Shown one piece after another: positions 1-64,000 of a DNA stretch of 64,000 bases; the stretch's first letter is position 1, and each line of letters starts with the position of its first letter. The stretch is from Methylovulum sp. (GTDB lineage: Bacteria; Pseudomonadota; Gammaproteobacteria; Methylococcales; Methylomonadaceae), in contig JAURZI010000111.1 in the NCBI GenBank assembly GCA_030653435.1, positions 1 through 64,000 of the forward strand, written 5' to 3'. Below the pieces are notes generated by a model. It made no database searches, had not been told where the DNA came from, and was given only the letters and a program-made list of their open reading frames with translations. A program made the translations under genes and the position numbers.

Positions 1-51
1 GCTGTTTAAAACGTGTTGCAATGCACGGGCAACTCTTGAAAAAATGTTCAT
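1..51 (-). CDS. N-terminal fragment of a probable transposase (runs off window)
   Basis: The minus strand has an ATG at 51 preceded by an AAAGGAAAC ribosome-binding site and codes MNIFSRVARALQHVLNS up to the window edge. The pattern (hydrophobic start, RVARALQHVL helix) resembles the beginning of IS4-type transposases found in methanotrophs and cyanobacteria; this is from memory of the family and only 17 codons are visible. Its position just downstream of a prematurely ended TonB receptor gene fits an insertion sequence that landed in that gene. The call depends on sequence outside the window. Confidence 0.4.
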   Translation of the reverse strand, partial: MNIFSRVARALQHVLNS

Positions 52-135
52 GTTTCCTTTTTTGTGCCTGATTGTTGTTTTGATCTATCATGCGTGAAAT
101 AAGGGAAGTTTGTCTAAGTTTTCTTAAGTTGATGC

Positions 136-1878
136 CTATGAGTCGTAACGGAAGCCGCCCATGATATGGAACTTGTCCCAAATCGTCATTTGGTCCTGTA
201 AATAAAGCGCCTTGGAAGTGCTTTCGGTGCCGATGTCGTAACCAGGGGCTTGGTTTCGATATTGCGCTAATTGCGCGGACGATACCCCAGGAGGGTTATC
301 ATCCCTGAAAATATTGATGGTATCAATCTTTCCAAAGGCGACCTGATATTCAAAATTGTTATTGTAATACTCGCCACCCAATAGCACTTTATGCTTGACA
401 CCGTAGGTTTCAAAATCGAAGGTGCCGTTGACCCAAGCGGTGAGCGAATCAAGTTTTTCCGGACCAAACCAGTAATTGCGATTTACATTGCCAAATTCTG
501 GACTGCCTGGAATTCTGTCATCAACCCTCGTTAAATAAACCGTTTCCCATTGTTTCTGGTTTTGGGAATAGACCGTCCCGGCGTTGAGCTTAATTTTATC
601 GTTGATGTGTTGGTCAATTCTGAAATCGATCAAATCGTTGGTGTTGGTGTTCGTTAAGTTGGGATCCATGAAGGTTGTCGAACGCGAAATCGGCGCCAAC
701 TTAGCATTGCCTGTACCTCGACCAGATAATTCAATGGCAGGTGTGCCGTTATCGTAAGAGTTATTTTCATCGAAATGCTCATACGAAAGCGTCAATTTAG
801 TATCGGATGTGGCTTGCCAGCTTAAAGTCGGCGCAAAAAAGATGCGGTCTTTGTCGGTATTACGGAACGAGTTGGTGTCCAAATATGACAAGTCCATACG
901 GTAATTCAGTCCGTGTTCTTTGCTTAATGGCCCTGTGGCGCTGGCTTCGGTGCGGTAAAAATCGTAAGAGCCAAAGCGTTGCTCCACCGAGTAATATGGA
1001 TCGGCACTGGGTTGCTTGGTCGTCGTGCTGATAAAACCGCCCGGATCGCCGAAACCATACAGCATGGCGGAGGTGCCTTTTAACACTTCAACGCGTTCAA
1101 CATTGGCCAAGTCGAATTTGGTTGCCGGAATGCGGATACCGTTGCGGTAATTGGCGGTACTTTGCAAAAAACCGCGCATGACAAAAGTTTCATAATCGCC
1201 GCCAAACGAATGCTGAGTCTGTACGCCACTGACGTTCTTGATGACATCTTCCAGGCGGTAAGCCTGTTGGTCGTGCAACACGCTTTTAGGAATCACTTGA
1301 ATGGAGGCTGGCGTTTCCATGAGCGGCGTGTCGGTTTTGGTGGACGTGGAAGAATCAGTTACAGCATAGGATTTGTTATAGGGATCGTTGGTATTCCCAG
1401 GATCATAAGGATCTGCTTCCGAATGGGCTACCACTCTCACTTTTGGCAATGTGGTTTCGCTGCTGGATTGCGGTTTCGGTGTTTCGTTGGTGAAGCCGGT
1501 TTTTCTGAAATTAGGGTCTGCCGCTGCCACTGTCACGGTATTGGCATCGATAAAGTGGTAGGTCACCCCACTGCCTTGCAGCAACGTGGATAAGGCTTGT
1601 GCCGGGGTCATATCGCCTTCCAGCCCGTTCCCGGTCACGCCGCGCACCTGATTGGCAGTGAACAGGATTTCCATACCGGAATCAGCGGCTAGCCTCAACA
1701 AGCCACTGTCGAGTGATTGTAGCGGGATGCGGTAATGACGGGCAGCCTCATCTGCGTTAGCGGTACTGGTTAAGGCGATCAAGCCGAATCCCAGTCCGGT
1801 ACAGGCCATCCTTTGTATTTTGGGGATGATAACTAACCTAAACTTACTTTGCTGCCCAGACGTGTCGTTCTCGCACAT
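136..1878 (-). pseudogene. TonB-dependent siderophore receptor with STN domain, C-terminally truncated
   Basis: FecA/FpvA-type outer-membrane transducer: it would import an iron chelate and signal its presence to the adjacent FecR. Visible order: signal peptide (to about residue 42), STN signalling domain (about 48-115, starting YRIPLQSLDSGLLRLAADSG), plug domain (about 180-290, with IQVIPKSVLHDQQAYRLEDV and NVERVEVLKGTSAMLYGFGDPGG), then beta-barrel strands. The protein stops at 580 residues, right after the barrel motif GGFRYDS, whereas the family usually has 700-820; the last ~200 residues of barrel, including the terminal aromatic residue needed for assembly, are absent. A transposase-like start lies only 85 bp beyond the stop, suggesting disruption by an insertion sequence. 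Same strand as fecI- and fecR-like genes upstream. Probably non-functional as a porin. Confidence 0.8.
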
Positions 1879-1904
1879 ATTTTCTACCCTCGTTAATTAT
1901 TGTA

Positions 1905-1935
1905 ATAACTAACTAAGACGAAGGTGGCAGCGATT
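1905..1935 (-). promoter_or_regulatory. possible FecI-type ECF promoter of the receptor gene
   Basis: In the 107 bp gap between the FecR-like and receptor genes the minus strand reads TTCGTCTTAG at about 1923-1914. A CGTCTT -10-like box is common in front of TonB receptor genes controlled by iron-starvation ECF sigma factors. No convincing -35 box at the usual spacing was found, so this is tentative. Confidence 0.25.
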
Positions 1936-1985
1936 TTATACAGCAGGCCGTTATTTTAGATTGCGTGATCCGATATTTTTTGGTC

Positions 1986-3020
1986 TTAATGGTGCAACAG
2001 CACCCACCATGTTCCCAAGCGGGTTTCTTTTAAGCCCAGTATTTTCCGCACTTTGGTCAGTGCTGCTTCAGGATCGGCAAGGGAAAACAGGCCAGTCACA
2101 CGTAGCTTACTAAGATTGTCGCTTCCTAAAAAGATACGGCCTGTGCGGTAACGCTCGATTTCTGCGACCAATTCGGCGAGCGGTTGATTCTTGACGATAA
2201 CCTGGCGTTGCCGCCAGGCACCGGTGAGTTCGCTGTCAGCAGTTTCCGGCGCGTTCAGTATGCCGCTGCCGTGGGTGTAACGCAGTTGCTGGCCTTGCTT
2301 GATGAGCACTGGCGTATTTTTCGGATTATTCCCGCCGGCGGGTAGGCTGGCGGCAACGGCATGTTCCTGAACGTCAATATCTATGTCGCCGGAAGCCTTA
2401 CGATAGACTTCAAACACGGTACCCAAAGCGTGCACTTGGAGTTCACCCGTGCTGACAGAAAACGGGCGGGCTTGATCCCCAGCCACGGTAAACTGGGCTT
2501 GACCGTGATGGAGGATGATTTGTCGTGTAGCGTCTTGGTAATCCACCGAGACCGCTGTATTGGTGTTCAAAAACAACAGACTCCCATCGGTAAGCTGGAA
2601 GGTGCGTTGTTCACCCGTGCCAGTATGGTAGTCACTCAGGTAAGCGTCCCACAGGCTGGCTTGTTCGGGCAATACCAAGTTGAGCGCGAATAGCCATGAA
2701 GCAGTCAAGGCCAACGGTATAAGCAGCCAGCGGCTAGGGCGGCGCTGTCGAAATGGCGCAACAGTAGTGCTTATATCAGGCCGTCCGCTGTTTGGCTTGG
2801 GTGCGGTAACCGCCGTTTTCATTTGCACGGTTTGGGTCATGGCCTCGAACAGGTCTTCGGCATTGGCGAAGGCATGAGCATGGCTGAGGTCGTGCGAAAG
2901 CCAATCGGCAAATTCACGGGTTTCGGATTCGGTCAACTCAAAGGTACGCAACCTAATCAGCCATTCGATGGCTTGTTGTTGCAAGGGCGGCAAACTGGCT
3001 GGGTATTTATCGGTAGGCAT
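1986..3020 (-). CDS. FecR-family anti-sigma factor / signal transducer
   Basis: Inner-membrane regulator of 344 residues that would receive the signal from the STN domain of the neighbouring receptor and control the FecI-like sigma factor. Seen: N-terminal cytoplasmic domain (DUF4880 type, residues about 10-55, WLIRLRTFELTESETREFADWLS), a single membrane segment (about 98-117, WLLIPLALTASWLFALNLVL), then the periplasmic FecR domain (about 130-235, GTGEQRTFQLTDGSLLFLNT) and a C-terminal STN-like segment (about 265-340). Length and order are typical. Transcribed with the sigma-factor gene 75 bp upstream and the receptor 107 bp downstream, a complete FecIRA layout. Confidence 0.93.
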   Translation of the reverse strand: MPTDKYPASLPPLQQQAIEWLIRLRTFELTESETREFADWLSHDLSHAHAFANAEDLFEAMTQTVQMKTAVTAPKPNSGRPDISTTVAPFRQRRPSRWLLIPLALTASWLFALNLVLPEQASLWDAYLSDYHTGTGEQRTFQLTDGSLLFLNTNTAVSVDYQDATRQIILHHGQAQFTVAGDQARPFSVSTGELQVHALGTVFEVYRKASGDIDIDVQEHAVAASLPAGGNNPKNTPVLIKQGQQLRYTHGSGILNAPETADSELTGAWRQRQVIVKNQPLAELVAEIERYRTGRIFLGSDNLSKLRVTGLFSLADPEAALTKVRKILGLKETRLGTWWVLLHH

Positions 3021-3095
3021 TAAGGCGCTCAGAAATCCGGGTCGGCACTGAGTAAGACGTTTGATAGGATCAAAATATTCACTATTTTTGATTGT

Positions 3096-3647
3096 TCAGG
3101 TTCTGGGTTCATTCTGGGCATTCAGCCTGAGCTGACAATGGCTCATGGCCTTAATCAACAGTCTATAGACTTTGACTTGGGAAACCTCCAAACGGGCAGC
3201 GATTTGGGTTTGTGTCAGCCCTTCGATGCTGTGCATTATGAAGGCATTGCGGCAGTCCACGGGGAGTTCTTCCAGCGCGGTGTACACCAACTGCAACTGT
3301 TGGCGGGCCATGACAATCCGCTCAGGTCCGGTATCTGGCAAAGTTTGTGCGTCGGAAGGGCGACGACTGGCCCCAGCTTCCCCATCGACCATGACTTTTT
3401 GCCGAACTTTCATTTTCCGCTGGTAATCGGTTGCCAAATTGACGGCAATGCAGAACGCCAAGGCACGGGCGTTATTGGGGGGCGTAGTTTGAATGAATTG
3501 CTGAAAGCGCAGAAAAGTTTCTTGCGTCAGGTCGGCGGCGGCTTCTTGGCATTTGATGCGCCCGGTAAAAAAGCTTAACAAATCGTCGGATAAGGCTTCG
3601 TTCCAGTATAAAGCCATATCGGTGGGCGAGGGTGCGGTCATAGTCAA
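3096..3647 (-). CDS. FecI-like ECF RNA polymerase sigma factor
   Basis: Extracytoplasmic-function sigma factor of 183 residues expected to direct RNA polymerase to the iron-uptake receptor promoter. Sigma region 2 spans about residues 10-85 (DLTQETFLRFQQFI, NLATDYQRK); region 4 with its helix-turn-helix spans about 115-170 (ALEELPVDCRNAFIMHSIEGL then TQTQIAARLEVSQVKVYRLL). First gene of the FecI-FecR-receptor set, all on the minus strand. A second ATG at residue 11 (MALYWNEAL) aligns better with the family's usual start, so the first ten residues are uncertain. No Fur box was recognised upstream. Confidence 0.92.
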   Translation of the reverse strand: MTMTAPSPTDMALYWNEALSDDLLSFFTGRIKCQEAAADLTQETFLRFQQFIQTTPPNNARALAFCIAVNLATDYQRKMKVRQKVMVDGEAGASRRPSDAQTLPDTGPERIVMARQQLQLVYTALEELPVDCRNAFIMHSIEGLTQTQIAARLEVSQVKVYRLLIKAMSHCQLRLNAQNEPRT

Positions 3648-3758
3648 TGCGGTGAAATGGTAAAGTCCAGGGTTTCGGACATTATCTTATGAATAGTTGA
3701 GCAATGCTAATAAATTGGCAACTAACCAGCCATCCGCTTTTGCTGTTCAGGCAATAAT

Positions 3759-3791
3759 TGTGGTGCTTGCCATGCATCTTCATGCACCACA
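3759..3791. terminator. hairpin in the 278 bp gap upstream of the FecI-like gene
   Basis: Arms TGTGGTGC (3759-3766) and GCACCACA (3784-3791) pair perfectly around a 17-base loop; TTTTTG follows on the plus strand. It lies between the 3' end of the small secreted-protein gene at 3926 and the start of the FecI-like gene, so it may end transcription of the former. The rest of 3648-3925 shows nothing else I can identify. Confidence 0.4.
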
Positions 3792-3925
3792 GTGTTTTTG
3801 AAAAGTTTGGATTTGTTTATATTTCCATGCAGTTTTTCGATGTTGACACTGGATTTTAGTATGGGTTTTGAGGTATTTTCCATGCGACAATGCGAAAAAA
3901 ATTAGCTAACAAATCGATTTTTTTA

Positions 3926-4270
3926 CTATTTATCCAGTTTCTTCTTGGCCGCATCTGCAGCTACGCCAATCGCTTCGACGCTTTTCCGATATTCCGCTTG
4001 CTCTTTATTGGCGGTGTCGGCAATGATGCCATTATCGGTGTTTGCTTCTTTAATCAGGCATTCAAAGTAAACCTTCGCCTGTTGTTGCCAGTTGTTGATA
4101 GCGGCTATACTTTTATTGAAGGTTTCAACAGAGTCGTCTGCAATCGAAGGCGCGCTAGGTTTCACACCGCAATTTCTAGGTGTCCAGCCACCATTGGCAA
4201 GGTTTCCGGCTTGGGCTATACCGATAAATTGCGCCAATAATAGGCTAAAACTTAAAATAAACATATTCAT
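3926..4270 (-). CDS. small exported protein, function unknown
   Basis: Codes about 114 residues. The ATG at 4270 is preferred over the one at 4276 because AGGAT sits eight bases before it. A clear signal peptide (MNMFILSFSLLLAQFIGIAQA) is followed by a mature part of ~93 residues with one Cys in a RNCGVKP context and a second Cys in YFECLIKEANTDN; these could form a disulfide. The C-terminal half is Lys/Ala-rich and helical (AEYRKSVEAIGVAADAAKKKLDK). I do not recognise the family. It stands alone, downstream of a miniature repeat element. Confidence 0.7.
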   Translation of the reverse strand: MNMFILSFSLLLAQFIGIAQAGNLANGGWTPRNCGVKPSAPSIADDSVETFNKSIAAINNWQQQAKVYFECLIKEANTDNGIIADTANKEQAEYRKSVEAIGVAADAAKKKLDK

Positions 4271-4450
4271 GGTCATATCCTGAATTTGAAAAATGAATTA
4301 AAAATTATACCCCACTGTTTCTTGCGTTTTTACGGTCTTAAAACGGTTTTTTTCGGGAGTGTAAATATTTTCGTGTAACCGCTTATTTTCAATGCAGTTG
4401 AATTCCTTTGGTAGGAAGGAATATAAGCCACATCATCAAAGCCCCAGTAT

Positions 4451-4647
4451 TACTCCCATATGAGTCAAAAAGCGTTGAAGTTTTTGCCAGAGGTCATTAT
4501 TCAGCCTTTTCTCTCCGTAGGGCGCGCTGCGCGCACCATCGGCGGCTCGGTACCGGAAAAGGCGCGCGCGGCGCGCCCTTCGTTTCGTGTGACGGTAGGC
4601 GTTACCGGTTTTCAAAACTTAGATGTTTTCTCGATCAGATGGGGGTA
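4451..4647 (+). repeat. miniature inverted-repeat element, copy A
   Basis: 197 bp element running from TACTCCCATATGAGTC to GATCAGATGGGGGTA. The ends are imperfect inverted repeats (consensus TACTCCCATCTGA), with an internal GC-rich hairpin made of a GTAGGGCGCGC-type arm and its complement. Same orientation as copy B. Codes no credible protein. Confidence 0.85.
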
Positions 4648-5021
4648 GTTACAGCGATTCAAGATTTGCACAGGATTAAGTCTGAGGCGGACCTATCTTC
4701 GTTAATCTGGAAGACTCAAAATCACAGTGGAAGCTTCATTGAATGCATAAATGGAAGCCCTTCTGGGTTACCCCAAGCACTCGCCGACAGGCTGTCGTTC
4801 CGGTAACAGCAGGAATGCTAAGGCAGCAAAACACTCAAAGGCAATCACGGTGTGCTTGAGATTGAAACGCCACACGACCGTAACGGCATCATACGTGATT
4901 GGAAGCCGAGCATTAATCAGCTTACGATAATGTATCAGGACAGAATGCCTGATTTTATTTAATGGCTGTTTACACGACTTTTTTACACTCTCGTTTCCGC
5001 GCCACCCCAACGGGTTGCATT

Positions 5022-6713
5022 TCAATGAATAGAGTTCATGTATTGAAGTAGCACGTCTTTTGCTTTACCTTGCCCTTCCAGATAGTCATACCAACCGTTA
5101 GTTGGCGTCGCCATATTAATCAAAATATCTTTGGCTTGGGCGTATTGGGGATCGGTCATGATACGAGTCATCGCATCTTCGGGGATTATAGATTTAATAT
5201 TTGAGGCCAACCAATTGCCATCTGCTACCGAGGTAATCGCTTCCATTAACACCGTTTTCCCATCTTTGCCGTTGAATACAGCAGCTTGGCATTTTGCCTC
5301 ATCCCATACGGTGTCAGCCTTGCAATCCAGGGCGATAAAATCGACACTGCCGGACACACGCTTTGCTCCAGAACCTCCTGAAATTGCCTGGACATAGGCT
5401 TTCGCTATGGCTTTTTCAGTGGCATCGGGAGTGCGCTGGCAATAACTTTCAAACAAATCAGTTTGGTTTGACTTACGCAATAAATTTGCTCCTGCATGTC
5501 CGACGGGACTCACAGCGCCTTGGTTTTGCGTCCATTTGGCATGGCATTGGTCTGCAATGATTTCTTTCGAGCGCAAACAAGCATCGCCGCCATAATTCAG
5601 CGAAATTCGTCCAACCCGAAATTTACCGCTGGCGTTACCCATCCACGGATTCGCCCATTGGGTGATCAATTTTGGATCGGTGCAACTGATATTGATCAGT
5701 TCTGCCCATGTCGTCGCGTAAGTCACATATTCACCACCAAAAATGGTTCTGCTGTAAACCGGTGCCGCTTCACCTTTTTTATAGATTTCACCCACCCATT
5801 CCCACAGTTTTGGTGCACGTTTGACGGCACGTGTTACTCGATATTCATACCAGACATTGGCTTTCCAGTTAAGTTTAGTGACATCACTGCCGCCACAACC
5901 GTAGTCATCATTACCCGATCCGTCACCACCACCACCCCAATTTGCCTGGCGTTGGGCATTATTGGGCAAACTTGGATTGTTCTTTAAATATTGTAAGCCG
6001 ACATGCCCCCACGCTGTAGTCGTATCTTTGCAACGATTAGCATCAATGCCGGAAACGCCTGCAAAATCAAATCCACGCGGATAGGCCATATCGCTAAAAT
6101 TAGTTTGCAAAGCCCAATAATAAAGTGGAAACTTATTCGCATCCAATGCCGTCGCTGATGGTAAGGTCTTGATCATAAAATCAATTCCGGCCGAGGTGAT
6201 TTTTGCTTTTTGAGGGTCTGAAGCGTCAAATGGCCAGACAAAATCACCGTACATACCACCTGGGCCGGTTGATTCCAGATGGCGCTGGAGTATGGCTTTC
6301 GCCTTAGTATCGCCCTCAAGATAAGCGTACCAACCGCTGTTTTTGGTGCTGAGATAGAAAAATATCTGGCGGACATCTTGATATTGCGGGTCATTACCGT
6401 AAACCCTGCGTATATCATCAATAGGCACAAGGTCGGCAATGTTGCTTGCCGTAATCATTTCCATCAGCAGCGTTTTGCCATCCTTGCCGTTAAAAACAAT
6501 TTTTTGGCACTTTTGTTCATCGAATACGGTCGCCGCTGTGCAACCTAAGGCATCATAATCAATAGAGCCCGCCACTTTGGAACCCGGGCCATTGGTAATT
6601 GCCTGAACATAAGCTTTAGCAACGTCTTCAGGTAAAACTAAAGAACCAGAATCAGCTTGATACGAAAATCCAGCCAGAAATAGTATTGCCAAATAAGCTA
6701 AGCGATTATTCAT
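5022..6713 (-). CDS. exported protein with two copies of one domain around a central domain, function unknown
   Basis: 563 residues with a signal peptide (about 1-20, LAYLAILFLAGFSYQADS). Residues about 28-147 and 433-563 are two copies of one domain: both have AKAYVQAI, a G-S-(I/V)-D-(Y/F) segment, a CxxxTVxDExKCQ motif with two Cys, VFNGKDGKT, and a WY(A/D)YLEGxxKAK ending. The centre (about 150-430) contains a Gly-rich stretch (ANWGGGGDGSGNDDYGCGG), a Trp-rich strand block (NVWYEYRVTR, LWEWVGEIYKKG) resembling jelly-roll/DUF3472-type domains, and several Cys. Probably periplasmic or secreted and disulfide-bonded. The family is not one I can name. It begins a minus-strand series after the lipoprotein and outer-membrane genes, within a segment bracketed by repeat copies A and B. 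Confidence 0.8.
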   Translation of the reverse strand: MNNRLAYLAILFLAGFSYQADSGSLVLPEDVAKAYVQAITNGPGSKVAGSIDYDALGCTAATVFDEQKCQKIVFNGKDGKTLLMEMITASNIADLVPIDDIRRVYGNDPQYQDVRQIFFYLSTKNSGWYAYLEGDTKAKAILQRHLESTGPGGMYGDFVWPFDASDPQKAKITSAGIDFMIKTLPSATALDANKFPLYYWALQTNFSDMAYPRGFDFAGVSGIDANRCKDTTTAWGHVGLQYLKNNPSLPNNAQRQANWGGGGDGSGNDDYGCGGSDVTKLNWKANVWYEYRVTRAVKRAPKLWEWVGEIYKKGEAAPVYSRTIFGGEYVTYATTWAELINISCTDPKLITQWANPWMGNASGKFRVGRISLNYGGDACLRSKEIIADQCHAKWTQNQGAVSPVGHAGANLLRKSNQTDLFESYCQRTPDATEKAIAKAYVQAISGGSGAKRVSGSVDFIALDCKADTVWDEAKCQAAVFNGKDGKTVLMEAITSVADGNWLASNIKSIIPEDAMTRIMTDPQYAQAKDILINMATPTNGWYDYLEGQGKAKDVLLQYMNSIH

Positions 6714-6864
6714 TATTATCCTCTCCCAAAAAACGCGTGGATTGTCTTATTGATTTAAGCAACTAAAATAGGCTAGATACGCACGATATGGCTTCTCGTG
6801 TTAATGGCAAACACACAAAGCCAAAAAAGCCATGCAAATTGTTTTTTTACTATCATGAAGATAG

Positions 6865-7212
6865 TTACTGTTTCAGCGAGCTATCTAGTTTGCCTGCTTC
6901 TGGATCGGTGTTATCGTCCGGTTCCTTGCAAACCTGATTGCCCCATTCATGAACTTTGCCGTCAAGCAGGCGGATGGCTGTGTATTGCAAACAAAATGTA
7001 CCGGCCAGCCCATCCGTTTCGTAATAGGCAATTTCCTCGTCGGTCGACAAGTGGTCAATTTTGTAAGGATCCCCCAGTCGTTTCAGCATGTCAGCCTTGC
7101 TCATGCCTTCATAAAGCCCCGTTTGTATCGCTTTGCGGCTTTCTGAAGGACCATAGATGATGCTGCAAGCGGACAAGCCTAATAAAATTATGCAAATGAG
7201 CTGCTTCTTCAT
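6865..7212 (-). CDS. BamE/SmpA-like small lipoprotein
   Basis: 115 residues with a lipobox LSAC (Cys at residue 16), so lipid-anchored. The body matches the SmpA/BamE fold pattern: a helix with GLYEGMSKADMLKRLGDPYKIDH followed by strands ending in GKVHEWG. In the family, the G-M-(S/T)-xx-(E/D)-(V/M)-xxxLG-x-P motif is diagnostic. Canonical BamE belongs to the beta-barrel assembly machine; this copy is diverged and probably a paralogue with an unknown partner. It follows the barrel-like gene by 15 bp, so the two are likely co-transcribed. Confidence 0.75.
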   Translation of the reverse strand: MKKQLICIILLGLSACSIIYGPSESRKAIQTGLYEGMSKADMLKRLGDPYKIDHLSTDEEIAYYETDGLAGTFCLQYTAIRLLDGKVHEWGNQVCKEPDDNTDPEAGKLDSSLKQ

Positions 7213-7227
7213 GGTTTAGTATGGCCT

Positions 7228-8556
7228 TTAAAAATTGAAACCGAAATTAACACCAAAACCATCAATGTTGACGGTCTTATTTTGCGGCAAATCGCTGGTT
7301 GTGTAGGTCATGCCGATACGCATATCCTGAGCATCGATCGTCCGGCGAACGAAACTGCCTGTTCGCGAACTCTTTGTTGCGAGGGCTAGGTTAAAGCCGA
7401 CTTGCTGCATGCTATCCATGTAAAGCGCTGCGTATTGGTCAGCCGTGCTGAAACGGGTGTCGGTAAAAAAAACGGTGCCTGACAATTTACGTCCGAACAA
7501 CGACGGCCCTAAATAGTGCGAATAGTAAACTCCGTTCCTGAACACGCCGACATCAATATTGTCGGTTTGCGAACCGAAAACAGGATTACCATTCAAATCA
7601 AAGCTTTTAAAAACTTGGTCGCGTTGCGCCGAGGTCCCGTAGTAAGACAACATATTTTTAATACCGAACACGCCTCCGGCCAAACGCATGTCGTACTGGC
7701 TCAAGATGCCCGCCGAATAAATGATTGCGGAAGCGGTGTCTTTGTTGCTGTCCGAATCGATGCCGCCGACCCTGCTGAGCACCGTCAAAGCCCAAACGTC
7801 TTTCATGCTTAACAAATGCGACAATGGTATCGTCAAACCTGCGCCCAGCGAGGCGCTGTAATAAGAAGTTGAGGTGCCGGCATTATTAAAATTCGTGGTG
7901 TTATTATTTTCAATGTAGGACAACGGCAGGTTTAAAGATAAAACATAACCGTTACCCAACTTGATTTTGGTGTCCAGTGGCAAGGTGATCGCATCGGAAG
8001 TTCCTATGCCGCTATAACTAGCGCCCAACCCACTGGTGTACAAGCCGCTTAACGTGCTAGTGTCGGCCGCCTTCAGTGACAATTCAGAGGGAATCCCATT
8101 GGTAGCTAGAAAACGGTAGTCGTTGGCGGATTTTCCTGGATAACCCATAGTAAGAAAGCGCCCGCTGTCCTTACCGGTACGGTAAACAGTATCGCCTAAC
8201 TGCGATTCTTCCAATGCCTGAGATGGGTGGGTTTTCAGTTCGACATCCTGCTGATAAGACCCTTTTTCAAGCGAGGCTGAACCCGATGTTTCTTCAGCAT
8301 CGTCTAAGCTCATAGACTGCCCGGACATATCGAAATCCTGTTGAAACATCAACGAAGAAGCGCTGTTCGGCGAGCCGATTATTGCGTTTTGCAAATCGCA
8401 ACTATGGTTTCCTATATAAACACTGCCACCGTAGTTTGAAACAAGGCTTGAATAACCACTACAGTAAGAGGAACTAGCTTGCGTGACATTAGATGTGATT
8501 AGCAATCCAATCACATGGGCTACAGCCCATTTAAGTTGGTTTGGCTTGAATTTCAT
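7228..8556 (-). CDS. predicted outer-membrane beta-barrel protein
   Basis: 442 residues: signal peptide (about 1-27, ending NVTQAS), a Ser/Gly-rich head with two Cys (SSYCSGYSS, IGNHSCDLQNA), then many alternating amphipathic strands (VLSLNLPLSYIE, YSASLGAGLTIPLSHLL, GVFGIKNMLSYYG) and a final strand ending GFGVNFGFNF, with the terminal Phe typical of Bam substrates. A GGGGG-containing purine-rich site precedes the ATG. No named family was recognised; porin or autotransporter-barrel-like surface protein is the best guess. Probably an operon with the BamE-like lipoprotein. Confidence 0.75.
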   Translation of the reverse strand: MKFKPNQLKWAVAHVIGLLITSNVTQASSSYCSGYSSLVSNYGGSVYIGNHSCDLQNAIIGSPNSASSLMFQQDFDMSGQSMSLDDAEETSGSASLEKGSYQQDVELKTHPSQALEESQLGDTVYRTGKDSGRFLTMGYPGKSANDYRFLATNGIPSELSLKAADTSTLSGLYTSGLGASYSGIGTSDAITLPLDTKIKLGNGYVLSLNLPLSYIENNNTTNFNNAGTSTSYYSASLGAGLTIPLSHLLSMKDVWALTVLSRVGGIDSDSNKDTASAIIYSAGILSQYDMRLAGGVFGIKNMLSYYGTSAQRDQVFKSFDLNGNPVFGSQTDNIDVGVFRNGVYYSHYLGPSLFGRKLSGTVFFTDTRFSTADQYAALYMDSMQQVGFNLALATKSSRTGSFVRRTIDAQDMRIGMTYTTSDLPQNKTVNIDGFGVNFGFNF

Positions 8557-8770
8557 AGAGTTTTTCCCCCTTATTATTTAGCTCAATAACTTCCCTTTGC
8601 AGAAAGGTGCTTTAAAGCAGCTATGCCGTGGCAATATAGTCAGGCCGTAGGCTAACCCGCAAAAACCGCATTGTCAATGGCACCTGTTATTAGTTCGTAG
8701 GTTGGGTTCAGTGTGCTAAAGGTTGCTATGATTTCTTCCATGATCAGATCAGGCCAGTAATGCTGCGAGC
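8557..8770 (-). promoter_or_regulatory. leader region of the outer-membrane protein gene with two palindromes
   Basis: The untranslated region contains CCTTT-GCAG-AAAGG (about 8594-8607) directly next to the perfect palindrome TGCTTTAAAGCA (8608-8619), 40-60 bp before the start codon. These could be a regulator site or RNA hairpins. I tested by eye for c-di-GMP riboswitch landmarks and did not find them. Function unknown. Confidence 0.3.
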
Positions 8771-8964
8771 TACTCCCATATGAGTCAGAGCGTTGAAGTT
8801 TTTGCCATAGGTCATTATTCAGCCTTTTCCCACCGTAGGGGGCGCTGTGCGCGCCATCGGCGGCTCGGTACCGGAAAAGGCGCCCGCTGTGCGCCCTACG
8901 TTTCGTGTGACGGTAGGTGTTGCCGGTTTCAAAACTTAGACGTTTTCTCGATCAGATGGGAGTA
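8771..8964 (+). repeat. miniature inverted-repeat element, copy B
   Basis: 194 bp, TACTCCCATATGAGTC to GATCAGATGGGAGTA, same orientation as copy A and sharing its CATATG variant near the left end, where other copies have CATCTG. Between 8965 and 9236 there is only a small hairpin (CGGTT/AACCG, 9108-9122) upstream of the next gene. Confidence 0.85.
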
Positions 8965-9236
8965 AGACGCCTGTATTCTAGCTTTTTGTCCCATTAGCAA
9001 ATAATCAGTTGCCGCCTGACGAAGGCATTGATTGAGAGGCAGCGTAAAATCATATGTACGCTAGCGCACTGTGTTTATTGGCGGAAAAGAGTCTAATCAT
9101 GGCTGAACGGTTCCCAGAACCGGTTATTTCCCACTAAGCTCATTCAGATTTCGATACAGCAAGTGGCAACCGTTACCAACGTGGATGCTTCATTGCAATG
9201 CTTGGGTCCGACGTTTAACTCAATGGATAAAACATC

Positions 9237-9629
9237 ATGAAAAAATTTTACTACCCCAGAAAGAATCAAATGCTGTGTGGTATTGGCCTAAGCGCCGTGG
9301 CTGTGTTGTTTAGCGCGGGTTGCACAAGCGTACCCGCACCGCTTGAACAAATGGCAGTTTCCAGGGTTGCTTTAAAGAGCGCGGCTAGTGCAGGCGGCAA
9401 TGAATTTGCACCGGTGCAACTCAGGTCTGCGATGGACAAGATGGAAGGTGCCGAGCGGGCCATGGTTCAGGAAAATTATTTGCAGGCTAGGCAGCTTGCA
9501 GAACAGGCGCAAGTCGATGCACAACTTGCCGCCGCAGCCTCACGTGCCGCTAAAGCAGAAAAGGCCGCAAGTGCATTGCAAAAAGGCAATCAAATACTTC
9601 GTCAAGAAATTGACCGTAGCACCCAATAA
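9237..9629 (+). CDS. DUF4398 lipoprotein
   Basis: 130 residues, a small envelope lipoprotein. A basic head and hydrophobic segment lead to a lipobox (SAGC, Cys about residue 29). The mature part is Ala/Gln-rich and helical (LKSAASAGGNEFAPVQLRSAMDKM, NYLQARQLAEQAQVDAQLAAA), the standard DUF4398 pattern. The role of the family is not established; it commonly sits beside an OmpA-domain lipoprotein, as it does here with an 18 bp gap to the next start. Likely envelope or peptidoglycan associated. Confidence 0.88.
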   Translation: MKKFYYPRKNQMLCGIGLSAVAVLFSAGCTSVPAPLEQMAVSRVALKSAASAGGNEFAPVQLRSAMDKMEGAERAMVQENYLQARQLAEQAQVDAQLAAAASRAAKAEKAASALQKGNQILRQEIDRSTQ

Positions 9630-9647
9630 TTATTAATGGAGTCCATC

Positions 9648-10460
9648 ATGCAAAACAATCGATATTTCCCCATGACCCTGCTCGCCGTTGCGATGGCGTC
9701 CGGGTGCAGTTCCATACCGCAAAATCCGGCCCTGATAGACGCGCATAGCCGTTACAACAGCGCACAAAGCGACCCGAATGTCACTAATCTGGCCGCACTT
9801 GAATTGAAAGACGCGAGTGACTCCTTAAACAAGGCCGACACGGCTTTAGGTAAAGATGAAAGTGTCGAAACGGTTAATCATCTGGCTTATTTGGCGACCC
9901 AGCAAGTCGGTATTGCACAGGAAATCGCCAAGCGTAAAACCGCTGAATTGGCGGTTACTAATGCCGATGCCAAGCGCAACGAAGTCCGCCTTGACGCAAG
10001 AACGGCAGAAGCCGATGCCGCCAATGCCAATGTGGCGCGGGATCAAGTGCTGATCGCACAACTTGAGGCCTTGAATGCCCAAAAAACTGACCGAGGTATG
10101 GTGATTACGCTCGGCGACGTGCTATTCAATACAGGCAAAGCACAATTGAAATCGGGCGGTGTCCGCAACGTGCAAAAACTGGCCGATTTTCTTAACCAAT
10201 ACCCACAATACAAGGTTCTGGTTGAAGGACACACCGACAGCGTCGGCAGTGAAGACTTTAATCAGGAGCTTTCCGAGCGGCGAGCTGATGCCGTGCAAAC
10301 GGCTTTAATGCAGATGAATATAGGCAGTGACCGCGTCGCCATGCGCGGTTATGGTGAGGGATTCCCAGTTGCCAGCAATGAAAATGCTGGTGGCAGGCAA
10401 TTGAACCGGCGTGTGGAAATTATCCTTTCCGATGCCAATGGTAATATTGTTCCGCGGTAA
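9648..10460 (+). CDS. OmpA-family lipoprotein with N-terminal DUF4398 region
   Basis: About 270 residues. The ATG at 9648 is preferred over 9636 because GGAG lies seven bases before it. Lipobox ASGC, then an Ala-rich helical DUF4398-type region (about 30-130), then the OmpA C-terminal peptidoglycan-binding domain (about 150-262) with GDVLFNTGKAQLKSGG, VEGHTDSVGSEDFNQELSERRAD and GYGEGFPVASNENAGGRQLNRRVEI, including the Asp and Arg that contact diaminopimelate in the family. It would tether the outer membrane to the cell wall. Pairs with the preceding lipoprotein, both carrying DUF4398 sequence. Confidence 0.93.
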   Translation: MQNNRYFPMTLLAVAMASGCSSIPQNPALIDAHSRYNSAQSDPNVTNLAALELKDASDSLNKADTALGKDESVETVNHLAYLATQQVGIAQEIAKRKTAELAVTNADAKRNEVRLDARTAEADAANANVARDQVLIAQLEALNAQKTDRGMVITLGDVLFNTGKAQLKSGGVRNVQKLADFLNQYPQYKVLVEGHTDSVGSEDFNQELSERRADAVQTALMQMNIGSDRVAMRGYGEGFPVASNENAGGRQLNRRVEIILSDANGNIVPR

Positions 10461-10483
10461 TTTTAGCCGGAATCTTTGTATTC

Positions 10484-10518
10484 CAGGCCTTCCAGGTTTT
10501 AAAACCCTGAAAGGCCTG
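10484..10518 (+). terminator. hairpin after the OmpA-family gene
   Basis: CAGGCCTTCCAGGTTTT and AAAACCCTGAAAGGCCTG form a long near-perfect stem 24 bp after the stop codon. T-rich sequence (TTCTGTTTATTT) follows. Consistent with termination of the two-gene DUF4398 operon. The remaining bases to 10732 show nothing further beyond an AT-rich promoter-like stretch. Confidence 0.55.
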
Positions 10519-10732
10519 AATTCTGTTTATTTGTCCTGGATTAAGTCGATAGCCTAATTTTTCCAGCGCTTGCCAGTTTTTAGGCTGATCCGGTCATGGC
10601 ATTCTCATCACACCGCACACCAAAATGTTTGTGACAGCGGTTCTCTATAGTTGATTATCGCCTTTACTAAAAATTAAAAATGTCTATGATGCTATTGGAC
10701 TTAGCATTTATAGATATTTTTACGGATAGCTT

Positions 10733-12064
10733 ATGTTTTTTAAAAACTGGTGGTTTTTTCGAAAGAAAAATAATGCCAAAAAATCAGACTATCAGCATTT
10801 TGGGTTTTCGGAGAAAACTTATACCCCTGTTGGTCAACTCGCTATTGGGATGTATATCGTCGAATTGGACAGGCCTTGGCTGGAGACTCCATTTCTGTTC
10901 CAAGGTTTTGAATTAAAAAGCGAAGCGCAGATTCAATCGGTTAAGAATTTCTGCAATTACGTTTATATTGACAAGAGTAAGGGTAAAAAACACATTCTCG
11001 TAGACAACCGGCCTAAAGCGCCAGCCAAAATTCTAAATAATCTCGATATTAACCAGCCACCACCGAAAAAAACGGGCACATTTGAACAAGAAATTTTGCG
11101 GGCTGACAATATTTATACAACCACTGAAAATGTGATTGAAAATTTTATGAAAACAGCCTCCCAAGAGGGCGAGGTTGATGGCTTTATAGCCAGGAAGGCT
11201 GTGACTGAATGTGTCAACAGTATTTTACATTCCCCTGACGCCATGCTGTGGTTGACTCAACTGAAAAAGAAAGACCAATATACGATGCAGCATAGTTTGA
11301 ATGTTTGTGTCTTATCGGTTATTTTGGGTCGCTATCTGAATCTTTCAAAAGAGAATATGATTAATCTCGGTTTGTCTGGCATGCTGCATGATATCGGTAA
11401 GATGCGGCTCCCGCTGAAGTTACTTCATCATCGGGGGCAACTGGAAGAGGATGAGATAGCTCTTATGAAAACGCACACAACATTGGGCTATGAATTACTA
11501 AAAGCAAGCAATTGCATAGACATGTGTGTGGCAGAGGTCGCGCTTACCCATCATGAGCGTTTGGATGGCTCAGGTTATCCCCGCGGCCTCAAACTAGGCA
11601 GCATTTCAGACTTTGCAAAAATTGTTTCAATAGCCGATGCTTACGATTCTATGACTAGCGACAAGCCCAATCAAAAATCCCAAAATCATCTTGAAGCGAT
11701 ACATGCCATGATGAATAAGGCGGGTACTTATTGGGACAAAAAATTGGTGGTCAAATTTATCGAAAGTCTAGGCGTTTATCCGCCTGGCTGTTTGGTTGTT
11801 ATGACCAATGGGGCTATTGGCATTGTTATTGAAGTCAATGAGGGCATGAAGTTACGCCCTAAAGTGATATTGCTTTTAGATGAGGAAAAGCACCCCGTCC
11901 CTGAACAGCTTATTGATTTGTCACAGTTGGTATGCGATAAAAAAGGCCAGGTCTTGACGGTGAAAACTATTGTTAAGGCGGAAGAGTGGAATATCGATGT
12001 CAGCAAATATTATCGACAAGGCCTAATTCAAAAGGGTTTTTCGGTAAAACAAAAGCAGGGCTAA
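10733..12064 (+). CDS. HD-GYP domain cyclic-di-GMP phosphodiesterase (DUF3391 head)
   Basis: 443 residues, cytoplasmic. The N-terminal DUF3391 domain (about 30-130) is recognisable from VGQLAIGMYIVELDRPWLETPFLFQGF and the VYIDKSKG segment. The HD-GYP domain (about 170-360) has QHSLNVCVLS, HDIGKMRLP (the metal-binding HD pair) and the signature HHERLDGSGYPRGL; the GYP element reads SGYPRGL. Proteins of this class hydrolyse c-di-GMP to pGpG or GMP and so affect motility and surface attachment. Stands alone, convergent with the EF-G gene and sharing its terminator. Confidence 0.95.
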   Translation: MFFKNWWFFRKKNNAKKSDYQHFGFSEKTYTPVGQLAIGMYIVELDRPWLETPFLFQGFELKSEAQIQSVKNFCNYVYIDKSKGKKHILVDNRPKAPAKILNNLDINQPPPKKTGTFEQEILRADNIYTTTENVIENFMKTASQEGEVDGFIARKAVTECVNSILHSPDAMLWLTQLKKKDQYTMQHSLNVCVLSVILGRYLNLSKENMINLGLSGMLHDIGKMRLPLKLLHHRGQLEEDEIALMKTHTTLGYELLKASNCIDMCVAEVALTHHERLDGSGYPRGLKLGSISDFAKIVSIADAYDSMTSDKPNQKSQNHLEAIHAMMNKAGTYWDKKLVVKFIESLGVYPPGCLVVMTNGAIGIVIEVNEGMKLRPKVILLLDEEKHPVPEQLIDLSQLVCDKKGQVLTVKTIVKAEEWNIDVSKYYRQGLIQKGFSVKQKQG

Positions 12065-12066
12065 TA

Positions 12067-12096
12067 CAGCATCAGGCAGTTGTCTGCCCGATGCTG
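12067..12096. terminator. shared bidirectional terminator
   Basis: CAGCATCAGGCAG (12067-12079) pairs with CTGCCCGATGCTG (12084-12096) with one G-U type mismatch around a four-base loop. It lies in the 42 bp between the convergent HD-GYP and EF-G genes. Confidence 0.7.
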
Positions 12097-12106
12097 CATG
12101 ACGATC

Positions 12107-14194
12107 TTATTTCTTGGCTTTGTTGCGCTCGTTCACTTCTTTAATGACTTCTTCAGACACGTTTTTCGGACATGGCAGATAGTGCGAGAACTCCATAGAG
12201 AACTGGCCGCGACCGGAAGTCATCGTTCGTAAATCGCCGATGTAACCGAACATTTCGCTCAATGGCACATCTGATTTGATACGCACGCCGGTTACGCCTG
12301 CATCCTGCGATTTAATCATGCCACGGCGACGGTTAAGGTCACCGATCACATCACCAACATGGTCTGCAGGCGTAAAGGTGTCAACTGCCATGATGGGTTC
12401 AATCAGTTGTGGGGCAGCTTTCGGAATCGATTGGCGGAAAGCCGCTTTGGCCGCAATTTCGAAAGCAATCGCTGACGAGTCAACGGCGTGGAAGCCGCCA
12501 TCGGTCAAGATAACTTTAAAATCCAAACAAGGGAAGCCGGCTAACACACCTTTGTCGAGCATGCTCTTAAAGCCTTTTTCAACGGCCGGCCAGTATTCGC
12601 GAGGCACATTACCACCTGTCACCGCTGATTCGAAAACAAAACCACTGCCTGGCTCGCCTGGCTCGATTTTGTAATTGATCTTGCCGTATTGGCCGGAACC
12701 ACCTGATTGTTTCTTGTGGGTATATTCGTCTTCCACGGCTCGGGTAATGGTTTCGCGGTAAGCCACCTGAGGTTTGCCGACGATAACGTCTACGCCGTGG
12801 GTACGCCTTAAAATGTCAACTTTAATGTCAAGATGCAGCTCGCCCATACCTTTAAGAATGGTTTCACCACTGTCTTCATCGGTTTCAACATGGAATGAAG
12901 GGTCTTCCTGGATCATTTTACCCAGTGCGATACCCATTTTTTCAGAAGCAGCTTTATCTTTCGGTGAAATAGCCAGTGAAATGACTGGATCAGGGAAAAC
13001 CATAGGCTCTAATGTTGCAGGGAATTTCGGATCGCATAAAGTATGGCCGGTCTGCACGTTTTTCATGCCCAGAACGGCAACGATGTCACCCGCTTGCGCT
13101 GATTCCAGCTCATTACGCGCATTCGCGTGCATTTCGACGATACGGCCGATACGCTCGGTTTTACCGGTGAAGGTATTCAACACGGAAGTGCCTTTTTCCA
13201 GTTTGCCGCAATAAATCCGCAAGAACGTCAATGCGCCAAAACGGTCATCCATAATCTTGAACGCCAGCGCGCGCAATGGTTTTTCGGCATCAACAATAGC
13301 AAAAGTACCGGTTGGGTTGCCTTCCAGGTCGACTTCAGGCTGTGGTTTGACTTCGGTAGGATTGGGCAAATAATCGATAACGCCATCGAGAACCAGCTGT
13401 ACGCCTTTGTTTTTAAATGAAGATCCGCAGAACGTCGGGAAGAAATCCAGATTGATCGTGCCCTTACGGATACAACGTTTAATGGTGTCGATATCCGGTT
13501 CTTCGCCTTCCAGGTATTTTTCCATGACGTCGTCAAACTGATCGGCAACTTCGTCAATCATTTTTTCGCGCCATTTTTCGACATCGGCAACCATATCCGC
13601 TGGAACGTCTTGGATGGTGTAATTTAATGGGTCGCCGGAATCATCCCATATCCATGCCTTACGCGTTAATACATCGACCACACCGGAAAAATCATCTTCC
13701 CTGCCGATAGGCAAGGTCATGACCAGTGGATGGGCGCCCAGCACTTCTTCAACCTGTTTGACCACACGGTAGAAGTCTGCACCGATGCGATCCAGCTTGT
13801 TGATGTAAATAACCCTGGCAACTTCAGAGTCATTCGCATAACGCCAGTTGGTTTCTGATTGCGGTTCTACGCCGCCTGATCCGCAGAATACGCCGATACC
13901 ACCGTCAAGGACTTTGAGTGAGCGGTATACTTCGATAGTAAAGTCAACGTGTCCTGGGGTGTCGATGATATTGAAGCGATGGTCTTTCCAGAAACAAGTG
14001 GTTGCCGCAGACTGGATAGTAATGCCGCGCTCTTGCTCCTGTTCCATAAAGTCTGTCGTTGCCGCACCATCATGTACTTCGCCGATTTTATGGATTTTAC
14101 CGGTGAGTTTTAAAATTCGTTCGGTTGTTGTTGTCTTACCGGCATCCACGTGGGCGAAAATACCGATGTTTCTGTAAAGCGTTAGATCTGTCAT
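12107..14194 (-). CDS. fusA: elongation factor G, paralogue (EF-G2 type)
   Basis: 695-residue translational GTPase that moves tRNA and mRNA through the ribosome or assists recycling. G1 P-loop [15 protein letters not shown] (about 14-28), switch [18 protein letters not shown]3 DTPGHVDF, G4 NKLDR, then domains II-V (GGLNRRRG-type segment [10 protein letters not shown], and HYLPCP near the end). It differs from standard FusA (AHVDAG rather than [15 protein letters not shown]) and is not in a str operon (no rpsL, rpsG or tuf here), which argues for the second, EF-G2-like paralogue known in several gammaproteobacteria. Preceded by a long structured leader. The activity difference from the main EF-G cannot be judged from sequence. 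Confidence 0.93.
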
Positions 14195-14815
14195 GTGATT
14201 ACTCTAAAGTTGGGCATAAAAAACTTTTTTGGTGACCACCCTTCAATAACAACTCGAAGGAGTTGTAACTGAAGAGGGTTCGGACCGGGGCAGTGAGCTA
14301 ACATCTGTAACCGCCGCTATATTTACTATTACAGCTGCTCTGAAACCATCGCTTTGCCAGCATGCTCAGCATAGGTGTCGATGTAACTCAAAGCCAAGTG
14401 AAAGCGATTTATAAGTCACCATAGCCTCTCACTCCTCCAGCTTCGAAAGCCGCCTATTTTAACCTAGAATGGTTATAAAAATATAGGAAACCATCAATTT
14501 GTATTCCAGTAACGGTCGATTTCGCCTTGAGAGTGGCACTGGTCGCGCCAGTCATCTGAAAACGCAGGGGCCGCTGTTAATTTTTTTGGCTATCCATTAA
14601 CAGTTCAGGAATCCGTCCCAGAAAAAGCAGCCAATCTTTGCCGAATGACAGTGAAGCATGCTTTTAGTTTGCTTATACACAAAACCTGTGGATAACATTG
14701 TGGATGGCTTGTTATGTTTACGGCTTACCTACTGTCTTTGTTACAGTTTTGTTAAATCGTACAAAAAATAGACAGTTAATGTTTTTCTTTATAATCAATT
14801 AATTAGCCGTAACAA
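14195..14815 (-). promoter_or_regulatory. 620 bp intergenic region with a structured leader for the EF-G gene
   Basis: No credible gene. Forty to ninety bases before the EF-G start, the transcript can fold a two-part hairpin (14237-14280): inner arms AACTC/GAGTT closing a four-base loop and outer arms ACCCTCTTCA/TGAAGGGT. It is followed by AAAAAAGTTTTTT next to the start codon, so an attenuator is possible. A few very short open frames (18 codons or less) lie further upstream. The half towards the kdsB gene is AT-rich and shows nothing recognisable. Confidence 0.4.
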
Positions 14816-15586
14816 CTAAAGAGTTGGCAACAATAGTTGCTCCACACGCAGTAAGTCTGCCAGCGTATCTACGCCTGCGGGCGGTGTTTTAGCCACGGTT
14901 TTTACCAAAACGGCTTCACCTTGCCACAGTATCCGCAATTGTTCCAAGGATTCAATGGATTCGAGCAATGACGCATCCCAGCGGCAATAGCGCTGTAAAA
15001 AAGCCACGGTGTAGGCATATAAACCAATATGCCGAAGATACGGTATTTTCCCTGAGGGTTTGCCGCCTGCAACAGTAAAACAATCCCTGTCCCATGGAAT
15101 CGGCGCGCGACTGAAATACAGCGCATAACCAGCATTGTTCAGCACCACTTTTACCGCATTAGGGTTAAATATTTCTTGTGGTTCAATGATTTCAGCAGCC
15201 AGTGTCGCGATACCTGCCTGTTGTTGCCCGGCTAATGCGTTGGCAACATCGCGGATATAAGCGGGTGGGATCAGCGGCTCATCGCCTTGCAGGTTAACAA
15301 TGATGTCATCAGCGCCCCAATCGCATAATTCGGCAACTTCGGCAATGCGCTCCGTGCCACTTTGATGATCCGGGTGCGTCATCACGGCGGTAAATCCTAA
15401 GGCAGTGACGGTTTGCAAAATTCTATCGTCATCAGTGGCGACAATAATCGTTTCAGCCCCAGCTTCCTGGGCCCGTTCACAAACATGGGCGATCATCGGC
15501 TTGCCGGCTATCTCCAACAGCGGTTTGCCGGGCAATCGGGTAGAGCCGTAGCGTGCCGGAATAACTACTTTAAATGCCTGGCTCAT
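14816..15586 (-). CDS. kdsB: 3-deoxy-manno-octulosonate cytidylyltransferase
   Basis: 256 residues; makes CMP-KDO from KDO and CTP, the donor for the inner core of lipopolysaccharide. The nucleotide-binding start [16 protein letters not shown] is diagnostic, with [12 protein letters not shown] (metal-binding Asp), [11 protein letters not shown] and [12 protein letters not shown] further on, all in the expected order and at the usual length. It overlaps the ycaR stop by four bases (ATGA), so translation is coupled. Last gene of the exbB-exbD-lpxK-ycaR-kdsB operon. Confidence 0.98.
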
Positions 15587-15777
15587 TGATATAAGGCATC
15601 CACTTCTTCGCTGCTTAATTGCCGAGCTTCATCTTCCAGCATCACAGGGATGTCGTCGCGTATCGGGAAAGCCAAGCGGTCAGCCCGGCAAATCAGTTCT
15701 TGTTTGTCCTTATCGTAGCGTAGCGGGCTTTTGCAGATCGGGCAAGCCAGAATGTCCAGCAGTTTTTTATCTATCAT
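15583..15777 (-). CDS. ycaR: Trm112-family small zinc-ribbon-like protein (YcaR)
   Basis: 64 residues, UPF0434/Trm112 family. The pattern [19 protein letters not shown] with a C-P-x-C pair, [20 protein letters not shown] and a terminal acidic tail is typical. In bacteria the family almost always lies between lpxK and kdsB, as here; eukaryotic and archaeal Trm112 activates methyltransferases, but the bacterial role is not settled. Lies 31 bp after lpxK and overlaps kdsB by four bases. Confidence 0.95.
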
Positions 15778-15808
15778 GTTGTTTTCTCATGGTATATATG
15801 GAGTTAGG

Positions 15809-16828
15809 TTAAGCCTTAGTTGAGTTGCCCTTTAGTAAGTTTAACAATTGTTCACTAAACGCTGATTCAGGCACTGCGGCCACGGGAACGTACCAATGCT
15901 GTGCACCGGCAAAGCCAGTACATTTTACGGCATCTTTTTCTGTCATCAATACAGGTTGCTGGTCGGAAAATACAATGTCATCGGCTTGGAATTGATAATG
16001 GTCTGGAAAGCTGCTGCTTGTGCAAATCAACCCCGCAGCGGCGAGTTTGTTGAAAAACCGGTCGGGATTGCCTATCCCTGCCAGAGCATGGCATTCGACC
16101 TTGGCAAATTCGGCTAAAGGTTTTTGTTCCCCGCTCAGCATATTAATGGCGGTATCACCGACAAGCTGCATGGCATATTCGTTGTCTTCGTATTTTTCAC
16201 CGTTGACGATGACCAGATCTACGGTTTGCAAACGATTTATGGGTTCGCGTAAGGGACCTGCGGGCAGGCAATAGCCATTGCCAAAGCGTCTTGCGCCATC
16301 AATGACGGCTACTTCAATATCCCGATGCAACGCATAATGTTGTAGGCCGTCATCGCACAGGATGACCGTGCAGTCCGCCTGGCTCAGCAGTTGTTGTGCG
16401 GCTTCAACGCGTAGCGGTCCGACCACGACAGGGCATGCGCTATGTTTAGACAGCAGCAGCGCCTCATCGCCGACACTTTCCGCGCTGCTGCTTCCCGTAA
16501 CCGATTGCGGCCAGGATGCCGCTTGTCCGCCATAGCCCCGGCTGATGATGCCGGGTTGGTAGCCCGATGCCTTCAGGAATCGCGCCATCCAGATAATTAA
16601 TGGTGTCTTTCCGGTACCCCCCACAGTGATATTGCCGACCACGATGACAGGAACCGGTAAATGATGGGTTTTTAACACGCCCACGCGGTATAAATATTTT
16701 CTGAACCGGACGATGTCGCTGAAAATAAAGCCCAGGGGCATCAGCCAGACGCCGATAAACGGATCTTTATACCAGATTTTTTCTGCCCATTTTTGCCACA
16801 GCCCGTAACGGCCGGCTATTGTTTTCAT
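15809..16828 (-). CDS. lpxK: tetraacyldisaccharide 4'-kinase
   Basis: 339 residues; phosphorylates the lipid A precursor at the 4' position at the inner membrane. A Walker A motif lies at GNITVGGTGKTPLIIW (about residues 64-79), preceded by an N-terminal hydrophobic segment; SRGYGG, CDDGLQHYALHRDIEV and the C-terminal MTEKDAVKC motif are all family landmarks. Starts four bases before the exbD stop (coupled) and is followed by ycaR. Confidence 0.98.
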   Translation of the reverse strand: MKTIAGRYGLWQKWAEKIWYKDPFIGVWLMPLGFIFSDIVRFRKYLYRVGVLKTHHLPVPVIVVGNITVGGTGKTPLIIWMARFLKASGYQPGIISRGYGGQAASWPQSVTGSSSAESVGDEALLLSKHSACPVVVGPLRVEAAQQLLSQADCTVILCDDGLQHYALHRDIEVAVIDGARRFGNGYCLPAGPLREPINRLQTVDLVIVNGEKYEDNEYAMQLVGDTAINMLSGEQKPLAEFAKVECHALAGIGNPDRFFNKLAAAGLICTSSSFPDHYQFQADDIVFSDQQPVLMTEKDAVKCTGFAGAQHWYVPVAAVPESAFSEQLLNLLKGNSTKA

Positions 16829-17262
16829 GGTTGGCTCCCTGGTTTAAGTGCGCTAAAGCTGATATGGCTGAAACCAGCAATGCTTGCCGCTTCCAGTGCT
16901 TTAATGACGGCTTGGTGGGGCGTGATGCCGTCGGCGTTAATGATAAACGGGGTTTGTTCGGCATTTGCCGAGGCTTTGCGTAATGCCTGTATTAACGTTT
17001 CTTGCTGTTGATTGACCAGTTCGTACGGCAAGCCGTCTTTGCCTTGCAAATAATAAGCGCCGTCCGCATCGATATTCAGCGTGACGTTATCGGGATAATC
17101 TTCCGCTGTTGCCGTATCTGCCTCAGGCAGTTTGATCTTGATTTCCGTTTGTCGGCTGAAGGTGCTACAGGTCATGAAAAAAAACAGCAGCAATAACACG
17201 ACATCGACCATTGAGGTCATTGAAATTTCAGGGGGCACCCGTTTTTTACGGCAAAAGTTCAT
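16825..17262 (-). CDS. exbD: ExbD/TolR-family biopolymer transport protein
   Basis: 145 residues with a single N-terminal membrane segment (about 17-38, MTSMVDVVLLLLFFFMTCSTF) that carries the conserved proton-path Asp in the SMVDVVLLLLFFF motif, and a periplasmic domain (INADGITPHQAVIKALEAA). Together with ExbB it would energise TonB-dependent transport or, as an LpxK-linked pair, some other envelope process. Overlaps both neighbours by four bases. No tonB gene is nearby. Confidence 0.95.
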   Translation of the reverse strand: MNFCRKKRVPPEISMTSMVDVVLLLLFFFMTCSTFSRQTEIKIKLPEADTATAEDYPDNVTLNIDADGAYYLQGKDGLPYELVNQQQETLIQALRKASANAEQTPFIINADGITPHQAVIKALEAASIAGFSHISFSALKPGSQP

Positions 17263-17876
17263 ATGATAGCCTCACGGTCGCCATGCAATATATCGACTAA
17301 TTTAAGTGCTTCCGCCTCCATGCCGACGACATATTCGTCCACCAGACGTTCAAAATAACGGTGGAATATCAGGCTGGGGATAGCGACCGTCAAGCCTGCC
17401 GCCGTAGTGACCAACGCCACCGAAATGCCGCCGGCCAGCACTGAAGGATCACCTATGCCTTGTGCGACTATCGCGGAAAAAGCCTGGATCATGCCCACGA
17501 CAGTGCCTAATAAGCCCAGTAATGGGGCAATGGATGCGATAGTGCCTAGCGTGTTCAGGAAACGTTCCAGTTTATGCACCACTTGGCGACCGGCTTCTTC
17601 AATACATTCTTTCATGACGTCCCGGCCATGCTCACTGTTGGCGAGTCCTGCCGCCAAAACGAAACCCAGGCATGAACTGTTTCGCAATCGGTGCAGCGTA
17701 TTATCGTCCAGCTTTTTTTCGCGCGACAAGCGCCAGACCTGGGGGACCAACTCGGGTGGCAATACTTTTTTTCTTTGCAAGGTCCAGAAACGTTCGGCAA
17801 TGATAGCCATCGCTGCTATTGAACATAGAATAAGCGGCAACATCATCCAGCCGCCGCTTTTTATTATTTCAAACAC
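17259..17876 (-). CDS. exbB: ExbB/TolQ-family proton channel protein
   Basis: 205 residues of the MotA/TolQ/ExbB family. Three membrane segments: about 10-28 (WMMLPLILCSIAAMAIIAERF), about 110-135 (IASIAPLLGLLGTVVGMIQAF, with the conserved G-L-L-G-T-V-x-G motif) and about 150-175 (ISVALVTTAAGLTVAIPSLI). First gene of the five-gene operon with exbD, lpxK, ycaR and kdsB; the coupling with lpxK is common in gammaproteobacteria. Confidence 0.95.
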   Translation of the reverse strand: MFEIIKSGGWMMLPLILCSIAAMAIIAERFWTLQRKKVLPPELVPQVWRLSREKKLDDNTLHRLRNSSCLGFVLAAGLANSEHGRDVMKECIEEAGRQVVHKLERFLNTLGTIASIAPLLGLLGTVVGMIQAFSAIVAQGIGDPSVLAGGISVALVTTAAGLTVAIPSLIFHRYFERLVDEYVVGMEAEALKLVDILHGDREAII

Positions 17877-17936
17877 GGTAATTCCAGAAGTGAGGGTGAT
17901 AAGACAAGGATAGTCTGTTTTGAGTGCCAGTGTATT

Positions 17937-19097
17937 TTACCCTAAAGCTGTGCCTACAGCATTGTCCCGGCCTATCCAGAAATAAGTGATGAACCATGCG
18001 ATGACACAGACGATCGCGCCGACCGAATACACAAACACGGGCCCCGTCGAATCCCAGTAATAACCGGCATAAAAACTGCCCAACATACCGCCTAAACCAT
18101 AGCACAGGCTGCCGTATAAAGCCTGGCCTTTGCCTTGGTGCCGGTGACCAAAGTAAAGATGCACCAGATGTATTGCGGCAACATGTGCGCCGCCGAATGT
18201 TGCCGCATGTAATAATTGGGCCAGGATGAGTAAACCCGGATTATCAGCGCACCACGCTATCATGAGCCAGCGGATCACCGCCAGGGCAATGCTGGTGAGG
18301 AAAATTGCCCTGAGCGAAAAACGCGCCAATATGCGCCGCATATAAAGGAACAGCACAATTTCCGCGATGACGGCAATCGCCCAAAGGCTGCCTGTCAGTG
18401 TTGCCGAGTAGTGGTATTGATTGAGATAAATCGAATAAAAAACATAATAGGGGGAATGGGCGATCTGTAACAGCATGCCGACGGTAAAAAAGGCGATGAC
18501 TTCCGGTTTTTTGAGGATTTGCAGGATACCGGTGGTTTGCAGGTCATAGCTTATGGCACGGGCTTCGGGGACGATTAAGGCCGTGAAGCCGGTCAACGCC
18601 AGTAATACCCCGATTGATATGGGTAGCGCAATCAACGGCAGGTCATCAATGATCGCGCCCACGCCGAGCACCGCAACAATAAATCCGATAGAGCCCCAGA
18701 GCCTGATTTGGCTATAGCGGTGCGGTTCTGCTTTTAAATGGAAGAAGGTAATGGCTTCAAACTGGGGTAAGCTGGCATTCCAGAAAAAGCTGAAGCTGGC
18801 GGTTATTAGCATAAACCACCAATAACCCTGAACAAACAAGAAGGCCGTGAACAATAATGCGGCAAAAAAAGACGTGATTCGGATGACCGGCATGCTTTTT
18901 TGGGTATGGTCGGCAATCCAGCCCCATAGGTTGGGAGCAATGATTTTTGTGCCGACCAATAACGCAAAGAGCTCGCCGATTTGTACGGTATTAAAGCCTA
19001 TATCTTTCAGATAAAGGCTCCAGTAAGGCATAAAAGCGCCTAGCGCCGCGAAATAAAAAAAGTAGAACCCTGACAGCCGCCAGTAAGGAATGGACAT
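17937..19097 (-). CDS. MFS transporter, HcaT/nucleoside-symporter-like
   Basis: 386 residues with about twelve hydrophobic segments. The start FYFFYFAALGAFMPYWSLYLKDIGF and the following LLVGTKIIAPNLWGWIADH are characteristic of the MFS_1-like group that includes the phenylpropionate permease HcaT and LacY-related proteins. Substrate unknown. Lies 60 bp upstream of exbB on the same strand, so it may be read through into the envelope operon. A palindromic repeat lies between it and aroC. Confidence 0.9.
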   Translation of the reverse strand: MSIPYWRLSGFYFFYFAALGAFMPYWSLYLKDIGFNTVQIGELFALLVGTKIIAPNLWGWIADHTQKSMPVIRITSFFAALLFTAFLFVQGYWWFMLITASFSFFWNASLPQFEAITFFHLKAEPHRYSQIRLWGSIGFIVAVLGVGAIIDDLPLIALPISIGVLLALTGFTALIVPEARAISYDLQTTGILQILKKPEVIAFFTVGMLLQIAHSPYYVFYSIYLNQYHYSATLTGSLWAIAVIAEIVLFLYMRRILARFSLRAIFLTSIALAVIRWLMIAWCADNPGLLILAQLLHAATFGGAHVAAIHLVHLYFGHRHQGKGQALYGSLCYGLGGMLGSFYAGYYWDSTGPVFVYSVGAIVCVIAWFITYFWIGRDNAVGTALG

Positions 19098-19169
19098 TTA
19101 ACGAGAGCCGCAAAGGTAAACAGAAAAAAAGGGATGTGTTGTTATGCTCTTCAGATAACTTTGTCCCAT

Positions 19170-19244
19170 GTAGGGCGCGCCGTGTGCGCCAAGGCTTTTG
19201 CATATTCCCCAGGCATCGGAGAAGGCGCGCACGGCGCGCCCTAC
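19170..19244. repeat. palindromic repeat with GTAGGGCGCGCC arms
   Basis: Arms GTAGGGCGCGCCGTGTGCGCC (19170-19190, 21 bases shown as 5' part GTAGGGCGCGCC then GTGTGCGCC) and its one-mismatch complement (19224-19244) surround a 33 bp loop. The arms match the internal hairpin of the six miniature elements elsewhere, but their TACTCCC ends are absent, so this is a related core unit or a remnant. Confidence 0.7.
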
Positions 19245-19289
19245 GCGGAGTAATTTATGCGGCTAAGACAATAACTGTTCCCTTGGCGC

Positions 19290-20378
19290 TTATCTTAAAA
19301 TCGGCAAAGCTGACACTACACCGGCATTTTGCGCTCGATGCCGCAAGAAATGATCCATCAGCACGATGGCCATCATTGCTTCTGCAATCGGCGTGGCGCG
19401 AATGCCGACACAGGGGTCGTGACGGCCTTCGGTCACGACGGTAGCCGCTTCGCCTTGTCCGTTTATTGTTTTACCCGGCAAGCGCAGGCTGGATGTCGGT
19501 TTTAACGCGATACTCGCAGTAATCGCCTGGCCGCTGGAGATGCCGCCCAGAATGCCGCCGGCGTGATTGCTTAAAAAACCGTCCGGCGTCATTTCATCGC
19601 GGAACTGCGTGCCCTTAGTATTGATGCAGGCAAAACCGTCGCCGATTTCCACGCCTTTGACGGCGTTGATGCTCATAAACGCATAAGCCAGCTCGGCGTC
19701 AAGGCGGTCAAAAATGGGCTCGCCGAGGCCGGGCGGGACATTTGTTGCGACGACTTCGATTCTGGCGCCTATGGATTCGCCTTCCTTACGCAAGGCATCC
19801 ATATATTGTTCCATTTCAACGATTTTATCGGCGTCAGGGCAGAAAAAAGGGTTGTTGTCGATGATGTCCCAATCCAGTTTGTCTATTTTGATCGGCCCCA
19901 GTTGCGACAGATAACCTCGAATGGCTATGCCCGCCTGCTCTTTAAGGTATTTTTTGGCAATGCTTCCTGCCGCCACGCGCATTGCCGTCTCGCGCGCCGA
20001 AGAGCGGCCGCCGCCGCGATAATCCCTGAAACCGTATTTTTGCTGGTAAGTGTAGTCGGCATGGCCGGGCCTGAAGGTGTCGGCAATTTTCGAATAATCT
20101 TTCGAACGCTGGTCGGTATTTTCAATAAGCAGGCCTATCGGCGTGCCCGTGGTTTTGCCTTCAAATACGCCGGACAGGATTTTGACTTCATCGTGTTCGC
20201 GCCGTTGCGTGGTATGTCTTGACGTGCCCGGTTTCCGGCGATCCAGATCATGTTGTATATCGGCTTCCGTCAAGGCCATGCCGGGCGGGCAACCATCGAT
20301 AATGCAGCCCAAGGCAAGGCCGTGGCTTTCACCGAAGGTGGTGACCGTGAATAATTTTCCTATCGTGTTTCCAGACAT
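19290..20378 (-). CDS. aroC: chorismate synthase
   Basis: 362 residues; converts EPSP to chorismate using reduced FMN, the last common step to aromatic amino acids, folate and quinones. Family signatures present: [53 protein letters not shown], the [18 protein letters not shown] segment and [13 protein letters not shown] with the C-terminal [18 protein letters not shown]. Starts on the last base of the prmB stop region (20378), so the two genes are coupled. Confidence 0.98.
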
Positions 20379-21310
20379 TAGCTTAGCGCCGCTAAAAATA
20401 ATTGGTGGTAAAGATTGACCTGTTCAGCGGTCAGCAAAAACACGCCGTCGCCGCCGCGCTCAAAATCCAGCCAATAAAAAGGTACATCAGGGAAGGCAGT
20501 TTGCAGGGCTTCTGCGCTACTGCCGACTTCGACAATTAAAATGCCTTTTTCAGTCAGATAATTATCCGCATCGGCGAGTATGCGTATGACAATATCCAAT
20601 CCGGATTCACCGCCTTTAAAACCGATATCCGGCTCGGCGCGAAATTCTGCCGGCAATTGTTCCCATTCTTCCCGGCAGACATAAGGCGGGTTGCTGACGA
20701 TGATGTCGTAGTGGGTTTCAGGCAGTTCTTCAAATACATCGGATTGATACAGGGTTATGGCGTCTTCCAGATGATGTTTTTTGATATTTATTTCTGCAAC
20801 GGCGATTGCATCTGCAGACAGGTCTACCGCATCAACAAAAGCATCAGGAAAGGCGTAAGCGCAGGCGATGGCGATACAGCCGCTGCCGGTGCCTAAATCC
20901 AGAATGCCTTGTACCTGGTCTTCATCAACCCACGGCGAAAAGCGCTGGTCAATAAGTTCGGCAATCGGCGATCTCGGCACCAATACCCGCTCATCGACAT
21001 AAAATGATAAACCCGCGAAAATGGCTTCGTGTGTCAAATAAGCGGCCGGGACTCGTGTTTTGATGCGTTTGTCGATGATATCGATAATGTGTTGGCGTTC
21101 ATCCAGTGTCAATACCGTATCCAGATAGGATTCAGCCAAATCGTAGGGCTGATAAACCGTATGTAACACGAGAGCGGCGGCTTCATCGAGTGCGGTTATC
21201 GTGCCATGGCCAAAACTGACCTGAGTTTCGGTAAAACGGCTGGCCGCCCAGCGGATATAATCACGTAGCGTTGCCAAGGTGGTTAAAACTTCAGAAGGGG
21301 TAGTTTGCAT
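20378..21310 (-). CDS. prmB: ribosomal protein uL3 N5-glutamine methyltransferase
   Basis: 310 residues; methylates a glutamine of ribosomal protein L3 with S-adenosylmethionine. Helical head (about 1-110), then a Rossmann methyltransferase domain: [16 protein letters not shown] (SAM motif I), [17 protein letters not shown], and the catalytic NPPY in [11 protein letters not shown]. The motif FSPWVDED and the spacing between head and domain point to PrmB rather than PrmC. Directly upstream of aroC, the usual gammaproteobacterial arrangement. Confidence 0.95.
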
Positions 21311-21399
21311 GATTCAGGTTTATAGGGTAAGGGTAGGGAGCGGACTGTAACTTTGGTTTAAGGCACAGGCTTGCGTTATCGTTTGGGTCTATTAAAAAC

Positions 21400-22176
21400 C
21401 TAAAAACCGTCAGCTTTGGCTTTGGCCTCTTTAGCGCCATCAAAGTTTTTTTGCATTTCTCTGGCCTTGGCTATCAATAACCAGCTGTGTTTTTTCAATC
21501 GGGTATCGTTAGAGGCCAACAGTGCCGATTTTTTGGCCAAATCTTCAGCCAGACGCGGCTTGGATTCGTTCAGCCGTAATAATGCCAATTTGTAATACAG
21601 CGTGGCATTTCTGGGTTCAATTCGTATCGCGCGTTCTATCGTGGTCGTGGCGGACTGGATATCGCCTTTTTCAGCATTTTGGTTTGCGGCGACCACCAAA
21701 GCGCCAACAGCGGGCGATAAAGTGCCAAAAGACTTTAACGGTTCAAATACCGGTGCGGGGGGCGGTGCAGGCTGCGGCAATTTTTCTTCGGCGGGCTCCG
21801 TCAGTGCCGGTTGCGGTGCGGTAGGGGCTGCTTCTGGGGTAGGCTCGGCGGCGTTTTGGGCTTGTTCCAGCGTTGCCAGTTCCTGCTCCTGTTCAGGCGT
21901 CAATAGAGATTGCGCCTGTTCCGGCGATAGCGGTTCAGCCTCAATCGCTACCGGTGCAGAGATTTCAGGTTCACGTAAGGGTTTGATTTCTATATGTTCA
22001 GTAGAGTTTTGGGCAGGCTTGGCTGGTTCAGGTTCGGCGGGATAAACAGGTTCTTTACGGTAAACCGCAGGACGATTTTCATAAACAGGCGCCGGTGACT
22101 GAGTGCCGTATAGTTCCGCACAACCGGCGATAACGGAAGGTAACGTGCAAATGAAGAAAAGTCGTTTGATTAGCAT
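21400..22176 (-). CDS. TPR-containing lipoprotein
   Basis: From the ATG at 22176 the protein has a lipobox (FICTLPSVIAGC, Cys about residue 19); the upstream ATG at 22233 would hide this signal and is less likely. A Pro/Glu/Ala-rich linker (about 30-160, with many PAEPEPA-type runs) leads to a C-terminal tetratricopeptide region (about 165-258: GALVVAANQNAEKGDIQSATTTIERAIRIEPRNATLYYKLALLRL, shown here in parts). Lipid-anchored with a flexible stalk and a protein-binding head; probably outer-membrane assembly or cell-wall related. Function not known. Confidence 0.82.
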   Translation of the reverse strand: MLIKRLFFICTLPSVIAGCAELYGTQSPAPVYENRPAVYRKEPVYPAEPEPAKPAQNSTEHIEIKPLREPEISAPVAIEAEPLSPEQAQSLLTPEQEQELATLEQAQNAAEPTPEAAPTAPQPALTEPAEEKLPQPAPPPAPVFEPLKSFGTLSPAVGALVVAANQNAEKGDIQSATTTIERAIRIEPRNATLYYKLALLRLNESKPRLAEDLAKKSALLASNDTRLKKHSWLLIAKAREMQKNFDGAKEAKAKADGF

Positions 22177-22643
22177 GGGTTGGGCGGATTGCCTGTTGTT
22201 GGGCTGGGTTTTGAAAAGATGCGCTGACCGCAATTATAAAGATCTTGATGGTTTTCTGCCAGCATGCAGACCGGAAGTTTGGGTAACTAACCCATCAGCA
22301 CCGGTTGCTAACGGCTTGCTGTGCGCGGCAACATTCTTGCGGTGTTTGGCATCACCTATATGAATGACTTAAATTGTACAGGTTTATTTCAAATCCGGTA
22401 AACATACCGGGTATCCCTGTTGCCGTTGCGTTACAGGATGTTAACCCGCATACCGGCAAATATCTTAACCATGATGGGCTTTAGGCAGGGCAAGTAATAA
22501 AATAGCTTGCAACATCAAACGATAATCATTATCATTTACTACGAGCGATGAAGTGACCTCTCGCTATCCTCGTTTAACGTATGTTGATCCAGCATACGTT
22601 AAACATTTTTTCAGCGAATACGACACCCATTGGAGGGCCTTTT
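22177..22643. other. intergenic region between divergent genes
   Basis: About 460 bp. It holds the Fur box described separately and, just before the 22644 gene, TGGAGGG as ribosome-binding site. A palindromic sequence of AT-rich character (ATACGTTAAACATT / AACGTATG, about 22575-22610) lies in the transcribed leader. No gene could be supported. Confidence 0.5.
22521..22533 (+). promoter_or_regulatory. Fur box
   Basis: GATAATCATTATC is a perfect inverted repeat GATAAT-C-ATTATC and matches the core of the Fur operator. It lies about 110 bp before the start of the 91-residue gene that precedes hemP, implying iron-repressed transcription of both. Confidence 0.8.
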
Positions 22644-22919
22644 ATGCCCCAACAACCCCCCACTTCTGAAAAAACCGAGTTGACTAGCCTGCACGCGGCA
22701 ACTTGCCTGTCCATGACACAATTTATTAACGGGCATCATTGCCCTAAATTAGCCCATTTGATTGTGCACCAGCTCCGCCTGCTGGTTGGGCATCCCGAAC
22801 TGGAACATAGCCCGGCCAGTCGCGAGATGTATCAAAAGCTATTGACGCATTGGCAAGAAGTCACCGCTTATTTACTGGAACAGCAGGCCGCGCGCCAGCC
22901 TCTGCCGAACTATCACTGA
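22644..22919 (+). CDS. small protein upstream of hemP, function unknown
   Basis: 91 residues, start set by GGAGG seven bases before the ATG at 22644. No signal peptide. Contains CLSMTQFINGHHCPKLAHLIVHQL with two Cys and a His cluster, then an amphipathic helical region (REMYQKLLTHWQEVTAYLLEQQ). The His/Cys cluster could bind metal or haem but this is only a suggestion. It is separated from hemP by a few bases and shares its Fur box, so it belongs to an iron or haem response. Confidence 0.75.
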   Translation: MPQQPPTSEKTELTSLHAATCLSMTQFINGHHCPKLAHLIVHQLRLLVGHPELEHSPASREMYQKLLTHWQEVTAYLLEQQAARQPLPNYH

Positions 22920-22925
22920 CAGATT

Positions 22926-23141
22926 ATGAACATTGAGTGCACCGCGATGAAAAATATCAACAATAATCCGTTCATTCCCCGCCAGAGTGTCGTGATTGTA
23001 GAGCAGGAAGCCGTCCCTGAACGACGCAGGGTCAGCAGTGCCGAGCTGTTTGGGGCGCAACATGAAATGCTCATTGAGCACAATAATGATGAGTACCGCC
23101 TCCGCATCACCAGTAACGGCAAGCTCATTTTAACGAAATAG
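22926..23141 (+). CDS. hemP: hemin uptake protein HemP
   Basis: Up to 71 residues; an internal ATG (MKNINNNPF, residue 8 at 22947) is an equally good start. The C-terminal half has the family pattern RRVSSAELFGAQ, EYRLRITSNGKLILTK. HemP proteins accompany haem-uptake genes and are induced by iron shortage; in some proteobacteria HemP acts as a transcription activator for the haem receptor. Controlled here by the upstream Fur box. No haem receptor or ABC transporter gene is adjacent. Confidence 0.92.
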   Translation: MNIECTAMKNINNNPFIPRQSVVIVEQEAVPERRRVSSAELFGAQHEMLIEHNNDEYRLRITSNGKLILTK

Positions 23142-23399
23142 ACGGGTTTGCGGTGCCACTGTCCAGCCACCCAGTGCAGCCGATCCAGGTAGCCAGCCAG
23201 ACATTGTGACCTGTTCTGTAATACCGCATCGCTGGCTGTGATCACGCGCTAGGCCACCGCATAACACCGGCACAGATGCCGGTGACGGTCGGGAGTGCTT
23301 GCCTCGATGGGATCGTCGCTGCCGCACGGCAACGCAAGCCCGGCGCTGCCGGACAATTCACCGTCGCCGGAGCCTATAGGCCTTTTATGCGTAGCCGCT
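23142..23399. other. hairpin-rich gap between convergent genes
   Basis: GC-rich 258 bp gap with several short perfect hairpins: ACCGGC-ACAGAT-GCCGGT (about 23267-23284), TGCCG-CA-CGGCA (about 23320-23331), CCGGC-GCT-GCCGG (about 23340-23352) and GCCTATAGGC followed by CTTTT (about 23375-23388). They may together stop transcription of hemP and of the giant gene. No gene seen. Confidence 0.4.
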
Positions 23400-26300
23400 T
23401 TAAGCAATAATCAAAAACTCATCCCCCAAGCCGGCAGGATGTCCGCTTAGCCCGATTATCGCTATCTCCGTCGCCGCCTCTTCGCCCAAGCCATCGGCAT
23501 CATATGCCAGCATACCGGTCCCGGCATCGTAACTGAGAGTGCTGCTCAAGCCCACGGTCTGGCCGACTTGTCCCGCATAGGCGGTAAATATCCCGGCGGA
23601 CAGTTCGATGATGTCCTCACCACTGTTGAAGTCCGTCAGCGTGTCGATGTGCTTGTTCACAAGGGCTGTGCTGAAGATAAAGCGATCCGCCCCGGCTCCG
23701 CCGCTTAGGGTGTCGCTGCCTCTGCCGCCGCCCAGCCGGTTGGCGTTGGCGTCGCCTACCAGATTGTCGTTAAACCGGCTGCCGACCAAGTTTTCTATGC
23801 TGACGAGAAAGTCGCTACCGCTGCCGATGCTGGTGGTTTGGCTCCCGTTGATCATCAGGCTGACGCTGACGCCGTCTGGCGATTGGCTATATTTCAGCGT
23901 ATCGCTTCCCGCTCCGCCAAAGTAGCGATCATCACCCGCCGTGCTGCCGGTAAAGCGGTCATTGCCCAGGCCGCCGCGAACGATGTCATTGTCTTCACCG
24001 CCCTGCAGGGTATCGTCTCCGTAGTTGCCCTTCAGGATGTCGTTGCCGGTTCCGCCGTCTAACGTGTCATTTCCGCCCTTGCCTCGCATAATGTCAGCTC
24101 CGCCCAGGCCAATCAGAGTATTGGCCTGGTCGTTACCTCTGATGTCGTCATTGAAAAAGCTGCCAAGCAGGTTTTCTATGCCGATGAGGATATCGGTGCC
24201 GCTACCGGTGCTGATCGGTTGCTCGACTGTCGTCATCAGGTTCACGGTGATGCCGTCGGCCGACTCGCTGTAATCTACCGTATCAATGCCTGTTCCACCC
24301 AGGTAGTGGTCGTTACCGCTCGTATCGCCGGTAAACAGGTCGTCTCCGGCACCGCCGCGCAGGAGGTCATTGCCGGTTCCGCCGTCGAGGCGGTCATTGC
24401 CCACTCTGCCCGCCAGGCTGTCATTGCCGTCCTGCCCAATCAGCGTATTAGCACGCCGGTTTCCACTTAGGCTGTCGTCGTAATGGCTGCCAATCAGGTT
24501 TTCTATGCTGCTAAGGGTGTCCCTGCCGCTACCGACGCTGGCCTGCTGGGCTTTATTTGTCGTTAAGGCGACAGTTACACGATCCGGCGAAGCGCTGTAG
24601 TCTACGGTGTCGTTGCCCTGACCGCCCAGGTAGCGGTCGTTGCCGGCCATGCCGCCGCTAAACAGGTCGTCTCCGGCGCCGCCGCGACAGATGTCATCCC
24701 CGTCGTCGCCTATCAGCGTGTCGTTGCCGCCATTGCCGCGTAGTTTGTCGTTGCCGTCTCCGCCATCGATACTGTCGTTGCCATCCAGTCCAGTCAGTTT
24801 GTTGGCCTGCCGGTTACCGGTCAGGTTATCGCTGAATTGGCTGCCGATCAGGTTTTCGATGTTTTTGAGGCGGTCGGTGCCGCTGCCGACGCTGACCAGT
24901 TGTGCATTTACCTTATCCAGGCTGACGCTGACGCCGTCCGGCGAAGCGCTGTAGTCTACGGTGTCGTTGCCTCTGCCGCCCAGATAGCGGTCATCGCCTG
25001 CCGTGCTGCCGCTGATCCGGTCGTTGCCGGTGCCGGCACGTACGGTATCGTTGCCGGCGCCGCCGTCGATATGGTCATTGCCGCCTCTGCCCGACAGCAG
25101 GTCGTCGCCCGTCAATCCGGTCAGGTTATTGGCTTCTTGATTTCCGCTTAAGCGGTCGTTGAATGCGCTGCCAATCAGATTTTCTATGTTGTTGAGCCGG
25201 TCGCTGCCGCTACCGATGCTGATCTGCTGTGTTTTGTTGACGAGTAGGTTGACGCTGACGCCATCCGGCGAGGCGCTGTAGTCTACGGTGTCGTGGCCCT
25301 GTCCACCAAGATAGTAGTCGTTGCCACGGGTGTTGCCGCAAAGCAGGTCATTGCCGATGCCGCCGCGTGCGGTGTCGTTACCCAATCCACCTTGTATGGT
25401 GTCGTCGCCGCGGTTACCGCGCAGGTCGTCATGACCGTTGCCGCCTTCCAGCCAGTCGTTGCCAGTCCCTGCCTTGATCAGGTCGGAACCTTTGCGTCCG
25501 TGGATCCTATCGTTCGAGGCCCGCCCGATTATCACGTCATTGGCATAGGTACCGGTCAGTTTATCGGGTAACGGGGTGCCGATGATGATCGACGGGCTGA
25601 TGTCCAGTTCGGTCTGACCGCTGCTTTGATTGCCCTGGGTATTGGTTACGGTCAGCATTAAGCTGCGGGTTTCGACGACGATAAAGTCTTCCCGACCGAA
25701 ATACTTGAGACTGTGCAGGACGCTTTGGTAGACCGCCGGGTCGGCGCTGCCGCTTAGGGTCAGGATGCCGGTGATTTTATCGTAATGCGCCGTCAATCCC
25801 GTGCCTCGGGCATCCACTTTTAACCGGTCGCCAATGCGGAAGCCGTCCAAGGTGACGGTCGCACTGGTTAAGGCGCCGCCGTCGTTATTGTCGAACGCAA
25901 GATCCGTCCACGGCCGCACCGGTGCATGGCCTTCGGCATAGCTGGCGCGATCGGGTAGGCCGGTGATAACGATAGGCGGCAAGGTGACGGCGTTGCCGAG
26001 AAAGCCGGGGTCGACGATGATGCCATTTTCTTCCAGGTCATCGTCGCCTTTGGCCCCGTCGGTGAAGGTCAAGACGATGCGCTCGATGTCACCGTCGCCG
26101 TTAAGGTCGAGCAGTTGCGCGCCGTCGTCATAGGTCGACAGGTCGTTGTCGGCCATGTAGGCATAGATATGCGGATCGAGATTATCCGGGGTTTTGCCGA
26201 TTTTGTAATAGGTATCTGAGCTGATGCCTTCCGGCAATTCGATGATGACGCGGGTCTGGATGCCAGCCCTGCTCGGATCGAGATCGTCCAGGCCGACGCT

Positions 26301-29300
26301 GCCGGGCGCGGCTTGCACGGTGAAGTCCAGCAGGCCGGTCATGACCGGGTCGGTTGGCAATTGGGCCAATTCGTCCGCGATGTCGCTGCCGTATTGGCTT
26401 GCCGCCTCGGCCTGCGACAGGATGTTGATGCTGCCAAATTGTGCATTGCTGTCCAATTGCGCCGGGCTGCCGGCAGCGGCGACATCGCCGACGAGCACGG
26501 CGCCGAAACTCGCCACCGGCGCAACTACGCCTTCATCGAACTCATCCGCCGAACGTAGCGGCAACGCTGTAACATTCGATTGCGCCGCATCGGCAATGCC
26601 GTCTTTATTGAAATCGCCGCCGTTGGCCGCGTTTTCGATGTCGGTCGTGATGCCATCCTGGTCGTTTGCGCCGATGTCAATACCTTGTATCGTAACCGTC
26701 AGCGTGGCGGTGCTGGTCTCGCCGGCGCTGTCGCTGACGGTATAGCTGAAGCTGTCGGTAAGCTGTGCGCCGAAGCCCAGCGCATCAACTTCCGTATTAC
26801 CGGTTGCGACGGTGTAGGTGTAGCTGCCGTCGGCATTCAGGACCAGACTGCCGTAGTCACCGGACAGCGGCTGGCCGATATTGCCAGGTGCGCCGGTACC
26901 GCCGGTATGGATGGCGGTCACCGTTAAGCTGTCATTCGGGTCTGCATCCTGGTCGTTGGTCAGGACGTTGCCAACGGCTTGTGCATTCGCCAGCCCGCTG
27001 GCGGTGCTGTGGTCGGCGGCGGCCTGTGGCGCGTTATTGCTGCCGCTGACGGTACCGGTGGCGGCACTGGTTAAAGGGCCTTCGGCGCTGCCGCTGCCGT
27101 CGGTAAAGCGCACTTCGACGCTGATGGCTTTGCCGACGTCGGCTTCGGTTAAGGTGTAGCTGCTGCCGGTCGCGCCGCTGATGGCTATGCCGTCGGCTTT
27201 CCAGACATAGCTGAAGCTGCCTAGGCCATCGGGGTCGCTGATAGCGCTGGTGTCGGCGCTCAGGGTTTGGCCTTGAACCGGTGTGCCGCTGATGGTTGGC
27301 TCGCCTTGTGCACGGGTATCTATCGTCACGCTGTGCTGGCTTGAGGCGTCGCCGGTGTTGCCGACCGCATCGGTAGCTTTGGCGTTAAACACGTAGGTGC
27401 TACCGTTGTTCAATGTACCGGTAATAAAACTCCAGTTGCCTGATGCGTCCGCAGTGACTTCGCCCAGTTCGACGGTGCCGTTGTAAAGAGTAACCGTGCT
27501 GTTGGCTTCGGCGGTGCCGGTAATTTGCAATACGGTGTCGTCGGTACTGCCGCCGTTGCCGACCGGACCGGTCACTGTGCCGACATTGTCGGTGACCGCT
27601 GTGATGACCGGGGCGTTCGGTGCCGTGCGGTCGTAGATGACCGTCGCGCTTGCCTCGGTGGCCGCATTGCCGGCTACGTCATTGACGTTGGCGGTGACGA
27701 TGACCGATCCTTCCGGCAGGCTCTTGATGTCGTCGGCACTGACTGTCGTTGTCCAGGTGCCGTTGCTGGCTGTGGCGCTTGTCGATATGCCGCCGAAGTT
27801 GATCGTCACCGTTTGCCCGTTTTCTGCCGTCGTCGTGCCGGTGAGAGTCACCGCGCTGTCGTCTTCGCTGTCGTTGATGATGTTGTCGTCGGCAAGGGTA
27901 TCGATAGTCAGCGTCGGCGCCAAGGTGTCGATGCTGAGGCTGGGTGTCGTACCGGCGCCGCCGCTGTTGCCTGCGGTATCGGTGTAAGTTCCCGATGCGA
28001 CGGTGATGCTGGCGCTACCGGAGGCGAGGTTCGCGGTCGGCGTGAAGGTTGCGGTGCGGGTCAGGCCCGTGCCGCTGATCGCGCCCAGCGTGCCGCCGGT
28101 GACGACGATGTCGCCCGTGCTGCCGTTCCAGGCGAAGCTGGCGCCGGGGTCTTCGCTGAACGTGAAGGTGATCGTTGCGGTCTCGCTGGCTTTGATGGCG
28201 CTGACGTTGCTGGTGATCGCCAGTGTCGGCGCCAGGGTGTCGATACTGAGGCTGGGTGTCGTACCGGCGCCGCCGTTGTTGCCTGCGGTATCGGTGTAGG
28301 TTCCCGACGCGACGGTGATGCCGGCGCTGCCGGAGGCGAGGTTCGCAGTCGGCGTGAAGGTCGCGGTGCGGGTCAGGCCCGTGCCGCTGATGGCCCCCAG
28401 CGTGCCGCCGGTGACGACGATGTCGCCCGTGCTGCCGTTCCAGGCGAAGCTGGCGCCGGGGTCTTCGCTGAACGTGAAGGTGATCGTTGCTGTTTCGCCG
28501 GTTTTGACGGCGCTGACGTTGCTGGTGATCGCCAGCGTCGGCGCCACGCCATCCACGAGCACGCCGGTCGTGATCGGCGCAGTAAATCCAAAGTCGGTCA
28601 TGGCGTTGTCGGCGGCATCCTTGATCGCCGAGCCGTTGGCGCTGATCGTTGCAGCTGTGCCGATGCCGTTGGTATCCAGATTACCGTCAGCCACCGTGTA
28701 GCGGAATGTTGCCGTGGTGCTGTTAGTAACGGTGCCGACCAACTGGGCCTGAACTGTGCCGCCGGTATTCAACGTGACCGCGATGGAGGGCGTGCCACCG
28801 CTGATAGTCACCGCCTCAGAGAAAGTAACGACAAAATCGAGCGCATCACCGATCTTGTACGTGGAGTTTGATGGTGAGGTTATCGATTGCACAACAGGTG
28901 GCGTAGCATCGATAGCGGTCAGCACGATATCGTTATTATTGCTACCGCCTTGATAGGAGATCAAAAAGGTGCTGCCGCCCACGACTAACGTATCGCCTTC
29001 GTTTAAACCGTTGAACGTACCGGTAACAGCATCGGTACCGTCGTTACTGATCAGCACGAAGCTGTCGCCGACGTTAGGGGTAAAGCCGGTCAGTGCACTT
29101 AAGCTGGCACCGGTAATATTGACCGTGCCGATAACCTGAATCTGGTCGTAGCCGGTTCCGGCGGTGGTGCCGTTGATGTCCTGTGATAGCGTACCGCCCG
29201 AATCGATGGCCAGATTGCCGTTGACGGTCAAAGTTCCGGCACCGGAGACGCCCGGTGCCAGCGTGCCGCCGTTATTCACGGTCAGGATGTTGCTGGAAGA

Positions 29301-32300
29301 GGTCGCGAACACGCTGCCGCTTCCTCCCAGCGTCGCCCCGGAAGACACCGTCACGCCGCTGGTCGCACCGAGCACGCCGGTGACCGATAGCGTACCGGCC
29401 GAGACGGTGGTGGCGCCGGCATAGGTATGGGTGCCGGAGAGCGTCAGCGTACCGGCCCCGCTCTTGGCCAGATCGGCACCGCTCGCTCCGCTGATTACGC
29501 CGGACAAGGTCAGCGCATTGGCGTTGCTTACCGTACCGTCGCTGCTGCCCAGGGCGATGGCGTTGTCTATGGTAATGCCGCTGCCGGTTGCCTCCAGCGT
29601 ACCGCCGTTCAGGGTCACCGTACCCGTGCCCAGATTGCTGTCGGCCGCCACGCTCAGCGTGCCGGCCGAGACGGTGGTGGCGCCGGCGTAGGTGTTGGTG
29701 CCGGATAGCGTCAACGTGCCTGCTCCGCTCTTGGTCAAATCGGCGCCGCCCGCTCCGCTGATCACGCCGGATAAGGTCAGCGCGTTGGCGTTGCTTACCG
29801 TGCCGTCACTGTTGCCCAACGCGATGGCGTTGTCTATGGTGATGCCGCTGCCGGTTGCCTCCAGCGTGCCGCCATTCAGAGTTACCGCGCCGCTGCCCAG
29901 ATTACTGTCGGCCGCCACGCTCAGCGTTCCGCCCAAAACAGTGGTGGCGCCATAACTATTGGTGCCCGACAAAGTCAGCGTACCACCGGCGGACTTTGTC
30001 AAAGCATAATTTCCCGAGACCTGGCCTGAAAACGTGACGCTATTGCCGCTGTTGGTACTGATGGTCGCGTTGCCGGTGAGCGTCAGCGTGTTGGCCAAGT
30101 TGAAAGTAGTGGGGTTGGTGCCGGTGAATTGGAGCTTGGTGCCGGCATTCAGTGTGATCGAGCCGGTATTGAGATTGCCGGCCGTCTTCACATCGACGGT
30201 GCCGCTATCCACTGTCAGGTTGCCGGCGAAAGTGGCTGAATTGCCGGCGTTCGACAGCGAGAGGACATAGGAGTTGACGCTGGTTGCTATCGTCAAATTT
30301 CGGCCGGAGGCAGCCGTGATCTGGCCGGACAGCGTCGCGTTGCCGGCCGAAAAAGCGACGGTCCCGTCGCTGCTGCCGACGGTGATGGCGTTGTCGAACG
30401 TTTGGTTGATGGTGATCTGGGCCAGCGACAGCGTACCGCCGTCCAGGGTTACCGTACCGCCGACCAAGGCGTCATCGACCGCCACGGCCAGCGTACCGCC
30501 CGAAACCGTCACGCCCGAAGTCAGCCCCGCTTCATTGCTGGTGCTGGACAAGGTCAGCGTGCCGCTGCCGGTTTTGGTCAGCGCTTGCGCGCCGCCGGAC
30601 AACGCGCCGGAAACGGTTACCGCCGCATCGGTTTGAATCGTCGCCGCGCCGGACAGCGCGATGGCATTGTCAATCGTGGTCGCCCCGGTCACCGAGAGGA
30701 CAGCGCCGGCGGCCAGCGTGACCGTGCCGCCTGCCAGCGCGTTGTCATCGGCTATCGACAGCGTGCCGGCCGCTACCGTCACGCCGCCGGTCAACCCGGC
30801 TTCGTTGCCGGTGTTGGTCAACGTCAGCGTGCCGACGCCGGTTTTTGTTAATGTTCGAGCGCCGCCGCTTTCTGAGAACGCACCCGACAGCGTCACGGCC
30901 GCGCTATTGTTGACGGAGGCGTCGCCGCTCAACGTGATGACATTGTCGATGGTGGTCGCTCCCGTCACTTGCAAGGTCGTACCCGAAGCCAGAGTTACCG
31001 TACCCGTGCCTAAGTTGCTGTCGAGCGCCACGCTTAGCACGCCCGCCGATACTGTGGTCGCACCGGCATAGGTATTGGTTGCCGACAGCGTCAGCGTGCC
31101 GGCCCCGGTCTTGGTTAAATCAGCGCCGCTAGCCCCGCTGATAACGCCGGATAAGGTCACCGCGTTGGCATTGCTCACCGTGCCGTCGCTGCTGCCCAGG
31201 GCGATAGGGTTGTCGATCGTACCGGTGCCGGTGACCGTCAAAACGCCGCCATTCAGCGTCACGCCGCCGCTGCCCAGGTTGCTGTCGTCCGTAATCGACA
31301 GCGTGCCGGAAGACACGGTGGTCGTGGTGTAACCGCTACTGTTGCTGCCGCCGAGCACGACCAAGCCTGTACCCTGGCTGGCGATGATCAGGCTGCCATT
31401 GCTGATCGCGCCGTTGAAGGTTAAGTTGCCGCTGATGCTGTCGTTAATGGTGCGGCTGCCGTTATTGAGATCGACCGTGCCACTGAAGGTCTCGGCATAG
31501 GAACCGGACAGGATGAAGCTGCTATTCAGCACAATGTGATTGACCAAGGTATAGCTGCCGACCGTGCTACGCACCTTACTGTTGGAGCCATTGATGGTCA
31601 GCGTGCCGGAGCCTAACGCTGTGGCCGATCCAACGTCGACATAGCCGTTGGTGTTGAGCGTAATGCCACCGTCGAACGTGTTGTTGCCCGACAGGTACAA
31701 CACATGACCACCGCCGCCGGCCACCGTCAGGGCGCCGCTGCTACTGCCGGCGATGATACCTGACAGGGAGATGTTGCCGGTAGCGACATCAAGGCCGCCG
31801 CCGTTGGCGGTGACCGTGACCGCGATTGACTCGTTGAATCCGGTGGCCGTGCGGGCACTCAACGTGCCGCCATCGAAAGTCAGCGTGCCGGTGTCGGGCA
31901 GGTCATCGGTCGCCAGCACACCGTCCTTGATCGTGGTGCCGCCGGTGTAGGTTGCGGTATTGCTCAAGGTCAGCGTGCCGCTGCCGGTTTTGGTCAACGC
32001 TTGCGCCCCGCCGGACAGCACGCCGGAAACGGTTACCGCCGCGTCGGTTTGAATCGTCGCCGAACCGGACAGCACGATGGCGTTGTCGATCGTGGTAGCA
32101 CCCGTCACTTGCAGCGTAGTGTCCAATGCCAGCGTCACCGTACCGGTACCGAGGTTGCTGTCGGCCGCCACGCTCAGTGTACCCGCCGAGACGGTGGTAG
32201 CGCCGTCGTAAGTATTGGCTCCCGACAAGGTCAAGGTTCCGCTACCCAACTTGGTGACGCCGAAGCTGCCGGCGCCGTCGCCGATCACCCCGCTAAGGGT

Positions 32301-35300
32301 CAGGGCACCCGCCGTCACGCCGATACCGGCGTTGGCGGTTAACGTCACATTGCCGCTCAAGGTATTGGTGCCGCTGATATTAAGCAAGGCCCCATCGCTG
32401 GACACGCCGGTTCCCGCCAAACCGGTGATCGCTTCGGCTACCGTGATGCCGCCCTGCAACGCCAGCGCCGCGCCGCTGGTTACGGTGGTCCCGCCCGCGG
32501 TCGTGCCCAGCGCAGTGTTGCTCGCCGCCACCAGCGTGCCGGCAGAAACCGTAATGGCTCCGGTATTGGTATTGGCTCCGGTCAGGACGAGCGTTCCCGC
32601 ACCGCTCTTGACCAACGCCGCCGCGCCAACCGATTCAGAAATGACGCCAGTCAAGGTGCCGGTGCCGATGGCAACATTAACCGTACCGCCGCTCGGCCCC
32701 AGAACGAACGAATTGTCGATAGTCGGGCTGTTGGTCAGGTCTAGTACCGCAGTGCTGCCGTTCAAGACGACTGCGTTGGCGCCAAGATTGCTGTCGCTAC
32801 CGATGCTGACAGTGCCTGCCAGTATGCTGGTCGCCCCGTAGCTGTTGGTGGTACCGGTCAGGATGAGCGTGCCGCTGCCTTGTTTCAGGAAGTCGAAAGC
32901 GCCTGAAACCTGGCCCGAGAGCGTAACGGTATTATTGCCACTGTTCAGGGCGGCATTGCCGGCCAGCGTCACTGCGTTAGCCGCAGTTATGGCGCTCCCC
33001 GAATCAGTGAACTTGAGAACCGTGTTAGCGCCCAGGCTGATCGCCCCGGTGTTGAGATTGGCAGACGTCGCCGCCTCCAAGGTACCGCCGCTTACCGCCA
33101 GGTTACCGGCAAAGCTGCTGGAATTGTTACCCGACAGCGTCAGTTTGCCGGTACCGTCCTTGATCAGGCTTCCCGTAATGGTGCTGGTGAAGCCGCCGGA
33201 GAAGGCGGTGTCGGTCGACTGGCTGATCGTCAGCGCATTAGCGCCAATCGCCACCGTGCCGGCGCCCGACAGCGCACCGATCGTCTCGGTCGCCGACGCC
33301 AGGGACAGCGTGCCCGCCACCGCCACCGCGCTGTTGTCGGCCAGCGCCGTGCCGCTGCTGTTGTTCAGGGTCAGCGTGCCCGCCAAGATCGTGGTGGCGC
33401 CGGTGTAGGTATTGGCCCCCGACAGGGTCATCGTGCCGCTGCCCGTCTTGGTCAGGCCGCCGGTACCGCTCATCACGCCGGAGAAGGTGGTGGATGTGCT
33501 GTCGCCGCCCGCGGTCAGGGTATTGGCACCCAGAGCGACGGTGCCCGCGCCGGACAAGCCACCAATGGTTTCATTTCCGCCCAGGGTAAGCGTTGCGCCG
33601 GAAGCCACCGTAACGGCACTGCTATCGGCGATCACCGCCGCGCCGCCCGTCGTCAGCCCGCCAGCCGACACCGTGGTGGAGCCGGTGTAGGTGTTGGCCC
33701 CTGACAGGGTCAGCGTACCGGAGCCGGTCTTGGTCAGGCCGCTGGTGTTGGTGGAGGAGATCACGCCGGAAAAGGTGGTGCTGGTGTTGTCGCCGCCCAG
33801 CGTCAACCTGTAACTCAGGATGACGTTGCCGGCCCCGGCCAGCGAGCCGATGGTTTCGTTGCCAACGCCCAGAGTCATGGTGGCGCCGCTGGCCACGGTC
33901 ACCGCGCTGCTGTCGGCAATGCTGCTGCCGCCGCTCAGCGTCAATCCGCCCGCGTTCACCGTGGTGGCGCCGGTGTAGGTGTTGGCCCCGGTCAACGTCA
34001 CCGTACCGATCCCCGATTTGGTCAGCGCACCCGTGCCGCTGATAACACCGGCATAAGTCCCATTGCTCGCCTGGGCGAACTCCACCGTCGCGTTGTTGAC
34101 GATGTTCCCTTGCAGACTGGAGGTATCGCCCTTCAGCGTGCCGGCGTTCACCGTCGTTCCGCCGGAATAGGTGTTGCCAGCGTTGGACAGCGTCAGGGTC
34201 TGACCACCGATCTTGGTCAGCGCCCCCGTCCCGGTGATCGCGCCGGAAAGCGTCGCGCCGGAATTGGCGACGAGAACCGTGCCGCCGCCCGCCCCCAGCG
34301 TGACGGCGTTGTCGACCGTGCCATTGACGTTGGCGAGCGTCAACTGGCCACCGTTCAGCGTCACCGCGCCGCCGCCGAGGTTGCTGTCGGCGCCGATTTC
34401 CAGTGTGCCCGCCGACACCGTAGTGGTTCCGGTGTAGGTGTTGGTTCCCGACAGGATCAGCTTGCCGGTGGTGGAGGTCGTGCCTGTTTTGACCACCGTC
34501 CCGGTCCCGGTCCCGTCAGCGATGACCGACGAGATGGTCAGCGCGTCGCCCGACCCGTTGGTGACGTTCAGCGCGCCGGCCAGTTGCAGCGTCTGCCCGG
34601 TGATGGTCAGCGTGCCGACCGCGTCGGCGTCGAAGGTCACGCCGGCGGCGACGACGTAGGCGGCACCCAGCGTGATTGTCGAATTGGCTAAACCGGCGTC
34701 GAAACCGACGGTCTTGTTGGCGGAGGCCAACGCCAGCGCTTCGCGCAGGTCAAGACCGCCGCCATCCACCAATTCTTCGGCGTAAGTGCCGATGGCGTCG
34801 GAGCCAATGGCGGCGACCGTCACGATCAGCGAATCGGAAACGGTGATCGTCAACGATTCGTCGTAGTTGGAAGTTCCGTCGTTGACCCGCAGCACCACCG
34901 TGTAAGAGCCGGCGGTCGTCGTCGAAGGCGTGGCGGCGCGCAAGTCCGTCCCGTTGATGTTGAACAGGTTGTAGGTCGCGCCCGTAGTCGCGCCATTCAC
35001 CGACACGATGGAATAGGTCGGGCCGCCGCCGTCCACGTCGGTGCGCGTCAGGGCGCCGACGACCGTGTTGTTGGCGTCGTAAACGCTGACGGAAGTCGCC
35101 GACAACGCGATGTCGGTCGGGGCATCGTTGACGGCGGTAATGCTGGTGCCAATCGTATTGGTGTTGGCTGAAATCGCCGTGGTACCGCTATTGACCGAAG
35201 AATTTAGGGTAACCCGAGTTTCGGAACCGGCCGTCGCACTGTAACCGCTGGCGTTAGTGTTATCTAACGCCCGTACAGTCAAGGCTGTCGGTGCGCCGTT

Positions 35301-37127
35301 ATAATTCGCCGCCGGTACAAAGCGCACCAACGTGGAAGCGGACAAGGCCAGCGCGGTACTGTCGTTGGCCACGGTGCCGATCGCAAACCAGTTCGAACCT
35401 GCGTTGGTGCTGTATTGCCAAACGCCTTCGGTGCCGCTGTTGGCGGTGTTGCCCACCACCGCCACGCCGCTCAAACTGGAACCTGTATCCACGTCGGCAA
35501 AACTCAGGCCGGTCAACGCGCTGATCGCCGAGCCTGCTGGACTCGATGTATCTTCGTTGACCGCTGATAAAGTCAGATTGCCTAAGCCTGTCGGCGCGTC
35601 GTTGACGGCGGCCACATCCACCTTCACTTGGACGGCCGTAGTAGAAGCCGCTGTTCCGTCATATGCTTTGACCGTGAAAGCGTTGAGACTGGAGCCGTTG
35701 GCATCGGCCGCGGCTTTCCAATACCATGTACCGCCGGTACTGAGTAATGTGGCTCCGGCCGTCACTTGAGTGGTTAATCCGGAATCGGTATATAAGGTAC
35801 CGGTTGATACCGCTTCGACTCGGAAACTCTTTGCATCGCCAACATCGGTATCAGCGTAGTTGGAGGCGGCCAACAATGTGGCATAAGTGATCGCATAACC
35901 GGTGTCTTCGGTGGCTCCGGTCAAGGTGGAGATCGTGCTTAGGGTTGGGACGGCGTTGGGGGGGGAGATGATGTTATCGAAGATGATATTGTCAAAAATC
36001 GGGCAAAATTTCCCATCCGCAGCTGTGATGGTAATACTGGTTATTCCCTGAAAATCCGAGGCAGTTGTTGGAATGAAGGTTATTGTGCCAGGGGCACTAC
36101 CAACGGCAATATCTGTGGCATCAAATGTAATTGTCTGGGTTTTCCCCGTGTTAGTCGTCACCGTAAGCGTATCATCACCAGGATTAGCAATAGCATTAAC
36201 ATCATCACTTATAATAAAACTGGTAAGGTCGAAAGTTTTTCCGCCTTGAACCGAGATAACAACCCGTGATTCCACGACAGTACTTTCAGCACTTACATCG
36301 GCACTCTGACCAGTTAAACCATTAAGCGTGTCCCAGTCAGTGGTCAATGAAATGTTTTTATCAGTCGAAGTCAGTACAACAGTTTCACCGGATTTAGTCT
36401 GCGTGAGTGTTTTTGTCCCGGTACCAGTAACAACACCGCTATCAAAATCGAACGTAATCTCCGCCAGCAGGCCTTTGTACGAAGCTGCGGCGGTATCCGT
36501 AATGGCAACTTTCGCTTCGATAGAACCGGTCGCGGCTTCCAATACCCAGTCGCCGCCCCGAACCGCCGAGCCGGTCAGATCGTCAGACGCTACCACGTCG
36601 GCTCCGGTGGCGTTCGCTATCGCCGAAATAAACGCCGCTCCAGCCGATCCTTCAGCCACATTGCAACCATAAAGCAATATATCGGCATCCTGACTCAGCG
36701 CGCTGCCGATAGTGCTTAAATCGCCGATATGGTCCGGCAGGTTTTTTGTCGTTAAGGTCTGCGAGCCCAATAACAGCGCGCCATCGGAGCCGTGGGACAC
36801 GATGTGGATGGCATCGATGCCGCTACGGCCATCCAGGATTTGCGCCATTTGCGTGAGGCCGTCCTGCCCGGCATCGAGCACATGCACTTCCGTACCTGGC
36901 TTGGCGCCATCAATCAGCGCCTGGTAATCGGCGACGTTGCTTTCGATAAAGAGGATTTCGACAGATTGCGGTTCGACTGAGGGCGGTACAGCAGCAACCA
37001 GGGCTTGGGCGTCCTGGTTGCTGACGGCGGCATCCTGTGCAGGAAATTTGGAGGTGATTGCAGGAGCCGACTTATTTGAATTCATTGTGTCTGCTTTTTC
37101 TTTAAGTATGGTTTTGATGAATGTCAT
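23400..37127 (-). CDS. giant secreted repeat protein (DUF4347, cadherin-like, PATR, Ig-like, RTX)
   Basis: 4575 residues. Order by approximate residue: DUF4347 domain 55-215 (ILFIESNVADYQALI, HIVSHGSDGALLLG, LLYGCNVAEG); cadherin-like units 390-860 (repeated AVNDAPT joints); autotransporter-associated beta-strand repeats (PATR) 870-2660, more than twenty units of the LTLSGxNTYxGxTTVSAGTL type; Ig-like units 2740-3280; a VCBS-type unit 3380-3480 (tailed by SFSYTVSDSAG); a mixed domain to 3850; RTX Ca-binding nonapeptides 3850-4495 (GGxGxDxLxG); and a type I secretion tail 4496-4575 (GADRFIFSTALV, DTLTDFNSGEDIIEL). No autotransporter barrel and no N-terminal Sec signal, so export by a type I ABC system is inferred; that system is not in the window. 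Probably an adhesin or matrix protein. Co-oriented with modification-type genes upstream. Confidence 0.93.
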   Translation of the reverse strand: MTFIKTILKEKADTMNSNKSAPAITSKFPAQDAAVSNQDAQALVAAVPPSVEPQSVEILFIESNVADYQALIDGAKPGTEVHVLDAGQDGLTQMAQILDGRSGIDAIHIVSHGSDGALLLGSQTLTTKNLPDHIGDLSTIGSALSQDADILLYGCNVAEGSAGAAFISAIANATGADVVASDDLTGSAVRGGDWVLEAATGSIEAKVAITDTAAASYKGLLAEITFDFDSGVVTGTGTKTLTQTKSGETVVLTSTDKNISLTTDWDTLNGLTGQSADVSAESTVVESRVVISVQGGKTFDLTSFIISDDVNAIANPGDDTLTVTTNTGKTQTITFDATDIAVGSAPGTITFIPTTASDFQGITSITITAADGKFCPIFDNIIFDNIISPPNAVPTLSTISTLTGATEDTGYAITYATLLAASNYADTDVGDAKSFRVEAVSTGTLYTDSGLTTQVTAGATLLSTGGTWYWKAAADANGSSLNAFTVKAYDGTAASTTAVQVKVDVAAVNDAPTGLGNLTLSAVNEDTSSPAGSAISALTGLSFADVDTGSSLSGVAVVGNTANSGTEGVWQYSTNAGSNWFAIGTVANDSTALALSASTLVRFVPAANYNGAPTALTVRALDNTNASGYSATAGSETRVTLNSSVNSGTTAISANTNTIGTSITAVNDAPTDIALSATSVSVYDANNTVVGALTRTDVDGGGPTYSIVSVNGATTGATYNLFNINGTDLRAATPSTTTAGSYTVVLRVNDGTSNYDESLTITVSDSLIVTVAAIGSDAIGTYAEELVDGGGLDLREALALASANKTVGFDAGLANSTITLGAAYVVAAGVTFDADAVGTLTITGQTLQLAGALNVTNGSGDALTISSVIADGTGTGTVVKTGTTSTTGKLILSGTNTYTGTTTVSAGTLEIGADSNLGGGAVTLNGGQLTLANVNGTVDNAVTLGAGGGTVLVANSGATLSGAITGTGALTKIGGQTLTLSNAGNTYSGGTTVNAGTLKGDTSSLQGNIVNNATVEFAQASNGTYAGVISGTGALTKSGIGTVTLTGANTYTGATTVNAGGLTLSGGSSIADSSAVTVASGATMTLGVGNETIGSLAGAGNVILSYRLTLGGDNTSTTFSGVISSTNTSGLTKTGSGTLTLSGANTYTGSTTVSAGGLTTGGAAVIADSSAVTVASGATLTLGGNETIGGLSGAGTVALGANTLTAGGDSTSTTFSGVMSGTGGLTKTGSGTMTLSGANTYTGATTILAGTLTLNNSSGTALADNSAVAVAGTLSLASATETIGALSGAGTVAIGANALTISQSTDTAFSGGFTSTITGSLIKDGTGKLTLSGNNSSSFAGNLAVSGGTLEAATSANLNTGAISLGANTVLKFTDSGSAITAANAVTLAGNAALNSGNNTVTLSGQVSGAFDFLKQGSGTLILTGTTNSYGATSILAGTVSIGSDSNLGANAVVLNGSTAVLDLTNSPTIDNSFVLGPSGGTVNVAIGTGTLTGVISESVGAAALVKSGAGTLVLTGANTNTGAITVSAGTLVAASNTALGTTAGGTTVTSGAALALQGGITVAEAITGLAGTGVSSDGALLNISGTNTLSGNVTLTANAGIGVTAGALTLSGVIGDGAGSFGVTKLGSGTLTLSGANTYDGATTVSAGTLSVAADSNLGTGTVTLALDTTLQVTGATTIDNAIVLSGSATIQTDAAVTVSGVLSGGAQALTKTGSGTLTLSNTATYTGGTTIKDGVLATDDLPDTGTLTFDGGTLSARTATGFNESIAVTVTANGGGLDVATGNISLSGIIAGSSSGALTVAGGGGHVLYLSGNNTFDGGITLNTNGYVDVGSATALGSGTLTINGSNSKVRSTVGSYTLVNHIVLNSSFILSGSYAETFSGTVDLNNGSRTINDSISGNLTFNGAISNGSLIIASQGTGLVVLGGSNSSGYTTTTVSSGTLSITDDSNLGSGGVTLNGGVLTVTGTGTIDNPIALGSSDGTVSNANAVTLSGVISGASGADLTKTGAGTLTLSATNTYAGATTVSAGVLSVALDSNLGTGTVTLASGTTLQVTGATTIDNVITLSGDASVNNSAAVTLSGAFSESGGARTLTKTGVGTLTLTNTGNEAGLTGGVTVAAGTLSIADDNALAGGTVTLAAGAVLSVTGATTIDNAIALSGAATIQTDAAVTVSGALSGGAQALTKTGSGTLTLSSTSNEAGLTSGVTVSGGTLAVAVDDALVGGTVTLDGGTLSLAQITINQTFDNAITVGSSDGTVAFSAGNATLSGQITAASGRNLTIATSVNSYVLSLSNAGNSATFAGNLTVDSGTVDVKTAGNLNTGSITLNAGTKLQFTGTNPTTFNLANTLTLTGNATISTNSGNSVTFSGQVSGNYALTKSAGGTLTLSGTNSYGATTVLGGTLSVAADSNLGSGAVTLNGGTLEATGSGITIDNAIALGNSDGTVSNANALTLSGVISGAGGADLTKSGAGTLTLSGTNTYAGATTVSAGTLSVAADSNLGTGTVTLNGGTLEATGSGITIDNAIALGSSDGTVSNANALTLSGVISGASGADLAKSGAGTLTLSGTHTYAGATTVSAGTLSVTGVLGATSGVTVSSGATLGGSGSVFATSSSNILTVNNGGTLAPGVSGAGTLTVNGNLAIDSGGTLSQDINGTTAGTGYDQIQVIGTVNITGASLSALTGFTPNVGDSFVLISNDGTDAVTGTFNGLNEGDTLVVGGSTFLISYQGGSNNNDIVLTAIDATPPVVQSITSPSNSTYKIGDALDFVVTFSEAVTISGGTPSIAVTLNTGGTVQAQLVGTVTNSTTATFRYTVADGNLDTNGIGTAATISANGSAIKDAADNAMTDFGFTAPITTGVLVDGVAPTLAITSNVSAVKTGETATITFTFSEDPGASFAWNGSTGDIVVTGGTLGAISGTGLTRTATFTPTANLASGSAGITVASGTYTDTAGNNGGAGTTPSLSIDTLAPTLAITSNVSAIKASETATITFTFSEDPGASFAWNGSTGDIVVTGGTLGAISGTGLTRTATFTPTANLASGSASITVASGTYTDTAGNSGGAGTTPSLSIDTLAPTLTIDTLADDNIINDSEDDSAVTLTGTTTAENGQTVTINFGGISTSATASNGTWTTTVSADDIKSLPEGSVIVTANVNDVAGNAATEASATVIYDRTAPNAPVITAVTDNVGTVTGPVGNGGSTDDTVLQITGTAEANSTVTLYNGTVELGEVTADASGNWSFITGTLNNGSTYVFNAKATDAVGNTGDASSQHSVTIDTRAQGEPTISGTPVQGQTLSADTSAISDPDGLGSFSYVWKADGIAISGATGSSYTLTEADVGKAISVEVRFTDGSGSAEGPLTSAATGTVSGSNNAPQAAADHSTASGLANAQAVGNVLTNDQDADPNDSLTVTAIHTGGTGAPGNIGQPLSGDYGSLVLNADGSYTYTVATGNTEVDALGFGAQLTDSFSYTVSDSAGETSTATLTVTIQGIDIGANDQDGITTDIENAANGGDFNKDGIADAAQSNVTALPLRSADEFDEGVVAPVASFGAVLVGDVAAAGSPAQLDSNAQFGSINILSQAEAASQYGSDIADELAQLPTDPVMTGLLDFTVQAAPGSVGLDDLDPSRAGIQTRVIIELPEGISSDTYYKIGKTPDNLDPHIYAYMADNDLSTYDDGAQLLDLNGDGDIERIVLTFTDGAKGDDDLEENGIIVDPGFLGNAVTLPPIVITGLPDRASYAEGHAPVRPWTDLAFDNNDGGALTSATVTLDGFRIGDRLKVDARGTGLTAHYDKITGILTLSGSADPAVYQSVLHSLKYFGREDFIVVETRSLMLTVTNTQGNQSSGQTELDISPSIIIGTPLPDKLTGTYANDVIIGRASNDRIHGRKGSDLIKAGTGNDWLEGGNGHDDLRGNRGDDTIQGGLGNDTARGGIGNDLLCGNTRGNDYYLGGQGHDTVDYSASPDGVSVNLLVNKTQQISIGSGSDRLNNIENLIGSAFNDRLSGNQEANNLTGLTGDDLLSGRGGNDHIDGGAGNDTVRAGTGNDRISGSTAGDDRYLGGRGNDTVDYSASPDGVSVSLDKVNAQLVSVGSGTDRLKNIENLIGSQFSDNLTGNRQANKLTGLDGNDSIDGGDGNDKLRGNGGNDTLIGDDGDDICRGGAGDDLFSGGMAGNDRYLGGQGNDTVDYSASPDRVTVALTTNKAQQASVGSGRDTLSSIENLIGSHYDDSLSGNRRANTLIGQDGNDSLAGRVGNDRLDGGTGNDLLRGGAGDDLFTGDTSGNDHYLGGTGIDTVDYSESADGITVNLMTTVEQPISTGSGTDILIGIENLLGSFFNDDIRGNDQANTLIGLGGADIMRGKGGNDTLDGGTGNDILKGNYGDDTLQGGEDNDIVRGGLGNDRFTGSTAGDDRYFGGAGSDTLKYSQSPDGVSVSLMINGSQTTSIGSGSDFLVSIENLVGSRFNDNLVGDANANRLGGGRGSDTLSGGAGADRFIFSTALVNKHIDTLTDFNSGEDIIELSAGIFTAYAGQVGQTVGLSSTLSYDAGTGMLAYDADGLGEEAATEIAIIGLSGHPAGLGDEFLIIA
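23640..25570 (-). repeat. RTX block with five long units
   Basis: Within the giant gene. Five copies of a 109-118 codon unit, each starting with (H/R)Y(L/F)GG and (D)TVDYSxSPDGVSV, passing through GSGxDxLxxIENLIGS and ending in runs of GGxGNDxLxG. The DNA period is about 327-354 bp and unit boundaries stay in frame. Calcium-dependent folding outside the cell is the established role of such runs. Confidence 0.88.
27922..28545 (-). repeat. tandem near-identical Ig-like repeat, 2 x 312 bp
   Basis: Two adjacent 104-codon units (28545-28234 and 28233-27922) coding APTLAITSNVSA to SLSIDT differ at only a few bases across 312 bp, so this is a recent in-frame duplication inside the giant gene. Confidence 0.88.
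29150..34510 (-). repeat. long array of autotransporter-associated beta-strand (PATR) repeats
   Basis: Roughly 1790 codons of units built around LTLSGANTYTGATTVSAGTL followed by a variable strand pair such as SVAADSNLGTGTVTLNGGTL. Some neighbouring units are nearly identical at the DNA level (267 bp period around 29401 and 29668). PATR units form a beta-helix in autotransporter passengers. Confidence 0.85.
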
Positions 37128-37238
37128 AGGGGGACTCTCTGCATTGATAATAATAGGTTACCGGAACAGTCCGGCTTAAGTGCTTTACGCATTGTCAATA
37201 GGCCTCACGCGAGCCGGGAGTTGATACTACAGCTATCC

Positions 37239-37328
37239 TTAATCTCTACGAAGATGCTGCCGCAGGATGGCGGCAAGCAGCGTGGAGCCGGAACGGGGCA
37301 GGCCGGAGATAAAGTAGTAACTGCTCAT
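37239..37328 (-). pseudogene. 5' remnant of a sulfotransferase gene
   Basis: The minus strand from 37328 reads a 29-codon frame beginning MSSYYFISGLPRSGSTLLAAIL and ending in a TAA at 37239. FISGLPRSGSTLLAAIL is the 5'-phosphosulfate-binding loop that opens family sulfotransferases. After QHLRRD the frame ends and nothing sulfotransferase-like follows, so only the first strand and P-loop survive. It differs from the intact sulfotransferase gene 650 bp upstream, which has the loop at residues 84-98. Confidence 0.75.
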
Positions 37329-37577
37329 GATTTACTGCTAAACATAGGAATTTCGTTGTATTTTTGATAGACGTTTTTTGTAATATTAGTTCAATGTCTA
37401 AAAACTACAAAGTTTTGATTTCGTAATTTTCGGCTGCCGGCCTGCGATGGAGGCTCAAAACAAGTTTTTGCAAAAACAACCCCTCCATTTCAAATCAGGA
37501 TACATAGAGTTGACTTTTTTAATCAAATAATCTGCGTTGGACGGATCTATGGTCTCGTCCGCAAGTTTTTTTATGTA

Positions 37578-37645
37578 GGGTACGCATCGCGTACCTTTTG
37601 CATTGATTTTTATCACAATTATAAAAAGGTACGCGATGCGTACCC
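37578..37645. repeat. perfect 22 bp inverted repeat flanked by T/A tracts
   Basis: Arms GGGTACGCATCGCGTACCTTTT (left, 37578-37599; 22 bases, listed here as GGGTACGCATCGCG then TACCTTTT) and their exact complement (37624-37645) flank a 24 bp AT-rich loop. T7 lies before and A6 after, so the structure could end transcription on both strands. A partial match (AGGTACGCATCGCG) recurs at about 57325. Confidence 0.65.
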
Positions 37646-37746
37646 ATAAAAAACCGAAAACTTGACCGTTTGAAATATATTAAGCTAAGCGAGCTGAAGT
37701 ACATGGTGTTTTGTACCCGCCGACAGCATTGCCCCTTGAGCGCAGC

Positions 37747-37938
37747 TACTCCCATCTGATCGAGAAAACGTCTACGTTTTGAAAACCGGCAACGCCTACC
37801 GTCACACGAAACGTAGGGCGCGCCGTGCGCGCCTTTTCCGGTATCAAACCGCCGATGGCGCGTGCAGCGCGCGGTGGGAAAAGGCTGAATCATGACCTCT
37901 GGCAAAATCTTCAACGCTTTTTGACTCAGATGGGAGTA
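37747..37938 (-). repeat. miniature inverted-repeat element, copy C (reverse orientation)
   Basis: 192 bp; opposite orientation to the other copies, starting TACTCCCATCTGATCGAG and ending CTCAGATGGGAGTA. Lies between the sulfotransferase gene and the giant gene. Confidence 0.85.
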
Positions 37939-37984
37939 AAAGGCTTAGTGCCCGTAGGGCTTAAAAGTTCTTAACCCGTCAAGT

Positions 37985-38959
37985 TCAGGACAATTGTTTT
38001 TCAACGTCTCCTAAAGCATAGCAGCGGCGTTGTTCGAGTTGCACATACAGCGGTGCGACCCTTTGTTGCAGTATCGTATGCGATGAAGCCGGCGGCTCAT
38101 CGGCACTGAAGCTGATACTTGGGTCCTTGGCATGAAAACCGGCCCGTTGCCGCAGGCGCTCCAGTTGTCCCGAAGTGCAATCGAACCCTTGCCGGGGCAG
38201 CAGGTCTTGCCACAGGATATCCGGTAATTGCCGGTAATTGATTAATTGCAGATGCTCCACATTAGCGAACGCCGCTTCAAAAAATCCGGCCAATACCCTG
38301 GCGCAATAGCCGTCCAAATCCCCGGCCGCCAATGTTTCCTGCGTCAACGAGGCTATCATGCCGGGCACCATCTGCGGCCCGCGCCGACGCTGATGGGATG
38401 CCAGTATGGCTTCAGGTTCGCGGTAGAGAAACCAACATGGCGTATGCGGAAAAGCGGCGCGTATTATCGGCAGGGAGTGAATATGCCAGCTATCGAGTTT
38501 GATGAAAAAATGGCTTTCCCCGGCGCTACGTCGTTGTCCCAAGGCCAGAATCAGTTGCCTTAGGTTGGCGCTACCGCCATCGGCTTCTGGCGCTGTTTGA
38601 TGGAGGTTTAAGAAAGCATCGACGATTGGCGGTTCCGACATCACAATGCAGCAAGGCAACGTTGCCAATAATTGGGCGAGCAACGTGGAGCCGCAACGCG
38701 AGCTGTGAAAAATAAATGCGCTCGGTGTCAATGCCGGTTCCAGGCGCGTCAACCTATCCAATTCTGTGCGGCAGATATAACGTTGCGCCGGATCTTGCTG
38801 TTGCAGCGTATCCGTGAAAAACGACGCAGTAAAGCGATTCGGAACATACCGCCAAACGATTTCCCGGCCTTGCAGGGTTACCGGAAACCAATTGTGCAGT
38901 GATGCTAACGTATCGGCGGCAACGGGTTGACCGCGTAATAACGGCTGGTCATTCAACAT
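37985..38959 (-). CDS. sulfotransferase-family protein
   Basis: 324 residues. An N-terminal region of ~80 residues without a family assignment (WFPVTLQGREIVWRYVPNRFT) precedes a P-loop HSSRCGSTLLAQLLATL (85-101), which binds the 5'-phosphate of PAPS in sulfotransferases; FIKLDSWHIHSLP and PCWFLYREPEAILASHQRR match the 3'-phosphate-binding part. Putative target: a protein tyrosine, glycan or lipid; the sequence does not say. Sits 47 bp after the tail-collar gene on the same strand and upstream of the giant repeat protein, so I infer a role in modifying that protein or its glycans. Confidence 0.8.
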   Translation of the reverse strand: MLNDQPLLRGQPVAADTLASLHNWFPVTLQGREIVWRYVPNRFTASFFTDTLQQQDPAQRYICRTELDRLTRLEPALTPSAFIFHSSRCGSTLLAQLLATLPCCIVMSEPPIVDAFLNLHQTAPEADGGSANLRQLILALGQRRSAGESHFFIKLDSWHIHSLPIIRAAFPHTPCWFLYREPEAILASHQRRRGPQMVPGMIASLTQETLAAGDLDGYCARVLAGFFEAAFANVEHLQLINYRQLPDILWQDLLPRQGFDCTSGQLERLRQRAGFHAKDPSISFSADEPPASSHTILQQRVAPLYVQLEQRRCYALGDVEKQLS

Positions 38960-38978
38960 GGGTAGCCTAGAAAGAGGA

Positions 38979-38999
38979 AGGCGCGGCCAGGCCGCGCCT
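38979..38999. repeat. 21 bp GC-rich palindrome between tail-collar and sulfotransferase genes
   Basis: AGGCGCGGCC-A-GGCCGCGCCT is a perfect palindrome in the 47 bp gap. Without a following T-tract it is more likely an mRNA-stability or repeat hairpin than a terminator. Confidence 0.6.
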
Positions 39000-39006
39000 A
39001 ACCGGT

Positions 39007-39696
39007 TTAATTTCTGGCAGGAAAGATGCCTTCCATGGCGATGATGTAGTTAAGTCCAAGATAGGGTTGCATATTGGAAATAGTGGCAGAGCTTACGACG
39101 GGAACCGTTAGTGGTGTACCGCCGCCGGTATTGGAGTTTGTCACTGTACCGCTACCCGTCACTGTGGTAGTGACGCCAGCCAAATTGGCAGGAGTCGTTT
39201 GCGCTGTACCGGAAGGTAAATAGATCGCAGCTGAGGTTGAACCTGATGCCGGCGAACTGGTCAAGGTGCTTCCGGCTGCAAAAGCGGTTGTTGCAGGTGG
39301 CACCGCATGAGCGGTCGTATCAATGCTAATATTGGTTGTAGCGCTTAAGCCGCTTAAACTCATCGTCGCCGTATGCGTATGTGACGGTAGATTGCTCGTG
39401 TTGAGGCTTATCGTTGCCGTACCGTTAGAGATAACCGTTGCATTGTTTGAGCCCCCTTTTTCGCCTTGCACAACATTTGCCAAGCCTGGCCCTTGAGCCT
39501 GTGAGCCGACGACGACCCGGCCGCGCAGATCGGGTATGCCGAAAGTTGTCTGCCCATCCCCGCCATACATGGTGCCTAATAGCGCAAACATTGCCGAATT
39601 CTGCTGAATCGGCACTGTTTGTCCATTGCAAAACAACCAACCTCTGGGTGGATAATTAAATCCCACTGCCAAAATAGTTCCCATAAATGCATCCAT
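39007..39696 (-). CDS. phage tail-collar domain protein, MdpB-like
   Basis: 229 residues, preceded by AAGAGGAATTT as ribosome-binding site. The N-terminal tail-collar domain (about 5-65) is clear: MGTILAVGFNYPPRGWLFCNGQ, IPQNSAMFALLGTMYGGDG-type segment and FGIPDLRGRVVVG. The rest is Ser/Thr/Gly/Ala-rich with beta-strand repeats and ends NMQPYLGLNYIIAMEG, the usual close of the family. Such stand-alone collar proteins are found in many bacteria without any phage genes. No other phage structural gene is present here. Expected to be a secreted or surface trimer; partner unknown. Confidence 0.85.
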   Translation of the reverse strand: MDAFMGTILAVGFNYPPRGWLFCNGQTVPIQQNSAMFALLGTMYGGDGQTTFGIPDLRGRVVVGSQAQGPGLANVVQGEKGGSNNATVISNGTATISLNTSNLPSHTHTATMSLSGLSATTNISIDTTAHAVPPATTAFAAGSTLTSSPASGSTSAAIYLPSGTAQTTPANLAGVTTTVTGSGTVTNSNTGGGTPLTVPVVSSATISNMQPYLGLNYIIAMEGIFPARN

Positions 39697-40379
39697 AATA
39701 AATTCCTCTTAATGTATATGATTAAAACGCAACGATAATAGACTCGCTGCACGATAAGGTTACCTGGTATTCAATTACGCAAAATGCTGATGTTTTTTTT
39801 GTAAAAACCCTAACAAGCAGCCTACATAAAACAATAAATACCAGATTATTGAAACTAAGCACTAGCTACCGGTAATACGATTTTATTCAAACTTCAAGCG
39901 ATAAGATAAAAACAGGATTCAAATTTACTTCACAGCCGCATGTTATTTTTACTTACTCCCATCTGAGTCGAAAAGCGTTGAAGTTTTTGCCAGAGGTCAT
40001 TATTCAGCCTTTTTCCACCGTAGGGCGCCCTGCGCGCGCCATCGGCGGCTCGGTACCGGAAAAGGCGCGCACGGCGCGCCCTACGTTTCGTGTGACGGTA
40101 GGTGTTGCCGGTTTCAAAACTTAGACGTTTTCTCGATCAGATGGGAGTAATAAAGCCAGGGCTATGATCTGGTTTTAAATCCGGCCAAACAATCAGTTGG
40201 CGGTCGGAAAGATAGCAGATCATACCGTTAAATAAAACAAAAAAGATTATGGGCTAATCAGCTCAGCAAGCAGTTTCCGTAACGTCGGCAGCTAGATAAC
40301 GGAATAGCTCTGAACGGCCGCAATTCGGTTTTTTATATAGGGTACCGGCATACTGCCGATGAATTACGGTATCGAGGGT
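39697..40379. other. gap holding element copy D
   Basis: About 680 bp. 39697-39953 is AT-rich and probably carries the tail-collar promoter. 39954-40149 is element copy D. 40150-40379 has no gene; near the hydroxylase stop a hairpin ACCGGCA-TAC-TGCCGAT (about 40345-40362) preceded by a T6 run on the plus strand may end transcription. Confidence 0.5.
39954..40149 (+). repeat. miniature inverted-repeat element, copy D
   Basis: 196 bp, the best-preserved copy: TACTCCCATCTGAGTCGAAAA at the left and TTTTCTCGATCAGATGGGAGTA at the right form a 22 bp imperfect inverted repeat (the left arm has one inserted base). Internal GTAGGGCGCCC...GGCGCGCCCTAC hairpin. Confidence 0.9.
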
Positions 40380-41090
40380 TTATTCAGTGCACTGCACAGA
40401 TTCCAATCGATTAGCCAAACTCAATGCCGCCTCTGTGCCGCTCTGCCGTAATTCGGCAATGACCTCACGCACATTTGCATCGGTGATATTGGGGTCGCCG
40501 TATTTCGGTTCGGGATTGGCAACAAACCCGGCCGCATGAAAAATATCGGTCAGCCATTGATTCGGGATGCAATCAAGCACTAAATGAATGCGATGCACTG
40601 CGCTATGATTTTCAACCCGGTGCCTGCAATTGGCATTCATATACCAAGTGCCGCCCGCAGCAAAATGAATCGGCTCGTCATCCAGCCAAAACAACACTTC
40701 TGGGTCGGTGATAATAGGAATATGCAAACGCGCCAAGCCATCTTCAAAGTTGGTTCCGGGATCGGTATGTTCGTGGATGACGCCGCCCGGCGCCAATGCC
40801 ATCAGGCGCACGGCGCAGGTTTCGCATTTGAAGTGTTGCAGGATTTGCCGGAAATAAGGGCAGCGCGCCAAGAGCGGCGTATCCAGGAATTGGTCGTTCG
40901 AAAATGCCAGAATATCATCGTTACGGCCGTGCGGAGAACGCAATGCCTGACAGTGCCAATACCCTGCACCGGCAGCTTGATCATTGTAATGAGGCACCCA
41001 TTGATCCGGTAATAAGCGCTGCAAATCGGTTTGCAATGCGGTCAGGTCGAAATCGAGCGGCAAACGCAAATGGCGGGTAGCCTGTTTCAT
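40380..41090 (-). CDS. aspartyl/asparaginyl beta-hydroxylase family protein
   Basis: 236 residues, Fe(II)/2-oxoglutarate oxygenase fold. Seen: ALAPGGVIHEHTDPGTNFEDG, in which H108-x-D110 would bind iron; GTWYMNANCRHRVENHSAVHRIHLVLD, in which H157 or H162 would be the third ligand and R167 the 2-oxoglutarate anchor. Established relatives hydroxylate Asp or Asn side chains of proteins, but bacterial members of this shorter type lack assigned substrates. Its start overlaps the GNAT stop by four bases (coupled). It is upstream of the collar, sulfotransferase and giant genes, all co-oriented. Confidence 0.88.
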   Translation of the reverse strand: MKQATRHLRLPLDFDLTALQTDLQRLLPDQWVPHYNDQAAGAGYWHCQALRSPHGRNDDILAFSNDQFLDTPLLARCPYFRQILQHFKCETCAVRLMALAPGGVIHEHTDPGTNFEDGLARLHIPIITDPEVLFWLDDEPIHFAAGGTWYMNANCRHRVENHSAVHRIHLVLDCIPNQWLTDIFHAAGFVANPEPKYGDPNITDANVREVIAELRQSGTEAALSLANRLESVQCTE

Positions 41091-41581
41091 AGCGTAATCC
41101 CCGCTTGCCAGCGCATCTGTTCGCTTAAGGCATCTTCGCTAACAATTTGGAAGCCGGCAGAAAGATAGAGCTGGCGTGCTTTGAGGTTATTTTTTACTAC
41201 GCGCAAACTCAAGTTTGCCTGATGAGTTTCGGCCATTTGCTGAAGGTACTGCACCATATACCGCGCCAAACCCTGTCGTTGTACACCAGGCAGGACTGCA
41301 ATGTCGATCAGGCGGATATCGCCGACAGTGTGTTCGAATACCATGCGCCCCAGCGCTTGACTTTGAAATTCGAGAATTTTGGTTTGAGCATTGGGATGAT
41401 TCTGCTGCACGCCCAGTGCATGAATCTGTTGTTGGGACCGAATCAAGTTGTCGATAAAGTCCGAATCCATCGGCAACCTGAGTAAATCTTCGCGGGTTGA
41501 ACGATAAAGTGTGTCGATAAATTCTTGATCGCGCTCATGGACGGAGCGTATTTGTAAATCGGGCGGCGGCATCTCTATCAT
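41087..41581 (-). CDS. GNAT-family N-acetyltransferase
   Basis: 164 residues from the ATG at 41581 (MIEMPPPDLQIRSV); the longer reading back to 41797 would run into the divergent neighbour gene and is rejected. GNAT landmarks: IDIAVLPGVQRQGLARYMVQYL (acetyl-CoA loop, about 92-113) and LRVVKNNLKARQLYLSAGF (about 127-145). The substrate could be an amino acid, antibiotic or protein amine. Overlaps the hydroxylase gene by four bases, so both are made together; this links it to the giant-protein locus. Confidence 0.85.
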   Translation of the reverse strand: MIEMPPPDLQIRSVHERDQEFIDTLYRSTREDLLRLPMDSDFIDNLIRSQQQIHALGVQQNHPNAQTKILEFQSQALGRMVFEHTVGDIRLIDIAVLPGVQRQGLARYMVQYLQQMAETHQANLSLRVVKNNLKARQLYLSAGFQIVSEDALSEQMRWQAGITL

Positions 41582-41660
41582 TTTTACGAAGTTTAAAATA
41601 TTTTTTCTGCTATCATGCACACCGTCGACTTTTGACGCAAATCTATCTGAAAGGTTAGCC
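41582..41660. promoter_or_regulatory. divergent promoter region
   Basis: 79 bp between the GNAT gene (minus) and the DUF6916-like gene (plus), AT-rich in its centre. Both transcripts must start in or near it. No clear -10/-35 pair or operator could be named. Confidence 0.5.
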
Positions 41661-41969
41661 ATGAATCTTAGTCTTGAACAAGCTTCTCCGTTAGTGGGCA
41701 CAAACTTCACAATACACACACAGGCAGGTCTGATCAGCTTGCAATTAATCGATGTCGCAGAATTACCGCGCCGCAATATACCGGAACAATTTCGCACTCC
41801 GTTATCATTGGTCTTTACCGGGCCGCCCGATATACTGTTACAGCAAGATATTTATCTGGTTGAGCATGCTGAATTGGGACAGAATCAATGGCTCATGGGG
41901 CCCATATTATCAATCAATCCCGGCGCTAAGGATGATAACAAACTCTACTATGAGATAATGTTCGCTTGA
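41661..41969 (+). CDS. small protein of DUF6916 type
   Basis: 102 residues, ribosome-binding site AAAGG seven bases before the ATG. No signal peptide. A compact beta-rich sequence: LGTNFTIHT-like strand VGTNFTIHTQAG, then VAELPRRNIPEQFRTPLSLVFTGPPDILLQQDIYLVEHAELG, shown by pieces, and a close at NKLYYEIMFA. The (F)xLxFxG-(P)xxxxLxQxxYxLxHxxLG pattern is typical of small proteins that accompany tail-collar (MdpB-like) proteins; I assign the DUF number from memory. Function unknown; the location supports a role with the tail-collar protein. Confidence 0.75.
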   Translation: MNLSLEQASPLVGTNFTIHTQAGLISLQLIDVAELPRRNIPEQFRTPLSLVFTGPPDILLQQDIYLVEHAELGQNQWLMGPILSINPGAKDDNKLYYEIMFA

Positions 41970-41986
41970 GAATAGCGGGGTCGCCG

Positions 41987-42179
41987 GGTTCTGTCGCAAA
42001 ATCAGGAATGAGCGCGCAATAAATCTGCATAATCATTCAGACCCTCGTTAAGCTATTTGACGCGTAGGGAGTGCCTTTCCCGATGCTTGGAAAACGGTAC
42101 TCAGCGCTGGTGGCGCGCACGGCACGCCCTACAATCGCTCAACTGGTTACAAGCTCATTCCTGACTTTGCGACAGAACC
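41987..42179. mobile_element. 193 bp non-autonomous element with 27 bp terminal inverted repeats
   Basis: The left end GGTTCTGTCGCAAAATCAGG continuing AATGAGC (41987-42013) and the right end (42153-42179), read in reverse, agree at 26 of 27 bases. GGTTCTGTxGCAAA resembles the ends of IS6-family insertion sequences. No transposase is coded. The interior contains a GTAGGG...CCCTAC hairpin like that of the other small repeats. A possible short target repeat (GCC) flanks it. Confidence 0.75.
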
Positions 42180-42200
42180 TGCCGCTTCACCGTAATTGGA

Positions 42201-42785
42201 ATGCCCCTCATCATGACTCCCATACAATTATTCTGGTTGATCCTTGGCGTAAGCTGGGCGGTCATCGAGCTGCTCATTGCGCTGAAAACCCGTGTTCCGG
42301 TCAGCAGCTCAAATCAACATCAATACCGTTCCGAACGGCTGATTTGGGCGGTGGTTGCCGCTGCGTTGCTTGCGGCGCTATGGCTTAAGCACCTGCATCT
42401 GGCAGCCCTGCCGATAGCGGCGTTTAACCGCCAGCTGCTAGCCGTGGTTCTTTTCACGCTGGGTTTGGCGTTGCGCTGTTATGCGGTGCTGAGTCTGGGA
42501 CGGTTTTTCAGCACCACTGTGGTCACGCGCGACCAGCATGCGCTAATCGACACCGGGCCTTATCACTGGATACGCCATCCTGCCTATACCGGTTTGTTGT
42601 GCGGCTTTTTCGCAGCAGGTCTGGCGATGGGCGATGCCTTGGCGCTGTTAATGTTGGTCTGCCCGGTCATTTATGTGTTAGGCCAACGCATACGCATCGA
42701 AGAACAATGGTTAATAGAACATTTCGGCGAAGTCTATTATGATTACTGCCGCCGTACCAAAAAACTGATCCCCTGGCTCTACTAG
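42201..42785 (+). CDS. isoprenylcysteine carboxyl methyltransferase-like membrane protein
   Basis: 194 residues (a start at 42213, MTPIQLFW, is also possible). About four to five membrane segments, then the family core: RCYAVLSLGRFFSTTVVTRDQHALIDTGPYHWIRHPAYTGLLCGF, given in fragments, with the RHPxYxG motif that binds S-adenosylmethionine and the C-terminal RIRIEEQWLIEHFGEVYYDYCRRTKKLIPWLY. Known relatives methylate carboxyl groups of lipidated substrates in membranes. It lies seven bases or so before a CrtN-type gene and two aldehyde dehydrogenases, suggesting methylation of a carotenoid carboxylate. Confidence 0.88.
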   Translation: MPLIMTPIQLFWLILGVSWAVIELLIALKTRVPVSSSNQHQYRSERLIWAVVAAALLAALWLKHLHLAALPIAAFNRQLLAVVLFTLGLALRCYAVLSLGRFFSTTVVTRDQHALIDTGPYHWIRHPAYTGLLCGFFAAGLAMGDALALLMLVCPVIYVLGQRIRIEEQWLIEHFGEVYYDYCRRTKKLIPWLY

Positions 42786-42833
42786 CCGCGTTTGGCTAGC
42801 TCCGCATTGCTAAAACTTTACAACATCATACCC

Positions 42834-44345
42834 ATGCCTATGTCTGAAAAAAAACACATTGTTATTGTCGGTGCAGGGCCTGGCGGCTTGTGTGCAGGAA
42901 TGCTGTTAAGCCGACGCGGCTTTAACGTGACTATTTTTGATAAAAATTCTGAAGTCGGCGGACGTAACCGGCCTATCCGTTTGGGCGAATTCGTGTTCGA
43001 TACCGGCCCCACTTTTTTGCTGATGAAGCATGTGCTGGATGATATGTTTGCCTTATGCGGCAGGCGTAGCGGCGATTATCTGCACTTTATCAAACTCGAC
43101 CCGATGTACCGATTGCTGTTTTCCGACCGCGCCGTCAATGTGTATTCCGACCGCGATAAGATGCGTGAAGAACTGGCGCAAGCGTTTCCAGAAGGCAGCG
43201 CGGGCTATGATGTTTACCTGAAACAGGAAGGCGAGCGATTTGCCAAGCTTTATCCGTGCATAAAACGCGATTTCAGCAGCCTGAAAGCCTTTTTTTCGCT
43301 GGATTTGCTGCGTGCATTGCCCAGTCTCGCCCTCAACCATAGCGTGTTTTCCAATCTGGGAAAATATTTTAAAGAAGAAAAGCTGCGTTTGGTGTTTTCC
43401 TTCCAATCCAAATACTTGGGCATGTCGCCTTGGGATTGCCCGGCCATGTTTACGATGTTGTCTTATCTGGAACATGAATACGGCATTTATCATGTGCAAG
43501 GCGGCTTGAATAAAATCGCTGCAGCGATGGCGCAAGTCATCACCGAGCAGGGCGGGGTGATCCGCAACAACACGGCGGTGGCTTCGTTGATCATTGAAGA
43601 CAAAATCGCCAAAGGCGTGCGTTTGCAGGATGGCAGCGTGATTGCCGCCGATGTGGTCATCGTCAACGCCGATTTTGCCTATGCGATGACCCAGCTGGTT
43701 CAGCCCGACGAACTGAAACAATACAGCCCGGAGAAGTTAGAAAAACTCGATTATTCCTGCTCGACATTCATGCTCTACCTGGGCTTGGATACGTGTTACG
43801 ACCTGCCGCACCACACGATAGCCTTTGCCGAAGATTATACGACCAACATCAGCAATATTTTCCATAATAAGGTCTTGAGCAAAGACTTCTCGTTTTATGT
43901 GCAGAATGCCTGTGTCAGCGACCATACGCTGGCGCCTGCCGGAAAATCGGCCTTATATGTCTTGGTACCTATGCCCAATAACGATAGCCATCTGGATTGG
44001 CCTGCGATCTGCGCCGAAAAACGCGAACAAGTGCTGGACGTGTTGGAAGCCCGCTTGGGTTTGACGGGCATACGCGGGCATATCGAATGCGAAAAAATCA
44101 TCACGCCGCAAACTTGGGAGATGGAGGAGTATGTCTTTAAAGGCGCGACCTTCAGCTTATCGCATAAATTCAGCCAATTGCTGTACTGGCGGCCACATAA
44201 CCAATTCCAGGAGCTTGGGCAATGTTATCTGGTGGGGGGCGGCACGCATCCAGGCAGCGGTTTGCCGACGATTTATGAATCGGCGCATATTTCCGCCCAG
44301 TTGATTTGCCGGAAACATGGGGTTAATTTTGGGCTGGAGTCGTGA
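42834..44345 (+). CDS. CrtN-family carotenoid desaturase/oxidase
   Basis: 503 residues from 42834 (42840 is an alternative; the open frame begins at a TTG, 42792). FAD-binding dinucleotide fold at the start (HIVIVGAGPGGLCAGMLLSRRG, FDKNSEVGGRNRPI), DTGPTFLLM, and the C-terminal VGGGTHPGSGLPTIYESA, which is the diagnostic CrtI/CrtN close. In Methylomonas a crtN paralogue next to ald converts terminal methyl groups of C30 carotenoids to aldehydes; whether this gene desaturates or oxidises cannot be told from sequence. The following ALDH gene overlaps its stop by four bases. Confidence 0.88.
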   Translation: MPMSEKKHIVIVGAGPGGLCAGMLLSRRGFNVTIFDKNSEVGGRNRPIRLGEFVFDTGPTFLLMKHVLDDMFALCGRRSGDYLHFIKLDPMYRLLFSDRAVNVYSDRDKMREELAQAFPEGSAGYDVYLKQEGERFAKLYPCIKRDFSSLKAFFSLDLLRALPSLALNHSVFSNLGKYFKEEKLRLVFSFQSKYLGMSPWDCPAMFTMLSYLEHEYGIYHVQGGLNKIAAAMAQVITEQGGVIRNNTAVASLIIEDKIAKGVRLQDGSVIAADVVIVNADFAYAMTQLVQPDELKQYSPEKLEKLDYSCSTFMLYLGLDTCYDLPHHTIAFAEDYTTNISNIFHNKVLSKDFSFYVQNACVSDHTLAPAGKSALYVLVPMPNNDSHLDWPAICAEKREQVLDVLEARLGLTGIRGHIECEKIITPQTWEMEEYVFKGATFSLSHKFSQLLYWRPHNQFQELGQCYLVGGGTHPGSGLPTIYESAHISAQLICRKHGVNFGLES

Positions 44346-45928
44346 TTAACGCGTTACCGGCCATCTCCGTGTTAACGGGGCAACCCATAACCAGCTATCC
44401 CGTCACTAGCCCCGGCGACATCAGCGGGATAATGACCAGCGCCAGACAAGCCGCCATCATCTGGGCGCAAGTCGACACTAAACAACGCGCAAAACAACTG
44501 GCGTGCTTGGAAGCCGTCATGCTGGCTGAGCTGGATCTTCTCACCGCAACCATCATGGCGGCGACCGGCAAGGTCAAAACTGAAGTCCTGCTTGGCGAAA
44601 TCTATCCCGTGCTGGCTTTATTGCGCTATTACCAGCACCACGCCGCGCAGATACTCGCACCTTGTCCTATCCATACCGCACCGCTGGAATTTCCGCAGGC
44701 CCGCGCACAATTCGAACGCCGCCCTTACGGTGTCGTGGCGGTTATTTCGCCGTGGAATTTCCCCTTGCAGCTGACCTTAAGCCCGTTGCTGACGGCGTTG
44801 TTCAGCGGCAATGCCTGTGTGTTTAAAATGTCCGAATTAAGCGTGCCGGTCGGCGAATTACTGGTGCAATTGCTGGCGAGGCTGGCGTTGCCGGAAGGTC
44901 TGGTACAGCATGTGATAGGCGAGGCAGAAACAGGTCGGCAATTAATAGCCGCCCGCCCCGATTTGGTTTTTTTTACCGGCAGCGTCCAGGCGGGCAGGGC
45001 AGTGATGGCCCTGGCCGCGCAACACCCGATACCGGTGATTCTGGAATTGGGTGGCAAAGACGCGATGGTCGTGTTTGCTGATGCCCATTTGCAACGGGCA
45101 GTGAAAGCCGCGTTATACGGCGCGTTCAGCAATAGCGGGCAGGTCTGTGTGTCCATAGAGCGCTGTTATGTCGAGGCTGCCTGTTATGCCGAATTTGTTG
45201 CGATGCTGGTCGATGCCGCGTCGGCTATTACCGTCGGTCACGGTGCCGTCGGCGATCTGGGCGCACTGACGACGCCAACGCAATTCGCCGTCATCGAAGC
45301 CCATTACCACGATGCGTTAGCCAAAGGCGCACAAGCCTCATCGCCCTTGCGCCTGGAAGGCCGCTATTTGTATCCGGTAGTGCTGTGGGATGTCACGCAC
45401 GATATGCTCATCATGCGTGAAGAGACTTTTGGGCCGTTGTTGCCGGTGATGGCGTTTACCTCGGAAGCACACGCCGTAGATCTGGCTAACGACAGCGATT
45501 ACGGCCTGAATGCCAGCGTCTGGAGCAAAGACCTCAGTAAAGCCGAACGCGTTGCCAAGCAATTGCAGGTCGGCAACTGGGCGGTGAATGATGTCATCAA
45601 AAATATCGGCCATGCCGGTTTGCCGTTCGGCGGTGTTAAAAACAGCGGTTTTGGCCGTTATCACGGCGCGGAAGGCTTGCGCCAGTTTACCTATACCGTC
45701 GCGGGCTTGACCAGTTACAGCGCCCTGGATGACGAGCCTAACTGGTTCCCGTACTCAGAGGCCCGTTATCAAGCCATGCGCGGGTTTATTGATGTCATGT
45801 TCGGCAGCGGTTGCTTATTTCGGCGCATTGCCAGGAATTGGCGGGAATTACAGGTGTTCCGCGCTTATGCTTCATTAAATTTGCGGCAGCATGCACGAAA
45901 CATTTGGATCTTTATGTTCAACAAATAA
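44342..45928 (+). CDS. aldehyde dehydrogenase, carotenoid-aldehyde type
   Basis: 528 residues starting at GTG (GTGA overlap with the CrtN stop). Landmarks: AVISPWNFPLQLTLSPLLTALFSGNACVFKMSE (NAD-binding, in pieces), ELGGKDAMVVFADAHL with the general-base Glu, and SNSGQVCVSIERCYVE with the catalytic Cys; EETFGPLLPV later. A hydrophobic C-terminal extension (RRIARNWRELQVF to IFMFNK) suggests membrane association. By analogy with Ald of Methylomonas it would oxidise a carotenoid aldehyde to the acid; inference from context. Confidence 0.9.
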   Translation: MINALPAISVLTGQPITSYPVTSPGDISGIMTSARQAAIIWAQVDTKQRAKQLACLEAVMLAELDLLTATIMAATGKVKTEVLLGEIYPVLALLRYYQHHAAQILAPCPIHTAPLEFPQARAQFERRPYGVVAVISPWNFPLQLTLSPLLTALFSGNACVFKMSELSVPVGELLVQLLARLALPEGLVQHVIGEAETGRQLIAARPDLVFFTGSVQAGRAVMALAAQHPIPVILELGGKDAMVVFADAHLQRAVKAALYGAFSNSGQVCVSIERCYVEAACYAEFVAMLVDAASAITVGHGAVGDLGALTTPTQFAVIEAHYHDALAKGAQASSPLRLEGRYLYPVVLWDVTHDMLIMREETFGPLLPVMAFTSEAHAVDLANDSDYGLNASVWSKDLSKAERVAKQLQVGNWAVNDVIKNIGHAGLPFGGVKNSGFGRYHGAEGLRQFTYTVAGLTSYSALDDEPNWFPYSEARYQAMRGFIDVMFGSGCLFRRIARNWRELQVFRAYASLNLRQHARNIWIFMFNK

Positions 45929-45974
45929 GCTGTCCGGACTTTAGGGCAAACACGGGTTAAACAAGGTAACTATC

Positions 45975-47405
45975 ATGCATTATCAAGTCCAAGTCCCCGA
46001 CGCATACCCGGCGGGTATCGTAGAAGTTTTTTCGCCTTATGACGGCAAGCGGATAGGTTCGGTCGAAACCATAGATGCCGTTGGCGCCGAGGCGGCGTTA
46101 AAAAACATGGCGGCGGTGTTTCGTGACCGCCGGCACTGGATACCCGCCTATGAACGCATCGCCATTCTCGAGCGCACGGTGGTGCTGATGCGGGAACGCG
46201 CCGAACAGTTAATTGCCATTGCCGTTGCTGAGGGCGGCAAACCCTATATTGACACGAAAATTGAGCTGTATCGCGCCATAACCAGCATGCAAAACTGCAT
46301 AGACTGTATCCGCACCGAACACGGCACGGAAGTGCCCATGCAGCTTAATTTAGCCTCGATGAACCGTCTGGCCTTTACGCATAGCGAACCCATAGGGCCG
46401 GTGGTTGCCGTGAGCGCCTTCAACCATCCAATAAATTTGATCGTACATCAGCTTGGCCCGGCTATTGCCAGCGGTTGCCCCGTCATTATCAAACCTGCCA
46501 CGGAAACCCCGTTATCCGCTTTTGCCTTGGTCGAAATCATCCATGAGGCCGGTTTACCGAAAACTTGGTGCCAAGCGGTTGCCGTTAACCATTTGGCCGT
46601 TGCCGAGCAATTGGTTATCGACCGGCGCGTCGCCTTTTTCAGTTTCATCGGCAGCGCTAAAGTAGGCTGGATGCTGCGTTCAAAACTGGCGCCGGGCACC
46701 CGTTGTTCGCTGGAACATGGCGGCGTAGCTCCGGTGATTGTCGCCGAGGACGCCGACCTTGACAGCATGCTGCCGCTATTGGCGAAAGGTGGTTTTTATC
46801 ATGCCGGTCAAGTCTGCGTCTCTGTCCAGCGCGTTTACGGGCACCGTTCGATAGCCCAGTCCATCGCAGAGCGTCTGGCTGCGTTGGCGGAAACTCTGGT
46901 GGTGGGCGATCCCGCCAGCGACAAGACTCAGGTCGGCCCGTTAATCCGGCATACTGAAGTGGACCGGGTTGAAACCTGGGTCAATCAAGCCCTACAGGAA
47001 AACGCCACACTGATGGCCGGCGGCAAGCGTTTGTCAAATGCCTGTTACCAACCCACGGTGTTATTGAATCCGTCCGAAGACAGTAAAGTCAGTCAAAACG
47101 AAATTTTCGGGCCGGTTATTTGCGTCTATGATTATGATGAAATCGATGATGCCATTAACCGCGCGAATGCCCTGCCGTATGCTTTTCAGGCGGCCGTTGC
47201 AACAAAGGCTATTGATACCGCCTTCTATGCTTACAAGCATCTGGCTGCATCGACGGTCATGATCAATGACCACACGGCATTCCGGGTTGACTGGATGCCT
47301 TTTGCAGGGTTGCGGGAGTCTGGTTATGGCGCGGGTGGCATCCCTTATACTTACCGGGCCATGCAAATTGAAAAAATGGCGGTTTTTCATTCGGCGGTCT
47401 TATAA
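45975..47405 (+). CDS. aldehyde dehydrogenase
   Basis: 476 residues, 46 bp after the first aldehyde dehydrogenase, same strand. VVAVSAFNHPINLIVHQLGPAIASGCPVIIKPAT (cofactor fold, in pieces), LEHGGVAPVIVAEDADL (general base region) and YHAGQVCVSVQRVYGH with the catalytic Cys; NEIFGPVICVYDYDEID follows. The FNHP motif and length are closer to lactaldehyde/phosphonate-type ALDH than to the upstream gene, so it may have a different aldehyde substrate. Why two ALDH genes are adjacent is not evident. Confidence 0.92.
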   Translation: MHYQVQVPDAYPAGIVEVFSPYDGKRIGSVETIDAVGAEAALKNMAAVFRDRRHWIPAYERIAILERTVVLMRERAEQLIAIAVAEGGKPYIDTKIELYRAITSMQNCIDCIRTEHGTEVPMQLNLASMNRLAFTHSEPIGPVVAVSAFNHPINLIVHQLGPAIASGCPVIIKPATETPLSAFALVEIIHEAGLPKTWCQAVAVNHLAVAEQLVIDRRVAFFSFIGSAKVGWMLRSKLAPGTRCSLEHGGVAPVIVAEDADLDSMLPLLAKGGFYHAGQVCVSVQRVYGHRSIAQSIAERLAALAETLVVGDPASDKTQVGPLIRHTEVDRVETWVNQALQENATLMAGGKRLSNACYQPTVLLNPSEDSKVSQNEIFGPVICVYDYDEIDDAINRANALPYAFQAAVATKAIDTAFYAYKHLAASTVMINDHTAFRVDWMPFAGLRESGYGAGGIPYTYRAMQIEKMAVFHSAVL

Positions 47406-47485
47406 TTTTGGATTTGAGGCGCAGTGGAACAGAAAACCGAGTTATAGGCATCGGTGACAAGATCATCAAAATTAGAGTTCTGTCG

Positions 47486-48031
47486 TTATTCTCTTAACCA
47501 TCGTTGCATCTGCGGAAACGCTTTCCAGCCTAATTTTTCGGCCTTGTCTGGCTCAGCAGTTAAACCCATCCACTGCAACAATGGCACCCCGATATTGCCG
47601 CCGTTGCTAAAAATATCTATTAGCCAGTCGGAGTCGCCTTTATAGCCATTGGGATGAAAGACAACTTCCGGTGCCAGGTTTAAATGCACCAACGCCGCCC
47701 ACGACCAAGCTAATGCGGCTAACTCATCACCGGCATTTTTGCTGACATCGTTGTGTAAAATATTGCGTTGCGTACCTGGCATCACCGCTAAATGTCCGGC
47801 TTCGTGTAATAAATCCCCCGGATATTTCAACTTGGTTTCGTCCACCACTAATGTGCCTTTATCAATCAGAATGCCGGGCAAGATAACATGGTCAGAAACT
47901 TCTCCTGATTGTACAGGGATACCAATGTCGGCAATAAATTCGGTAATTTGTCGTGTTAATGGATTAGAAAACACAGCCACGTATTCCTCTTCGTTGATTA
48001 TTCGGCGCCCGGAGCCTTGTAGGTTGTACAT
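47486..48031 (-). CDS. HEAGH-motif putative metallopeptidase, unclassified
   Basis: 181 residues, cytoplasmic (no signal). DLLHEAGHLAV (H76, E77, H80) is the HExxH zinc motif; the third ligand may be in NAGDELAALAWSW about 27 residues later. The rest (PNGYKGDSDWLIDIFSNGGNIGVPLLQWMGLT) does not match a family I can name. Single gene on the minus strand, converging with the ALDH gene. Could be a peptidase or an inactive relative; no substrate clue. Confidence 0.7.
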   Translation of the reverse strand: MYNLQGSGRRIINEEEYVAVFSNPLTRQITEFIADIGIPVQSGEVSDHVILPGILIDKGTLVVDETKLKYPGDLLHEAGHLAVMPGTQRNILHNDVSKNAGDELAALAWSWAALVHLNLAPEVVFHPNGYKGDSDWLIDIFSNGGNIGVPLLQWMGLTAEPDKAEKLGWKAFPQMQRWLRE

Positions 48032-48458
48032 ATCATCTATGATGTTTCAGTCATGCCAATTCGTCACTTTAATAACCAGATTCTTTGATTTTATGGCGGC
48101 GACTTTCGTTGTGTTTGTATGGCTTGGTGTGACATCGACTGCAATAGTGAATTACTCCCATCTGAGTCAAGAAGCGTTGAAGTCTTGCCAGAGGTCATTT
48201 TTCAGCCTTTTCCCATCGTAGGGCGCGCTGTGCACGCCATCGGCAGCTCGGTACAGGAAAAGGCGCGCGCTACGTTTCGTGTGACCGTAGGCGTTTCCGG
48301 TTTTCAAAACTTATACGTTTTCTCGATCAGATGGGAGTTAAATAATGCCATATAACCGACTTTAATGCTGATAAATAGTCGTCAATGGGGAATCGGCCAG
48401 CTAGTTTAGGTGCTGGGGTGTCATTATGAGAATAGCCGGCATAAAGGCGCGGCCCACC
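48032..48458. other. gap holding element copy E
   Basis: Contains copy E (48152-48340). Flanking bases show no gene; 48341-48458 lies downstream of the response-regulator gene and has no obvious terminator. Confidence 0.5.
48152..48340 (+). repeat. miniature inverted-repeat element, copy E
   Basis: 189 bp, TACTCCCATCTGAGTC to GATCAGATGGGAGTTA. The internal GC-rich hairpin is shortened relative to the other copies (one arm lost), showing decay. Plus orientation. Confidence 0.85.
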
Positions 48459-49304
48459 CTAGTCGCGGGGTAATAGATCGCTGGAACACATTGATTCGGT
48501 CACGTCCTTGCCGATGCCCCGGTAGCCGGTAAATCGCCCGGAAAAGTCGAACATCGGTTCCCCGCTCACCATTAAATATTGCCTGGAGCCATCGGCTTTG
48601 GTTCGGCTGTAGACGAAATCCAGGAATGGACGCCGGGCGGCCAGGTTCGCCTCAAGTACATTCCGTTCGGCTTCATTCCAGTGTGCGTCTTGATCTTCCG
48701 TTCTGCCCAGCGTGTCGTTGACCCGAATGCCCAGCATTTCATGCACAGGACCGTAAATCATCGTGAAATGCCCGTCCTTGTCCTGCTCCCAATACCAGTC
48801 GGAGGACAGCTCGGTCAGGCGGCGAAAACGCGCTTCGCTTGCGCGCAGTTCGGCTGTTCGCTCCAGCACCGTCTGTTCCAGCACCTTGTTATAATCCCCA
48901 AGTTTTTTGTATAGCAACCTCACTTCCAACATATTATGGATACGCGTATGTACTTCAACCAGATCAAACGGCTTGCTGACAAAGTCCTTTGCGCCCGCCG
49001 CGAGCGCCCGTAGCTTGTGGCCCGGTTGGGCTGTGATCACGAGTACCGGAAGATAACCGTCCGGTTCAATTTCCTTAAGGCTTTCCATCACCTGGAAGCC
49101 ATCCATACCAGGCATCTGCATGTCGAGCAAGATCAGCTCGTAACGGTTTTGTTGGTGCAGCGCGTAAACGGCGTAGGGGTCCGTGGTGGAAGCAATGCAA
49201 GCATAGCCTGCATCACGCAGCATTTCTTCAAGCAGTTGTACATTGGATTGCTGATCGTCAACGATCAGAATGCCTGCGTTAAGAATTTCCTGTTCGCTAA
49301 TCAT
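48459..49304 (-). CDS. response regulator with PAS domain, probably truncated
   Basis: 281 residues. Receiver domain (about 10-130): ILIVDDQQSNV, phospho-acceptor D61 in LILLDMQMPGMDGF, and SKPFD. A coiled-coil linker (KVLEQTVLERTAELRASEARF) leads to a PAS/PAC domain (about 160-275: SDWYWEQDKDGHFTM, GYRGIGKDVTE). In similar proteins this is followed by GGDEF/EAL or a kinase; here the protein stops eleven residues later (SMCSSDLLPRD), which may be a truncation near element copy E. Starts five bases after the hybrid kinase stop and is its likely partner. Confidence 0.88.
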   Translation of the reverse strand: MISEQEILNAGILIVDDQQSNVQLLEEMLRDAGYACIASTTDPYAVYALHQQNRYELILLDMQMPGMDGFQVMESLKEIEPDGYLPVLVITAQPGHKLRALAAGAKDFVSKPFDLVEVHTRIHNMLEVRLLYKKLGDYNKVLEQTVLERTAELRASEARFRRLTELSSDWYWEQDKDGHFTMIYGPVHEMLGIRVNDTLGRTEDQDAHWNEAERNVLEANLAARRPFLDFVYSRTKADGSRQYLMVSGEPMFDFSGRFTGYRGIGKDVTESMCSSDLLPRD

Positions 49305-49309
49305 CGTGG

Positions 49310-51784
49310 TTATCCGGTTTCATGGGTGCCGAGTCGTTCATCGGCCAAGTCCATTTTAGAAAATGTCAGTGCATCATCCAAGGCATTCATAAATTCATTG
49401 ATCTTGATGGGTTTGGTGAGATAACGGAAAAATCCCGCTTCCAGTCCCTTCTCGATATCCCGTGGCATGGCATTGGCGCTGATGGCAAGCACCGGGATAT
49501 GTGCGGTTACCGGTTCTTCGCGCAGGATTTTCAGTGCCTGGAAACCGTTGATGCCGGGCAGGTTGATGTCCATCAGGATCACGTCAGGGACATGACCGCG
49601 TGCAAGCGCAATGCCGAGATTGCCATTGCGGGCGCTCAGCATGCGTACATGGGGGTGGCCTTCGATGATTTGCTCGACCAGCATCAGATTGGCCGGATTG
49701 TCTTCCACATAGAGCAGCGTGCGTAGCGCTACGGTGTCCTGGGTTTGCAGCGCAGTTTCTGAGGGCAGGGTATTGCCGACATCAAGTTGCGGTGTCATGC
49801 TGCGGATTAATTCGATCCAGAATTCGCTGCCCACGCCGACCGTGCTTTCCACGCCGATGGTGCCGCCCATCAGTTCGACCAGTTGCTTGGTCACTACCAG
49901 ACCGATGCCGGTCCCTTCCTCGATACCGGTCTCTTGCCCCAGGCGATTGAACGGCTGGAACAATTGCTTGAGCTTTTCCGCCGACAAGCCCGCACCGCTG
50001 TCCTTGATGCTGATACGGATGTGTTCTGAGGCGCTCGCGGTACATTTCACCTCGACCATGCCATGCTCGCGGTTGTATTTGATCGCATTAGACAGTAGAT
50101 TGATCAGAATCTGCTTGACCCGCGTTCTATCGGCAAAGGCGAACCACGTGTTGTCAAAGGGGAGAAAAGCGAGTTTGATGCCACGTTGCTCCGCCTGCGG
50201 CTCGATCATGGCCTGGCATTCGAGCATGAGCTCGATCAACGAAACCGGTTCTTGCGACAAGGATAACTTGCCGGACTCGATCAACGCGAGATCGAGAATT
50301 TCGTTAATCAGCTCCAGCAGATACCAGCCCGCCTTGATAATCTGATGTAGCCGCCCCTGCTGGCTGGCTGTTGCCGGTGGATTGCCAGCCTCCAGCAATT
50401 GCGCGAAGCCCAGGATGGCATTGAGCGGGGTACGCAGCTCATGGCTCATGCTGGAAAGAAATTCAGACTTGGCGAGGTTGGCTTTGTCCGCCACGAGTCT
50501 GGCACACTCCAGTTCGTCGTTCTTATCCCGCAGCACCCGATCCAGGCGTTTGCGTTCGGTGATGTCGCGCGCTGCGGCGAATACGCCCTGTAGCTGCCCG
50601 TCGCGGTCATAGAACGTAGTCGCATTGTAGGACACCACCGTTCCGCCGCTGCTTGCCGTAAGTTCGTAATCGGTGACTTTTTGCTCGCCCAGCACTCGCT
50701 CGATGCCCGCCTCGGCCCGCGCGGGGTCGGTAAAGTAGTTCTTGAACGGCGTGCCGATCAGCTCGTCGCGCGTGCAACCGGTGAGCGCCTCCATTTGGTT
50801 GTTGACATCGGTGATAATACCGGACGGATCGGTAGTCATCAACGCGTCGATATTGGCTTCGAACAGCGAGCGCGTGTAGAGTTGATAGTCGCTCAGGCTC
50901 TGATCTAGCCGCGCCCGTTCAGTTTCCATCTGCTTGCGTAGGGTGATATCACGTAAAATGCCGGTGAAGTAACGCTGACCACCCAGACTCATTTCGCTGA
51001 CCGCTATCTCCATCGGGAAAACGCTGCCATCCTTGCGCCTGCCGACCACCTCGCGTCCGAGACCGATGGCGCGCGATTCGGCACTTGCACTGTAATACTC
51101 GATGGAACCCTTTTGCTGGTCCCCATCAAGTTCGGGTATCAGCAGGCTGAAGTTTTGTCCGATAAGTTCTGCGGACGAGTAGCCGAACATCCGCTCAGCG
51201 GCCGGGTTAACGGTCTCGATAATGCCGCCACGGGCATGCAGGGTAATGATGCCATCCACCACGGTATTCAGAATCGTCTGGATCAATGCGGCGCTGTCGC
51301 GTAAAGCCTGCTGGGTTGCATATTCCTCGGTGACATCACGAAACACCAGCACGGCGCCGACCACCTGGCCGTCTCGGCCCCGAATCGGGGCGCAACTGTC
51401 GGCGATAGCGCACTGGCTGCCATCGCGTGCAATCAGTACGGTATGGTTGGCCAGTCCCTGTATCGTGCCGTGCGCCAGGGTTTCCATGACCGGAATGGCG
51501 GCGGATTGGCGGGTTTCCTGATTGATGACGTGAAAAATGTCATCTACCGGCCGACCGGCTGCTTCCGCCTGTGTCCAGCCGGTGAGCTGTGCGGCGACGG
51601 GATTCAGGAAGGTGACACACGCCTTCGCATCGGTGGCTATCACGGCATCGCCGATGGAGTTGAGCGTAACGGTGAGCTTTTCCTCGCTGATCTGCAAGGT
51701 GGCGTTGGCCTGTTGCAGTTGCTTATTCATCTCCACTTGCAGCTCAAGCACCAGCGCAGCCGCAATGTTATCGTTCGCTTTCAA
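49310..51784 (-). CDS. multi-PAS hybrid sensor histidine kinase / response regulator
   Basis: 824 residues, no membrane segment, so a cytoplasmic sensor. Three PAS units (about 35-150, 160-280, 290-415; each with NPVAAQLTG-, NPAAERMFGYSSAELIG- or TGCTRDELIG-type motifs), HisKA with the phospho-His in FLSSMSHELRTPLNAILGF (about 440-500), ATPase domain with DSGAGLS and GTGIGLVVTKQLVELMGG (about 545-665), and a receiver domain with D736 in ILMDINLPGINGF. Forms a two-gene unit with the response-regulator/PAS gene. Signal unknown; PAS domains of this sort may bind haem, flavin or oxygen. Confidence 0.94.
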   Translation of the reverse strand: MKANDNIAAALVLELQVEMNKQLQQANATLQISEEKLTVTLNSIGDAVIATDAKACVTFLNPVAAQLTGWTQAEAAGRPVDDIFHVINQETRQSAAIPVMETLAHGTIQGLANHTVLIARDGSQCAIADSCAPIRGRDGQVVGAVLVFRDVTEEYATQQALRDSAALIQTILNTVVDGIITLHARGGIIETVNPAAERMFGYSSAELIGQNFSLLIPELDGDQQKGSIEYYSASAESRAIGLGREVVGRRKDGSVFPMEIAVSEMSLGGQRYFTGILRDITLRKQMETERARLDQSLSDYQLYTRSLFEANIDALMTTDPSGIITDVNNQMEALTGCTRDELIGTPFKNYFTDPARAEAGIERVLGEQKVTDYELTASSGGTVVSYNATTFYDRDGQLQGVFAAARDITERKRLDRVLRDKNDELECARLVADKANLAKSEFLSSMSHELRTPLNAILGFAQLLEAGNPPATASQQGRLHQIIKAGWYLLELINEILDLALIESGKLSLSQEPVSLIELMLECQAMIEPQAEQRGIKLAFLPFDNTWFAFADRTRVKQILINLLSNAIKYNREHGMVEVKCTASASEHIRISIKDSGAGLSAEKLKQLFQPFNRLGQETGIEEGTGIGLVVTKQLVELMGGTIGVESTVGVGSEFWIELIRSMTPQLDVGNTLPSETALQTQDTVALRTLLYVEDNPANLMLVEQIIEGHPHVRMLSARNGNLGIALARGHVPDVILMDINLPGINGFQALKILREEPVTAHIPVLAISANAMPRDIEKGLEAGFFRYLTKPIKINEFMNALDDALTFSKMDLADERLGTHETG

Positions 51785-51991
51785 CGGAGATTTATCCTAC
51801 GCCGTGCAGGCGTCGTCGTTGCTAAGGGTGGGATCGAAATTTTTTCGGACATGATTGACCTTGTTGCGGTGTTATCGGTTGAGTTATGGAATGCCATGAG
51901 TGCGTAGGATCGGAGCCGTCAGCGCAACCATGCTGATTGTTTATTGCATAGCTATTTATACGCTAATTCTGGCATATTCATCACATTAATC

Positions 51992-52720
51992 TTAGTGTTC
52001 CTTGGCGGTTGCCGCATCGCTGAGCAAACGGTGGAATTCTTTCTTGACGACACCGTAGCATTCGCAAGCGCGGGATTCCAATCCTGACCGGTCGAGTACC
52101 GTGATGTGACCACGGCGGTAACTGATCAAGCCTGCGCGTTGCAAATTTCCGGCGGCTTCCGTAATGCCTTCCCGGCGTACGCCGAGCATGCCGGCAATTA
52201 ATTCCTGGGTCATGGTCAATTCATTCGTAGGCAATCGGTCTAGCGTTAGCAACAACCAGCGGCACAGTTGCTGTTCTATCGAATGATGCCGATTACAAAC
52301 CGCAGTCTGGGATATCTGCGTCATTAATGCCTGGGTGTAGCGCAGCATCAACCGCATCATCGGCCCTGCGCGATTGAATTCCTCCAGCATCAACCGTCCC
52401 TTCAACCGGTAACAACAGCCTCCAGTCTGCACCGTGGCTAGGCTGGGCGTGGTATTGCCGCCCATAAACAGGGAAATGCCGAGCACGCCCTCATTGCCCA
52501 CGCCCGCGATTTCTGCCGATGCGCCATTCTCCATGAGATAGTGCAGGGACACGATGGCGGTCGTCGGGAAGTAGACGTGTTGCAATTGACCACCGGATTC
52601 GTAGAGGACTTCACCTAGCGGTATCGAGACCAACTCCAGATCATCTGCGATACGCTCCAGCACTTCCGCAGGTAGGGCGGCGAGCAGGCGGTTCTGCTTG
52701 GGGTCATGTTGTGCTGACAT
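51992..52720 (-). CDS. Crp/Fnr-family transcription regulator
   Basis: 242 residues from the ATG at 52720 (MSAQHDPKQNRLLAALP); the longer frame to 52789 adds 23 residues without family similarity. cNMP-binding fold with ISIPLGEVLYESGGQLQHVYFPTTAIVSL and a C-terminal winged helix (MTQELIAGMLGVRREGITEAAGNLQRAG, in pieces). The 4Fe-4S cysteines of Fnr are absent. This subgroup (family with FPTTAIVSL) is common next to signalling genes; effector unknown. Divergent neighbour is the ice-binding protein gene, 325 bp away. Confidence 0.9.
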   Translation of the reverse strand: MSAQHDPKQNRLLAALPAEVLERIADDLELVSIPLGEVLYESGGQLQHVYFPTTAIVSLHYLMENGASAEIAGVGNEGVLGISLFMGGNTTPSLATVQTGGCCYRLKGRLMLEEFNRAGPMMRLMLRYTQALMTQISQTAVCNRHHSIEQQLCRWLLLTLDRLPTNELTMTQELIAGMLGVRREGITEAAGNLQRAGLISYRRGHITVLDRSGLESRACECYGVVKKEFHRLLSDAATAKEH

Positions 52721-53045
52721 AATGACGACTATTTTCTTGTTTCTAGGGTATGCAACCGATAGGGTAAACATCAAAATGCAATGGGACAACGAAAGTCGCG
52801 CCGATAAAGCTTACGTTGTGGGCTTGTTTATAACACACTATGCCAAGGCGGATGTGCCGAATGACTAAAAATGGTGCGATAGCGCACAAAGAGATGGACG
52901 CGCTGCACGTATACTCATCACCGGAACCCCAACCGGCTGGCCTTCATCATTGTCGTCTAGCTTTGCCGCCCTTGGGGGGCGGATGCCTGTTTGCATAAAC
53001 ATGCCCCAGCCCATTGGCTGGAAAACATTTGAAAATGGAATCTTA
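52721..53045. promoter_or_regulatory. divergent region between the Crp-type regulator and the ice-binding protein gene
   Basis: About 325 bp with no supported gene. It must carry promoters for both directions; the ice-binding gene has GGAA seven bases before its ATG. No clear operator palindrome of the Crp type (TGTGA-N6-TCACA) was found. Confidence 0.4.
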
Positions 53046-53822
53046 ATGAACAACTCAAAACAACCTATATTCAGTATCCCCCTGTTTTTAATGGCTTACT
53101 TAGCGTTTACACCGTTATTATGCGTAGGGCAGGCATTTGCTGACAACTTGGCGCCGGTAAAGCTTGGCACAGCGAGCAGCTTTGTCATTTTAACGAAAAC
53201 CGGGATCACCAACATTCCGACTTCCAGGATCGTCGGCAACATGGGCGTCAGCCCTATAGCCTCAACCGCGATCACCGGATTTGCGTTAGTACCGGACAGC
53301 ACGAATACTTTTTCGAAGTCGCCACAAGTCACCGGAAAAATCTATGCGGCTAACTACGCCACTCCGACCCCCGCCAAATTAACCCAAGCAGTTCTTAACA
53401 TGCAAACGGCCTATCGCAATGCTGCCGGACGCATAAACCCTGATTTCACCGAATTGTATGCCGGGAATATTAGCAATAAAACCCTGGCTCCCGGCCTTTA
53501 CAAATGGTCAACCAGCGTGTTGGCAACTAAGGATGTCACCCTTAATGGCGGATCGACCGATGTCTGGATATTCCAGATTTCAGGAAACCTTACCTTGGCT
53601 TCAGGCGTAAACATCAGGCTCAGTGGCGGCGCCCTGGCCAAGAACGTGTTTTGGCAGGTCGCAGGTGGCGCCGGAGTAATACTTAGAACGACCTCCCATA
53701 TTGAGGGAACCGTTCTGGCAAAAACGGCAATCCATATGCAAACCGGCGCATCGCTTAAGGGTAGGGCATTGGCCCAAACAGCAGTGACTCTGGATCACAA
53801 TGTCGTCAGGATCGGGCGCTGA
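53046..53822 (+). CDS. ice-binding-family protein (DUF3494), exported
   Basis: 258 residues from 53046 (MNNSKQPIF; GGAA upstream). Signal peptide to about residue 33 (LLCVGQAFA). The DUF3494 beta-solenoid is clear: VKLGTASSFVILTKTGITN, the GNMGVSPIASTAITGF turn, DVTLNGGSTDVWIFQISGNLTLASG, NVFWQVAGGAG, and the closing EGTVLAKTAIHMQTGASLKGRALAQTAVTLD, each given in part. Known members bind ice or adhere to surfaces in cold water. This suggests a cold-habitat or surface-attachment trait; function in this organism not proven. Confidence 0.9.
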   Translation: MNNSKQPIFSIPLFLMAYLAFTPLLCVGQAFADNLAPVKLGTASSFVILTKTGITNIPTSRIVGNMGVSPIASTAITGFALVPDSTNTFSKSPQVTGKIYAANYATPTPAKLTQAVLNMQTAYRNAAGRINPDFTELYAGNISNKTLAPGLYKWSTSVLATKDVTLNGGSTDVWIFQISGNLTLASGVNIRLSGGALAKNVFWQVAGGAGVILRTTSHIEGTVLAKTAIHMQTGASLKGRALAQTAVTLDHNVVRIGR

Positions 53823-53934
53823 ACGCGGTAGCGTAACTTCAATTTTTCGTTCCCAGGCGCACTGCCGCTAACTTTAAGCGATGGGCAAGCACTGCGCTCC
53901 GCTCCGTGTCGGTAAATTATTTAGCCAAACTCTT

Positions 53935-54777
53935 TTAGTTAATGGTGGATACCGCCGCCTGTGACATAGCTTGATCCGGTATTGGGTTCAGTGCCGCTTG
54001 TTCCGCCCAAATCGCCATGGTGGTAAGTATTGCCTCCCCGATGATGGTCGCGAATGGGGCATCGGCAGCATCACGGCCTGTGCCTATGCGTACAAAGCCC
54101 TCAACCGGCGCCATTCGCGTCGCGTCAAACAAATACCAGCGCCCCCCCAGGTAGGCTTCAAAAAATCCATGGAAATCAGGCGGCTGCAACGCCACGGCAT
54201 ACCCTGAAAGATAACGTGCGGGAATACATAAGGCACGACACAAGGCGATAGCAAGATGTGCATAATCCCGGCATACGCCCACGCGTTGTATCAATACGTC
54301 GCAAGCGCTGGTGCTTTCGCCGCTACTGCCTGATTGATAATCGAGATGGCTGTTTATCCAGTCGCAAATCGCGGTAACCCTGGAATATCCAGGCAGGACG
54401 TTGCCGAACGTCCGCATGGCAAAATGAATCAAGCGGTCGGACTCACAATAACGGCTGGGATTAAGATAGGGCAATACTTCGTTTGGCAATTGGGAATACC
54501 CGGTTTCGACTATGCCTGTCGTATCATAAATTTCAGGGCGTAAATCCACATTCGCACGGTATTGGAGATGCAGCTCGCAAGGTTCGACAGTGAGCCGGTA
54601 CACCTGGATATTTTCAGTGCCCAGACTGCCGGCCTCGTATTGGATAGCGGGGGTTAACTGCACAGACTCCTCGCTGATGGTCTGGTGTGCAGTGCGTGCC
54701 GCCGCCACGTTAAACAGAAAGCTCGTGGACTTTGTGACCGAATACGTTAAATCACAGCCTATTTGAATAATTGTCAT
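53935..54777 (-). CDS. transglutaminase-like cysteine protease family protein
   Basis: 280 residues, cytoplasmic-looking. An N-terminal beta domain (about 1-90) with YRLTVEPCELHLQY and a transglutaminase core (about 115-225) with the triad C169 (VGVCRDYAHLAIALCR), H203 (DFHGFFEAYL) and D218 (YLFDATRMAP). Such proteins act as peptidases or amidases and often accompany alpha-E/ATP-grasp peptide genes; none of those is here. Stand-alone gene, converging with the ice-binding gene. Confidence 0.92.
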   Translation of the reverse strand: MTIIQIGCDLTYSVTKSTSFLFNVAAARTAHQTISEESVQLTPAIQYEAGSLGTENIQVYRLTVEPCELHLQYRANVDLRPEIYDTTGIVETGYSQLPNEVLPYLNPSRYCESDRLIHFAMRTFGNVLPGYSRVTAICDWINSHLDYQSGSSGESTSACDVLIQRVGVCRDYAHLAIALCRALCIPARYLSGYAVALQPPDFHGFFEAYLGGRWYLFDATRMAPVEGFVRIGTGRDAADAPFATIIGEAILTTMAIWAEQAALNPIPDQAMSQAAVSTIN

Positions 54778-55361
54778 GCTTGCTCACTATGTGCAGTGTA
54801 GTAAATGAACAACCACCTGCTATAGCGGGTGGTTTGTATAACGGGCTAATCACCAAAGATGGCCTATAGCTGCCAAAGCGCAGCTTTGTTCGGTACAGAC
54901 AATAACCCTGCACCCTCTGTCCTGAGACACTTGGGCTCATTTCGACATTGTGATTATGACATTGTGTTTATATTGATGGAGAATGCGCTTGCCGTCTGTC
55001 TGCTGACGCACATACCCAGCATCAGTACATGAATTAATATTAACGTTCTGATTTCAAGGCCGGCTAGGTTTTTGAAACTTGCCGAATCGCTATTGAGAAG
55101 TTATTGTGACCAGCCATGGATACTGAAATCGCCTTACTCCCATCTGAGTCAAAAAGCGTTGAAGTTTTTGCCAGAGGTCATTATTCAGCCTTTTTCCACC
55201 GTAGGGCGCGCTACGCGCGCCATCGGCGGCTCGGTACCGGAAAAGGCGCGCGCGGCGCGCCCTACGTTTCTGAAATCGTCTTAAGCGCTTTACCTTGATA
55301 AGTATCACTCATGTATGCCCACTAATGGTATAAACCCGTATCTATAAACCGGAGAAATAAA
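54778..55361. other. gap with hairpins and truncated element copy F
   Basis: About 580 bp. AACCACC-TGC-TATA-GCG-GGTGGTT (54811-54834) is a strong hairpin close to the transglutaminase start, and CAAAGC-GCA-GCTTTG (54874-54888) follows; the first resembles hairpins at ends of IS200/IS605-type elements, though no such gene is seen. Element copy F is at 55135-55270. No gene could be supported. Confidence 0.5.
55135..55270 (+). repeat. miniature inverted-repeat element, copy F (truncated)
   Basis: Left 136 bp of the element: TACTCCCATCTGAGTC through the GC-rich hairpin to CCTACGTTTC, after which the sequence diverges. The right terminal inverted repeat is missing, so this copy cannot move as a unit. 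Located just before the peroxiredoxin gene. Confidence 0.85.
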
Positions 55362-55886
55362 ATGACTTTAACAGTACCCAACGCAGTGTTTAAAACCCGT
55401 GTCCGCGATGAAAGTGTCGGTGGTGACAATCCTTTTCGTTGGCAGGATGTCAGTACCGATGATATTTTTAAAGGCAAAAAAATCGTCGTATTGGCGTTGC
55501 CGGGGGCGTTTACGCCCACTTGCTCCAGTAAACATTTGCCGGGCTTTGATGCCAAATACCAAGAGATTATCGATCAAGGTGTTGATGAGGTTTATTGTTT
55601 AAGTGTGAACGATGCCTTCACGATGTTCCAATGGGGCAAGCATTTGGGGGTCAAGCAGGTCAAAATGTTGCCGGACGGCAACGGCGATTTCACTAGGGGC
55701 ATGGGCATGCTGGTTAAAAAAGAAAATCTGGGCTTTGGCTACCGCTCATGGCGGTATGCGATGTTCGTCGATGATAAGGCTATCGTCAAATTGTTCAGCG
55801 AGCCTGGTTTAGCAGATAATTGCCCGGATGACCCTTATAGCGTCAGCGATGTGGATACGATGCTGGCGTTTTTAAGACAGCGGTGA
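55362..55886 (+). CDS. peroxiredoxin, Prx5/AhpE-like (thiol peroxidase)
   Basis: 174 residues, Prx5 family; reduces hydrogen peroxide and organic peroxides. The peroxidatic Cys is C54 in ALPGAFTPTCSSKHLPGF; a possible resolving Cys lies near residue 148 (DNCPDDPYS). FTRGMGMLVKKENLGFGYRSWRYAMFVDD is the family's active-site support region. Followed 39 bp later by glutathione reductase, so glutathione is the likely electron donor. Ribosome-binding site GGAG before the ATG. Confidence 0.93.
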   Translation: MTLTVPNAVFKTRVRDESVGGDNPFRWQDVSTDDIFKGKKIVVLALPGAFTPTCSSKHLPGFDAKYQEIIDQGVDEVYCLSVNDAFTMFQWGKHLGVKQVKMLPDGNGDFTRGMGMLVKKENLGFGYRSWRYAMFVDDKAIVKLFSEPGLADNCPDDPYSVSDVDTMLAFLRQR

Positions 55887-55925
55887 TTTTCGCCCGATTT
55901 GTTTGGCAATCAAGCTGGAGCTGAA

Positions 55926-57278
55926 ATGACACCTTACGATTTTGACTTGTTTGTCATAGGCGCTGGTTCGGGCGGCGTCCGGGCCGCGCGTATGGCCGCC
56001 GGCCTGGGTGTCCGGGTTGCGGTTGCCGAGAACCGCTATCTCGGCGGGACTTGCGTCAATGTCGGTTGTGTGCCTAAAAAACTGTTGGTCTATGCCGCGC
56101 ACTTTCAGGAAGACTTCAAGGCGGCAAAGGGGTTCGGCTGGTCGGTGGGGAATCCGCAATTTGCCTGGTCGAGTTTGCTGGCCAATAAGAATAAGGAGAT
56201 AACCCGCTTGCAAGGCATTTATCACAATTTGCTGGTTAATGCCGGGGTGACGGTTATTGACGGGCAGGCCAGTCTAGCCGATGCCCATACCGTGCGCGTC
56301 GGCGACCAGCATTACCGGTGCAAGCGTATTTTGGTCGCCACTGGCGGGTGGCCGTCGATACCGGACTTTCCTGGTAATGAACATGTCGTATCCTCCAATG
56401 ACATGTTCGCATTAGAGCAATTGCCTGAGCGTATCCTGATAGTCGGCGGCGGTTATATTGCGGTGGAGTTCGCGGGCATTATGCACGGATTGGGCGTAGA
56501 CACGACGGTTTGTTATCGCGGCGATAAGTTGTTGCGCGGGTTCGACGAGGACCTCAGGACTTTTGTTGCCGAGGAAATGCACAAAAAAGGCATTCATATC
56601 CTGTTCAATACCCAAATCAAGGCGGTCGAAAAAACGGCTGGTGGTTTCGTCGCGCTGACCGAACAGGGGCGTCGTCTTGAAGCCGGACTGGTGTTATATG
56701 CCACGGGCCGCACTGCCAATACTGCCGGTTTGGGGCTGGAAGCACTGGGTGTCGAACTGGGGGAGAGCGGGGCCATCAAGGTGAATGCAGGTTATCAAAC
56801 GAACATTCCGTCGATTTATGCACTGGGCGATGTCACCGACCGCTTTAACCTGACGCCGGTTGCCACGGCTGAAGCTGTGGCATGGGTAAACGGGATTTAT
56901 GCCGGGCAATTTACGCCCGTGGACTATGATCATATCCCGACTGCGGTCTTTAGCCAGCCCAATGTGGGGACTGTGGGCTTGACCGAAACTGAAGCGAGGA
57001 ATCGTTATGCGGATATCGATGTTTATAAATCCGTTTTTACGCCGATGAAGCATACGCTTTCCGGCCTTGATGAAAAGACATTGATGAAAATGATCGTCAG
57101 GCGTAGCACTGACCGTGTGCTGGGCATCCATATGGTCGGGGCGGACGCGGGCGAAATTATTCAGGGGATGGCGGTTGCGATTCGGGCCGGGGCGACCAAA
57201 ACGGTTTTTGACTCAACCATCGGCATCCACCCTACCGCCGCCGAAGAATTTGTCACGATGCGGAAACCGCTCCCATAA
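55926..57278 (+). CDS. gor: glutathione-disulfide reductase
   Basis: 450 residues from the ATG at 55926 (GGAG eight bases upstream); a TTG 27 bases earlier is less likely. FAD site [20 protein letters not shown], redox pair C43-x4-C48 in [19 protein letters not shown] fold ([17 protein letters not shown]), and the interface His-Glu in [12 protein letters not shown] at the C-terminus. Reduces GSSG with NADPH. Forms a two-gene unit with the peroxiredoxin for peroxide defence. Confidence 0.96.
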
Positions 57279-57459
57279 GCGCGCGATTCAGCGCCATGCC
57301 TCTCCCCGGCTTTTGCCTTTTTAGGTACGCATCGCGGACGAAAGCTTGTAAAAGCCGTATTGTGATTGCCATTGCTAAATAAAACAAACGCGATGACTGT
57401 CCGGAGCGTCGATAAAACCATTGCAAGGCTTAGCCATGCCGTTTAACAGAGGACACCTC

Positions 57460-58881
57460 ATGAAACCATTAGCTGTATTAGGGACTGGTTCAGACGCTGG
57501 TAAAACGACCCTAGTCATGGCCTTATGCCGTATTTTGTCAGACCGTGGCTTTAAAGTCGCGCCGTTTAAAGCCCAAAACGTCTCGAATAATTCCGCTGTG
57601 ACGAAAGAAGGCCGGGAAATTTCCAGGGCGCAATGCTTGCAAGCCGAAGCCGCCCGCGTTGAACCGAGTTATCTGTTTAATCCGGTGCTGCTGAAATCGC
57701 ATGGTGAAAATTCGGTGCAGGTGATAGTCAACGGGCTGGTTTACCAAAACCAAACGGTGTCCACTTATTATGCTGAACTCGACCGCTTAAAAGCACAGGT
57801 CAGTTTAGCCTTTGCATCGCTACAGCAAAGCTATGATGTCGTCATTGCCGAAGGCGCAGGTTCGCCGGTTGAATTGAATTTGCTGCATAAAGATCTTGCC
57901 AACACGTTTGTCGCCAAAACCTTCAACACTAAAAATATCCTGGTCGCGGATATTGAGCGGGGCGGGGTGTTTGCGTCGATTTACGGCACGCTGGAACTGA
58001 TGGATCCGGTCATGCGCGGCAATCTGGTGGGCGTGGTTATCAATAAGTTCCGTGGCGACCGGCGGTTTTTTGATGACGGTGAGAAGATTATTGAGCAGCG
58101 CTTCGGCGTGCCGGTTTTGGGCGTATTGCCTTTTAAGCCGCTGAATATCGATATGGAAGATGCCCAGTCCTTGGGTAATTACCAGCAGCGTTTGCGCGAT
58201 GTCAAAATCCGTATTGCGGTCATCGTTTATCCCGGACTCAGCAATTATAACGATCTGGATGCGTTGATGGCTGATGAAGCCTTATATGTAGAACTGATCT
58301 ATGCTTACCGACCATTGGAAGGCTTTGATATGGTGTTGTTGCCCGGTAGCAAAACCGTCATTCGCGACTTGCAATGGTTGAAAGCGCAAGGCTTGTTCAA
58401 GGCTATCCAGCACTTTAAAAAAGCGGTGTTCGGCATTTGCGGCGGCTACCAGATGCTGTGCAAACAGTTGCACGACCCTGAAGCGCTGGAACACGGCCCG
58501 TCGGGGCACGGTGGCGAAAGCTCCGGCGTGGAAACAGGCCTGGGTTTTATTGATGATAATGTTGTTTATCAAAACCCGAAAATTCTCATGCGCGGGCAAT
58601 ATGCGTTGTTTTCATACCCTGCGGTCAGCGGCTATGAAATCCACTGCGGACGTATGGATAAATACCCCTTGTATTATCACGATGGCTGTATTGCCGGCAC
58701 CCATGTCCATGGTGTTTTTGATGATGACCGACTCCGTAGTGAGTATTTTGGCGCCCTACATCCCGCTTACCAGGGTTACGACTATGGCGCTTACCGTGCA
58801 AAAGCCATCCAGGGGTTTGCCGATTGCGTCGCTGAAAATCTCGATATGGCGGCTATCTTACAGGCCTTGCAGGGGGATTAA
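57460..58881 (+). CDS. cobQ: cobyric acid synthase
   Basis: 473 residues from the ATG at 57460 (GAGGACAC upstream). Amidates four carboxyl groups of adenosylcobyrinate a,c-diamide with glutamine and ATP in cobalamin synthesis. P-loop LGTGSDAGKTTLV near the start, VIAEGAGSPVE, then a C-terminal glutamine amidotransferase domain with the Cys nucleophile in FGICGGYQML and the His in TCHVHGVFDD-like GTHVHGVFDD. No other cob genes flank it, and no cobalamin riboswitch was recognised in the 181 bp upstream. Confidence 0.95.
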   Translation: MKPLAVLGTGSDAGKTTLVMALCRILSDRGFKVAPFKAQNVSNNSAVTKEGREISRAQCLQAEAARVEPSYLFNPVLLKSHGENSVQVIVNGLVYQNQTVSTYYAELDRLKAQVSLAFASLQQSYDVVIAEGAGSPVELNLLHKDLANTFVAKTFNTKNILVADIERGGVFASIYGTLELMDPVMRGNLVGVVINKFRGDRRFFDDGEKIIEQRFGVPVLGVLPFKPLNIDMEDAQSLGNYQQRLRDVKIRIAVIVYPGLSNYNDLDALMADEALYVELIYAYRPLEGFDMVLLPGSKTVIRDLQWLKAQGLFKAIQHFKKAVFGICGGYQMLCKQLHDPEALEHGPSGHGGESSGVETGLGFIDDNVVYQNPKILMRGQYALFSYPAVSGYEIHCGRMDKYPLYYHDGCIAGTHVHGVFDDDRLRSEYFGALHPAYQGYDYGAYRAKAIQGFADCVAENLDMAAILQALQGD

Positions 58882-58933
58882 TGGGTTTGACGGTTGTTTG
58901 CATGGGCTGTTTTTTCCGTGAACGGCCAATAGG

Positions 58934-60238
58934 TTAATCATCCACACCGGCCTGTTCGGTGATGCTTTTAGGCAAGGCTTTTTTGACTTTCACGCCCAGG
59001 TCAACAAAGCTGCTCGCCTGGCGTATTAAATTGCCGTTGCCTTGGGTGAGTTTATTCATGACGGCGTCGTAAGTGCTGTGGACGGTGCTTAATTGCTTGC
59101 CGAGCTTGTCCAGGTCATCGACGAAACCGCGTATCTTGTCGTACACGACTCCGGCCTTATCAGCTATGGCCTTGGCGTTTTCGTTCTGGCGCTCATAACG
59201 CCAGATATTTTCGATGGTACGCAGCGTCGCCAGCAGCGTGGTCGGCGTCACGACGATGATTTTATGCTCAAAGGCGTCGCTGAACAGCCGTTCATCCGCT
59301 TGAAAGGCGGCGATAAATGCGGATTCTATGGGCATGAACAGCAGCACGAAATCCAGCGACCTTAAACCTTTCAACGCGGCATAATCCTTGTTGCTTAATG
59401 ACTTGATGTGTTCGCGCACGGCATCGGTGTGCTGCTTTAGTGCGTTGATCTGTTCCAGTTCATCGTCGGTTGAGCAATAGCGCTCATAAGCCAGCAACGA
59501 TACCTTGGAGTCGATAATGATGTCCTTGTCTTCAGGCAAGCGGACGATGACGTCGGGTTTGAGGAGTTTATTGTCGTGGTCGCGGAATGCGCCTTGGGTT
59601 TCGTATTCTATGCCTTTGCGTAGGCCTGATTTTTCCAGCACTTTTTCCAGGATCATTTCCCCCCAGTTGCCCTGGGTTTTTTTATCGCCTTTCAAGGCAC
59701 GGGTCAGGTTTAGCGCTTCCTGGTTCATTTGTGCGGTATCGCGGCGTAAGGAAACGATCTCTTCGCGCAAGGAAATACGGTCTTTGTTTTCGTTATCGTA
59801 GACGGTTTCTATGCGTTGTTTGAATTCGCCCAGTTGCTCGCGTAGCGGCGTCACAATATGGTCCAGGCTGGTTTTGTGATGTTCGGTGAATTGCTTGTTG
59901 CGGTCATCGAAAATTTTACCCGCCAAGTTTTCGAACTGGGTGTTTAAGCGCAACTCGGCATCCATCAATAACTGTAGCTTTTCTGCCGCATGTTTTAACT
60001 GCTCATCCATACGGGTTTGCAGCTCGGCATTTTTTGCCTGGGCTTCGGTAAATAATTGTTGCAATTGTTTCAGCTCAGCTTCTTTAACGTGCAACTGTTT
60101 CAGTTTTTCTTCGGCGACAGCCTGTTCGGTCAACAGCCGGGCCAGTGCCGATTTGTGTTTACGGCCGGGCAGATACATCAGCAACAGGCCTGAAGCAAAG
60201 CTGATTAAGGCTAGCAGGCCGGAATCTATAGTGTTCAT
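58934..60238 (-). CDS. rmuC: DNA recombination protein RmuC
   Basis: 434 residues. N-terminal membrane segment (LLALISFASGLLLMYLP, about 7-23), a long coiled coil (about 35-170), then the RmuC nuclease-like domain: LKGDKKTQGNWGEMILEKVLEKSGLRKGIEYETQ (in pieces), VDVIVRLP-type KPDVIVRLPEDKDIIIDSKVSL, and LLFMPIESAFIAAF. Limits inversions and rearrangements at short inverted repeats in E. coli; fitting for a genome rich in such repeats but that link is only a remark. Convergent with cobQ, and opposite to rlmH. Confidence 0.94.
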   Translation of the reverse strand: MNTIDSGLLALISFASGLLLMYLPGRKHKSALARLLTEQAVAEEKLKQLHVKEAELKQLQQLFTEAQAKNAELQTRMDEQLKHAAEKLQLLMDAELRLNTQFENLAGKIFDDRNKQFTEHHKTSLDHIVTPLREQLGEFKQRIETVYDNENKDRISLREEIVSLRRDTAQMNQEALNLTRALKGDKKTQGNWGEMILEKVLEKSGLRKGIEYETQGAFRDHDNKLLKPDVIVRLPEDKDIIIDSKVSLLAYERYCSTDDELEQINALKQHTDAVREHIKSLSNKDYAALKGLRSLDFVLLFMPIESAFIAAFQADERLFSDAFEHKIIVVTPTTLLATLRTIENIWRYERQNENAKAIADKAGVVYDKIRGFVDDLDKLGKQLSTVHSTYDAVMNKLTQGNGNLIRQASSFVDLGVKVKKALPKSITEQAGVDD

Positions 60239-60421
60239 ATAAGGACTTATGGAGGTTAGGGTGCGGGTTTTATGTTGATTTTAAAAATCATTCTATAACG
60301 GCACGCGATGCGGACCATAAAAATACGTGCGCTGGCGTTCTCTGCCCCAAACCGATTCCTCCATGTCCGCCTTGAGCGTCCGCATTGCATGAAATCCACG
60401 TTATCTGTATCCTGCATGCCC

Positions 60422-60889
60422 ATGCAAATAAATTTGATTTCGATAGGGAACCGTATGCCGGGCTGGGTGCAGCAGGGCTATGACGAATATGCCAAGCGCC
60501 TGCCGCGTGAGTGCGAGTTGGTGCTTAAAGAAATTGCTGCCGGTAAACGCAGCAAAAACAGTGATATTAGCCGTATCGTCAGGGACGAAGGCGAGCGTAT
60601 GCTGGCGGCGATTCCTGTCGGCGCGCATGTGGTCACGCTGGATCTACCCGGTAAACGCTGGACTACGCCTGAGTTGGCTCATGCCATGCAGGGCTGGAGG
60701 GAAAGCGGTCAGGCCGTGGCGTTGCTGGTCGGTGGCCCGGAAGGTTTGGCGGATTCAGTCAGGTCACTGGCGCGTGAATCATGGAGCTTGTCGGCATTGA
60801 CCTTCCCTCATCCTCTGGTGCGTATCGTTGTCGCCGAGCAGCTATACCGCGCCTGGAGCATTCTTAACAATCACCCGTACCACCGCTGA
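60422..60889 (+). CDS. rlmH: 23S rRNA pseudouridine-1915 N3-methyltransferase
   Basis: 155 residues from the ATG at 60422 ([15 protein letters not shown]), matching the usual length; the longer frame is not family-like. SPOUT-fold methyltransferase with [48 protein letters not shown], shown in its main parts, and NHPYHR at the end. Methylates the ribosome's helix 69. Its stop overlaps the maf start (TGATG). The usual rsfS partner upstream is not present. Confidence 0.97.
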
Positions 60890-61470
60890 TGTCCGCGCAG
60901 CTTATTCTTGCATCTGCTTCGCCTCGCCGTAGGGAACTGCTGGATCAAATTGGGGTCACCCACACAGTTTATCCGGTCGATATCGACGAAACCCCGTTGC
61001 CCGATGAACAACCGCTGGCTTATGTGCGACGCTTGGCCGCAGAGAAATCGGCGGCTTGTGCAGCGCGGCTGGGTTGCGGCACGCCGATTTTGGCGGCAGA
61101 TACGGCCGTGGTGTTAGGCCGGCTTATTATCGGCAAACCCAAAGATAAACAGGACGGACTGACCATGTTGAGGTTGCTGTCCGGTAACACACACCAGGTT
61201 TATACCGCGATCTCGTTGCGTGGCTGTCGAGGTCACGGTCAGGCCATCAGCGTGACGGACGTGAGCTTCAGGGCTTTGACAGAAATGGAAATACAGGCCT
61301 ATTGGCGTAGCGGCGAGCCGTTGGATAAAGCCGGCAGTTACGCCATCCAGGGTAAGGGCGGGTTATTTGTCGCATCCATAACAGGCAGCTTTTCCGGCGT
61401 CGTCGGTTTACCGTTGTTTGAAACCGGACAACTTTTAGCACAGCAAGGCATAGATATTACTAATGAGTGA
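60889..61470 (+). CDS. maf: Maf-family nucleotide pyrophosphatase
   Basis: 193 residues; hydrolyses non-canonical or canonical NTPs to NMP and may act on dTTP/UTP (YhdE type). The phosphate-binding start LILASASPRRRELLDQIG and ETPLPDEQPLAYVRRLAAEKS, DTAVVLGRLIIGKPKDK and YAIQGKGGLFVASITGSFSGVVGLPLFE are all present. Between rlmH and rng with overlaps on both sides, the standard gammaproteobacterial order. Confidence 0.96.
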   Translation: MSAQLILASASPRRRELLDQIGVTHTVYPVDIDETPLPDEQPLAYVRRLAAEKSAACAARLGCGTPILAADTAVVLGRLIIGKPKDKQDGLTMLRLLSGNTHQVYTAISLRGCRGHGQAISVTDVSFRALTEMEIQAYWRSGEPLDKAGSYAIQGKGGLFVASITGSFSGVVGLPLFETGQLLAQQGIDITNE

Positions 61471-62917
61471 AGAAATTTTAATCAATGTGACGCCCCCCGA
61501 AACGCGGGTTGCGGTTATTGAAAACGGTGTGTTGCAGGAATTGATTATCGAAAGGACCCGCGAGCGCGGGTTGGTTGGTAATATTTATAAAGGCGAAGTC
61601 TGCCGTGTGTTGCCGGGCATGCAGGCGGCTTTTGTCGATATTGGCCTGGACCGTGCCGCATTCCTGCACCTTTCTGATTTGTGCAGCAAGGAGTTGGAAA
61701 AAAAGGGCTCGGAAAATATCGAGCATTATCTGCACGAGAGCCAGCATATCGTCGTGCAGGTGGTCAAAGATCCGTTAGGCAGCAAAGGCGCACGTTTGAC
61801 GACGGAAATTGCCATCCCGTCGCGTTATCAGGTTTATATGCCTTATGCAGGCAATTCCGGGGTTTCGCAACGCATAGAATGCGAAGCCGAACGCGTCCGC
61901 CTCAGAAACTGTATTGACGCGTTCAGGAAAGAGCATCAATGCGGCGGTTTTATTGCCAGGACGGCGGCGGAATGCGCGGAAGAATCGGTATTGGTCACGG
62001 ACATGACCTTTTTGCTGAAATTATGGCAGTCGATTTCGGCAAAAATTGCCAATGCCAAGGCTAAAGAATTTATCCATAAAGATTTGCCGCTAAGCGTCCG
62101 CACCTTGAGGGATTTATATAAAGAAGGCATAGACCGGGTGCGTGTAGACTCCAGGGAAACTTACCACCGGCTGCTGGAGTTTGCCGAGATTTTTGTCCCG
62201 GAAATCGTGCCGGTCATAGAACATTACAGCGGGGAATGCCCGGTGTTCGATATTTACAGCGTCGAAGACGAAATCAGGAAGGCGCTGGAGCGCAAAGTCA
62301 AATTAAAGTCGGGCGGACATTTGGTCTTTGACCAAACCGAAGCGATGACTACAGTCGATGTCAATACCGGCGGCTATGTCGGCGGACGCAACCTGGAAGA
62401 GACGATCTTCAAAACCAATCTGGAAGCGGCGCAAACCATAGCGCGCCAGCTTAGGTTGCGGAATCTGGGCGGCATCATCATTATCGACTTTATCGATATG
62501 AAAAGCGAAGACCATAAGAAACAGGTGTTGCAGGCATTGGAACGTAATCTGGAAAAAGACCGCGCCAAAACCAAAATCACCGAAGTGTCGGTGTTGGGTT
62601 TGGTGGAAATGACCCGCAAGCGCACCCGGGAAAGCCTGGAACATATATTGTGCGAACCGTGCAGCGCCTGCGGTGGCCGCGGCGTATTGAAAACAGCGGA
62701 ATCCATGTGCCTGGAAATATTTCGCGAGATTATCCGTGAAGTCAGGTTGTATAAAGTCAAAACCTTGCTCGTGCTGGCATCAAATAGCGTGGTCGAAATG
62801 TTGCTGGATGAAGAAGCCGACATGCTGGCTGAGCTGGAGACCTTTTTGGGCGTGCAAATCAAGTTCAGGGCCGAGGCGCAATATAACCAGGAACAATATG
62901 ATGTGGTGCTGCTGTGA
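61463..62917 (+). CDS. rng: ribonuclease G
   Basis: 484 residues; endonuclease of the RNase E/G family acting on 16S rRNA 5' end and some mRNAs. S1 domain near the start (LVGNIYKGEVCRVLPGMQAAFVDIG, given here in two parts), the 5'-sensor/RNase H-like core, the catalytic Asp pair in EAMTTVDVNTGG and IIIDFIDM, and a Zn-link motif CEPCSACGGRG at about 392. Length matches RNase G and there is no RNase E tail. Start overlaps the maf stop by eight bases. Confidence 0.97.
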   Translation: MSEEILINVTPPETRVAVIENGVLQELIIERTRERGLVGNIYKGEVCRVLPGMQAAFVDIGLDRAAFLHLSDLCSKELEKKGSENIEHYLHESQHIVVQVVKDPLGSKGARLTTEIAIPSRYQVYMPYAGNSGVSQRIECEAERVRLRNCIDAFRKEHQCGGFIARTAAECAEESVLVTDMTFLLKLWQSISAKIANAKAKEFIHKDLPLSVRTLRDLYKEGIDRVRVDSRETYHRLLEFAEIFVPEIVPVIEHYSGECPVFDIYSVEDEIRKALERKVKLKSGGHLVFDQTEAMTTVDVNTGGYVGGRNLEETIFKTNLEAAQTIARQLRLRNLGGIIIIDFIDMKSEDHKKQVLQALERNLEKDRAKTKITEVSVLGLVEMTRKRTRESLEHILCEPCSACGGRGVLKTAESMCLEIFREIIREVRLYKVKTLLVLASNSVVEMLLDEEADMLAELETFLGVQIKFRAEAQYNQEQYDVVLL

Positions 62918-62936
62918 GGGCAGATGCTTACGACCA

Positions 62937-62955
62937 CGGTGGCGCGCCCTACGCT
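62937..62955. repeat. single arm of the GTAGGGCGCGCC palindrome
   Basis: GGTGGCGCGCCCTACGC between rng and the next gene is one arm of the hairpin core seen in the miniature elements; its partner arm is not found nearby. A decay remnant. Confidence 0.5.
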
Positions 62956-62968
62956 AAGTATCGTTTAG

Positions 62969-64000
62969 ATGATCCATCGAATTAAGCGGGCAACGCGGCA
63001 CCTCATTTTCTGGTCCCTGGTCACGATGGCGCTCGGTTTGACCGGTATGCGGCTGGTCTTGTCAGGTATAGAGCGGTATAAGACGGAGCTGGCCGACAAT
63101 ATCAGCGCAACGATAGGCACGCCGGTGACTATTGGCCGCTTAAGCGCAAAAATGCGCGGCTTCAACCCAGAGCTGGTGTTGAAAGATATAGCGATTGCCT
63201 CGGTGGCCCATGAGGATCCTGCCGTTGCCCTGAAAGAAATACGCTTGGGTGTCAATCTGCTCGAACTGTTCGTCAATAGAGATTGGTTGTCGTCGGCGTG
63301 GGTCACGCTGGTGGGCGCGAAATTATCGGTGCAGCGTAAAGCTGACGGCAGTTTTGCCGTTATCGGCTTAAAGGCCAGGGATGGGCAGCCGCTGTGGTTG
63401 TTTCAGGGCAATAAATTTGAAGTGTTGCAAAGTGAAATTATCTGGCAGGATGCCGGCAGAAAAGCGGCGCCGTTGAAATTTGAGTCGGTCAATCTGTCTG
63501 TCATCAACACGGACGGGCGCCACAAGATCAATATGCTGGCGATGTTGCCCAAGCATTATGGCGATAGCCTGACGGTATCGGCTGATATCAGCGGTGATCC
63601 GTTTGCCGCGGCGGCTATGGATGGCCTGGTGTTTGTTGACGGAAAAAATTTACAAGCGGCCCATTGGCTGGCCAGTGGTTTGCCCTGGGGAATGGCGGTC
63701 CAATCCGGCAGCGCTGATATAAAACTCTGGGGCCGGTTGCAGCGTTCGCAACTGCTCTCGGTCAGCGGTGCCACGCAAGTTCGCGGCATCAAGCTGTTGC
63801 GGCCGGGTAAAGGCGAATATGCCGTCAACTCGTTGGGCAGCCGTTTCCATTGGCGTCTGGATGAGGGCAAGGACAACACCCGGCAGTGGCGGCTGGATGT
63901 CAAACAATTAGTCATGGAAACCGCCGACCCGCTTAAGCGTATAAAAAAATGGCCGGATACCGTTTTCAGCGTGTCCGGTAGCCACAGTAGCGTGGCTGAG
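62969..64000 (+). CDS. yhdP: YhdP/AsmA-like membrane-anchored protein, N-terminal part (runs off window)
   Basis: 344 codons to the window edge, in frame, starting MIHRIKRATRH with an N-terminal membrane segment (LIFWSLVTMALGLTGMRLVLSG). The AsmA-like start (SATIGTPVTIGRLSAKMRGFNPELVLKDIAI) and LGVNLLELFVNRDWLSSAWVTLVGAKLSVQRKADGSF are typical of YhdP/DUF3971 proteins; these are bridge-like carriers of phospholipid between the membranes. Downstream of rng, as in E. coli and relatives, where the gene order rlmH-like to yhdP is kept. The rest of the protein lies outside the window. Confidence 0.9.
   Translation, partial: MIHRIKRATRHLIFWSLVTMALGLTGMRLVLSGIERYKTELADNISATIGTPVTIGRLSAKMRGFNPELVLKDIAIASVAHEDPAVALKEIRLGVNLLELFVNRDWLSSAWVTLVGAKLSVQRKADGSFAVIGLKARDGQPLWLFQGNKFEVLQSEIIWQDAGRKAAPLKFESVNLSVINTDGRHKINMLAMLPKHYGDSLTVSADISGDPFAAAAMDGLVFVDGKNLQAAHWLASGLPWGMAVQSGSADIKLWGRLQRSQLLSVSGATQVRGIKLLRPGKGEYAVNSLGSRFHWRLDEGKDNTRQWRLDVKQLVMETADPLKRIKKWPDTVFSVSGSHSSVAE

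Follow-up and report, generated by a model that had tools for sequence, protein, structure and literature searches.

How does a short element come to carry the ends of an insertion sequence around the interior of another repeat? The question is posed by a 193-bp element at 41987-42179 of the window, our term for the whole analysed stretch of 64,000 nucleotides. The first-pass annotation had described an element with 27-bp ends, and the description holds: the outer 27-bp inverted repeats agree at 26 of 27 positions, and a mechanical inverted-repeat search recovered the arms, reporting them as 32 nt long with 91% match and taking in five flanking bases on each side. By arithmetic, chance alone would produce about 9e-8 inverted repeats of this quality in 64 kb. 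Folded as single-stranded DNA, the element reaches -46.4 kcal/mol, against -25.2 (sd 2.9) in 200 shuffles (z -7.3).

Anatomy and setting of the element

By sequence comparison, the element resolves into three nested layers: IS6 ends, an inner repeat AGGAATGAGC...GCTCATTCCT, and a core that is a decayed GTAG-type REP doublet (REPIN). It sits between two co-directional genes, and the features are as follows.

41661..41969, + strand: upstream flanking gene, DUF6916 (Pfam PF21880)
41987..42000, + strand: left IS6-type terminal repeat GGTTCTGTCGCAAA, which two full-length IS6 copies carry unchanged as their 14-bp ends
42004..42013, + strand: left half of the second-layer inverted repeat, AGGAATGAGC, which also bounds G000:C117:35627-35804, there without IS6 ends
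42030..42063, + strand: left arm, like the terminal arm of a GTAAYTATTCAG-ended, REPIN-bearing element in a same-genus genome
42064..42075, + strand: left REP, degenerate, 12 nt, GTAGGGAGTGCC, with a full-length counterpart in L003 (G000:C37)
42076..42111, + strand: REPIN spacer, matching the spacer of the same-genus element (0 of 1000 shuffles as good)
42112..42132, + strand: right REP GGCGCGCACGGCACGCCCTAC, its GTAG tag on the - strand, with 200 genome places at up to three mismatches
42133..42152, + strand: right arm of the REPIN-bearing element, common to L002 and L003 (133 of 1000 shuffles as good against the same-genus element)
42153..42162, - strand: right half of the second-layer inverted repeat, GCTCATTCCT on the + strand, shared with the C117 relative
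42166..42179, - strand: right IS6-type terminal repeat, the same 14 bp GGTTCTGTCGCAAA, again identical to the ends of the two full-length IS6 copies
42201..42785, + strand: downstream flanking gene, ICMT/PEMT-type methyltransferase (Pfam PF04140, PF04191)

Beyond the methyltransferase gene, 42792-47405 holds co-directional genes for an amine-oxidase-type FAD enzyme (PF01593) and an aldehyde dehydrogenase (PF00171) and a long open reading frame (45975-47405), an order that we take to recall a carotenoid cluster. Elsewhere in the window, the - strand of 23400-37127 is occupied by a single open reading frame of 4575 aa, rich in internal repeats.

The IS6 shell

The outer layer can be traced to resident insertion sequences. 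In the 4.66-Mb genome the 14-mer GGTTCTGTCGCAAA occurs exactly seven times, against 0.035 expected; four of these sites form the termini of two full-length IS6 copies (G000:C15:4040-4848, 809 bp, and C158:16033-16855, 823 bp), two belong to the window element and one to an IS6 deletion remnant. Both full-length copies are broken, matching the PF13610 transposase at 119 and 91 bits with in-frame stops, and no intact IS6 transposase was seen in the assembly, which is in 161 contigs, so one may be missing. As given in a description of the IS6/IS26 family, the 14-bp consensus is GGTTCTGTTGCAAA, with G1, G2 and G7 nearly invariant and G10 highly conserved; the window ends agree with it at 13 of 14 positions and keep all four of these bases (PMC6807381). 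The first-pass annotation, which called the ends IS6-like and proposed looking in the genome for a full IS with the same termini, was right on this point: the ends are neither unique in the genome nor without an IS match.

Which end of IS6 is represented? BLAST aligns the right end (42161-42179) with the right-type ends of the two full IS6 copies, 18 of 19 positions agreeing. Past the 14 bp, the window element reads GTCAG in its right arm and ATCAG in its left, and the genome's IS6 ends read GTTAG, GTTAG and ATTAG at the same position where they are right-type and TAGTT, TATTT and TATTT where they are left-type; the ATCAG of the left arm resembles the ATTAG of a remnant at C154:78424, a likeness seen by eye (BLAST reported the right arm alone). 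Both arms thus appear to continue like an IS6 right-type end, an assignment made from five bases on each side, of which the two in AG could be the inner element's. This favors right-type ends joined to another element, because a plain internal deletion of IS6 would retain both a left-type and a right-type end. The C154:78424 locus is such an internal-deletion remnant, in which 26 bp of the right end run into left-end positions 69-35.

No 8-bp target duplication was found around the element (4 of 8 bases agree). Its absence says little, because the duplication is also missing at both resident full-length IS6 copies, at short IS6-ended elements of alphaproteobacteria (0 of 6) and at all nine full-length IS6 copies on the Octadecabacter plasmid NC_020910.1; intramolecular IS6 transposition, according to the IS6 review, removes it (PMC7986276).

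The six alphaproteobacterial elements (L165-L170) are all the contigs of the named genome collection on which two exact 14-mers lie 150-180 bases apart. They measure 179-192 bp and are like the window element in having the same exact 14-bp ends, and unlike it in their interiors. Four of the six have GAATATTGTTC-like dyads at positions 28 and 39, eight dyads in all, of which one has three mismatches; the background for such a dyad with up to one mismatch is 26 in 4000 random 56-mers. IS6-ended elements of 190-191 bp recur in Rhodobacterales (L165:1540-1729, L166:1133-1322, L168:6401-6591, L169:5754-5944 and L186:2001-2190, the last being NC_020910.1:56151-56340), where the dyad lies at position 28 counted from one end and at position 39 counted from the opposite end, the second dyad of L169 being the one with three mismatches; their length is fixed and a centre of about 100 bp is variable. 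When L165 is compared with the Octadecabacter copy bin by bin, 9-10 of 10 positions agree in the four leading bins and in four of the five closing ones, against 2-5 of 10 in the ten middle bins. For L166, L168 and L169, no plasmid relatives were found. The interior of the Mesorhizobium element matches 145 plasmid records, over part of its length at most, and four of the eight matches listed are annotated there as IS6 family transposase; IS6 deletion derivatives of such a size therefore exist.

MITEs with IS6 ends are in print as well. MITEBth2 and MITEHarch3 are named in the family description (PMC6807381), and the review mentions two IS6 MITEs of 227 and 336 bp, probably the same pair (PMC7986276). 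As these sources list them, they resemble the window element in having the family's 14-bp repeats at both ends and no transposase gene. The window element is set apart from those descriptions by its length of 193 bp, its interior made of another repeat element, its single copy and its lack of an 8-bp duplication. Where MITEs are recognized by several dispersed copies with the same ends, a search of this genome for the 27-bp ends, allowing up to three mismatches, finds a single copy.

The REPIN core and its several ends

A relative of the element lacks the outer layer. The copy at G000:C117:35627-35804 is 80% identical over query positions 11-179 and has the second layer, and IS6 ends are absent from it. 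TTA flanks its GGAATGAGC...GCTCATTCC on both sides, a possible 3-bp duplication that could also be chance. A third, truncated copy on C37 (L003) carries both REPs of the doublet. The C117 copy comes from a relative search that scored 40 of 77 candidates; a search with 70 bases of the left arm found the window copy only (next E 0.28) and missed C117, so short diverged copies can escape. Counting the genome itself, relatives were found in 2 of 20 genomes of the genus at E 0.001, the other with the interior only, and in 3 of 237 genomes of the family at E 1e-7. The hybrid 27-bp end at up to three mismatches, and two exact 14-mers 151-211 bases apart, each occur in one of the 237 family genomes, the element's own. 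There were no relatives in plasmids at E 1e-5 and none in viral contigs by exact pattern.

The core itself belongs to a large repeat family. On the opposite strand, the right REP GGCGCGCACGGCACGCCCTAC starts with GTAG and can form a hairpin, as do GTAG REPs described before (PMC3733652). The 21-nt REP has 107 forward and 93 reverse places in the genome at up to three mismatches, against none for the reversed control, and they fall both inside and outside elements with TACTCCC ends. Grouped at up to four mismatches, 57 of 89 REP groups hold two or more REPs and 32 hold one, the groups having been built from 100 listed REP matches of the 200 plus the loci of the relative search. The 36 of 89 groups classed as having no ends include cut-down TACTCCC copies and L003, so that free REPINs are overstated; the 'MITE-A' tag, which at two mismatches also fires on TACTCCC left arms, was not used to count separate elements, and L002 lies outside the 89 groups, its REPs missing the search pattern. 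In the window doublet the right REP is intact and the left is cut to 12 nt.

Candidates for a matching transposase are present. The genome has two open RAYT genes, each scoring 192 bits to NF047646 (cut-off 80), and a third Y1-type gene that is IS200-type. Neither RAYT locus (L071, L074) has a REP at up to four mismatches within about 1.5 kb, and one of seven Y1-type loci scanned does (L069, at a contig end). As far as the REP and REPIN papers describe them, GTAG REPs and REPINs with their RAYTs have the same GTAG-tagged palindrome, inverted doublets and RAYT genes in the genome (PMC3733652, PMC3116915), whereas the window doublet is decayed, lies inside two further inverted-repeat layers and belongs to a REP not found beside the two RAYT genes.

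The first-pass annotation had also proposed that the element has the same hairpin core as the TACTCCC elements, one hairpin module being carried by different mobile ends. Elements with TACTCCC at both ends number five in the window (187-197 bp) and 33 in the stretches examined; such ends are absent from the window element. In the window, TACTCCC elements lie at 4451-4647, 8771-8964, 37747-37938, 39954-40149, 48153-48339 and from 55135 onward. TA stands at 62 of the 66 outer ends of the 33 two-ended copies (the search pattern itself began with TA), which is compatible with a TA target. With the REPs included, the cores of the window and TACTCCC elements align (score 41, null maximum 26). Without the REPs, the window element and L111, the one TACTCCC element that represented its type in all shuffle tests, are not alike beyond chance: 276 of 1000 shuffles were as good for the left arm, 157 and 155 for the spacer in its two orientations, and 622-695 for the other arm pairings. 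What stands of the shared core is the right REP, common genome-wide; the left REP is cut to GTAGGGAGTGCC, and the arms and spacer do not bear the claim out.

A third element type, with GTAAYTATTCAG ends, provides an indirect connection. It was found in one same-genus genome and twice in the element's own genome, once one-ended. Against one such element from the same-genus genome, no shuffle in 1000 equaled the window's left arm (local alignment score 38, null maximum 21) or its spacer, and 133 did so for the right arm. The TACTCCC left arm, compared with five third-type elements, was equaled by 0, 8, 408, 407 and 6 of 1000 shuffles, a match in three of the five, and the TACTCCC spacer matched in one of ten comparisons only (5 of 1000). 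Each of the two kinds of element thus matches parts of the third, and a module would be common to them by way of this chain and not directly. The broader idea of one hairpin module behind different mobile ends fares better for the REP, since TACTCCC ends, GTAAYTATTCAG ends and AGGAATGAGC ends (whether or not IS6 ends lie outside them) all enclose a REP or doublet, which occurs in other settings as well; little beyond the REP is shared directly with the TACTCCC elements.

Two further observations concern the TACTCCC ends. At about 1692 of L010 (G000:C24), a hybrid has a TACTCCC end on one side of a REP and a third-type GGGGCTGAATAGTTAC end on the other, and looks as if ends had been exchanged. 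A PF13358 (IS630-type) search of the genome gave four matches, three over the cut-off, and among these four no partner IS carrying TACTCCC ends was found; near the PF13358 loci the terminal repeat matched twice, at L184, where a REP lies near it, and at L185, where it has two mismatches and lies about 1.3 kb off.

Origin of the layered element

We lean toward reading the element as a non-autonomous IS6-type MITE wrapped around an older REPIN-bearing element; at 193 bp it is too short to hold an IS6 transposase. An IS6 right-type end would have become attached to one end of the older element, with a shared TTAG as a possible junction (the IS6 right end reads GGTTCTGTCGCAAAG-TTAG, the older element TTA-GGAATGAGC in C117), and the other arm would then have received the same IS6 end, whether copied across the palindrome or brought in by a further IS6 event. 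Since the IS6 DDE transposase acts on a pair of inverse IS6 ends, an intact enzyme, for as long as the genome had one, could have moved the unit in trans by copy-in transposition. The REPIN inside would have been a passenger of a kind whose spread is attributed to REP-associated tyrosine transposases. With respect to IS6, the element is probably immobile now. Against transposition as a unit stand its single copy, the failure to find an 8-bp duplication or an empty site, and the presence of broken IS6 transposases only. The empty site was sought in same-genus genomes, 8 of 20 of which, including the element's own, match the downstream protein; in the best five of the others (L175-L179; two weak protein matches were left out), the upstream gene is absent from the stretch before the downstream gene, these stretches being up to 1.5 kb long (about 1.2 kb in L177).

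Might the arrangement instead be a one-off rearrangement scar? IS6 deletions or inversions could have left an end beside the REPIN-bearing element, and correction between the arms could have copied that end, the unit never having transposed. We regard this as rather unlikely, though a serious contender: it would fit the single copy, the absent target duplication, the IS6 deletion remnant elsewhere in the genome, and the fact that both arms are right-type, both with C at position 17. The IS6 end and the inner repeat are, however, spaced by 3 bp on both sides, and equal spacing would be expected of a functional terminal repeat; the missing duplication counts for little when 2 of 2 resident and 9 of 9 Octadecabacter full-length IS6 copies lack it too.

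It is improbable that the 27-bp repeat belonged from the start to an older MITE family, as its own terminus, and that C117 lost its IS6 ends. The 27-bp arms, agreeing at 26 of 27 positions, are indeed far more alike than the adjoining sequence, but C117 and the window element agree at 13 of 34 outer bases where decay at the rate of the interior, with its 80% identity, would leave about 27, unless recombination removed the ends, as it could have done; and the 27-mer, allowing up to three mismatches, is absent from the other 236 genomes of the family. More improbable still is a role at the transcript level, with the element forming a hairpin in the methyltransferase gene's 5' leader. The strong fold and the position between co-directional genes would suit it, but the element contains no terminator-like or sigma-70-like site (one promoter-like site lies upstream, at 41932-41959), 41000-43000 has no Rfam match up to E 1, and the element is unmatched in the five same-genus genomes whose downstream gene was compared.

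A more general and more doubtful idea also suggests itself. REPINs might be building blocks that gain new transposon ends in turn, one core being served by several unrelated transposases, with the IS6 shell here set on both arms via the palindrome. The REP doublet with partial arms is seen alone and between GTAAYTATTCAG, TACTCCC or AGGAATGAGC ends, and here within the AGGAATGAGC type plus an IS6 shell. The REPIN authors already called it conceivable that REPINs are building blocks of more complex repeats (PMC3116915); if this is true, the genome would offer a concrete example.

MITEs with IS6 ends are a known kind, as are REPINs, and their combination, nested in layers, is new. In the open-licence literature, the 14-mer GGTTCTGTCGCAAA was not found, REPs nested in MITEs have no report that we could find, and 'chimeric MITE' has one match, which concerns inversions; the passages available there on IS6-family MITEs held no nested element of such a kind. 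The practical value is modest, with one copy and no signs of activity. The layered element, together with a relative that has no last layer, nonetheless lets one ask how short elements switch the transposase on which they depend, a step that is usually invisible, and it hints that genomes assemble small, mobile-looking elements out of second-hand parts.
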